From the NCBI GenBank assembly GCA_902778145.1, contig CACYWW010000020.1, positions 1-33,805 of the forward strand: DNA of 33,805 nt, written 5' to 3'. A program made the translations under genes and the position numbers. Shown here piece after piece: positions 1 through 33,805 of the stretch (its first letter is position 1; the number at the start of each line of letters is the position of its first letter). The notes below the pieces were generated by a model. That model was given only the letters and a program-made list of their open reading frames with translations. It did not search any database and was not told the DNA's origin. The DNA is from an uncultured Ruminococcus sp. Lineage in GTDB: Bacteria; Bacillota; Clostridia; Oscillospirales; CAG-272.

Positions 1-96
1 CCTTTGTTGCTTGGATTATTACTTGAATTGAACCGCCGTATGCCGAACGGCACGTACGGTGGTGTGAGAGGTACTACTTGTTAGCGCCTACTCGAT
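1..96 (+). mobile_element. 3' end of a bacterial group II intron (domains V and VI)
   Basis: The sequence folds as the catalytic end of a group II intron. Domain V: 32-40 pairs with 55-63, followed by a distal stem 41-44/49-52 and the two-base bulge C53 G54. The G35-T60 wobble places the catalytic triad at 34-36 as CGC rather than AGC, a form known in several bacterial classes, notably IIC. Domain VI: GAG 66-68 pairs with 91-93 and AGG 69-71 with 87-89, leaving A90 as the bulged branch-point adenosine. The intron should end near 96 (…CGAT). Domains I-IV and any reverse transcriptase lie upstream of the window, so completeness cannot be judged. The strand follows from the domain order V then VI. 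Confidence 0.85.
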
Positions 97-173
97 TGAC
101 ACAACGCTCGCAGAAGAATCTGCCGTGATCGCGAAGCGATCTCGAGAAGCTGCGTCAATGTCAAGTGTTTTTT
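96..173 (+). other. multi-stem structure with T-run just after the intron
   Basis: Directly after the predicted intron end, TTGACA (96-101) pairs with TGTCAA (159-164), and ACGC (104-107) pairs with GCGT (152-155). Inside are two further hairpins: GCAGA/TCTGC (110-114/119-123) and GATCGC/GCGATC (127-132/136-141, loop GAA). A run of six T follows at 168-173, so the element could act as a large rightward terminator or be the end of a structured RNA. I do not recognise it as a known RNA. The structure comes from manual base pairing only. Confidence 0.35.
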
Positions 174-245
174 GATAAATAAAGAAATCCGCAGCCGTGC
201 CGAAGAGGTCGTTCTGAACGAAATCATCTACCGATAAACGCACGA

Positions 246-268
246 GGCGGGGAGATCAACTCCCCACC
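246..268. repeat. palindrome family 1, copy 1
   Basis: GGCGGGGAG (246-254), loop ATCAA, CTCCCCACC (260-268): a 9-bp stem with one mismatch (C248/A266). It begins 8 bases past the stop codon of the leftward XRE gene. The same palindrome with the same loop sits after the next leftward gene at 1631-1653. No T-run follows in either direction, so it is not a standard intrinsic terminator. It may act as a REP-like 3' end element. Confidence 0.7.
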
Positions 269-276
269 GCATTTCC

Positions 277-1374
277 TTATACTGTTACATATTTTCTTAT
301 CAATGCCAAAAAATCAGAATCTTTTTGTAAAAAATCAAATTCTTTTTGTTTCATACGATCCAAAACCAGCTGAGTTTGGGTCTCCGTATAGTTTTTTGAG
401 GATTTCGACGGATCGGATGAAGCGTTGCAGACGAAAACACTCGTATAGTTTTGTTCTTTTGGCGGAAGCGTATCGGATTTGTGTGAGTGTTCAAGGGCTC
501 TTTCGAGCGCTTCAAGCGTTTCTTTCTTTTCTCCGTTCCCAGCGTGTATAGAAGCAATATATGAGTAAATCTCCGCAACTCTTATGTGATAAAACAAATA
601 GTTTTCGTCATAAATAAGCTGTTTCCATATGTTAAGCGCCGTTTCCAGAGCTTTGAGATAGTATCCCTTGGGAATATCATCGTCATAAACCAAACTTTGC
701 GTCAGCCTTTCGGCATAGAATAAACGGTTATAATGCTTTATCTCAAGCCTTTTATTCTTGCTTTCTTTTGAAAAATATGCGTGTTCAAGCAGTTCCTGAC
801 GGCAAACAGAAGCGTCGCCTGCCATATTTGCATAACTTACAGCCTTGCCTTCGTCGGAGAAAGGAAGATCTTTGAAAGAATAGATGTATGTCAAAATCTG
901 GATAGCGCCTTGTCTACACTCATCTTCTTTACAATCGCGCAAAATTCGTTCACCGAGGGAAACACATTCCTGTGCCTTTTTTTCCGAAGCCTCGTTGCCG
1001 TGATTGGCACAATATGACAAGAAAAGGTTTGACTGAAGCATATGCATACAATGGAAATCCCCGGGATAACGCGCAAGCGCTTCGCGCCACAGCGTGATCG
1101 CCGCGTCGACTTCGCCTCTGCTCGCCAATTCTCTGTCCTTCAAATCGTAATCCTCGATTACCTTTTCTTTTTCGCCCGGCGTTCTGCCGAGCAGTTCGTC
1201 AAGCGTGATATCAAAAAACTCCGCAAGCGGAATGAGCAGCGAAAAATCCGGTGTCGTCTTTCCGCTCTCCCATTGAGAAACCGCCGAGACAGAAATGTTT
1301 AAATATTCGGCCAGCTGCTCCTGCGTCAGATCTTTTTCCCGCCTTTTTGTTTTGATTATCGCTCCAATATTCAT
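277..1374 (-). CDS. XRE-family transcriptional regulator with helical C-terminal region
   Basis: The 365-residue protein starts with a classic HTH_3 domain (about residues 1-62): an LTQEQLA first helix, then SVSAVSQWESGK as the recognition region, ending in LDELLG. The remaining 300 residues are mostly amphipathic helices and resemble the TPR-like sensor regions found in Firmicutes XRE regulators, but no individual repeat is certain. The ATG at 1374 is preferred because AGGAGG lies ten bases upstream (1385-1390). A GTG two codons earlier is only four bases from it. The gene has its own sigma-A-like promoter and follows two leftward sigma-factor genes, giving a three-gene regulatory block. A cytoplasmic DNA-binding role is well supported. 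The target and any signal are unknown. Confidence 0.9.
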   Translation of the reverse strand: MNIGAIIKTKRREKDLTQEQLAEYLNISVSAVSQWESGKTTPDFSLLIPLAEFFDITLDELLGRTPGEKEKVIEDYDLKDRELASRGEVDAAITLWREALARYPGDFHCMHMLQSNLFLSYCANHGNEASEKKAQECVSLGERILRDCKEDECRQGAIQILTYIYSFKDLPFSDEGKAVSYANMAGDASVCRQELLEHAYFSKESKNKRLEIKHYNRLFYAERLTQSLVYDDDIPKGYYLKALETALNIWKQLIYDENYLFYHIRVAEIYSYIASIHAGNGEKKETLEALERALEHSHKSDTLPPKEQNYTSVFVCNASSDPSKSSKNYTETQTQLVLDRMKQKEFDFLQKDSDFLALIRKYVTV

Positions 1375-1420
1375 ATTCACTTTTCCTCCTGAAATGTGAT
1401 AAAACTCACCTTGCAATACT

Positions 1421-1448
1421 ATTATATCAAATCTTCCAAACCATACAA
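1421..1448 (-). promoter_or_regulatory. sigma-A-like promoter of the XRE gene
   Basis: On the minus strand, -10 TATAAT (1421-1426) is preceded after 16 bases by TTGTAT (1443-1448). The -10 is a perfect match and the -35 matches three of six positions. It lies about 47 bases before the start codon. Confidence 0.6.
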
Positions 1449-1500
1449 GAAAGCAGTTCTAAACAAGCAATTAAGCAAAAATAAACGCATTGCATAATAA

Positions 1501-1529
1501 TTATGCCGCCGAATTTCTCCGACGGCAAC
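1501..1529. repeat. palindrome family 2, copy A
   Basis: GCCG (1505-1508) pairs with CGGC (1523-1526), with an inner CG/CG step. On the minus strand the 22-base core differs from copy C (5084-5105) at a single position. It lies in the 288-base gap between the first sigma-factor gene and the XRE gene. Apart from this, palindrome 1631-1653 and the XRE promoter, nothing else convincing is seen in that gap. Confidence 0.65.
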
Positions 1530-1630
1530 AATTCTTTTTTCTTTCTTTTCCCACGGTGATTTCCATTCTTCAAACTCGCGTTTGCTTTTAAGCATGCGCG
1601 ATGTGCCTTGCTCACCGCGCGGGCGTTGCC

Positions 1631-1653
1631 GGCGGGGAGATCAACTCCCCGCC
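1631..1653. repeat. palindrome family 1, copy 2
   Basis: Perfect 9-bp stem GGCGGGGAG (1631-1639) / CTCCCCGCC (1645-1653) with loop ATCAA, starting 9 bases past the stop of the leftward sigma-factor gene. It has the same sequence, loop and placement relative to a leftward stop codon as 246-268. No T-run follows. Confidence 0.75.
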
Positions 1654-1662
1654 TCGTTGAAA

Positions 1663-3315
1663 TTATTGCGGATATATCAATGTTGAAACAGTTCTTTTCT
1701 GGTTTTCTGTCGGCAATGTCAGCTTGCCGTTGCCGAGCAGAGCTTTGATACAATGAAGCAAGAATAAACCGTCGGCTTCAAATGCAAATTGCAGCTCATA
1801 CTCCTTGACTCTGCGCAAATGAGCCGGAACAGTATTCAATGCCGCGTTTATATATTCCTCTTTTTTCGGTTTAAGCTTTGCTTTGATCTTCGCGCCGATC
1901 GCCAAGAGCTTTTTGTTTATCTCGTTGTTTGCAAGAATTACCGGTTGCCATCCCGATTTGAAATATCCGTCATAATCTCCGTTTGTTTTTATGAAACCAA
2001 GTTCGGAAAGCCAGACGTACTCGTCTCTGCTCAACAGCGTACCGTTGAATTCGGCGTCATAATCGCCCAACACTCGCATCATGTTTTCAAAATAGTTGTT
2101 ATCCACGGTTATTCGTTTGTCTGACCACTCACTGTCTATGCGCCATATCGTATAACCTTCGCGGCTGAATACCGCGGGACCGCACCAATTATTCATATAC
2201 ACATAATCATCCGGCAGATCAAGACGTTCCGGATACACAGAAGCGTGAACTATATTATGCCCGCCGTCAGGACGGATCGTTGCCGCCTCCTCAAACGTTA
2301 CGCCCCTGTCAGTCCGATAACCTTCAGAACAGGCTGTTATATACGGAATAAGCGACCACATAATGAAATTTCTGTCCGCACGCGGAGAAGTCGATAATTC
2401 TATTGGTTTATCGGTTTGTCCGCATATGATATCCGGATCATCCAACACGCCGCACGAGACCAATTCGTCATACAATGCGTTCGCAAAACCGGACGCGGCT
2501 TCTTTGTAAATACCGTTTTGAAGTACCAAAAAGTCTTTTGTCGGCTCCTCGATCAAGAAATTTACGATATACTTGTCCTTAATCTTTTTGAGCAGACCGA
2601 ATTCTTCAAGGTGTTCCGCTTCTCCTTCAATATATACGGGAGATACGCCCAAATCATCCGCTATTTCAGCTACCGATTTTGCTTCGTTCCTTACGTCGTA
2701 GCAGATATTCTGCGAAAGCGCCGACCTTAAATAATCAAACATCGGCTGATTTCCGGTGCTCCCGTTGATACCTACCATCTTGAATTTTACGGGATTGAAT
2801 TTCAATTCGTTTGATTCTCTCATTTTTTCCATACCTCTTTTCAGTTCTTTTTTTGCCTCGAACAAGTGCCATTTGACAGTTCCGGGAGGTATACCGAGTT
2901 CATCCGCGATATCCGTCTGCTTTCTGTTTTCGTAATAGTACGCGATAACGATCCTGCGCTGCAGCTTTGACAGATACGCGATCTCGCTTTGCAGACGTTT
3001 GACGGTTTCACCGTCTGTATCATCTGAAAACAAATCGGTCGGGTCTTCCGCTTCCGCGATCATATCGAGCGATATGCCGACCGCGTTTTTTGACGCGTCG
3101 CGATAATAGTTCGCAAGCGCGTTGTGGGCAACCGTCCATATGAATTTTTCCGCGTCTTCTATGTCGTCGCGCAGAAGCAAAGCACGATAGGCTTTAAGGA
3201 TAATATCCTGCGACAGATCCTCCGCATCGTGGATGCTTTTGCACCGTTTCAGCGCAAAACCGAAAACGGGCTTCAGATATTCGGTTATGATTTTCTCGGC
3301 GTTTTCTCTGTTCAC
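1663..3315 (-). CDS. ECF-like sigma-70 factor with winged-helix and long C-terminal extension
   Basis: 550 residues. Sigma region 2 spans about 5-75 (AEDLSQDI is the core-binding signature) and region 4 about 105-160 (LSKLQRRIVIAYYYENRKQTDIA, then GTVKWHLFEAKKEL). A second, winged-helix-like segment follows at about 205-255 (SVAEIADDLGVSPVYIE … LEEFGLLKK). The remaining 300 residues have no transmembrane segment and no family I recognise. The protein is a paralogue of the sigma factor at 3451-5001 over its whole length. The GTG at 3315 is chosen over the ATG at 3339: GAGAGG lies nine bases before it, the predicted -10 box ends six bases before the ATG (so the ATG would sit at the transcript start), and the GTG start aligns residue for residue with the paralogue. 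It likely directs RNA polymerase to its own small regulon. Confidence 0.85.
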   Translation of the reverse strand: MNRENAEKIITEYLKPVFGFALKRCKSIHDAEDLSQDIILKAYRALLLRDDIEDAEKFIWTVAHNALANYYRDASKNAVGISLDMIAEAEDPTDLFSDDTDGETVKRLQSEIAYLSKLQRRIVIAYYYENRKQTDIADELGIPPGTVKWHLFEAKKELKRGMEKMRESNELKFNPVKFKMVGINGSTGNQPMFDYLRSALSQNICYDVRNEAKSVAEIADDLGVSPVYIEGEAEHLEEFGLLKKIKDKYIVNFLIEEPTKDFLVLQNGIYKEAASGFANALYDELVSCGVLDDPDIICGQTDKPIELSTSPRADRNFIMWSLIPYITACSEGYRTDRGVTFEEAATIRPDGGHNIVHASVYPERLDLPDDYVYMNNWCGPAVFSREGYTIWRIDSEWSDKRITVDNNYFENMMRVLGDYDAEFNGTLLSRDEYVWLSELGFIKTNGDYDGYFKSGWQPVILANNEINKKLLAIGAKIKAKLKPKKEEYINAALNTVPAHLRRVKEYELQFAFEADGLFLLHCIKALLGNGKLTLPTENQKRTVSTLIYPQ

Positions 3316-3345
3316 TTGTTCGTACCTCTCTGAATGCATTCACCC

Positions 3346-3374
3346 ATATAGACACGGAAAACCGAAAAGGTTGG
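3346..3374 (-). promoter_or_regulatory. candidate promoter of the downstream sigma-factor gene, possibly ECF-type
   Basis: On the minus strand CCAACC (3369-3374) and CTATAT (3346-3351) are 17 bases apart. The AACC core followed by a GTCTA-like -10 resembles ECF sigma promoters. The same CCAACC and CTATAT words recur before the paralogous gene, which suggests auto- or cross-regulation. A sigma-A reading cannot be excluded. Confidence 0.45.
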
Positions 3375-3386
3375 TAGTTTTTATAC

Positions 3387-3419
3387 TTTTTTGCCGCGAA
3401 ATTTCCTCGGCGGTAAAAA
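3387..3419. repeat. palindrome family 2, copy B (diverged)
   Basis: T6 (3387-3392), GCCG (3393-3396), an inner GAAATTTC palindrome, CGGC (3408-3411), then A5 (3415-3419). The core matches copy C at 15 of 22 positions. It sits between the stop of the upstream sigma gene and the promoter of the next. The T-run precedes the stem and the A-run follows it on both strands, the reverse of an intrinsic terminator. Confidence 0.55.
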
Positions 3420-3450
3420 CCGATCGTTTTTAACATTGTGTATTATGAGT

Positions 3451-5001
3451 TTAATTATTATGATCCCGGTCGTTTACTTCATAAGCAAATACGGCGATCG
3501 GTTTTTCGTCGTCCGGAACTGTCAGTTCGCCGGAATCGACGGCACATTTTCCGATAAAGCCGACCGTTCTGAAAAACAAGGTCAAACCGATTATCCTTTC
3601 AATGATACCTGCAACGCTCTTCGGTGCGTGCTGTTTCATAAGCTTCACTGCAATCGTATTCAGCTCATTGTACAGATACGCTGTTTTGTTTATCAAACCG
3701 CTCAGTATCGCTGTGACCTGTGTAAGTTCACGGTCTTTGAAGACCGGATAATCGTCATATCCGAAGCTCAAAGAATCCCTGACGGGTGCGCCATTAAAGC
3801 CGTAATGACAGCTTTTCGGCAAAACTCCGAAATCGGCAAAAGATACCGCATACTTTTCATCGATCCCGGCGTAACCTGCAAACCCGCAGCATTCATATTC
3901 TTTTATAATCAGGCTCTCTTTTTCAGTATCTGACCCGGTCTCGTCATAATCTGTTCCGTAATTGATCCCGGTTGCACCGGAATAGATCTCATCCGATCCG
4001 CTGTCCGGCATGCTGTTTCTGAACTCATTATCGCCTCTGCCCATGATATACCATAACAGCGGCCAAAGCAAGCGGTTGTCATCCAGAAAACAGCCTCTGA
4101 AGCCGATCTTGCGGATCTTTGGAAGATACGCTTTTATATCTTTGATGATTTCCCCGATATTTTGAACGCAAAAATTTTTTGCTTTTGAATAGAATTCCCA
4201 TGTATAATCGGTGGTGAATATGACAAGGTTTGTCTGATATTTGCCGCCCGGCAGTGCCGTGAGCAGCTTGTATTGTTCAAGCAGCGCGACTTCGTCCTCC
4301 ATATAGACGCTCGAAACGCCGAGTTCAAGCGACAGTTCGCGGATCGTCATGGGCGTGTAATATGCGCTGTGAAGGATGTTTCCGGGCAACTTGCGATTAA
4401 ATAGATTTCTGTATTCGCGGTTGAATTGTCCGGAAAATATAGTTACAAATTCAAATTTTGCTGGGTTATAGCTTTTTTCACCAAACTGTCTTTCCATACC
4501 GATACCTTCTTTCAATAATTGCCGTGTTTTGAACAGGTGATACTTTACCATTTCAAGGCTGATGTTTTGTTCTTCCGCTATTTCTTTGCAGGACTTGTTT
4601 TGGAAATAAAAGGCAAGGCAAACCTCACGGTGAGTTTTGGAAAGCAAAGACAGTTCACGCCGCAGCAGGTTAAGGCTTTCGTTTTTGCTCTCGCTATCGA
4701 TCAACTCTTCCTCCGGCGACGCTACAGCGTCAATAAACGTATCGTCGTCGGGCAACGGCGAAAGCGAATGCCGGAGTTCCTTTTGCTTTATGAATTTGCG
4801 GAACGTATTTTCCGCAACTTTCCACAGAAACGCCCAGAACGCTTCGTCGTCTTTGATCCTGTTTGCCGATCTCAAAACCTCGTACACGATCTCCTGGGTC
4901 AGTTCGTCCACATCGTCTTTGTCATAAAGGCGCGCGAAGGAGTAACCGTAAATGTTTTTCAGGTTATCTGATATCAGCTTTGCCGCTTTTTGGTTTTCCA
5001 T
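3451..5001 (-). CDS. ECF-like sigma-70 factor with winged-helix and long C-terminal extension (paralogue)
   Basis: 516 residues with the same layout as the gene at 1663-3315. Region 2 is about 5-75 (VDELTQEI), region 4 about 110-165 (LSKTHREVCLAFYFQNKSCKEIAEEQNIS … MVKYHLFKTRQLLKEG), and the winged-helix segment about 213-262 (MTIRELSLELGVSSVYME … LLEQYKLL). The C-terminal part, about 255 residues, is soluble and unrecognised. It shares with the paralogue a tryptophan-rich helix (LLWPLLWYIMG versus IMWSLIPYITA) and an ending with the pattern G.LT.P. The ATG at 5001 has AAGGAA just upstream. Standalone ECF factors are usually under 250 residues, so more than half of this protein is extension. 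No anti-sigma factor gene is adjacent, so the C-terminal part may regulate the sigma domain in cis. Confidence 0.85.
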   Translation of the reverse strand: MENQKAAKLISDNLKNIYGYSFARLYDKDDVDELTQEIVYEVLRSANRIKDDEAFWAFLWKVAENTFRKFIKQKELRHSLSPLPDDDTFIDAVASPEEELIDSESKNESLNLLRRELSLLSKTHREVCLAFYFQNKSCKEIAEEQNISLEMVKYHLFKTRQLLKEGIGMERQFGEKSYNPAKFEFVTIFSGQFNREYRNLFNRKLPGNILHSAYYTPMTIRELSLELGVSSVYMEDEVALLEQYKLLTALPGGKYQTNLVIFTTDYTWEFYSKAKNFCVQNIGEIIKDIKAYLPKIRKIGFRGCFLDDNRLLWPLLWYIMGRGDNEFRNSMPDSGSDEIYSGATGINYGTDYDETGSDTEKESLIIKEYECCGFAGYAGIDEKYAVSFADFGVLPKSCHYGFNGAPVRDSLSFGYDDYPVFKDRELTQVTAILSGLINKTAYLYNELNTIAVKLMKQHAPKSVAGIIERIIGLTLFFRTVGFIGKCAVDSGELTVPDDEKPIAVFAYEVNDRDHNN

Positions 5002-5033
5002 ACCGTTCCTTTTCCTTTTGAAAGCTTTCGCCT

Positions 5034-5063
5034 ATATAGTATCGGTTGGTGCCATTTGGTTAA
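5034..5063 (-). promoter_or_regulatory. candidate promoter of the upstream sigma-factor gene
   Basis: CTATAT (5034-5039, minus strand) is preceded by TTAACC (5058-5063) at 18 bases. A CCAACC word lies between them at 5044-5049. As a sigma-A promoter it could be read TTAACC, 16 bases, TACTAT. As an ECF promoter it shares AACC and CTATAT with the element at 3346-3374. Confidence 0.4.
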
Positions 5064-5076
5064 TGGTGATCAAATA

Positions 5077-5111
5077 TTTTTTTGCCGCCGGATTTCTCCG
5101 ACGGCAAAAAA
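5077..5111. repeat. palindrome family 2, copy C
   Basis: T7 (5077-5083), GCCG, then CGGA (5089-5092) pairing with TCCG (5097-5100) around a TTTC loop, CGGC (5102-5105), and A6 (5106-5111). The T and A runs can extend the stem to about 14 bp. It lies 10 bases past the stop of the leftward esterase gene. Its polarity is opposite to that of an intrinsic terminator on either strand. Confidence 0.7.
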
Positions 5112-5120
5112 TCGTCTTTG

Positions 5121-5975
5121 TCAAAGCTTCATCGCGCGGGCGAAGAGGCGACCGAGCTTTATCACGCAGTCGGAATCGTAGTGATACGTGTCGGGCGCGC
5201 CGAACGGCTCGTGTTCAGTCGTCAGCCCTTCGGCTATCGTGTCGATATAAACGCGGTTTTCCGCCTGCTCCGCAAAAGCACGCTTATCTGCGTTTATACG
5301 CTCGTAAAAGGGCCATACCGCGCTGATGCCGGCGTCGATATACACGCATTCGTCAAAATACCCGGGGAATGCGGCGGATAGATCCCGAAGCATGGCGCCG
5401 TAGGTCTTTATATACGTTTCCGTGAACTGCTCGGAGCACGCGTCGTTTTCGCCCTGCATCCAGCAGAAGGCGCGGACTGACGGCTCGTATCCGTTGTCTT
5501 CAAGATAAGCTATGCTTTCGCGCAAAAGCTTTACAAGCTCGTTGTAGCACCAGCTCGGACGCGCGACGGCGCCTGATTCTATGCAGGCGACGATACCGGG
5601 GAGCTGATCCGCGTACGAGCCCGCGTCGTATTCCGCGCCGCCCGATGGAGACAGGAAATCCTTATGCATCGACATTCCGCCGAACGCGCATTTCACGATG
5701 AAGAATTCGCGCCCGGGATATTTTTCGGCAAGCTCCGCGGCGATCCCGAGCTCGGGACCGATCGTTTCCTTTTTTACCTCGGTGCACCCGGTCGACGTGT
5801 TGACGAAGCCGCCGCTTTTCTTGTCGTGAGAGAAATAATTGATCTTTATATCGGGGTATCCCGCCTTCCATTTCGCTATCGTCTCATTGTCGAAATGCGA
5901 CGGAAGGCAGCTTACGTGACCGACGCCGACGGCGTTGGACTGACCGGATAAAACGATGATATCGGCTTTTTTCAT
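5121..5975 (-). CDS. SGNH-type carbohydrate acetylesterase (sialate O-acetylesterase-like)
   Basis: 284 residues without a signal peptide. The N-terminus carries block I GQSNAVG with the nucleophile Ser13. The block WMQGENDA lies mid-protein, and the C-terminal DTYH (Asp262, His265) supplies the rest of the triad. This pattern fits the sialate O-acetylesterase / CE6-like family (PF03629), which removes O-acetyl groups from sugars. AAGGAG six bases before the ATG supports the start. It lies 11 bases downstream of the AraC regulator gene and is probably co-transcribed with it. A second member of the same broad family is found at 32708-33694. The natural substrate is not visible; an acetylated plant-derived oligosaccharide would suit the neighbouring operon. 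Confidence 0.85.
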   Translation of the reverse strand: MKKADIIVLSGQSNAVGVGHVSCLPSHFDNETIAKWKAGYPDIKINYFSHDKKSGGFVNTSTGCTEVKKETIGPELGIAAELAEKYPGREFFIVKCAFGGMSMHKDFLSPSGGAEYDAGSYADQLPGIVACIESGAVARPSWCYNELVKLLRESIAYLEDNGYEPSVRAFCWMQGENDACSEQFTETYIKTYGAMLRDLSAAFPGYFDECVYIDAGISAVWPFYERINADKRAFAEQAENRVYIDTIAEGLTTEHEPFGAPDTYHYDSDCVIKLGRLFARAMKL

Positions 5976-5986
5976 GATATTCTCCT

Positions 5987-6748
5987 TTATTTTTTGTCAC
6001 CTCTCGGCGAGATCCCGAGGGCTTTTTTATACTGACGGTAAAACGTTGAATAATTGTCTATTCCGCATAGCTCCGCGGCTTTCGTCGGCGGCGTGCCGTC
6101 GTTTATCAGCTTCTGCGCGTACAGCATCCGCTTGCGGTTCGCGTACTGAGCGATACCGACGCCCATCTTCGCCGAAAACATATGAGACAGCCACGACGGA
6201 CTCATGTAAAAATGCGAAGCGAGCGTGTCGACGGATAAAGGCTGTTCCGGGTGGCTGTCGATGTAATCGAGCACCTGACCGAGCCTTTCATCCGTTCTGA
6301 CGTCTCTGCTCACGTCACGCTTTTTAGCGTATCCGAGCGACGTTATAACGGCGCAAAGGCACGAACGTATGAACGAATAAAGCTGTTTTTCATCCATCAG
6401 CTCCTCGTAGCTTCCCCACGCGGCAAAGAACCCCGTGACGAACAGGTCGCCCGAAACGCTGCACGCGGAGGGAAGAGAGCCGAGCCCGTCCGAACAGTCT
6501 TCCGGAAGCTCGTCCTGAGTGAAGTTTATGACGTAGCGCTCGTATATGGCGTTTGATCTCGGCAGCAGGTTGTGATACGTTCGCGGCTTTATAACGAGAA
6601 CGTCGTGCTTTTTGAGCGAATATACCGAGCCTTCGATCATATAGTCCGCATCACCCTCGAGAAAATACAATATCTCGTATTCGTTGTGCATATGTGAGGG
6701 AAAATTGCTTATATCGACCTTGTCCGTGCGGATGTGAGAGTATTCCAT
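5987..6748 (-). CDS. AraC-family transcriptional regulator
   Basis: 253 residues. The N-terminal half is a cupin-like sugar-sensing domain (HMHNEYEILYFLEG, then IKPRTYH near residues 53-59). The last 100 residues are a double helix-turn-helix AraC domain: PLSVDTLASHFYMSPSWLSHMF, then the second helix pair ending GISPRG. The ATG at 6748 is chosen because GGAGG lies six bases upstream; an ATG ten codons earlier overlaps the promoter. The gene is transcribed away from the twelve-gene sugar operon across a region rich in TTGCAA palindromes. It is therefore the likely local regulator of both sides, probably activating the operon when an oligosaccharide or uronate is bound. The ligand is inferred only from context. 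Confidence 0.9.
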   Translation of the reverse strand: MEYSHIRTDKVDISNFPSHMHNEYEILYFLEGDADYMIEGSVYSLKKHDVLVIKPRTYHNLLPRSNAIYERYVINFTQDELPEDCSDGLGSLPSACSVSGDLFVTGFFAAWGSYEELMDEKQLYSFIRSCLCAVITSLGYAKKRDVSRDVRTDERLGQVLDYIDSHPEQPLSVDTLASHFYMSPSWLSHMFSAKMGVGIAQYANRKRMLYAQKLINDGTPPTKAAELCGIDNYSTFYRQYKKALGISPRGDKK

Positions 6749-6776
6749 CAAAGACCTCCGTTTACCTGTTACCGGC

Positions 6777-6805
6777 ATTATATCATATTACAACAGAAAT
6801 TGCAA
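6777..6805 (-). promoter_or_regulatory. sigma-A promoter of the AraC-esterase genes
   Basis: On the minus strand -35 TTGCAA (6800-6805), a 17-base spacer and -10 TATAAT (6777-6782). The -35 is itself one of the palindromic TTGCAA words, so binding there would compete with RNA polymerase. Confidence 0.75.
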
Positions 6806-6847
6806 TATAAATTTGCAAATATTGCAATTAACTTTCTATTATTGCAG
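6788..6847. promoter_or_regulatory. cluster of TTGCAA palindromes in the divergent promoter region
   Basis: TTGCAA occurs at 6800-6805, 6813-6818 (inside the 10-base palindrome ATTTGCAAAT) and 6822-6827. Related words are TTACAA at 6788-6793 and TTGCAG at 6842-6847. They fill the space between the AraC gene and the operon and are plausible operators for the AraC protein. A/T-rich promoter DNA can produce such words by chance, so binding is an inference. Confidence 0.45.
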
Positions 6848-6856
6848 TGATAAAAT
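6828..6856 (+). promoter_or_regulatory. promoter of the uronate/oligosaccharide operon
   Basis: TTAACT (6828-6833), a 17-base spacer and TAAAAT (6851-6856). The weak -35 fits a promoter that needs an activator. The start codon of the first gene lies 22 bases after the -10 box. Confidence 0.55.
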
Positions 6857-6878
6857 AGTAAAAAAGGGAGGTGTTTTT

Positions 6879-7649
6879 ATGATACACGGCGTTTGCTGCG
6901 GTATGGCGGGAATAGCCGCCGCGGCGGAAGCGGGGCTTTCATACGTCGAACCGGCGCTCGTTCAGGTGCGCGGATACAGCGACGCGCAGCTTGACGAAAT
7001 GCGTGAAACGGCGCTTGCCGCGGGCGTTGCGGTCGCGGGCTTCAACTGCTTTTTCGGCGGCGAGATAATGCTGTATGAAACCGGCTCCGGCGTGATCCTT
7101 GAATATGCGAAACGTAATTTCGAGGTCGTGAAAAGGCTCGGAGGACGGTACTGCGTCATCGGCAGCGGAAGAAGCCGTTCGGTCCCCGACGGAGGGGACA
7201 GGTCGGCCGCGGAGGATTCCTTCTGCGAAACCGTTTCCGCGATAGGACGGCTCGCGGCTGAATACGGCGTCGATCTTTATCTTGAACCGCTTCAGCGTGC
7301 CGAGACGAACTTCATGAATACGCTGACGGACGGAGTCCGGATCTGCCGCAGGATCGGCATGGACAACGTAGGCGTTCTGCTCGATCTGTATCATTTTTAT
7401 CAGAACGGAGAGGAGCTGTCCGAGCTTGACTGTCTCATGCCGGGCGAGCTGCGCCACGTTCATATTGCGAGACCGAACGCCGACCGCGGATACCTGCGCG
7501 AATCCGACAAAGAAACGCTTTCCGCGTGGGCTGAAAAACTGAAAAGCACGGGCTACGACGGCAGGATATCACTTGAATGCACCTGGGGCGGGGATTTCGC
7601 CGCAGAGGTGAAGACCGCCGCCCGTATGCTTGAATTATTTGAAAAATGA
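6879..7649 (+). CDS. sugar isomerase/epimerase-like TIM barrel (AP endonuclease 2 superfamily), first of three
   Basis: 256 residues, a full xylose-isomerase-like TIM barrel (PF01261). The four metal ligands expected for this superfamily are present: Glu136 (LEPLQ), Asp169 (LLDLYH), His195 (HVHIARPN) and Glu233 (LECTW). The layout resembles hydroxypyruvate isomerases and ketose 3-epimerases. The start at 6879 is set by GGGAGGTG just upstream. It is the first gene of the operon and overlaps the next reading frame. The precise substrate is unknown. It could epimerise a ketose released by the pathway, or catalyse isomerisation or elimination on an oxidised sugar made by the two Gfo/Idh/MocA proteins. 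Confidence 0.85.
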   Translation: MIHGVCCGMAGIAAAAEAGLSYVEPALVQVRGYSDAQLDEMRETALAAGVAVAGFNCFFGGEIMLYETGSGVILEYAKRNFEVVKRLGGRYCVIGSGRSRSVPDGGDRSAAEDSFCETVSAIGRLAAEYGVDLYLEPLQRAETNFMNTLTDGVRICRRIGMDNVGVLLDLYHFYQNGEELSELDCLMPGELRHVHIARPNADRGYLRESDKETLSAWAEKLKSTGYDGRISLECTWGGDFAAEVKTAARMLELFEK

Positions 7650-7657
7650 GGTATGGT

Positions 7658-8824
7658 ATGAAGGAGATAGATGAAAACACTCTGAAGGTCACGGAATACG
7701 AGCTTCTTGACAAGCTCCCCGATCCGTTTGTTTTTGACAGCGGCGAGCGGATGACCTCGCCCGATCAGTGGGAAAAAAGAAGAGAAGAGATTTACAAATA
7801 CGCGATAGATCTGCAGTACGGCACGCTGCCGCCCGCGCCGGAGTATTTTGAGGTCGAGCCGCTGCTCGACTGGTCGCCCGTGTGCAAGGGCTACAAGATC
7901 CACGCGGGGACGAAGGAAAAACAGGTATCGTTCCGTATGCAGGTAATCCTTCCCGAAAAACGCGACGGAAAAGTCCCGGTCATCGTCGACGGCGATATGT
8001 GCTGGATGTACCACATGGACCGCGAATTCCTCAACGCCGCGCTTGACCGCAGCGTCGGCTGGGTGATGTTCGACCGTACCGAGCTCGCGCATGACAACGG
8101 CGGCGACGGCAGAGGCAACGGTGCGCTTTATGGAGTTTACCCGGAGTACACGTTCGGTGCGCTCGGTGCGTGGGCGTGGGGATATTCGAGATGCGTCGAC
8201 GCACTCGAAAAGCTCGATCTGCCGATAGATCTTGATTTCATAGCGTTCAGCGGACATTCCCGCGGCGGAAAGACGGCGGCTCTCGCGGGCGCGGTCGACC
8301 GCCGCGCGAGAATAGTCAACCCGAACGAGACGTGCGCCGGAGCCTGCGGCTGCTACCGCGTCCATATGAAGGGCGTGCAGGAGCCCGGCGGTATAAACGA
8401 ATCGAGAAGCGAGACGCTTGACGATCTGATGCGCAACTTCGCCTTCTGGATGGGCGACGGTATGGAGGCATACCGCAAATGCGAGGAAAAGCTTCCGTTT
8501 GACACGCATTTCCTCAAAGCCATGGTCGCCCCGAGGACGCTTTTCGTATCCGAGGCGGCGGGCGACATCTGGGCGAACCCGGTCGGCTCATATCAGACGA
8601 CCGTCGCGGCGAAGGAGGTATTCGATTATCTCGGCGCCGGCGATAAGCTGTTCTGGTATTACAGACCGGGCGTACACGGACACAGAGTCGAGGACGTTTA
8701 TATGCTCGTAAACGTTATAAGACACGAAAAATACGGCGATCCGATAGATGAGCGTATGTTCAGACGCCCGTTTAAGGATCCCGGAAAGGCATACGACTGG
8801 ACGGCGCCGGGGAGGGAAAAATGA
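7658..8824 (+). CDS. alpha/beta hydrolase resembling glucuronoyl methylesterase (CE15-like)
   Basis: 388 residues from the ATG at 7658, which has GAGG six bases before it. An in-frame ATG at 7646 overlaps the previous stop. The nucleophile elbow GHSRGGKTAALAG (Ser201), the following region NPNETCAGACGCYR, and the late histidines in PGVHGHRVED (His340, His342) match the CE15 glucuronoyl esterase / related acetylxylan esterase fold. Known CE15 enzymes cut the ester between 4-O-methyl-glucuronate and lignin alcohols. Those enzymes are usually secreted, whereas this protein has no signal peptide, so it more likely hydrolyses a methyl or other ester on an imported glucuronate-bearing oligosaccharide. 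That function fits the uronate pathway encoded downstream. The stop overlaps the next start. Confidence 0.75.
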   Translation: MKEIDENTLKVTEYELLDKLPDPFVFDSGERMTSPDQWEKRREEIYKYAIDLQYGTLPPAPEYFEVEPLLDWSPVCKGYKIHAGTKEKQVSFRMQVILPEKRDGKVPVIVDGDMCWMYHMDREFLNAALDRSVGWVMFDRTELAHDNGGDGRGNGALYGVYPEYTFGALGAWAWGYSRCVDALEKLDLPIDLDFIAFSGHSRGGKTAALAGAVDRRARIVNPNETCAGACGCYRVHMKGVQEPGGINESRSETLDDLMRNFAFWMGDGMEAYRKCEEKLPFDTHFLKAMVAPRTLFVSEAAGDIWANPVGSYQTTVAAKEVFDYLGAGDKLFWYYRPGVHGHRVEDVYMLVNVIRHEKYGDPIDERMFRRPFKDPGKAYDWTAPGREK

Positions 8825-9681
8825 TAAGGCTGTGCGCATTTGCGGATGAGGCGTCCCCGTCCCTTTCGGGACAGATCGCGGCGCTGAAGAGAAACGGGAT
8901 AGATCTGATCGAGCTGCGCGGCGTCGACGGAAAGAACGTCGCGGCGCTCAACGACGGCGAAGCCGTGAGAATAAAAAACGAGCTTGACGCGGCGGGAATA
9001 AGAGTGTGGTCGCTCGGCTCGCCGTACGGAAAGGTCAGCCTCGGTAAAGGATTTGACGAAGAGGCGCTTTTCGCTCAGCTTCACAGACTTTGCAGAACGG
9101 CGAATATATTCGGCTGCGATAAGATCCGCGTGTTCAGCTTTTACGACGCGTACGGCAAGGCTGATGAGGTCGAAAGGCTTCTTACGGGATCCGTCGCCGC
9201 TGCGTCGGAATACGGTGTCCGCTTATACCATGAAAATGAAAAAGATATTTACGGCGACGTGCCGGAGCGCGTGCTTGAGCTTCGCCGCCGCGTGGCGGGG
9301 CTCTGCTTCGTATACGACCCGGCGAACTACATACAGTGCGGCGTAAGCCCGGATGAGTCGATACCGGCGCTTGCCGCGTCGTCCGGATATTTTCACATCA
9401 AGGACGTTATCGCGGAAACGGGCGAGCTTGTGCCCGCGGGCGACGGCGACGGCGATATAGCCCGGATACTCGACGGGATCAATGCAGACATTACGCTTAC
9501 GGTCGAACCGCATCTTTCCGTGTTCGCGGGGTATTCCGATATAGATCGGCACGAGATGAAAAACAAATACACGTTCAAAAGTCAGGGAGAGGCGTTCGAC
9601 ACGGCTGTCGGCGCGCTAAAGAGGCTTTTGTATAAACAGGGATACAGGATCGGAGGTAAAAACGAATGGAAGCGGGCATAA
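8821..9681 (+). CDS. sugar isomerase/epimerase-like TIM barrel, second of three
   Basis: 286 residues, AP-endonuclease-2 type TIM barrel. The metal quartet is intact: Glu138 (YHENE), Asp166 (YDPANY), His192 (FHIKD) and Glu229 (VEPHL). The ATG overlaps the previous stop as ATGA and follows a GGGAGGG ribosome binding site. The barrel is followed by a C-terminal helix and a lysine/arginine-rich end that overlaps the next gene by 16 bases. It is clearly different in sequence from the first and third barrel proteins, so the three are not recent duplicates. Activity is unassigned: isomerase, epimerase, or a lyase/dehydratase acting on a keto-sugar are all known in this superfamily. Confidence 0.85.
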   Translation: MIRLCAFADEASPSLSGQIAALKRNGIDLIELRGVDGKNVAALNDGEAVRIKNELDAAGIRVWSLGSPYGKVSLGKGFDEEALFAQLHRLCRTANIFGCDKIRVFSFYDAYGKADEVERLLTGSVAAASEYGVRLYHENEKDIYGDVPERVLELRRRVAGLCFVYDPANYIQCGVSPDESIPALAASSGYFHIKDVIAETGELVPAGDGDGDIARILDGINADITLTVEPHLSVFAGYSDIDRHEMKNKYTFKSQGEAFDTAVGALKRLLYKQGYRIGGKNEWKRA

Positions 9682-10442
9682 ATCTGTACTCGCTGAGAAC
9701 TCTCATCGGCGATGAGGACGGATTTTTAAAAACGGCGCTTGCGCTGGCGGATATGGGTTATACGAGCATTCAGTACTCGGGCGCCCCGTACGACCCGGAG
9801 AGGATAGCGAGGGTAAGCAAAAAAGCGGGGCTGCCTGTCGTTCTGACGCACGTACCGATGGACAGGATACTGAACGATACGGACGCTCTGATGTCCGAGC
9901 ATGAAAGCTTCGGCTGCCGCATTATAGGGCTCGGCGCGATGCCGCCGCAGACCGTAGCTGACCCGGACGCTTTCAGATCTACGGTCGACGCGCTCGACCG
10001 CGCGGGCGCCGTGATGAAGCGGAACGGCTTTGAGTTTTCTTATCATCACCACCATTTTGAAATGTACCGCACGGGAACGATGACGGCGCTCAGGTACATA
10101 GCGGAAAACGCTCCGAACATAAACGTGACGGTCGACACTTACTGGCTCCAGTACGGCGGCGCTGACGTCATAAAGACGATAGACAGCCTCGCCGGAAGGA
10201 TAAAATGCATACATCTGAAGGATTACCGCGTGAACGCGGTCAGAGCCGAAAACGGCGCGGTATCGTATACTCCGGGTTTTGCTCCGGTAGGCGACGGCGT
10301 GCTTGATTTCAAGGCGATAACGGAGCACGCAAAGGCGGCGGGGACCGTCCATTTCCTCGTCGAACAGGATGACGCGGTGAATTATCCCGATCCGCTCGGT
10401 CAGGTCGAACGCAGCATAAATTACATAAAGGAGAATTTGTAA
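9666..10442 (+). CDS. sugar isomerase/epimerase-like TIM barrel, third of three
   Basis: 258 residues. A histidine-rich strand YHHHHFEM carries Glu132, followed by Asp157 (TVDTYW), His183 (IHLKD) and Glu233 (LVEQDD), the same metal quartet as the other two barrels. Similar proteins are commonly annotated as sugar phosphate isomerase/epimerase and often sit beside Gfo/Idh/MocA oxidoreductases, as here. GGAGG eight bases before the ATG supports the start, which lies inside the end of the preceding gene. Only one base separates its stop from the next start. It is probably cytoplasmic and metal-dependent; the reaction is not defined. Confidence 0.87.
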   Translation: MEAGINLYSLRTLIGDEDGFLKTALALADMGYTSIQYSGAPYDPERIARVSKKAGLPVVLTHVPMDRILNDTDALMSEHESFGCRIIGLGAMPPQTVADPDAFRSTVDALDRAGAVMKRNGFEFSYHHHHFEMYRTGTMTALRYIAENAPNINVTVDTYWLQYGGADVIKTIDSLAGRIKCIHLKDYRVNAVRAENGAVSYTPGFAPVGDGVLDFKAITEHAKAAGTVHFLVEQDDAVNYPDPLGQVERSINYIKENL

Positions 10443-10443
10443 A

Positions 10444-11628
10444 ATGGAAAAGGTAAGATTCGGTATCATAGGTCTGGGCAATCAGGGAAGCATGTACGCC
10501 GTGCATCTGTTCGGCGCCGGCAAGATCGAAAACGGCGTCGTTACCGCCATGTGCGACATAAATCCCGCAAAAATAGAGGCGATAAAGAATCGCCCCGGCT
10601 TTGAGGACAAGGCGTATTTTGAAAACTATATCGAGATGCTCGATTCAGGACTTATCGACGCCGCTCTGATCGAGGTCCCGCACTATCTGCATCCCGAGAT
10701 GGTCATAGCGTGTCTTGAGCGCGGCATAAACGTCATCTGCGAAAAGCCGGCGGGCGTTTACACGAAGCACGTCCGCGAGATGAACGAGGCGGCGGAAAAG
10801 TCCGGCGCACGGTTCGCCATGATGTTCAACCAGCGCACGAACTGCCTCTACAGAAAGATGCGTGAGATAATCGCGGACGGCGGTATCGGCGAGCTTCAGA
10901 GAGTCACGTGGATCATCACCGACTGGTACAGGACTCAGAAATATTACGACAGCGGCTCGTGGCGTGCAACGTGGGACGGCGAAGGCGGCGGCGTGCTCAT
11001 AAACCAGTGCCCGCACCAGCTCGACCTCGTTCAGTGGGTCGTAGGCAAGCTCCCGGTCGCCGTGCGCGGCTTCTGCGAATACGGCAAGTGGCATGATATT
11101 GAGGTCGAGGACGAGGTCACCGCTTTCTTCAAATACGATAACGGCGCGACGGGAGTATTCATAACGACGACCGGCGAGACTCCCGGGACGAACAGATTTG
11201 AAGTGTCCGGCACCGGCGGCAAGCTCGTGTGCGAAAACGGCGCACTGAAGTGGTATAAGAACAAGATGGACAGCCAGGTGTTCTCAAAGACCTGCGAGCA
11301 GGGCTTCAGCGTACCCGGCGCCGAGCCGATCACCGTCGAGACGGACGGCAAAAATCCCCAGCACGAAGGCATTATAAACAACTTTGCGAACGCCATACTC
11401 GGTCTTGAGCCGCAGTTCGTAGACGGGCGCGAGGGGATCAGAGGCGTCGAGCTCATGAACGCGATCGAGCTTTCCGGCTGGAAGAACGGCGAGGAGATAT
11501 CGCTCCCCGTGAACGAAGAAGAATACCTCGGATACCTCAATGCTCACAGAAAGATATCGAGATACAAAAAAGCTGACGACAACGCCGTAGCGGATACGAC
11601 AGGCACGTTCGAGAGCAAGAAGATATGA
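10444..11628 (+). CDS. Gfo/Idh/MocA-family NAD(P)-dependent sugar oxidoreductase (first)
   Basis: 394 residues. The N-terminal Rossmann fold has GLGNQG (residues 10-15) and the family motif EKP with catalytic-type Lys101. The C-terminal domain carries GGGVLINQ followed by His191 and Asp194 in the pattern H..D. These enzymes oxidise or reduce one hydroxyl of a sugar, glycoside or inositol using NAD(P). The C-terminus has about 25 extra polar residues. AAGGAG before the ATG supports the start, and the stop overlaps the second oxidoreductase. Two different family members in tandem could interconvert a hydroxyl and a ketone before and after a TIM-barrel reaction. The substrate is unknown. Confidence 0.9.
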   Translation: MEKVRFGIIGLGNQGSMYAVHLFGAGKIENGVVTAMCDINPAKIEAIKNRPGFEDKAYFENYIEMLDSGLIDAALIEVPHYLHPEMVIACLERGINVICEKPAGVYTKHVREMNEAAEKSGARFAMMFNQRTNCLYRKMREIIADGGIGELQRVTWIITDWYRTQKYYDSGSWRATWDGEGGGVLINQCPHQLDLVQWVVGKLPVAVRGFCEYGKWHDIEVEDEVTAFFKYDNGATGVFITTTGETPGTNRFEVSGTGGKLVCENGALKWYKNKMDSQVFSKTCEQGFSVPGAEPITVETDGKNPQHEGIINNFANAILGLEPQFVDGREGIRGVELMNAIELSGWKNGEEISLPVNEEEYLGYLNAHRKISRYKKADDNAVADTTGTFESKKI

Positions 11629-12584
11629 GAGCCGCGGTCATAGGCGTCGGAAACATAGGGACGCTCCACGCGAAAATATTATCGGACTCCGGTCTTCTTT
11701 GCGGCGTCTGCGATATCGACGAAAAAAGACTGTCCGCATATAAGGATCTGCCGTGTTATACGGATTATAAGGCGATGATAGACGAGCTCAGACCGGACGC
11801 CGTCCATATCTGCACGCCTCATTATCTTCACGCGGAAATGGTCGTATACGCGCTTGACCGCGGTGTGAACGTTCTCTGCGAAAAGCCGCTTTGCATATCG
11901 TATGAACAGCTCGATCTCGTGCTCGAAACGGAAAAACGCTCGTCAGCACGTCTCGGCGTATGCCTTCAGAACAGATACAACAGGGAAAACGTCTTCGCAA
12001 AGAAGTATCTTTCCGGAAAAAATATCGTTTCCGCGTCAGCTCAGGTGGCCTGGCACAGAACGGCTGAGTATTACGCCACGGGAGAGTGGCGCGGCAAAAA
12101 GGCGACGGAGGGCGGAGGAGTGCTCATAAATCAGGCGCTCCACACACTCGACCTACTGCAGTATCTCTGCGGCATGCCGGAGAAGATAGCGGCGTCGGTT
12201 TCGGATCTGACGCTGAAGGAATGTATCGAGGTGGAGGATACGGCGGTCATCGTATCGCGCGCGGGCGCGCCTGTCACGTTCTTTGCGACGAACGGCGCGG
12301 CGGCGGATATGCCGGTCGAGATCACCGTCGTCACGGACCGTGACACAGTCAAGATAATGCCCGGCGCGGTTTACGTGAACGGCGTGCCTCAGGATATAGG
12401 CGAGGAGCGGTACAAACCGCTCGGAAAGGCGTGCTACGGCTCCGGTCACGGTGCACTTATAGCTGATTATTACGGCAGGCTTGAGAGCGGAGAACCGTTC
12501 CCGATCAACGGAGAGGCGGGCTCGGGATCCGTCAGACTCATCCTTGCCGCGTATAAGAGCGGAGGGGAGACGGTGAACGTATGA
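11625..12584 (+). CDS. Gfo/Idh/MocA-family NAD(P)-dependent sugar oxidoreductase (second)
   Basis: 319 residues, shorter than the preceding paralogue. Rossmann motif GVGNIG near residue 7, EKP with Lys87, and His173/Asp176 in ALHTLD after GGGVLINQ. All family catalytic residues are present. The ATG overlaps the previous stop as ATGA, and the stop overlaps the next start in the same way, so translation is probably coupled. No strong Shine-Dalgarno is seen at this junction. The pair with the preceding gene suggests successive oxidation and reduction steps on the same or related sugars. Confidence 0.9.
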   Translation: MRAAVIGVGNIGTLHAKILSDSGLLCGVCDIDEKRLSAYKDLPCYTDYKAMIDELRPDAVHICTPHYLHAEMVVYALDRGVNVLCEKPLCISYEQLDLVLETEKRSSARLGVCLQNRYNRENVFAKKYLSGKNIVSASAQVAWHRTAEYYATGEWRGKKATEGGGVLINQALHTLDLLQYLCGMPEKIAASVSDLTLKECIEVEDTAVIVSRAGAPVTFFATNGAAADMPVEITVVTDRDTVKIMPGAVYVNGVPQDIGEERYKPLGKACYGSGHGALIADYYGRLESGEPFPINGEAGSGSVRLILAAYKSGGETVNV

Positions 12585-14572
12585 AATGGATCACTGACGG
12601 CGCGTTCCGCGGGCTTGCCCCGCTGAACGTGTTCCATCGCGAGCGTGAGCCCGGCGTCGGAAACGATACGGAGCGGCAGAACAGCCACATCCTTTTCCGC
12701 AAGCATATAACGCTCGACGGGCTTCCCGAAAAGGCGGAGATGACCGTCACCGCCGACGATTTTTACAGACTTTTCATAAACGGGACTTTTGTAAACGAAG
12801 GGCCTGCGCCGTCGTATCATGACGAATACGGTTACGACGTTCTGGACGTCACGCGGTACCTCGTTCCGGGGGAAAACGTCATCGCCGTACATACGTATTA
12901 TCAGGGACTCATAAACCGCGTGTGGCAGAGCGGCGACAGAAGGCACGGGCTTTGCCTGCGCCTCGTCTGCGACGGAAAGACCGTCGCCGAATCGGACGAA
13001 AGCTTTCTTTGCCGCCGCCACAGCGGTTTTACCGCCACCGGCAAAGCGGGATATGACACTCAGTTTTTGCAGAGATACGACAGCCGCGCGGCGGAGGTCG
13101 GGTTCGAGAGACCGGACTATGACGACTCGGAGTGGGAGCACGCGCTCGTGAACCCTTCCGACGATCACACGCTTATAAAGAAAAGAGAGCGGATGCTCGC
13201 GTTCGAGCACATAACCCCGGAGCGGATCACCTACCGTGAAAACACCGTGACGGTCGATCTCGGCGGCGTTTACGTCGGTTATCTGACGGTCAGCGCGAAG
13301 GGCGGGCCCGGAGAGGTCGTACACATAAGATGCGGTCAGGAGCTTGACGCGGACGGAAACGTCAGATACGCGCTCCGCGCCGGATGCGTGTACGACGAGG
13401 AATGGATCCTGTCGGGCGGAGACGATAAGCTGTATCAGCTCGATTACAAGTCCTTCAGATACGTAAGCATAACGCCCGAGGACGGCGCGAAGCTGACCGG
13501 GATCGGTCTTATTGCCCGCCACCGTCCGTTCACGCTCGCGTCTTCACTGAGAGCCGATTACGCGGACGACCCTGATATCAAAAAAGTATTCGACCTGTGC
13601 GTCCGATCTCAGAGATACGGCGTCCAGGAGCTGCCAATGGACTGCATGGAGCGCGAGAAGGGGACGTATCTCGGCGACGGGTGTTATACGTCGCTCTGCA
13701 ACTATATCCTCACCGGCTCCGATGCGGTGCTCAGGCGCTTTGTGAACGATGCGTTCTCAGGTGCGAAGATCACGCCCACGCTCGTTACGTGCCTGAACTG
13801 CTCGCTAATGCAGGAAATAGCGGAATACCCGCTCATCATGATACAGCTGCTTTTGTGGCATTACAGGATCTCAAAGGATATCGGATTTTTGCGTATCAAC
13901 CGCGACAGAGCGCTCACTCTTATAAAGGCGTACGGAAAATACGAGAATGACGGCATACTCGGTGACACGGGTCAGTGGTGCGTCACCGAATGGCCGGCGA
14001 ACTATCGCGACGGTTACGCCGTGAACAACGACGGCAACAAACCGCTTCCCGAGCCTCACGTCGTGATCAACGCATATTATATAAATGCGATAAGAGCGGT
14101 GAACGAGATGTGCCGCCTGACGGGAGAGCCGGAATACCGGGACGAAAAGCCGCTGCTGCGCGCTTTTGTCAACGCGTTTTATGACAGGGAAAAGCACGTC
14201 TTCAGGGACGGACTTACGAACGGTCATGTCAGCTTCATCGGAAACGTGTTCCCGTTCGGATTCGGACTTTGCGACGATCCGGAATTCACGAAAACGGTGC
14301 TCCGTATGTTCGCGGAAAAAGGAGTGACCGGGACCTCGCTCTTCGCGACGTTCCCGCTTCTGACCGGCTTTGTCCGCGCGGGAAGATATGACCTGATAAA
14401 AGAAGCGCTGAAGGACAAAAACGCGTGGCTTCGCATGATAGAAGAAGGCGCAACGGCGACGTTTGAGTGCTGGAGCAAGGACGGAAAATGGAACACATCG
14501 CTGTTCCATCTTCAGAATACGCACGCCGCGGTGTTCATGGCGGATACGGATCTGTCCGTGCTGCCTGTCTGA
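12581..14572 (+). CDS. GH78-like alpha-L-rhamnosidase-related glycoside hydrolase, intracellular
   Basis: 663 residues without signal peptide. An N-terminal jelly-roll (residues about 30-200) is followed by a second beta-domain (VDLGGVYVGYLTV …) and an alpha/alpha-barrel catalytic domain. The active-site motif is MDCMEREKGTYLGDG, with Glu359 and Lys360 where typical rhamnosidases have the Asp-Glu pair of CPQRDER. The late GATATFECWSKDGKWNTS segment corresponds to the GATTVWE region of GH78. The changed motif means that rhamnose specificity should not be assumed. Position between oxidoreductases and uronate isomerase suggests it releases a uronic acid or rhamnose from an oligosaccharide. Coupled by ATGA to the preceding gene. 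Confidence 0.8.
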   Translation: MKWITDGAFRGLAPLNVFHREREPGVGNDTERQNSHILFRKHITLDGLPEKAEMTVTADDFYRLFINGTFVNEGPAPSYHDEYGYDVLDVTRYLVPGENVIAVHTYYQGLINRVWQSGDRRHGLCLRLVCDGKTVAESDESFLCRRHSGFTATGKAGYDTQFLQRYDSRAAEVGFERPDYDDSEWEHALVNPSDDHTLIKKRERMLAFEHITPERITYRENTVTVDLGGVYVGYLTVSAKGGPGEVVHIRCGQELDADGNVRYALRAGCVYDEEWILSGGDDKLYQLDYKSFRYVSITPEDGAKLTGIGLIARHRPFTLASSLRADYADDPDIKKVFDLCVRSQRYGVQELPMDCMEREKGTYLGDGCYTSLCNYILTGSDAVLRRFVNDAFSGAKITPTLVTCLNCSLMQEIAEYPLIMIQLLLWHYRISKDIGFLRINRDRALTLIKAYGKYENDGILGDTGQWCVTEWPANYRDGYAVNNDGNKPLPEPHVVINAYYINAIRAVNEMCRLTGEPEYRDEKPLLRAFVNAFYDREKHVFRDGLTNGHVSFIGNVFPFGFGLCDDPEFTKTVLRMFAEKGVTGTSLFATFPLLTGFVRAGRYDLIKEALKDKNAWLRMIEEGATATFECWSKDGKWNTSLFHLQNTHAAVFMADTDLSVLPV

Positions 14573-14590
14573 GGCGGGAAGGGTGAACAA

Positions 14591-15949
14591 ATGGGATTTT
14601 TTGACGATAACGTACTTTTGAGATCGGAGACGGCGAGACGTTTATACCACGCCTCCGCCGATCATCCGATCATAGATTATCACTGCCATCTCGATCCGGG
14701 AGCGATCGCCCGTGACGATCCGATAACGGATATCGGTGAGCTGTGGCTTGCGCACGACCACTATAAATGGCGCGCGATGAGGCTTTGCGGCGTCGACGAG
14801 TATTATATAACCGGCGGCGCCTCATACGCCGAAAAGTTCATGAAATACGCGGAGATAATGCCTATGCTCGCGGGCGGACCGCTGTATTATTTCACGCATT
14901 TCGAGCTGAAGCAGATCTTCGGCGTGACAGAACCGCTCGGCCCGGAAAACGCCGCCCGTCTGTACGAGGAATGCAACGGGAAGCTTTCCGGGATGAGAGT
15001 CTCGGATCTTTTGAAAAAATACAGGGTCAGGGTAGTCGCGACGACTGATGATCCGGCGGATGATCTGAGATACCACGGAAAGTATGGAGATACCGCCGTA
15101 GTCCCCACGTTCAGACCGGACAAATACTACTGCCCGGACGACGCGGCGCTCGAAAGGCTCGGTAAAGCCGCCGGGATTCGGATAGTCACTCTCCGGGATC
15201 TGCTTGACGCACTGACTGACAGGCTCGCGTACTTCATTTCGAAGGGCTGCTTTATGTCCGATCACGGATTTGAGAAATTCCCGCCGACCGGCGCGTCATA
15301 TGAGGAGGCGGCGGAGCTTTTTCTGCGCCGCGGCGCCTTGTCGGACGGCGAAAAACAGACGCTTTTCGGATATGTCCTGACATATCTTTTGAGACAGTAT
15401 AAAAAGCGCGGCATAACGGCGCAGCTGCACTTTTCTGTCCGCCGCAACGTGAACGCGGGAATGTTCGCCGTTACCGGCGCGGACTCCGGATTTGACGTGA
15501 TAGGCGATCCTCAGACACCGTCTGACGTTGAACGTTTCCTCGCCTCGTTCGCTGACGCGGAGCGCCCGGACATCGTCCTCTATACGCTGAACGATACGGC
15601 TCTCCGCGCTCTGGCGAGCATATCCGGGGCTTTTTCCAACGTCAGGATCGGCGCCGCGTGGTGGTTCAACGATACGAAGCTCGGCATAAGACGCATGCTC
15701 GAAACGGCGTCCGAATACGCCGTGCTCGGAACGAGTCTCGGCATGCTCACGGATTCGCGCAGCTTCGCCGGGTATTCGCGCTTCGATTTCTTCCGCCGCA
15801 TCCTTTGTGATTATATAGCGGAGCTCGTGGACGGAGGAGAATATCCGGAGGATGCCGCGGCGAAGCTGATATACGACATAAACATCGGAAACGCGTATAA
15901 AGCGGCGTGCGGCAACCCGTACACCGCGTCGCTCATCGGAGGTATATGA
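14591..15949 (+). CDS. uxaC: uronate (glucuronate) isomerase
   Basis: 452 residues, close to the usual 465. The metal-binding HxH motif is at His31/His33 (YHCHLDP). TTDDPADDL and the late DSRSFAGYSRFDFFRRIL blocks are characteristic of UxaC in the amidohydrolase superfamily. It converts D-glucuronate to D-fructuronate (and galacturonate to tagaturonate) in the cytoplasm. Eighteen bases separate it from the GH78-like gene, with a GGAAGGGTGA binding site. Because mannonate dehydratase rather than altronate dehydratase follows, the pathway in this operon is the glucuronate branch. Confidence 0.95.
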   Translation: MGFFDDNVLLRSETARRLYHASADHPIIDYHCHLDPGAIARDDPITDIGELWLAHDHYKWRAMRLCGVDEYYITGGASYAEKFMKYAEIMPMLAGGPLYYFTHFELKQIFGVTEPLGPENAARLYEECNGKLSGMRVSDLLKKYRVRVVATTDDPADDLRYHGKYGDTAVVPTFRPDKYYCPDDAALERLGKAAGIRIVTLRDLLDALTDRLAYFISKGCFMSDHGFEKFPPTGASYEEAAELFLRRGALSDGEKQTLFGYVLTYLLRQYKKRGITAQLHFSVRRNVNAGMFAVTGADSGFDVIGDPQTPSDVERFLASFADAERPDIVLYTLNDTALRALASISGAFSNVRIGAAWWFNDTKLGIRRMLETASEYAVLGTSLGMLTDSRSFAGYSRFDFFRRILCDYIAELVDGGEYPEDAAAKLIYDINIGNAYKAACGNPYTASLIGGI

Positions 15950-15950
15950 T

Positions 15951-16988
15951 ATGAAAATGACGTTCAGATGGTACGGAGAGTCCGATCCGATACCGCTCCG
16001 CTACATCAGACAGATCCCGGGTATGACCGGCGTCGTCACCGCGGTATACGATACCCCGGTCGGCACCGTCTGGCAGCCGGAGGCGATCAAGAGGCTCAAG
16101 GATCTGTGCACGGAAAACGGACTTGAGATGGAGGTCATCGAATCTGTCCCGGTCCATGAAGACATCAAGCTCGGAGCCCCCGGACGCGACGAACTGATAA
16201 AAAACTACGCACAGACCGTGAGAAACCTCGGAGAAGCCGGCGTAAAGTGTATCTGCTATAACTTCATGCCTGTCTTTGACTGGCTGAGGACTGACCTGAA
16301 GACGGAGGCGCCGGACGGAAGCACGTCGCTGTCATACAGACACGACAGGCTCTCGGCGATGGATCCGGACGATCTTCATCTGCCCGGATGGGATGAAAGC
16401 TACAAGCCCGAACAGCTCAGAGCGCTGCTCGGCGCTTACAGAAATGTGACTCACGAAAAGCTTTTCGATAATCTCGTGTATTTCCTCCGCGGCATCATGC
16501 CCGCGTGCGTCGAGTACGGCGTCAATATGGCGATACACCCGGACGATCCGCCGTGGGACATGTTCGGTCTGCCGAGGATCATCACCTGCGCCGAAAGCTA
16601 TGAAAAGCTGTTTGCGGCGGTACCGGAGATAAACAACGGCGTCACGTTCTGCACGGGTTCTCTCGGCGCGGGACGCGGCAACGATCTCGTCGCGATGGCG
16701 GAAAAATACGCAAAACGTATACATTTTGCCCATCTGAGACAGATAAGATATTCGGGCGAGCTCGATTTCACGGAATCGGGTCACATGACAGCCTGCGGCG
16801 ATATCGACATTTACGGGATAGTCCGCGCGCTCGTGCTCGGAGGATTCGACGGATATGTGAGACCGGATCACGGACGGAACATCTGGGGAGAGGACGGCAA
16901 GCCCGGCTACGGCCTGTATGACCGCGCGCTCGGAGCCGCGTATCTTTCGGGACTGTTCGAGGCGGTCGAAAAGGAGGAGAAAAAATGA
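15951..16988 (+). CDS. uxuA: D-mannonate dehydratase
   Basis: 345 residues. The start MKMTFRWYGESDP and the blocks IRQIPGMTGVVTA, AIHPDDPPWDMFGLPRI and GAGRGNDLV are diagnostic of UxuA. This TIM-barrel enzyme dehydrates D-mannonate to 2-keto-3-deoxy-D-gluconate and needs a divalent metal. The ATG lies one base after the uxaC stop with GGAGG about eight bases before it. The end overlaps the next gene by four bases. The protein is near the short end of the family (about 345-395 residues) but appears complete. Confidence 0.95.
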   Translation: MKMTFRWYGESDPIPLRYIRQIPGMTGVVTAVYDTPVGTVWQPEAIKRLKDLCTENGLEMEVIESVPVHEDIKLGAPGRDELIKNYAQTVRNLGEAGVKCICYNFMPVFDWLRTDLKTEAPDGSTSLSYRHDRLSAMDPDDLHLPGWDESYKPEQLRALLGAYRNVTHEKLFDNLVYFLRGIMPACVEYGVNMAIHPDDPPWDMFGLPRIITCAESYEKLFAAVPEINNGVTFCTGSLGAGRGNDLVAMAEKYAKRIHFAHLRQIRYSGELDFTESGHMTACGDIDIYGIVRALVLGGFDGYVRPDHGRNIWGEDGKPGYGLYDRALGAAYLSGLFEAVEKEEKK

Positions 16989-17815
16989 AATTGCCTTTTG
17001 AAATAGATCTTAATGGAAAGGTCGCAGTCATAACAGGCGCGGGCGGCGTTATCTGCAGTGAGCTCGCGGCGGCGCTCGCGTCGTGCGGCTGCAGGGTCGC
17101 TCTGCTCGACATAAACGAGGAAGCGGCGAAAAAAGCCGCCGAACGCGCCGGCGGAGAGTGCATCGCGGTAAAATGCGACTGTCTTGATAAGGAAAGCCTT
17201 GAGGCGGCGAAGAAAACCGTCGCCGAAAAGCTCGGAAGGACGGATATACTGATAAACGGCGCCGGCGGCAATAATCCCCGCGCGACGACGGACAACGAGT
17301 ATATGACGCCGGAACTGACGTCGGGAAAGGATTTCTTCTCGCTCGATGCGTCAGGTCTGAGGTTCGTATTCGACCTCAATATCACGTCCGCTTTTCTTAC
17401 GACGCAGGTGTTCGCCGCGGACATGGTGGAGCACGGCGGCAATATCATCAACATCTCAAGCATGAACGCGTACAGGCCGCTTACGAAAATACCGGCTTAC
17501 AGCGCGGCAAAGGCGGGCGTATCGAATTTCACACAGTGGCTCGCCGTTCATTTCGCGCCGTGCGGCATCAGATGCAACGCAATAGCTCCCGGCTTCTTCG
17601 TGACGAACCAGAACAGGTCTCTTCTGTTCACGGATAAAGGCGAGCCTACGCCGCGTACCGGAAAGATCCTTGCGGCGACCCCGATGAAGCGCTTCGGCGA
17701 GGTGTCGGAGCTGATCGGCACGCTCCTGTGGCTCGTATGCGACGGGGCGAGCGGCTTCGTCACCGGTATAACCGTACCGGTGGACGGCGGCTTCTCGTCA
17801 TATTCGGGTGTCTGA
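16985..17815 (+). CDS. SDR-type D-mannonate oxidoreductase (fructuronate reductase)
   Basis: 276 residues, short-chain dehydrogenase fold. The nucleotide motif TGAGGVICS is the form seen in mannonate-oxidoreductase SDRs. The active-site residues are Ser158/Ser159 (NISSMN) and Tyr172-xxx-Lys176 (YSAAK). In context it reduces D-fructuronate to D-mannonate with NAD(P)H, linking uxaC to uxuA. It is unrelated in fold to the long-chain UxuB of E. coli, and SDR enzymes replace it in many Firmicutes and Thermotogae. ATGA overlap with uxuA. Confidence 0.88.
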   Translation: MKLPFEIDLNGKVAVITGAGGVICSELAAALASCGCRVALLDINEEAAKKAAERAGGECIAVKCDCLDKESLEAAKKTVAEKLGRTDILINGAGGNNPRATTDNEYMTPELTSGKDFFSLDASGLRFVFDLNITSAFLTTQVFAADMVEHGGNIINISSMNAYRPLTKIPAYSAAKAGVSNFTQWLAVHFAPCGIRCNAIAPGFFVTNQNRSLLFTDKGEPTPRTGKILAATPMKRFGEVSELIGTLLWLVCDGASGFVTGITVPVDGGFSSYSGV

Positions 17816-17816
17816 T

Positions 17817-18374
17817 ATGGAGAAGAGGATCCCCGTCGTCGTTATCGGCGACGTTAAAGAAACCGATAGAATATGTACGGCGCTCATCGCTTCCGGCATA
17901 AACACGGCTGAGATAACGTTCCGCACGGCTTGCGCCGCGGACGCGATCAGATACGCAGTGTCGGCTTTTCCGGAAATGGAGATCGGCGCCGGTACCGTGA
18001 TCAATGCGGAGCAGTGCGAAAAAGCGATCGACGCCGGCGCTGCGTTCGTCGTTTCTCCGGGATTGTCCGCGGATGTCGCGCGCGTCTGCCGCGAAGCGGG
18101 GATACCGTATTATCCCGGCTGCGCAACGCCTTCGGAGATCATGGCGGCGCTCGATCTCGGTCTTTCCGTGCTGAAATTCTTCCCGGCTGACCTTTACGGC
18201 GGCGTGAAGGCGCTGAAAACGTTTTCATCCGTTTTTCCGGGAGTGAGGTTCATCCCGACGGGCGGCGTCAGCCGTGAGAACGAGGCGGAGTTCCTTTCGC
18301 TCAAAAACGTTACCGCCGTGGGCGGAACATATCTCGTAAAAGACGCGCTCGGAGCGTACGGAGGTAAAAAATGA
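17817..18374 (+). CDS. eda: KDPG aldolase (short form)
   Basis: 185 residues from the ATG at 17817; a GTG three codons earlier is possible and neither has a strong binding site. Catalytic residues are present at the E. coli spacing: Glu32 and Arg36 (EITFRT) and the Schiff-base Lys120 (LKFFPA), 88 residues apart as in E. coli Glu45/Lys133. PGCATPSE and PTGGVS bind phosphate. The enzyme splits 2-keto-3-deoxy-6-phosphogluconate into pyruvate and glyceraldehyde-3-phosphate. Compared with the E. coli enzyme (213 residues) the first helix and the last helix are both missing. It overlaps kdgK by four bases. Confidence 0.92.
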   Translation: MEKRIPVVVIGDVKETDRICTALIASGINTAEITFRTACAADAIRYAVSAFPEMEIGAGTVINAEQCEKAIDAGAAFVVSPGLSADVARVCREAGIPYYPGCATPSEIMAALDLGLSVLKFFPADLYGGVKALKTFSSVFPGVRFIPTGGVSRENEAEFLSLKNVTAVGGTYLVKDALGAYGGKK

Positions 18375-19372
18375 AAAAGATAGTTACGTTCGGTGAGATA
18401 ATGCTCAGGATCTCGCCGGAGGACGGATACAGATTTTTCGGGACAGACCGGGCGAAGCTCTGCTTCGGCGGCAGTGAGGCGAACGTCGCGGCGCTCTGCT
18501 CACAGCTCGGCGTTTCGTCGTCGTTTGTCACGCGTGTGCCCGCAAATCCCTTGGGCGAGGCGGCGAAGAGGTCGCTTTCCGCTGTCGGCACGGACGTCTC
18601 GTCTGTCGTGTACGGCGGAGACAGGCTCGGTGTTTATTACTACGAAAAAGGCGCCGGGATACGTCCGGCGCAGTGCGTTTACGACCGCAAAGGCTCGTCC
18701 TTCGCGTGCTCCTCATATGAGGATTACGACGTTGACGGAATGTTTTCATATGCGGATCATTTCCACCTGTCCGGTATTACTCCGGCTTTGTCCGATAAGA
18801 TGCCCGATATATGCGAGAGGCTCTGCCACGAGGCGAAGACACGCGGCCTGACCGTCAGTTACGATCTGAACCACAGGACGAAGCTGTGGACGGCTGAAGA
18901 AAACAGGGCGGTGACGGAGAGGCTTCTGCCGTTCGTCGATCTTTTCATATCAAATATGTATCAGGCAAACGAGGTGCTGAAGCTCGGTGTCGACACGTCG
19001 TCTGAGGAGAGGGCGTGTATCGCCGTCTGCCGTGAGATAATTAAGAGATACGGGACAAAGACCGTCGCGCTTACTGTGAGAAAGACGTTCTCCGCCGACA
19101 AAAACGGCTTTTTCGGAATGATATACGACGGGGAAAACGCCTGGTTCTCGCGCAAATACGAGACCGGGATCATCGACCGCGTGGGCTCCGGCGACGCGTT
19201 CGACGGAGCGCTTATTTCATGCATCCTGAAGGGATACGATCTTAAGACCGCTGTGGAATACGGCGCGGCTGCCGCGGCGCTGAAGCACTCGATCGAAGGC
19301 GACGTCGCGTATCTTACGGAGGAAGAGATCAAAAGCGCGGCGAACGGCGGCGACGGCCGCGTCAGCAGATAA
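18371..19372 (+). CDS. kdgK: 2-keto-3-deoxygluconate kinase (PfkB family)
   Basis: 333 residues, PfkB/ribokinase fold. The N-terminus has GEIMLRISP and the substrate-binding GGSEANVAAL. The C-terminal signature DRVGSGDAFDGAL contains the catalytic base Asp275. It phosphorylates KDG to KDPG, feeding the aldolase encoded just before it. The start overlaps the aldolase stop as ATGA and has GGAGG upstream. As the last gene of the run it is followed 12 bases later by a strong terminator hairpin. Confidence 0.92.
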   Translation: MKKIVTFGEIMLRISPEDGYRFFGTDRAKLCFGGSEANVAALCSQLGVSSSFVTRVPANPLGEAAKRSLSAVGTDVSSVVYGGDRLGVYYYEKGAGIRPAQCVYDRKGSSFACSSYEDYDVDGMFSYADHFHLSGITPALSDKMPDICERLCHEAKTRGLTVSYDLNHRTKLWTAEENRAVTERLLPFVDLFISNMYQANEVLKLGVDTSSEERACIAVCREIIKRYGTKTVALTVRKTFSADKNGFFGMIYDGENAWFSRKYETGIIDRVGSGDAFDGALISCILKGYDLKTAVEYGAAAAALKHSIEGDVAYLTEEEIKSAANGGDGRVSR

Positions 19373-19384
19373 GAGCGGAAACAG

Positions 19385-19430
19385 CAAAGGGGCACCCGCG
19401 AAACGGCGGGCGTCCCTTTGTTGTTTATTT
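19385..19430 (+). terminator. terminator between convergent transcription units
   Basis: CAAAGGG … CCCGC (from 19385) pairs with GCGGG … CCCTTTG (to 19420) around a GAAACG loop, followed by TTGTTTATTT. It ends the twelve-gene operon. The GH78 gene arriving from the right stops at 19429, so the hairpin probably serves it as well. Confidence 0.85.
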
Positions 19431-21924
19431 ACAGATCGACCGAAAATACGTGGCTGCCGGACGTTACCGTCTTTTTGACGCCGCAGAAATCGACGTCCGC
19501 GGTCATACCGAACGGAATGTTGAGATACAGTATCTTTTTGCCGAATTCAACGATCCATTTTACCTCGACGTCGCCGAGCAGCGTCGTTATGACGTCGCGG
19601 CAGTAATAAAGATCCTTTGGCATATACGGCTTGACGCGGATGCGGCGGCAGCCCGCACCTGTGATCTTAACGCCTGCGATATATTCGTGGAGGAAGCCGT
19701 CTGACGCGCCGTACATCGGGTGATTGTGAGAATTCATATCCGGATTCTTTTTCAGCTCGAACCTCTCCCATACCGTCGTCGCGCCGTGGTTTATCTCATA
19801 CCCGAAGGACGGATAATCCGTCTTGTGCAAAAGCTTCCACGCCTCCTCGATATAGCCGTATTCGGCGAGCATCTCAAACAGGTATTTCGTCGTCAGATTT
19901 CCGGTAGTGAACATATAATTACGGGAAACGAGATCGTCGCGCATATGACGCGCGGCGTCTTTCCTGCATTTTTCCGGCAGGATCCCGAGGCGAAGAGCAA
20001 AGGCGTAGGCGCCCATGCTCCCGCATTCGATCACGCCGGTCCCGGTATCCACCCATTTGCGGCAGAATGCGTCGGCGATCTTCTCAGCCGTCTCTTTGTA
20101 GTATTTTTCTTTTTCCGTATATCCGAGGATGTTCGAAAATTTTTCGAGCAGGCGGCAGTTGAAATAGGAATAACCGGTGGACATCAGGATCCCGGGCGTC
20201 ACCGCGGAGCAGGCGAATTCCTCCGTCACACAGGCGTATGACGGCGCCGCCCAGTCGCCGTAATATGAATAATTGACGATATAGTCGTCCGAGCGGTCGA
20301 GCAGTACCTTCTCCCAGCGCTCAAAGCCCTCGAATCCCTCTCTTATAACGTCCGTGTTGCCCGTGAACATGTAAGCGCGCTCGGCGGCAATGAGGAATGA
20401 CGAGCAGACGGGATCGGCGGGCAGCTGACCGAAGATGAACGGAGCGGTACATCCGATCATCCCGTTCTCACGCTGTGCGTCGAGCACGTCGCGCACGATC
20501 TTCGGGAACATCGCGCCTATATCGAAATTATACGGCGTTTCCTCGAACCTTACCGTCGCGTCGTTGAGCCAGCCCATGCGTTCGTCCCGCTGAGGACAGT
20601 CGGAGAGGATGCTTATCATATTGTTGCGCTCGGTCATGTAGGCGTTGTAATGTATGCGGTTCACGAGAGGCGAGCCGCAGTCGAAATTATTGTATTCGTA
20701 TTTCTGCGTCATGCCGGTATAAAATGCAACGGCATGAACGCTGTCCTTGTCGGCGAAGGGAAGCCCGGTCACCTCGACGTAGCGGAAGCCGTGAAAAGTG
20801 AAGCGGGGAGAAAAGCGCTCGGTGTCTTTGCCCGATGAGATGAAAACGTCCGTGCATTTCGCCTCGCGCAACGGCGCCGTATAGACCGTACCGTCCGCGT
20901 TCAGCATCTCGCCGTACAGCAGCGTCACTTTGTCGCCGCGTTTCAGACCCTCGGCGCTCAGATATACGACACCGGCGATATTCTGCCCGAAGTCGAATAC
21001 GTATCTGTCGCCGACCTTCAGAACGGACACGGCTTTATGCGTCGTACTGTCTGTATCCTGAAGCAGCTGAAGCCTTCTTACGCCGAGCGGCTCCCCGTCG
21101 TAAAGCTTTGCGTTTTCCGGTGCCGTCGGCTCCGCGGTTTCATCGACCGTCTCACCGTCAAATATGTTGGAATACGTTGTCTGACCGTAGACGCAGGACC
21201 AGTCTTCGCCGGTCTTTATGAATTCCTCCTCACCGTCCTCATAGCGGATATGAAGCTCCGCGGACAGGCACGGAACGCCGTCGAATTCTATCTTTCGTCC
21301 GCCGAGATTGCGCTCGACGAAACGGCTGTCGATATGACGCCACCCGTCGGCGACGGTTACCGAGAGGCGGTTTTCGCCTTCGCGGAGCAGACCGCTTACA
21401 ACGTACAGCTTATAGTAACACGTTTTGGTGTAATCGGAAAACGCGGGCGAATAATCGTCAAGAAGGCTTATCCCGTTGACGTACGCCGCCTGATACCCGA
21501 TGCCGCAGCAGTAAAGATACGCGTCCGATACGGGTTTATTTACGGTTATATCGCGGAAAAAATCGACCGGCGCGTTCGGCCTGACCGTTTTGGCGCATAT
21601 CCACGGCGCGGACAGCTCCCGTGCGCATACAGCCGTGCGGCTGCCGGACGACGTCTGACCGTCGTTTGTCGTTACCGTTACGGTGAAGAGAAGCTCGCGG
21701 TCGGTCGGAAGCGTCTCGCTCACCCGCACGGTCTGCCCGTCCGTATCCGCCGATGCCGTGTATACTGTTTTTTCGCCGTCCGTGACCGTCAGCCTGTAAG
21801 ACGTCTGGTACAGCCCGTCGCCGCCGGTCACGGTCCAGCTTACGACCGGCTGAGGCGTTGTTACCGCGCCGCCGTGATCCGGCGTGTATTTGCGGTCGAA
21901 GTATATGTTTTTTACAATTATCAT
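19429..21924 (-). CDS. alpha-L-rhamnosidase, GH78
   Basis: 831 residues without signal peptide. The order of domains is the GH78 standard: an N-terminal Ig-like domain (about 1-100), Bac_rhamnosid_N beta-sandwich (about 110-260), a second beta-domain with YVFDFGQNIAGVV, an alpha/alpha-six barrel with the active-site motif CPQRDERMGWLND (Asp447, Glu448), the GATTVWERF motif, and a C-terminal beta-domain. It should remove terminal L-rhamnose from oligosaccharides or glycosides in the cytoplasm. The ATG at 21924 is chosen because GGAGG lies 11 bases upstream; an ATG six codons earlier overlaps that site. It has its own consensus promoter and faces the uronate operon, so the two units may act on the same rhamnose- and uronate-containing substrate. 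Confidence 0.93.
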   Translation of the reverse strand: MIIVKNIYFDRKYTPDHGGAVTTPQPVVSWTVTGGDGLYQTSYRLTVTDGEKTVYTASADTDGQTVRVSETLPTDRELLFTVTVTTNDGQTSSGSRTAVCARELSAPWICAKTVRPNAPVDFFRDITVNKPVSDAYLYCCGIGYQAAYVNGISLLDDYSPAFSDYTKTCYYKLYVVSGLLREGENRLSVTVADGWRHIDSRFVERNLGGRKIEFDGVPCLSAELHIRYEDGEEEFIKTGEDWSCVYGQTTYSNIFDGETVDETAEPTAPENAKLYDGEPLGVRRLQLLQDTDSTTHKAVSVLKVGDRYVFDFGQNIAGVVYLSAEGLKRGDKVTLLYGEMLNADGTVYTAPLREAKCTDVFISSGKDTERFSPRFTFHGFRYVEVTGLPFADKDSVHAVAFYTGMTQKYEYNNFDCGSPLVNRIHYNAYMTERNNMISILSDCPQRDERMGWLNDATVRFEETPYNFDIGAMFPKIVRDVLDAQRENGMIGCTAPFIFGQLPADPVCSSFLIAAERAYMFTGNTDVIREGFEGFERWEKVLLDRSDDYIVNYSYYGDWAAPSYACVTEEFACSAVTPGILMSTGYSYFNCRLLEKFSNILGYTEKEKYYKETAEKIADAFCRKWVDTGTGVIECGSMGAYAFALRLGILPEKCRKDAARHMRDDLVSRNYMFTTGNLTTKYLFEMLAEYGYIEEAWKLLHKTDYPSFGYEINHGATTVWERFELKKNPDMNSHNHPMYGASDGFLHEYIAGVKITGAGCRRIRVKPYMPKDLYYCRDVITTLLGDVEVKWIVEFGKKILYLNIPFGMTADVDFCGVKKTVTSGSHVFSVDL

Positions 21925-21958
21925 TTGTTGTCTGTCCTCCATCAGGAATATCATCCAT

Positions 21959-21987
21959 ATTATATCATAAACGTGTGATTTTGTCAA
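21959..21987 (-). promoter_or_regulatory. consensus sigma-A promoter of the GH78 gene
   Basis: Minus strand TTGACA (21982-21987), a 17-base spacer and TATAAT (21959-21964), matching the consensus at all twelve positions. Two TTTACAA words (plus strand 22010-22016 and 22021-22027) spaced 11 bases apart lie just upstream of the -35 and could be an operator. Confidence 0.9.
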
Positions 21988-22122
21988 TATAAAAGCGGAT
22001 GCGGCCGTATTTACAAAATGTTTACAATTGATCTGAAACCAAATGACCACTTTTTTATATCTTTATATATGCAGACACAAAACATTTTACAGCCAGTTAA
22101 ACACTTTGTGAAAATCAAGTGT

Positions 22123-22128
22123 TATAAT
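22123..22128 (+). promoter_or_regulatory. probable -10 box of the lipoprotein gene
   Basis: TATAAT at 22123-22128, 29 bases before the start codon. No good -35 is seen at 16-18 bases upstream, so this rests on the -10 and its position. Confidence 0.4.
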
Positions 22129-22157
22129 TGAGCAGAACAAAACAGGAGGACATTATT

Positions 22158-23507
22158 ATGCTTAAAAAATTCATAAGCGTCATCGTATGCGTAGTGATGG
22201 TGGCCGCGATGTTCGCAGGCTGCGCGTCCCGCAAGCCGAAAACGTTCAAGGAAGCGGCGGAAGCCGGGGAAAGCTTCTTCAAGAGCGAAGGAGTAAAGGA
22301 CGTTAAACTGACGATCGGTTATCAGGATAAAAACGCCGTTATCGAGGGTCAGTATGACCATGTCAACGCAAGGGGCGTTTTCTCGATCAAGCTCGATCTC
22401 AAGGATACCGAGCATACCTTCAAGGATATGTTCGTGCTCAACGGGAACAACCTTTACATAAAGGTACCGGATATGTCCGTGCTTGAAGGTATGTTCGCCG
22501 GAATGAACGGTATCGTCGAGGAGGATGACACGATCGGTTACGAATACGGCGGCGAAAATGACGACGTCATATATGACGAAGACAGCGGCTCGGAAGAAGA
22601 AATGTTCACAAAAGCTGACGTTGAGCAGCTTCTGAACATGTCGGATGAAGAGCTGGCGGATCTCGGTATGACCCGTGATATGCTGAACGTATTCATGAAG
22701 CTTTTCGACGAGGAAGGCAACTTTGACTACAGCAAGGCGGCTGATCTCAGCGATGAGGAATTCAAGCTCGCTTTCGGTATCGACAAACCCGATGATGAAT
22801 TCCCGGATTACGGTGACGATATACCCGACGGAGATATCGGTTCCATTCTCCCGTTCCTCGGACTCGGCGAGCTTTCCGAACTCAACGGCAAGTACATCAC
22901 CGTCAAGCTTCCCGAAACAAAGGCTGAGACGCTCAGAAAGGTATTCGAGGACGCCGAGGCGAAGGCGTATGAAAAGCTGCAGAAGCTTGACGCCGAAAAG
23001 GATTACCCGTACGTCGTCAAGGTCACGAAGGCTGACGCAAAGGATCTTATAATCTCCGTTATGGACGGTCTCAAAGCCGGCAAATCCAATATAGCGGGCG
23101 AGCTCGCGGCGATCATAACCGAGTATCTCGGATCCGACTTTGTCAAGCTGATCGAGGAAAACGGCGAAGACAATAAGACTCTCAAGGATACGGTCGAGGC
23201 GGGTCTTGACGAAATGTTCGCGAATACCAACCCCGACGATATCGATCTCGGTGAAGAGGATGACTTCGACTGCGTGATGAAATCAGCGTACGAATCCGGC
23301 AAGAAATATGAGCTCGTAAGCGACGTTTCCGCCGGCAAGGGCGAGGAGAAGGAGACCTTCAAGGTCACCCTCACCGTAACGAAGGCTGAGACGACAGACG
23401 GCTTTGCCGATAAGTGCGCCGCACCCGCCGCCGACGCGGTTGATATCCTGAAGAATATAAAGGACGCGCTCTCCGAGCTTATGAAAGCCGCGGAAGTGAA
23501 TGCGTGA
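22158..23507 (+). CDS. acidic lipoprotein of unknown function
   Basis: 449 residues. A lysine start, hydrophobic segment and lipobox FAGC within the first 25 residues predict a lipid-anchored protein on the outer face of the membrane. The mature part is strongly acidic. A stretch near residues 120-145 and another near 215-230 are made largely of Asp, Glu, Gly and Tyr. Regular alternating segments (VKLTIGYQDKNAVIEGQY …) suggest a beta-rich N-terminal domain. AGGAGG eight bases before the ATG sets the start. The gene stands alone: its own -10 box before and a terminator after. I do not recognise a family. The acidic runs could bind Ca2+ or other cations, but no EF-hand or dockerin pattern is clear. 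Confidence 0.85.
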   Translation: MLKKFISVIVCVVMVAAMFAGCASRKPKTFKEAAEAGESFFKSEGVKDVKLTIGYQDKNAVIEGQYDHVNARGVFSIKLDLKDTEHTFKDMFVLNGNNLYIKVPDMSVLEGMFAGMNGIVEEDDTIGYEYGGENDDVIYDEDSGSEEEMFTKADVEQLLNMSDEELADLGMTRDMLNVFMKLFDEEGNFDYSKAADLSDEEFKLAFGIDKPDDEFPDYGDDIPDGDIGSILPFLGLGELSELNGKYITVKLPETKAETLRKVFEDAEAKAYEKLQKLDAEKDYPYVVKVTKADAKDLIISVMDGLKAGKSNIAGELAAIITEYLGSDFVKLIEENGEDNKTLKDTVEAGLDEMFANTNPDDIDLGEEDDFDCVMKSAYESGKKYELVSDVSAGKGEEKETFKVTLTVTKAETTDGFADKCAAPAADAVDILKNIKDALSELMKAAEVNA

Positions 23508-23520
23508 CAAGAAACAGTGA

Positions 23521-23550
23521 AAAGCTCCTGCGGGAGCTTTTTGCTTTTTT
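23521..23550 (+). terminator. intrinsic terminator of the lipoprotein gene
   Basis: AAAGCTCC (23521-23528), loop TGCG, GGAGCTTT (23533-23540), then TTGCTTTTTT. It lies 13 bases after the stop codon. Confidence 0.92.
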
Positions 23551-23601
23551 GTCAAATTCCGAATTTTTGTACTGTGTTCTGAAAAAATTTTATAAAAAGT
23601 A

Positions 23602-23630
23602 TTGCAATTTCTTTCTATATAGTATATAAT
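23602..23630 (+). promoter_or_regulatory. sigma-A promoter of the argS operon
   Basis: TTGCAA (23602-23607), 17 bases, TATAAT (23625-23630), 31 bases before the argS start. No T-box leader fits in this short untranslated region. Confidence 0.8.
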
Positions 23631-23661
23631 TAAACACTACTTAAAAAAGGGCAGGTTCTGA

Positions 23662-25368
23662 ATGAAATCACTTAAGAAAAAGATCGCGGCGGCGGTATAC
23701 AAGGGGATAACGTCTATCGCACCCGATCCGGGCGTAACCGAAGAAGAAATAATATCATATCTGGCGTACCCTCCCGACGGCGGGATGGGAGACATCGCGC
23801 TCCCTTGCTTCAGATTTGCAAAGACTCTGAAGGCGCCTCCTCCGGTGATAGCTTCAAAGCTTGCGGCTGACTTTTCGTGCGAGGGCATAGCCTCCGCGGA
23901 GGCGACCGGCGGTTATCTCAATCTGAGAATAGACCGCTCCGTTTTCGCGAAAAAGATCACGGACGAGATTGTGTCGGGGGATAAGGTCTACGGCAGCTCG
24001 GATATCGGAGGGGGCAAGACCGTCGTTCTCGACTATTCGTCGCCGAACGTCGCAAAGCCGTTCCATATCGGCCATCTCGGTACGACCGTGATCGGTCATT
24101 CGCTTAAAAAAATGCATGAGTTCGCCGGATACAAATGTATCGGCGTGAACCATCTGGGAGACTGGGGAACTCAGTTCGGCAAGCTGACCGTCGCCTACCG
24201 CAAATGGGGCTCAAGGCAGGCTGTCGAGGAAAAAGGGATAGACGAGCTCGTTGCCCTTTACGTCAGATTCCACGAGGAGGCGGATAAGGATCCCGCGCTC
24301 AATGACGAGGCGCGCGCGGCGTTCACCGCGCTCGAACACGGCGATCCTGAAATAACGGAGCTGTGGCGCTGGTTCATCGAGATCAGCATAAAAGAATATA
24401 AGAAAACGTATAAACAGCTCGATATAGAGTTCGATTACTATACGGGCGAGAGCTTCTATACGGATAAGATGCCGGCGGTCGTGCAGGAGCTGAAAGACAA
24501 GCAGCTTCTTACGATAGACGACGGGGCGTCGATCGTGGATCTTGAAAAATACGGGATGCCTCCGTGCCTGATCCTCAAGCGCGACGGCTCCACGCTTTAT
24601 CCGACGCGCGACATAGCCGCGGCTATTTACAGGAAAGAGACGTTCGATTTTGAAAAATGCATCTACGTCACATCCGCGGGTCAGTCGCTGCATTTCGCGC
24701 AGTGGTTCAAGGTGCTGGAGCTCATGGGCAGAGACTGGTATAACCGGCTCGTCCACGTGCCCTACGGCACCGTCTCGCTCAACGGAGAAAAGCTCGCCAC
24801 ACGTACGGGCAACGTGGTGCTTCTGAAGGATCTGTTCGCCGAGGCGATAGAAAAAGCCGCGGCGATCATGGCGGAGAAGAATCCCGAGCTCGCCGGACGT
24901 GAGGACGTCGCCGAATCGGTGGGTATCGGAGCGGTGGTATTCTACTACCTGTCCGCCAACCGCATGCGCGATATAAACTTTGTGCTTGAGGACGCGCTCA
25001 ACTTCGACGGGAACACGGGTCCTTACGCCCAGTACACGTACGCGCGTACGTGCCAGATACTGAACAGAGCCGGCGACTTCAAAGCCGACGCGTTCGATCT
25101 GAACGACGACGAGTTCGCGCTCTGCAAAACGCTCTCGCTTTTCCCGGAGACGTTCGATCAGGCTCTTGCCGAATATGAACCGTCGATAATAACGCGCTAC
25201 GTGCTCGATCTGTGCGCGGCGTTCAACCGCTTCTACCACAACTGTCCGGTGCTCACTGCAGGGACCGAAAGCCTTAAGGCTCAGCGTCTCGCGCTCACCG
25301 CAGCCACGAATAAGGTACTCGCCGCCGCGCTCGAGCTGATCTGCGTGCGGCACCCCGAAAAGATATGA
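23662..25368 (+). CDS. argS: arginyl-tRNA synthetase
   Basis: 568 residues, full-length class I synthetase. An N-terminal Add domain spans about 1-110. The HIGH motif is residues 135-138 (FHIGHLGTT), preceded by DYSSPNVAKP. The KMSKS-equivalent is KLATR from Lys377, and a DALR anticodon-binding domain ends the protein (about 450-568). It charges tRNA-Arg with arginine in the cytoplasm. AGGGCAGG precedes the ATG. It is the first gene of a seven-gene rightward run. Confidence 0.97.
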   Translation: MKSLKKKIAAAVYKGITSIAPDPGVTEEEIISYLAYPPDGGMGDIALPCFRFAKTLKAPPPVIASKLAADFSCEGIASAEATGGYLNLRIDRSVFAKKITDEIVSGDKVYGSSDIGGGKTVVLDYSSPNVAKPFHIGHLGTTVIGHSLKKMHEFAGYKCIGVNHLGDWGTQFGKLTVAYRKWGSRQAVEEKGIDELVALYVRFHEEADKDPALNDEARAAFTALEHGDPEITELWRWFIEISIKEYKKTYKQLDIEFDYYTGESFYTDKMPAVVQELKDKQLLTIDDGASIVDLEKYGMPPCLILKRDGSTLYPTRDIAAAIYRKETFDFEKCIYVTSAGQSLHFAQWFKVLELMGRDWYNRLVHVPYGTVSLNGEKLATRTGNVVLLKDLFAEAIEKAAAIMAEKNPELAGREDVAESVGIGAVVFYYLSANRMRDINFVLEDALNFDGNTGPYAQYTYARTCQILNRAGDFKADAFDLNDDEFALCKTLSLFPETFDQALAEYEPSIITRYVLDLCAAFNRFYHNCPVLTAGTESLKAQRLALTAATNKVLAAALELICVRHPEKI

Positions 25369-25386
25369 TCAAAGGAGAATAATAAC

Positions 25387-26115
25387 ATGTCAGGACACAG
25401 CAAATGGAAAAATATAATGCATAAAAAAGAGAAGACCGACGCCGCGAGAGCAAAGGTCTTCACGAAGATAGGCAAGGAAATGGCGATCGCCGTAAGAGAA
25501 GGCGGACCCGATCCCGTATCGAACAGCAAGCTGCGCGACCTCATCGCAAAGGCGAAGGCGAACAACGTCCCGAACGACAACATCGACAGGATCATAAAGA
25601 AGGCGTCCGGCGCAGACAGCGTCGCCTACGAAAAGGTCACATACGAGGGCTACGGAATGGGCGGCGTCGCCGTCATAGTCGAGGCCATGACCGACAACAG
25701 GAACCGCACCGGCGGCGACATCCGTCACTACTTCGATAAATTCGGCGGCAACATGGGCTCTACCGGCTGCGTTTCGTATCTGTTCACCGACAAGGGTACG
25801 ATAATCATAGAAAACGACGGCAAGCTCAACGAGGACGCCGTCATGGAAGACGCGCTTGAGGCCGGAGCAGAGGATTTCGACGCGACGGATGAGGCGTTCG
25901 AGATAACCACCGCGCCCGACGATCTTGACGCGGTCACCGCGGCTCTCACCGCAAAGGGATATACGATCGTTTCCTCCGAGCAGGAGAAGATCCCGTCCAT
26001 GTACGTAACGCTTACGGATGAGGAGCAGATAAAGAAAATGGGACTGCTTCTCGAAAAGCTCGACGAAAACGACGACGTCACGGACGTCTGGCATAACTGG
26101 GAAAACGAGGAATGA
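25387..26115 (+). CDS. yebC: YebC/PmpR-family protein (TACO1-type translation factor)
   Basis: 242 residues. The diagnostic start MSGHSKWKNIMHKKEKTDA is followed by the three-domain YebC pattern with NNVPNDNIDRIIKKASG and GYGMGGVAVIVEAMTDN. The family was first described as transcriptional regulators, and more recent work links members to relief of ribosome stalling. It is cytoplasmic. AAAGGAG lies just before the ATG, 18 bases after argS. Both possible roles are general housekeeping and say nothing about the neighbouring sugar genes. Confidence 0.95.
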   Translation: MSGHSKWKNIMHKKEKTDAARAKVFTKIGKEMAIAVREGGPDPVSNSKLRDLIAKAKANNVPNDNIDRIIKKASGADSVAYEKVTYEGYGMGGVAVIVEAMTDNRNRTGGDIRHYFDKFGGNMGSTGCVSYLFTDKGTIIIENDGKLNEDAVMEDALEAGAEDFDATDEAFEITTAPDDLDAVTAALTAKGYTIVSSEQEKIPSMYVTLTDEEQIKKMGLLLEKLDENDDVTDVWHNWENEE

Positions 26116-26144
26116 TCCGCATTCCCGAAAGGAAGTAAATTCAT

Positions 26145-28283
26145 ATGGATCTTATATGGCTTTCGCCTCTCGGAGCCCTGATCGCTCTTCTGTTCGCCGC
26201 GTATAACGCATACAGAGTCAAAAAAGCCGATCCCGGCAGCGAGCGCGTAAGAGCGATCTCGGATACGATAAAGCAGGGCGCAAACGCTTATCTGAAAAGG
26301 CAGTACAAAACAGTCGGCGTGTTTTTCGCCGCGGTGTTCGCGTTCCTTCTCGCGCTCGCGTTCGTCAAGCCTGACGGACCTGAGGGAGAGGGGCTTATAA
26401 ACATCTTCACGCCGTTTGCGTTTCTGACGGGCGGACTGTTTTCCGGACTTTCCGGATTTCTCGGAATGAAAATAGCGACGTCCGCGAACGGCAGGACCGC
26501 AACCGCGGCCGAAAAGGGGCTGAACAAGGGTCTTCGCGTCGCGTTTTCGGCGGGCTCCGTCATGGGCTTTGTCGTCGTCGGTCTCGGGCTTCTCGATACG
26601 TCGCTCTGGTTCATACTCCTGAAATTCGTATTCAGACTTTCCCCGGCTGAGCTTTCAGCCGCGATGATCACGTTCGGGATCGGCGCGTCTACGATGGCGC
26701 TGTTCGCGCGCGTCGGCGGCGGTATATTCACGAAAGCCGCGGACGTCGGCGCCGATCTTGTCGGCAAGGTAGAGGTCGGGATACCGGAGGATGACCCGAG
26801 AAATCCCGCCACCATCGCGGACAACGTCGGCGATAACGTCGGAGACGTCGCCGGTATGGGAGCCGACCTTTATGAATCTTACGTCGGATCGATCATATCA
26901 GCCGTTGCGCTCGCTTTCGGAGCATTCGGGATACCGCAGGAAGGCGCGTCTGTCGACAGCAGGATCGTCTTCAACCGGATGATGCTCCCGCTCGTCCTCG
27001 CCGTCATCGGCGTCGTGTGCTCCGTGATCGGAACGTTCTTTGTCCGCTGCGGTGAGAGCACCGATCAGAAAAAGCTTCTCGGCTCACTGCGCCGCGGAAC
27101 GTACGTTGCCGCCGCGCTGTTCGCCGCCGGAGCGTTCCCGGCAGTCTATTTCATCCTCGGTAAGGAAGGGCTCGGCATTTACGGCGCCGTGATCTCCGGA
27201 CTTGTCGCGGGAGTCCTGATAGGATATTTTACCGAATACTTCACGTCTGATACGTACAAACCGACAAAGAAGCTTGCCTCGTCGTCAGAGACCGGCTCCG
27301 CCACGATAATAATCAGCGGTCTGTCGCTCGGTATGCGCAGCGTAATAGCGCCGGTAATCATTATCGGCGTCTCGATACTCGCTTCGTTCATGATCTCGGG
27401 CGGCGATCTGGCTCACCCCGAAAAGGGTCTGTTCGGTATCGCGATATCCGCGGTCGGCATGCTGTCGACGCTCGGCATAACGCTTGCGACCGACGCGTAC
27501 GGCCCCGTTGCCGACAACGCCGGAGGCATCGCGCAGATGGCGGGCATGGATGAACACGTGCGCGAGCGCACGGACGCGCTCGATTCTCTCGGAAATACGA
27601 CGGCGGCGACCGGAAAGGGCTTTGCGATAGGCTCGGCGGCGCTCACGTCGCTTTCGCTGATCGTTGCTTTCAAGCAGAGAGTAGAGATGTTCCACAGCGA
27701 AAACTTCGCTTTCAGAATAGAGACGACGAATCCGATAACGCTCGTCGGCATAATCCTCGGCGCGATGCTTCCGTTCGTGTTCGCGGCGATGACGATCGAC
27801 TCTGTTGGCGTCGCGGCGCAGAGCATCATAGGCGAGGTCCACAGACAGTTCCGCGAGATCGCCGGGATCCTTGAAAGAAAGGCGAAGCCGGAATACGCGA
27901 AATGTATCGATATCTGCACGAGAAGCTCGCTCCGTCAGATGATAGCGCCGTCGCTGTTCGCCGTCATATCGCCCGTTCTTATCGGACTTCTGCTCGGACC
28001 GAACGGGATCATCGGCATGCTTTGCGGCGCGACCGTTACCGGTTTCATGCTCGCCGTGTTCATGTCCAACTCCGGCGGAGCCTGGGACAACGCGAAAAAG
28101 TATATCGAAAGCGGCAACCACGGCGGAAAAGGCAGTGATCAGCACAAAGCGGCGGTCGTTGGCGATACGGTCGGCGACCCGCTCAAGGATACGAGCGGCC
28201 CCGCCATCAACATCCTGATCAAGCTTATTTCCATCGTATCGATCGTTTTCGCGTATATCATAATGAACTACCATCTGTTATGA
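26145..28283 (+). CDS. hppA: membrane-bound ion-translocating pyrophosphatase
   Basis: 712 residues with about 16 membrane segments. The substrate-binding signatures EVGIPEDDPRNPATIADN, NVGDNVGDVAGMGADL and TDAYGPVADNAGG are intact, as is the C-terminal SGGAWDNAKKYIE / DTVGDPLKDTSGP. It couples pyrophosphate hydrolysis to export of H+ or Na+. In GNTTAATGKG (from Gly483) the residues Ala487 and Gly490 are those of the K+-dependent subfamily. Na+ and H+ pumping cannot be separated with confidence by eye. It follows yebC by 29 bases with AGGAAG as binding site, and its stop overlaps murQ. Confidence 0.96.
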   Translation: MDLIWLSPLGALIALLFAAYNAYRVKKADPGSERVRAISDTIKQGANAYLKRQYKTVGVFFAAVFAFLLALAFVKPDGPEGEGLINIFTPFAFLTGGLFSGLSGFLGMKIATSANGRTATAAEKGLNKGLRVAFSAGSVMGFVVVGLGLLDTSLWFILLKFVFRLSPAELSAAMITFGIGASTMALFARVGGGIFTKAADVGADLVGKVEVGIPEDDPRNPATIADNVGDNVGDVAGMGADLYESYVGSIISAVALAFGAFGIPQEGASVDSRIVFNRMMLPLVLAVIGVVCSVIGTFFVRCGESTDQKKLLGSLRRGTYVAAALFAAGAFPAVYFILGKEGLGIYGAVISGLVAGVLIGYFTEYFTSDTYKPTKKLASSSETGSATIIISGLSLGMRSVIAPVIIIGVSILASFMISGGDLAHPEKGLFGIAISAVGMLSTLGITLATDAYGPVADNAGGIAQMAGMDEHVRERTDALDSLGNTTAATGKGFAIGSAALTSLSLIVAFKQRVEMFHSENFAFRIETTNPITLVGIILGAMLPFVFAAMTIDSVGVAAQSIIGEVHRQFREIAGILERKAKPEYAKCIDICTRSSLRQMIAPSLFAVISPVLIGLLLGPNGIIGMLCGATVTGFMLAVFMSNSGGAWDNAKKYIESGNHGGKGSDQHKAAVVGDTVGDPLKDTSGPAINILIKLISIVSIVFAYIIMNYHLL

Positions 28284-29104
28284 TCGAGACAAATAAGATA
28301 AACACTGAAAAAAGAAATCCGAATACAACGCATATCGACTCGCTTCCCACGCTTGAAATGGTCTGTTTGATGCACAGGGAGAGCAAAAGGGCGTTCGACG
28401 CGGTGGACGAGATACTGCCCGCCGTCGCACAAGCCGTGGACAGGATAGCGGACGCCTTTTCCCGCGGAGGGCATCTGTATTATGTCGGAGCCGGCACGAG
28501 CGGAAGGCTGGGCGTGCTCGACGCGAGCGAATGTCCGCCGACCTTCGGCGTGGACGACGACCTGGTCGTCGGTATAATCGCCGGCGGCGACCGTGCGCTC
28601 CGCAAAAGCTCGGAGGGCGCGGAGGACAGCTACGAGGCGGGATTTGACGAGATAATCCGCCGCTCGCCCGGTGAAAACGACGTTCTCGTCGGCATCGCCG
28701 CAAGCGGAAGGACCCCGTACGTGCTCGGCGCCATGACGGCGGCAAAGCAGTGCGGCGCGACGGTCTGTTCCATCAGCTCGACTCCGGGCTCACCGGTAGA
28801 TCAGCTGGCTGATATAAGACTTTCCGCGGATACGGGACCCGAGGTCGTCACCGGATCTACGAGGCTGAAAAGCGGTACGGCACAGAAGCTGATACTCAAC
28901 ATGCTCTCGACCTGCGCGATGATAAAGACCGGCAGGGTGTATGAGAACCTGATGATCTGCGTCAGACCGACGAACGATAAGCTGAAGGCGCGCTGCGCGA
29001 ACATCACGGCGGAAATACTCGGTATCGGACCGGATGAAGCGTACGCGATACTTGAAAAGAACGGTTTCGATATCAGAAAAGTGATCGATATCTATAAAAA
29101 ATAA
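28280..29104 (+). CDS. murQ: N-acetylmuramic acid 6-phosphate etherase
   Basis: 274 residues, about 25 shorter than many homologues. The SIS domain contains YYVGAGTSGRLGVLDASECPPTFG with the conserved Glu, and then SSEGAEDS with the second catalytic-type Glu. GIAASGRTPYVLGAM and STRLKSGTAQKLILNM follow. MurQ cleaves the D-lactyl ether of MurNAc-6-phosphate to GlcNAc-6-phosphate and lactate, recycling cell wall. The ATG overlaps the hppA stop as ATGA. No PTS transporter or kinase for MurNAc is in the window. Confidence 0.95.
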   Translation: MIETNKINTEKRNPNTTHIDSLPTLEMVCLMHRESKRAFDAVDEILPAVAQAVDRIADAFSRGGHLYYVGAGTSGRLGVLDASECPPTFGVDDDLVVGIIAGGDRALRKSSEGAEDSYEAGFDEIIRRSPGENDVLVGIAASGRTPYVLGAMTAAKQCGATVCSISSTPGSPVDQLADIRLSADTGPEVVTGSTRLKSGTAQKLILNMLSTCAMIKTGRVYENLMICVRPTNDKLKARCANITAEILGIGPDEAYAILEKNGFDIRKVIDIYKK

Positions 29105-29127
29105 GGCGCTTGCAGGGAGGTGATATT

Positions 29128-30771
29128 ATGAAAGATGAAAACAACGGAATTTTCGATGAATTCGATTTCATGTATCGCCATAAACAGATCCTGAAGGAAA
29201 AAGAAGAGCAGCGTCTTAAGCGTGAACGGGAAGAAAAAGAAGCTGCCGAGGCCGCCGCAAAGGCTGCCGCGGCTTCTTTGACTCCGGATAAAAAAGAGCC
29301 GGAGATAAAAAAGCCCGTAAAGAAAAAGAAAAAGCCGGCGGAAAAACGGCCTGTACAAAAGAAGACAGCGGAGAAGAAGGAAGAGAAGAAGGTCCACCCG
29401 AAATACGGCAAGCCTTATAAAAACGACAAAGACGAAAACAGAAAACGCGTCTCCACGGAAAAGCGCAGAAAAATTGATCTGCGATTTAAAAAAGAAAAGA
29501 AACAGGTCGACGAAGAGCGCGAAAAGCGTACCCGTGCCGAACGCAGAGCGAGGCTTCGCACCGTTATGACGCGTGCGATCGTTTATCTTCTGATATCCGC
29601 CGCTGTCGCCGCGGCGCTGTTCGGCATCAGCTTCGGCGCATTCAGATTTCTGATCGGATACCGCAAGAAAACGCCGCATCTGAATATATCATACCAGGTT
29701 GGCCTCGCATCCGATATGCAGAAGGTGCCTTATGAAACGCTGATCCGAAACGGCAGCGTTTATGTATGCGGCAACGATATCGTCAATCTCTGCGGCTTTA
29801 CAGTCACAGGGTCGGAGGATGAGATCAAGTATATATCGCCTGACGACGGCAACGACACGGCGCTGTTCTATGTCGGAACGAACCGCGCCGTTATAAACAA
29901 AAACGACGTAAGGCTCGATTCACCGACGTTTTCCGAGGACGGAAAGCTCTATATCCCGATGAGCTTTTTCTCATCGTACGCAACGGGGCTCGTGTGCGAA
30001 TACACGCCGGAGAACGGCAAAAACAGAGCCGTTGTAAAGGTATACAAAAACATAACGAACGAATATGACCATAAGATCAGCGGCAGCGCGGCGATATACG
30101 AGCCGGTCACCTTCAGACTCAAGGCGCCCGTCGTCATGGCTCAGATAGATGAAAGCGCTCTGGCGGATGAGATCGGCGAGGCGACGTACAAGGTCGACGT
30201 CTCGCAGTATCAGGACGCGATAAATCCGGAAAAGCTTTACGGATACATCAGCGTCATAAACGCGACGCACAGAGCGTCGGGAACGCTTGAATACGACGAT
30301 CTCGTCAGGACCTGCATCCAGGCTGAATCCGTGGAGGAGCCGATAATGATGAGGCGGATCGCGGCGCGTGCGCTCGAGGCGATGTTCCTTGAGATCCGCG
30401 GCGTCGAGGACCTGACAAAATTTAACGTTTACAGCGGTTATAATACGTTCGAATCATCGAAAGCAAAGGATCCGTCGCTTGACGAAAGCCTGCTCGGATT
30501 GTCGGTCGAGGTATCTTTCGGCAGTGACGATGACGGATTCGAGGACAGCCGGACGTATAAATGGTTCCTCAACAACTCATATAAATACGGATTTATAATC
30601 AGATATCCAAAGGGAAAGTCAGACTACACCGGCGTCGGCTTCCGTCCGCGTATACTGCGATATGTCGGAAGATACGTTGCGACTAAGATGCACGATGAAG
30701 GACTCTGCCTTGAGGAATTCATTGAAAAATACAATCTTGAACGTGTGCTTCTTATACAAAAAGAGGGATGA
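29128..30771 (+). CDS. membrane-anchored VanY-like (M15B) protein lacking catalytic residues
   Basis: 547 residues; the ATG at 29128 follows GGGAGGTG. Residues about 1-145 are a highly charged Lys/Glu/Arg-rich cytoplasmic region with probable coiled coil. One membrane segment follows near 150-175 (AIVYLLISAAVAAALFGISF). Outside the membrane there is a copper-amine-oxidase-like domain (VNLCGFTVTGSEDEIKY … LYIPMSFFSSYATG). The last 200 residues align with D-Ala-D-Ala carboxypeptidase VanY: WFLNNSYKYGFIIRYPKGK and LRYVGRYVATKMHDEGLCLEEF. In the SxHxxGxAxD motif the ligands are Ser454 and Glu461 instead of His and Asp. In ExxH they are Arg506 and Ile509. It probably binds peptidoglycan without cutting it. 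It lies between murQ and a surface lipoprotein gene. Confidence 0.85.
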   Translation: MKDENNGIFDEFDFMYRHKQILKEKEEQRLKREREEKEAAEAAAKAAAASLTPDKKEPEIKKPVKKKKKPAEKRPVQKKTAEKKEEKKVHPKYGKPYKNDKDENRKRVSTEKRRKIDLRFKKEKKQVDEEREKRTRAERRARLRTVMTRAIVYLLISAAVAAALFGISFGAFRFLIGYRKKTPHLNISYQVGLASDMQKVPYETLIRNGSVYVCGNDIVNLCGFTVTGSEDEIKYISPDDGNDTALFYVGTNRAVINKNDVRLDSPTFSEDGKLYIPMSFFSSYATGLVCEYTPENGKNRAVVKVYKNITNEYDHKISGSAAIYEPVTFRLKAPVVMAQIDESALADEIGEATYKVDVSQYQDAINPEKLYGYISVINATHRASGTLEYDDLVRTCIQAESVEEPIMMRRIAARALEAMFLEIRGVEDLTKFNVYSGYNTFESSKAKDPSLDESLLGLSVEVSFGSDDDGFEDSRTYKWFLNNSYKYGFIIRYPKGKSDYTGVGFRPRILRYVGRYVATKMHDEGLCLEEFIEKYNLERVLLIQKEG

Positions 30772-30773
30772 TC

Positions 30774-32711
30774 ATGAAAAAAACACGCTTTATCAGATGT
30801 CTCAGCCTGTTCCTCACCGTCTCCGCGCTCGCCTCCTGTACGGGCAAGCCGGCGGTAACGGAGGAAGTCACTGGCGGTGATACGTCTGTCACTGGTGATA
30901 CGCAGACAGAGGAGGAAGCAAAAGTGCCGGATCTTAAGCTTATCAATAATTCGGTTCCTGTCTTCAGCATAACCGCCTCGGAAAAGGCGGCTGAAAAGTG
31001 CGCGACTGCCGTTTCGCGTTTTGAGGAAGGCCTTAAGGCGCGTTACGGATGCGGCGACTTTGACGGCGGTGACGTCAGGATCCTCTTCGAGATGACGGAC
31101 GGCGACCGGAACGACTGGAGCATAAAGGCTGACGGAAACAACGTCACCTTCAGCGCGGGCGGCAGCGTCGCGATGCTGGCGGCGGTCGAGCATTTTCTGC
31201 GCATATACACGTTCGGTACGGATATGACGCTCGCGGTGCCGTCGGATCTTTCCGACACTTACGTTTACGAAAGGGATAAGATCGACAATACGTCTCTTTT
31301 GTCGTATATCCCGAGCGAGAGCGTTAAGCTCACCAAAACGAATGAAAGCGGCAGTATTATGTCGCCCGAATGGATAGACAGTCTCATAATGGTCGAGCTC
31401 AGACCGCTCACTGCGTCGATCGGCGGAAAGCTCAGTCAGTCATACGATCTGCTCGATTTTTACGCTGAGATCGGAGTAAACTGCATCTGGCTCACGCCTA
31501 TATATGAGTACGGCCCCGGCGGCAACGGATACGGGAACACCGGCGTCCACAGGATCGGAGATAACCTCACCGGTACGCTTGATCAGGATTCCGGCTGGGC
31601 GGAGATGAAGAAATTCGTTGATCACGCTCATGAAAAGGGGATATATATCCTGTTCGACGTTATAACATGGGGAGTCATGAGGGGAACGGAGCTTACGAAG
31701 TCTCATCCCGAATGGTTTTCCGGCGAGGCGTGGGGAAACGACGCTTTCAACTGGAAAAACGCGGAGCTGCGTGAATGGTTTATCGAACGCTGCGTTGAAA
31801 ATATCATGAAGACCGGTGCCGACGGCTTCCGCTGTGACTGCGAACCGAACTACACCGGATACGATCTGTTCGGCGACGTGAGATCGAGGCTTGCCGAAAA
31901 GGGAAAATACATTATCATTATCTCCGAGGATGGCTCAGACCGCTCGCATACGTACGATTTCGAGCAGGATGGCGTGCTCTGGTACGCGAGAAAGGACCGC
32001 GGCGGTGTGTATACGGATCCGCTGGTCTGGTTTGTTGACAGCGATCTCGATATCGTCAAATCGGTACAGAAGGGGATCGGCCTCGGCAGCGCCGCGCTTC
32101 AAAGAGGCTCAAAAAGAGGCAGGGCAAAATACTACACGAACTGCATAACGAACCACGATTATCAGAAGAGGATCGTGCTCGGAAACAGGCTGAGGATAGG
32201 ATACGCCGCGATAACCGCGCCGTTCATACCGCTGTGGTATATGGGAGACGAATTCAACTGCAAATGGCAGCCTGCCGTTCAGTATGATATGACGGTGAAC
32301 TACGAGGACGCCGAGAGACCGGCCAACCTCCGCTTCCTTGAGGACGTCAAGCGGATGATAACCGTAAGACGTACGTATAAGGATATATTCGAATATTGGC
32401 CCGACGATCACAGAAAGTCAAATATCTGCGCGGTCGGAGTCGCGGAAAAGAACGGACTTATCGCCTACGCGAGATACGCGGACGGCAAAGCTGCGCTGAT
32501 CATCCCGAACAACAATGAAAAGCTCGCACCGTATCTTTCGTGTACCGTCCCGTTTGAGGAAGCGGGGATCGGCGGCTTTGAAAGCTACCGTGTGACGGAG
32601 CTCTGGAGCGGAGAGGAGCTCGGTGAATTTTCAAAGGAACAGATAGCGGAATTCAGGCTGTACGTTCCGTTCGAGAGCTTCGGAATGATACTCATAGAGG
32701 GGATAAGATGA
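30774..32711 (+). CDS. lipoprotein with divergent GH13 (alpha-amylase-type) barrel
   Basis: 645 residues. The leader ends in the lipobox LASC near residue 22, so the protein is membrane-anchored and external. Residues about 60-170 form a small alpha/beta domain (GGSVAMLAAVEHFLRIY) like those preceding some glycosidase barrels. The barrel starts at WIDSLIMVELRPLTASIGG. The three GH13 catalytic residues can be placed at Asp355 (GFRCDCEP), Glu385 (IIISEDG) and Asp462 (TNHD). The usual His of region I (DVVxNH) is absent; here it reads DVITWGV. A beta-domain closes the protein. GAGGG six bases before the ATG favours 30774 over 30768. The function is probably an extracellular alpha-glucan or related glycan hydrolase, but specificity is unclear. 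Its stop overlaps the next start. Confidence 0.82.
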   Translation: MKKTRFIRCLSLFLTVSALASCTGKPAVTEEVTGGDTSVTGDTQTEEEAKVPDLKLINNSVPVFSITASEKAAEKCATAVSRFEEGLKARYGCGDFDGGDVRILFEMTDGDRNDWSIKADGNNVTFSAGGSVAMLAAVEHFLRIYTFGTDMTLAVPSDLSDTYVYERDKIDNTSLLSYIPSESVKLTKTNESGSIMSPEWIDSLIMVELRPLTASIGGKLSQSYDLLDFYAEIGVNCIWLTPIYEYGPGGNGYGNTGVHRIGDNLTGTLDQDSGWAEMKKFVDHAHEKGIYILFDVITWGVMRGTELTKSHPEWFSGEAWGNDAFNWKNAELREWFIERCVENIMKTGADGFRCDCEPNYTGYDLFGDVRSRLAEKGKYIIIISEDGSDRSHTYDFEQDGVLWYARKDRGGVYTDPLVWFVDSDLDIVKSVQKGIGLGSAALQRGSKRGRAKYYTNCITNHDYQKRIVLGNRLRIGYAAITAPFIPLWYMGDEFNCKWQPAVQYDMTVNYEDAERPANLRFLEDVKRMITVRRTYKDIFEYWPDDHRKSNICAVGVAEKNGLIAYARYADGKAALIIPNNNEKLAPYLSCTVPFEEAGIGGFESYRVTELWSGEELGEFSKEQIAEFRLYVPFESFGMILIEGIR

Positions 32712-33694
32712 TAAAGCTTTCACCGGCCGTATCGGATCACGCGGTATTCGCGGAGCATAAACCGGTGCGCATATACGGCGATGCGGACGGCCCCGTCACC
32801 GTGTCATTTGCGGGCGCAGCTGTAACGGCGGATCCGGAGAACGGGCGCTTCATCGCGGAATTTCCGGGCATGGAGCCCGGCGGACCCTATTCTGTTGCCG
32901 TGTCGTCAGGAGGCGAAACAGTGACCGTCACCGACGTTATGATAGGAAAGGTCTATCTGCTCGCCGGTCAGTCTAACGCCGAATTCCGCCTTGCCGAATC
33001 AAATACGCCGGATCATCTGTATGAAAGCGATCCGCTTTTTCGCGGATATTTCGTCAGACGCCCGTGGGCAGACCCGGACGTTCTGCCGGAAAAATGGGCG
33101 GAGGCTGAAGCGGATAAGGTAGGCGCGTGGTCCGCGATAGCGTATCTCACCGGTAAAAGCGTGCGTGAGAAGAAGGGAGGCGCTGTCGGTTTCATATCGT
33201 GCTTTCAGGGCGCGTCTGTCATCGAATCATGGCTTCCGGAAAGTCAGGCGGCGAAATTCTCACTGATGCCCGATCAGCTTCACATCGACCACACATATCC
33301 AGAATATACGGCGTGGAACAAAAACGGCGTGATATACGAAAAAATGCTGTCACGGCTTTTTCCGCTTTCACTGTCCGGCGTCGTTTGGTATCAGGGCGAA
33401 AGCGATACGACGCCTGACGAGGCAAAGATATACAAAGACGAGCTTGAGTGCCTGATCTCGGTGATCAGGGAAAAAACGAACGATCCAGAGCTGCCGTTCG
33501 TTATAGTTCAGATCGCGGATTTCAGCCCGCGCAGTGATGAGGGCTGGAGACTCATACAGCAGGCGCAGCTTGAAGCGGGAAGGGAAATATCACACTGTAA
33601 GACCGTAATCTCAGCCGACGTCTGTGAAAAAGACGTCATACACCCGCCGACGAAAACGGCCCTGTCAAAAAGAATAGCCGACGTACTTGAATAA
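32708..33694 (+). CDS. sialate O-acetylesterase-like SGNH hydrolase
   Basis: 328 residues without signal peptide. An N-terminal beta-domain (about 1-78) is followed by the SGNH fold: GQSN with nucleophile Ser89, GFISCFQGASVIESWLP, VVWYQGESD, and the C-terminal dyad Asp309/His312 (DVIHPPTK). The arrangement matches the sialate O-acetylesterase family (PF03629). It removes O-acetyl groups from sialic acid or other sugars. The ATG overlaps the stop of the GH13-like lipoprotein gene as ATGA, so it is the last gene of the operon. Unlike its partner it appears cytoplasmic, which suggests it acts on imported sugars. It is only distantly similar to the esterase at 5121-5975. Confidence 0.9.
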   Translation: MIKLSPAVSDHAVFAEHKPVRIYGDADGPVTVSFAGAAVTADPENGRFIAEFPGMEPGGPYSVAVSSGGETVTVTDVMIGKVYLLAGQSNAEFRLAESNTPDHLYESDPLFRGYFVRRPWADPDVLPEKWAEAEADKVGAWSAIAYLTGKSVREKKGGAVGFISCFQGASVIESWLPESQAAKFSLMPDQLHIDHTYPEYTAWNKNGVIYEKMLSRLFPLSLSGVVWYQGESDTTPDEAKIYKDELECLISVIREKTNDPELPFVIVQIADFSPRSDEGWRLIQQAQLEAGREISHCKTVISADVCEKDVIHPPTKTALSKRIADVLE

Positions 33695-33705
33695 AAAAAG
33701 CCCTT

Positions 33706-33802
33706 GCGGCGCCTTCCGTAAGGAAGTGCGCCGCAGCTAAATTCGCCTTGCGGCGAGCTAAATTGGGCTTCGCCCAGCTAAATTTGCTTCGCAAGCTAAA
33801 TT
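33706..33802. repeat. array of small hairpins separated by AGCTAAATT
   Basis: A larger hairpin (33706-33734; GCGGCGC and CTTCC stems, GTAA loop) is followed by four copies of AGCTAAATT at 33735, 33756, 33776 and 33794. Between them are hairpins with different stems: CGCC-TTGC-GGCG (33744-33755), GGGC-TTC-GCCC (33765-33775) and TGC-TTC-GCA (33785-33793). The linker is constant while stems vary but stay complementary. The array starts 11 bases after the last stop codon and runs to the window edge, so its length is unknown. Confidence 0.85.
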
Positions 33803-33805
33803 CGG

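Follow-up and report, generated by a model that had tools for sequence, protein, structure and literature searches.

A putative operon for releasing glucuronic acid by oxidation rather than ordinary hydrolysis in an uncultured Ruminococcus sp.

The window analysed here, a 33,805-nucleotide stretch of a contig from an uncultured Ruminococcus sp., encodes five enzymes at positions 6879–12584, namely three xylose-isomerase-like TIM barrels (B1, B2 and B3) and two Gfo/Idh/MocA proteins (G1 and G2). This inventory, drawn up earlier in a sequence-only reading, is borne out by Pfam matches (PF01261 with E-values of 4.4e-32, 2.2e-14 and 4.6e-16 for B1, B2 and B3, respectively), and Pfam also finds a CE15-like gene (PF22244) and a GH78-like gene (PF17389) in the same cluster. 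The enzymes had been placed between these two genes, which is right as to both flanking genes, B2 and B3 but not as to B1, which lies upstream of the esterase. Because the spacing between genes from B1 through a sugar kinase is −16 to +18 bases, this stretch looks like one 12-gene operon (all coordinates of its genes below refer to the plus strand) that extends past the 6879–12584 interval and carries a full glucuronate route at its end. The cluster looks like a set of genes for releasing glucuronic acid by oxidation rather than by ordinary hydrolysis and for passing the freed sugar acid to energy metabolism. No transporter gene is found among the 12 operon genes. An AraC-type regulator with a cupin sensor domain (5987..6778, minus strand; Pfam HTH_18 and AraC_binding) is divergent from the operon, and promoter-like sites are present between it and B1. 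Eleven such sites were seen in the region, which is not clearly above the shuffled expectation of 7.6 ± 3.0, and terminator-like sites numbered 25 against 14.9 ± 3.7 expected; neither scan was given weight in our conclusions.

The CE15-type glucuronoyl esterase (7646..8824; PF22244, E 1.5e-44) matches 21 solved sequences at E ≤ 0.001, mostly named glucuronoyl esterase or CE15 (best 7nn3, E 1.7e-37), and its S205 and H344, which known motifs suggest to be the CE15 catalytic pair, are invariant in 9/9 sequences. Plant-cell-wall CE15 enzymes typically carry a secretion signal; no signal peptide is visible here, as judged by eye from the N-termini at nine loci, and the esterase is presumably cytoplasmic. 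The GH78-like glycosidase (12581..14572; PF17389, E 2e-19; RhaB 2okx, E 7.4e-14) has no visible signal peptide either, and D354, E359, D366 and E629 are invariant in its four full-length copies.

The first oxidoreductase, G1 (10444..11628), is of the glucuronide-3-dehydrogenase type by its database match and tree position. Its best solved relative is PDB entry 8TDI, ‘Glucuronide-3-dehydrogenase’ (E 2.6e-99 over residues 1–368, 45% identity), which sits inside the G1 group, albeit on a long branch of a FastTree-only tree in which long branches occur. The second, G2 (11625..12584), also has 8TDI as its best but weaker match (E 3.3e-28) and forms a clade of its own apart from G1 in the same FastTree-only analysis. 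The lysine and His/Asp residues earlier noticed in both oxidoreductases are retained in all 28 aligned sequences of each (K101/H191/D194 in G1 and K87/H173/D176 in G2). A YYxxxWR motif is common to G1 and G2, and its G1 residues are invariant in 28/28 sequences and present in 8TDI. Against a levoglucosan dehydrogenase model G1 scores 69.6 bits (cut-off 650). G1 is best read as a putative NAD+-dependent oxidiser of glucuronide C3; for G2 the sequence gives family membership, and we consider it a candidate 3-keto-glucuronate reductase.

Of the barrels, B3 (9666..10442) belongs to the 3-keto-glycoside 1,2-lyases (beta-eliminases), together with AL1, BT1 and AtOGE, by sequence, fold and active-site histidines. 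It matches AtOGE (8bvk) with an E-value of 3e-20 as a single sequence and 4e-46 with a family profile, which also matches AL1 (8tcd) at 8.7e-40. Foldseek ranks AL1 first (8tcd, E 2.0e-16), followed by BT1 (8tct) and AtOGE (8bvk); these three hold ranks 1–4 and 6–7, rank 5 being an uncharacterised protein. Both the metal set H127/D157/H183/E233 and H129 at the catalytic-base position are invariant in 48/48 aligned sequences, and in a register counted on the alignment H127, H129, D157, H183 and E233 equal AtOGE H132, H134, D163, H189 and E233. The AtOGE study gives H132, D163, H189 and E233 as the metal set and H134 as catalytic, with no activity left in the H134A variant and less than 0.1% in H189A (PMC10628242).

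These matches bear on two other routes. B3 matches the IolE model TIGR04379, and G1 and G2 match the IolG model TIGR04380, as an inositol or other cyclitol route would predict, but the scores (B3 56.2 of 290 bits; G1 94.4 and G2 76.3 of 355 bits) are far under the curated cut-offs of these equivalog models, and B3 and G1 match AL1/BT1/AtOGE and 8TDI, respectively, much more strongly. Clear orthology to inositol enzymes was therefore not found, and we rejected this barely credible route. Deglycosylation of C-glycosides, as in puerarin degradation, had served as the example in the sequence-only reading. The puerarin Dgp system (DgpA, CGE) is alike in that a 3-keto intermediate, reportedly made by a Gfo/Idh/MocA enzyme, is cleaved by a barrel enzyme, and both G1 and G2 have DgpA chains among their solved matches. 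A special link to that system is not supported, however, as DgpA matches G1 at an E-value of only about 2e-14, against the far stronger match of 8TDI. No chain named CGE or DgpB/C appears for B2 or B3 at E ≤ 0.01 in single-sequence searches, among the profile matches listed or among the 50 fold matches listed for each, and the operon carries an attached glucuronate route. CGE itself is described in PMC10628242 as a heterodimer acting on C-glycosides. Given the weak DgpA match and the lack of a CGE-type lyase among the matches listed, a C-glycoside system is very improbable and was set aside.

B2 (8821..9681) is a TIM barrel that we regard as a putative hydratase and partner of G1 by its PF01261 match, its residues and its co-occurrence with G1. 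A single-sequence search of the PDB gave zero matches at E ≤ 0.01, and AsbF was the best match both of the B2 family profile among solved structures (E 1.4e-12) and in the fold search. The metal set E138/D166/H192/E229 is kept in 48/48 aligned sequences; the base position, in a register inferred from the AsbF alignment, has no histidine and is occupied by Glu in 45/48 and Asp in 3/48. B2 and the hydratase AtHYD (8ro4) are at best remote relatives, the profile match being weak (E 0.001) and AtHYD being absent from the 50 fold matches listed. The B2 of the window matches no NCBIfam family at E ≤ 0.1, and within the searches made no close relative of solved structure or assigned function was found. 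Its site appears to be neither of the ketose-3-epimerase nor of the lyase type, and B2 may be a glycal hydratase.

B1 (6879..7649) is a barrel of the ketose/ketouronate 3-epimerase type by PF01261, PDB relatives and conserved residues. Its ATG at 6879 is preceded by GGGAGG; residue numbers given here count from a TTG at 6813, and 22 is to be subtracted for the ATG. In the PDB it matches best to a putative sugar isomerase, TM0416 and D-allulose/D-psicose epimerases, and E158, E164, D191, H194, H217, R225 and E255 are invariant in 12/12 aligned sequences. These comprise the metal set E158/D191/H217/E255 and a second Glu, a His and an Arg that we take to be family-defining in ketose 3-epimerases. 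No curated model is matched above its cut-off (the best, NF041099, reaches 62.7 of 300 bits), and the match to the IolO model (E 3.3e-17) is far under that model's cut-off. B1 looks like a ketose 3-epimerase rather than a lyase, accessory to the module, and would probably epimerise a ketouronate. An E/D/H/E quartet had been ascribed to all three barrels; it is present in B1 and B2, and in B3 it is replaced by H/D/H/E. Nor are the barrels alike: the site of B1 is of the ketose-3-epimerase type, that of B3 of the lyase type and that of B2 of neither, and we rejected their equivalence, as their PDB relatives, profiles, folds and residues differ.

The end of the operon encodes the glucuronate isomerase UxaC (14591..15949; NF002794, 435 bits, cut-off 387), the mannonate dehydratase UxuA (15951..16988; NF003027, 477 bits, cut-off 191) and an SDR-type mannonate oxidoreductase with UxuB function (16985..17815; NF006132, 399.7 bits, cut-off 281), all three exceeding curated cut-offs, followed by the KDPG/KHG aldolase Eda (17808..18374; PF01081, E 4.1e-61) and a PfkB-type sugar kinase, a KDG kinase by context (18371..19372; PF00294, E 1.2e-24). 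UxaC, UxuA, Eda and KdgK are shared with the Ashwell hexuronate pathway, which is normally preceded by a glucuronidase; the mannonate step here is SDR-type. GH67 and GH115 have no match in the window and were found in 4/146 (three over the cut-off) and 5/146 genomes of the family, respectively, both being missing from 74 of the 79 module-bearing genomes. As this survey of hydrolytic routes comprised GH67 and GH115, and the genome has one strong GH2 protein, a beta-glucuronidase may be present.

A uronate substrate, which the earlier reading had suggested alongside a rhamnose-linked one, is supported by the grouping of G1 with 8TDI and by these terminal catabolic genes. The 45% identity nevertheless leaves room for change, and G1 could be simply a relative of 8TDI that serves another uronide or acidic sugar (a galacturonide, a sulfated sugar or 4-O-methyl-glucuronate), to which the resemblance of B1 to ketouronate epimerases such as IolO, distant as it is, would lend itself. 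We consider this rather unlikely in view of (i) the glucuronate route in the operon, (ii) the CE15 esterase, and (iii) the invariant YYxxxWR residues that G1 has in common with 8TDI.

The comparison of gene co-occurrence proposed earlier yielded a clear pattern in 146 genomes, a sample of the family that includes incomplete ones. G1 is present in 86, B2 in 88 and B3 in 84, with all three present in 79, none in 54 and a partial set in 13. The phi coefficient is 0.887 for G1–B2 versus 0.306 for G1–UxuA, a modest association. The threshold for B3 presence was chosen after the table was inspected, and phi is 0.83–0.86 for thresholds from 1e-76 to 1e-65, 0.52 at 1e-50 and 0.68 at 1e-90. Genome counts are not independent, so a comparison within genera, with labels covering 56 of the 60 G1-negative genomes, is a partial remedy only: among the 19 genera seen to vary in G1, the presence of B2 tracks that of G1 across all sampled genomes in 14, that of B3 in 16 and that of UxuA in four.

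Gene neighbourhoods were compared at 120 loci: the window and 40 other family loci examined with flanks, out of 106 G1 places, and the best 80 of at least 592 G1 relatives from named contigs, less one duplicate (L157), although other near-copies may remain. These loci were gathered by G1 similarity, so the counts are conditional on G1; gene labels come from profiles built from the same 120 loci, and many contigs end inside the region examined. At 91/120 loci (25/41 from family genomes and 66/79 from named contigs), G1 has B2 or B3 on its strand no more than six genes away, which is more than chance; neither is near at 29, of which 16 are among the 41 family loci, and contig ends explain only some. 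A UxaC, UxuA or UxuB-type gene is within six genes of G1 at 35 loci, 31 of which also have B2 or B3, while G2 is near G1 at 36 and G2 or a second G1-like gene at 46. A genome of the window's own genus (G011) has a G1 only 52% identical, with different neighbours. At the 90 loci other than the window where B2 or B3 is near G1, we picked 137 neighbours without a family label by strand, spacing, distance and length, of which 130 were scanned and seven fell out at a size limit; among the 25 of 148 families listed, no common extra neighbour emerged (ABC ATPase 5, two-component 2 to 4, the rest ≤ 2), and ten proteins inspected singly, nine from this set and one from L086, led nowhere.

How B2 and B3 divide the work can be read in two ways. 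B2 might be a second lyase, for alpha-glucuronides or as the main uronate lyase, with B3 both eliminating and hydrating or serving the other anomer. A B. thetaiotaomicron lyase variant is called ‘deficient in hydration activity’ in PMC13273386, which suggests that the wild-type enzyme both eliminates and hydrates, and LgdB2 looked bifunctional according to PMC7676230. Near G1, B2 is found at 70 loci and B3 at 62, both being there at 41, B2 without B3 at 29 and B3 without B2 at 21, and it is B2 that is fused to G1 in one reading frame (5/120 loci). Across genomes, however, B2 and B3 occur together in 82/146, with only six having B2 alone and two B3 alone, as expected for successive steps, and B2 lacks the base-position histidine. 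On balance such a division is somewhat unlikely, and we retain B3 as the putative lyase and B2 as the candidate hydratase.

Combining these findings, we propose, with a probability of roughly 0.7, that the operon works inside the cell, taking glucuronides apart through oxidation, elimination, hydration and reduction in turn and supplying an Ashwell-type glucuronate pathway. In step 1, a small glucuronide that carries an ester at C6 would be freed by the CE15 esterase, and a rhamnosyl or other cap may be taken off by the GH78-like enzyme. G1 would then oxidise C3 of the imported glucuronide with NAD+ (step 2), and B3, with its His/Asp/His/Glu-held metal and H129 as base, would abstract H2 and expel the aglycone, leaving a 2-hydroxy-3-keto-glycal uronate (step 3). 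Addition of water by B2 would give 3-keto-glucuronate (step 4), which G2, or G1 in reverse, might reduce to glucuronate, regenerating NAD+ (step 5). UxaC, UxuA, the SDR enzyme, Eda and the kinase would carry glucuronate to central metabolism (step 6). Sequence, fold or residues support the enzyme families assigned to steps 2, 3 and 6; we infer which substrate is used, what B2, G2, B1 and the GH78-like enzyme do, in which order the steps run and that they take place inside the cell. A bolder claim, to which we give clearly less than even odds, is that uronate-specific 2-hydroxy-3-keto-glycal hydratases form an undescribed class of which B2 is the founder, and that the G1–B3–B2 unit, not glucuronidases, is the main means of glucuronide cleavage, including that of esterified glucuronides imported whole, in more than half of a gut Clostridia family.

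Oxidation by a Gfo/Idh/MocA enzyme to a 3-keto sugar followed by cleavage by an AP-endonuclease-2-type barrel, as first suggested from the sequence, is thus supported by the pairing of G1 with a solved glucuronide-3-dehydrogenase and of B3 with three solved lyases. The label ‘uncharacterised’ is not supported for the strategy, that dehydrogenase structure being already solved; oxidative glycoside chemistry is already known from recent work, and we recognised no paper in the open-licence literature in which such a module is described as oxidising C3 of glucuronides. A Nature 2024 study, cited in PMC13273386, reportedly describes a gut ‘alternative broad-specificity pathway’ with the P2B11 glucuronide-3-dehydrogenase (PDB 8TDI), and the AL1 (8TCD, 8TCR) and BT1 (8TCT) lyases reportedly come from the same study. 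G1 is homologous to P2B11 over most of its length and B3 to AL1 and BT1, whereas here one operon also holds the whole glucuronate route, the CE15 esterase, the GH78-like enzyme, B1 and B2. According to PMC10628242, the AtOGE/AtHYD operon of A. tumefaciens likewise combines two oxidoreductases with two AP-endonuclease-2-type barrels, and the AtOGE active site matches that of B3, but it acts on glucosides and its first enzyme is the flavin enzyme GlycDH. The levoglucosan system LgdA–LgdB1–LgdB2–LgdC likewise oxidises, eliminates, hydrates and reduces in four steps. Two of its enzymes carry the annotation sugar phosphate isomerase and two are oxidoreductases, of which LgdC belongs to the Gfo/Idh/MocA family, but the system has an anhydro-glucose as substrate and glucose as product (PMC7676230). 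The window encodes two oxidoreductases and two barrels together, as four-step systems do.

Glucuronidation is the mammalian tag for drugs, hormones and dietary phenols, and plant cell walls and saponins commonly contain glucuronate; hydrolytic glucuronidases are usually regarded as the enzymes that remove glucuronides in the gut. If the redox route is as common as the 79/146 genomes with all three core genes suggest, gene surveys confined to glucuronidases would miss it, as would inhibitors aimed at these enzymes. The operon offers a self-contained gene set for reconstituting the pathway and assigning B2.

Twelve genes lie on the plus strand between positions 6879 and 19372 with intergenic spacings of −16 to +18 bases, divergent from a minus-strand gene for a regulator of the AraC type. 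They encode, in order, the TIM barrel protein B1 (6879–7649), a CE15-like esterase, two further barrels B2 (8821–9681) and B3 (9666–10442), the Gfo/Idh/MocA proteins G1 (10444–11628) and G2 (11625–12584), a GH78-like glycosidase, UxaC, UxuA, an SDR-type mannonate oxidoreductase, Eda and a PfkB-type kinase. The sequence-only reading had placed all three barrels and both oxidoreductases between the esterase and the GH78-like gene, which holds for B2, B3, G1 and G2; B1 precedes the esterase. Inspected by eye, no N-terminus in the operon resembles a signal peptide, which suggests that the pathway is presumably intracellular. A SASA-type carbohydrate acetylesterase (5121–5975, minus strand), which perhaps acts on the same substrate, adjoins the regulator, and a second GH78 protein with the full set of GH78 Pfam domains (19429–22050, minus strand) converges on the operon end.

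Two genomes of the same genus have the complete arrangement, B1 through kinase. The closest named loci belong to uncultured ‘Ruminococcus sp.’ MAGs RUG12800 and RUG12975, in which the arrangement is the same from B1 as far as the GH78-like gene; the Ux genes are absent after this gene in RUG12800, and the sequence of RUG12975 ends there. As RUG presumably denotes rumen genomes and sheep, goat and yak gut appear in the titles of other G1-locus records, the host probably belongs to the uncultured Clostridia of the gut or rumen. Its assembly is 2.42 Mb and 88% complete, and the window is one entire contig of it (C20).

The best solved relative of G1 is 8TDI, ‘P2B11 Glucuronide-3-dehydrogenase’ (E 2.6e-99, 45% identity over 394 aligned columns; runner-up E 7.2e-34). 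A tree of 171 sequences built with FastTree places 8TDI on a long branch among the G1 proteins and resolves G2 as a clade of its own. The catalytic Lys and His/Asp pair said earlier to be kept by both oxidoreductases is indeed invariant in 28/28 aligned sequences of each. Both also carry a YYxxxWR motif, which is absent from the other 10 of the genome’s 12 PF01408 places (nearby open frames of more than 200 residues). The second solved relatives are 3q2i and 3q2k, whose entry names read just ‘dehydrogenase’ and ‘oxidoreductase’; we take them to be WlbA, the UDP-GlcNAc-uronate 3-dehydrogenase, and if this holds, G1 and G2 are therefore both near uronate 3-dehydrogenases. At eight loci, a second G1-like gene directly adjoins G1 and no G2 is seen; there it may replace G2 as the reductase.

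The E/D/H/E metal quartet earlier ascribed to all three barrels is present in B1 and B2; B3 has H/D/H/E instead. The best solved relative of B3 is 8bvk, both by single sequence (E 3e-20) and by profile (4e-46, followed by 8tcs and 8tcd). A fold search with the predicted B3 structure (mean pLDDT 97.9) placed the 3-keto-beta-glucopyranoside-1,2-lyases AL1 and BT1, whose structures, like 8TDI, reportedly stem from a 2024 Nature study, at ranks 1–4. The eliminase AtOGE occupied ranks 6–7. Passages of the AtOGE report (PMC10628242) give its metal ligands as H132, D163, H189 and, weakly, E233, and its catalytic residue as H134, with H134A devoid of activity and H189A retaining <0.1%. Counted on the profile alignment, AtOGE H132, D163, H189, E233 and H134 correspond to B3 H127, D157, H183, E233 and H129, all invariant in 48/48 sequences. 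By this correspondence, the odd metal residue of B3 is that of a known eliminase.

B2 has no solved relative at E ≤ 0.01 in a single-sequence search. By profile it matches AsbF (3dx5, 1.4e-12) and Art22 (9.3e-11), with the hydratase 8ro4 seventh (0.001), and its model (pLDDT 94.2) is nearest by fold to AsbF, D-tagatose 3-epimerases and Art22. Residues E138, N139, D166, H192, E229, K71, R103 and H231 are invariant in 48/48 sequences, and position 140 has Glu in 45 sequences and Asp in three. The AsbF alignment pairs E138 with a glutamate and E140 with a histidine two residues further, the same spacing as between H132 and H134 of AtOGE. Since B3 already fits the lyase and the two barrels are found together, we infer that B2 is the hydratase, the weakest of our assignments. 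B2 and G1 are fused in one reading frame of 673–690 residues at five loci.

We examined the association of G1, B2 and B3 in 146 genomes sampled from the host’s family, incomplete ones included. G1 (E ≤ 1e-60) was present in 86 and B2 (E ≤ 1e-50) in 88, with both in 83 and neither in 55 (phi 0.887, Fisher 2e-30), phi values here being inflated by the relatedness of the genomes. B3 was found in 115/146 at E ≤ 1e-50 and in 84/146 at ≥251 bits, a threshold picked after inspection of the table, at which phi was 0.86 with G1 and 0.888 with B2. Phi was 0.83–0.86 for cut-offs of 1e-76 to 1e-65, 0.68 at 1e-90 and 0.52 at 1e-50, the last, in our reading, because B3 paralogues are included. The trio was complete in 79 genomes, absent from 54 and partial in 13; the comparison gene UxuA (73/146) gave a phi of 0.306. 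Because of the relatedness effect, we also compared genomes within the 19 genera that vary in G1 (52 genomes): agreement with G1 in every sampled genome was seen in 14 genera for B2, 16 for B3 and four for UxuA. Of the 83 genomes that carry G1 and B2, 45 have the two starting ≤2.5 kb apart, and thus their tie also holds for separated genes; B2 and B3 start ≤2.5 kb apart in 56/82.

Within six genes of G1 on the same strand, 120 loci contained B2 in 70 cases, B3 in 62, either in 91 and both in 41, followed by G2 (36), a UxuB-type SDR (32), UxuA (23), UxaC (12), B1 (11), CE15 (9) and the GH78-like gene (5). More distant CE15-like genes occur at three loci, within other operon versions. At locus L090, an MFS_2 sugar transporter (6683–8392), a candidate uptake route, lies immediately upstream of a B2-B3-G1-UxuB-UxuA run. 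Eight loci have a divergent upstream gene of ~246 residues (cluster c17) at the position of the AraC gene.

We propose that an imported glucuronide, its ester, where present, opened by CE15, would be oxidized by G1 to the 3-keto-glucuronide, from which B3 would eliminate the aglycone. Hydration by B2 and reduction by G2 or G1 would then lead to UxaC and the rest of the route, and NAD+ would be recycled within it, as oxidation and reduction balance. B1 has a ketose-3-epimerase site and weakly matches a model for 5-keto-L-gluconate epimerase; its substrate is probably a ketouronate. The GH78-like protein retains conserved acidic residues, which we take to be those typical of GH78, and at a guess it might remove rhamnose from Rha-GlcA units, e.g. 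of arabinogalactan proteins or saponins.

Four-step schemes with two oxidoreductases and two barrels are known from other systems: the one for levoglucosan (PMC7676230) is established, and one has been proposed for A. tumefaciens (PMC10628242). Since this logic is already known, the operon is probably a uronate-specific variant of four-step oxidative cleavage. The oxidative module proposed from sequence was mostly right, with its metal residues, B1 and degree of novelty corrected. In the open-licence literature searched, we found no description of such an operon joined to the whole glucuronate route, of an esterase of this kind lacking a signal peptide, or of the B2 family.

Searches of this genome for GH67, GH115, GH88 and GH2 gave zero matches for the first three and four for GH2, one of them strong. 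GH67 and GH115 are both missing from 74 of the 79 genomes with G1, B2 and B3. The whole family is poor in them, module present or not (GH67 in 4/146, three over the cut-off; GH115 in 5/146), and their absence alone is therefore no proof of replacement by the module.

Elsewhere in the window, two neighbouring minus-strand genes (1663–3339 and 3451–5001) encode proteins that each begin with sigma-70 regions 2 and 4; a further ~350–390 residues in each give no Pfam match at E ≤ 0.001. The same genome contains four further adjacent, same-strand pairs of an AP_endonuc_2 barrel and a Gfo/Idh/MocA protein, on contigs C40 (2589–4590), C73 (372–1546), C12 (15463–16611) and C9 (29066–30997), possibly further oxidative glycoside modules.
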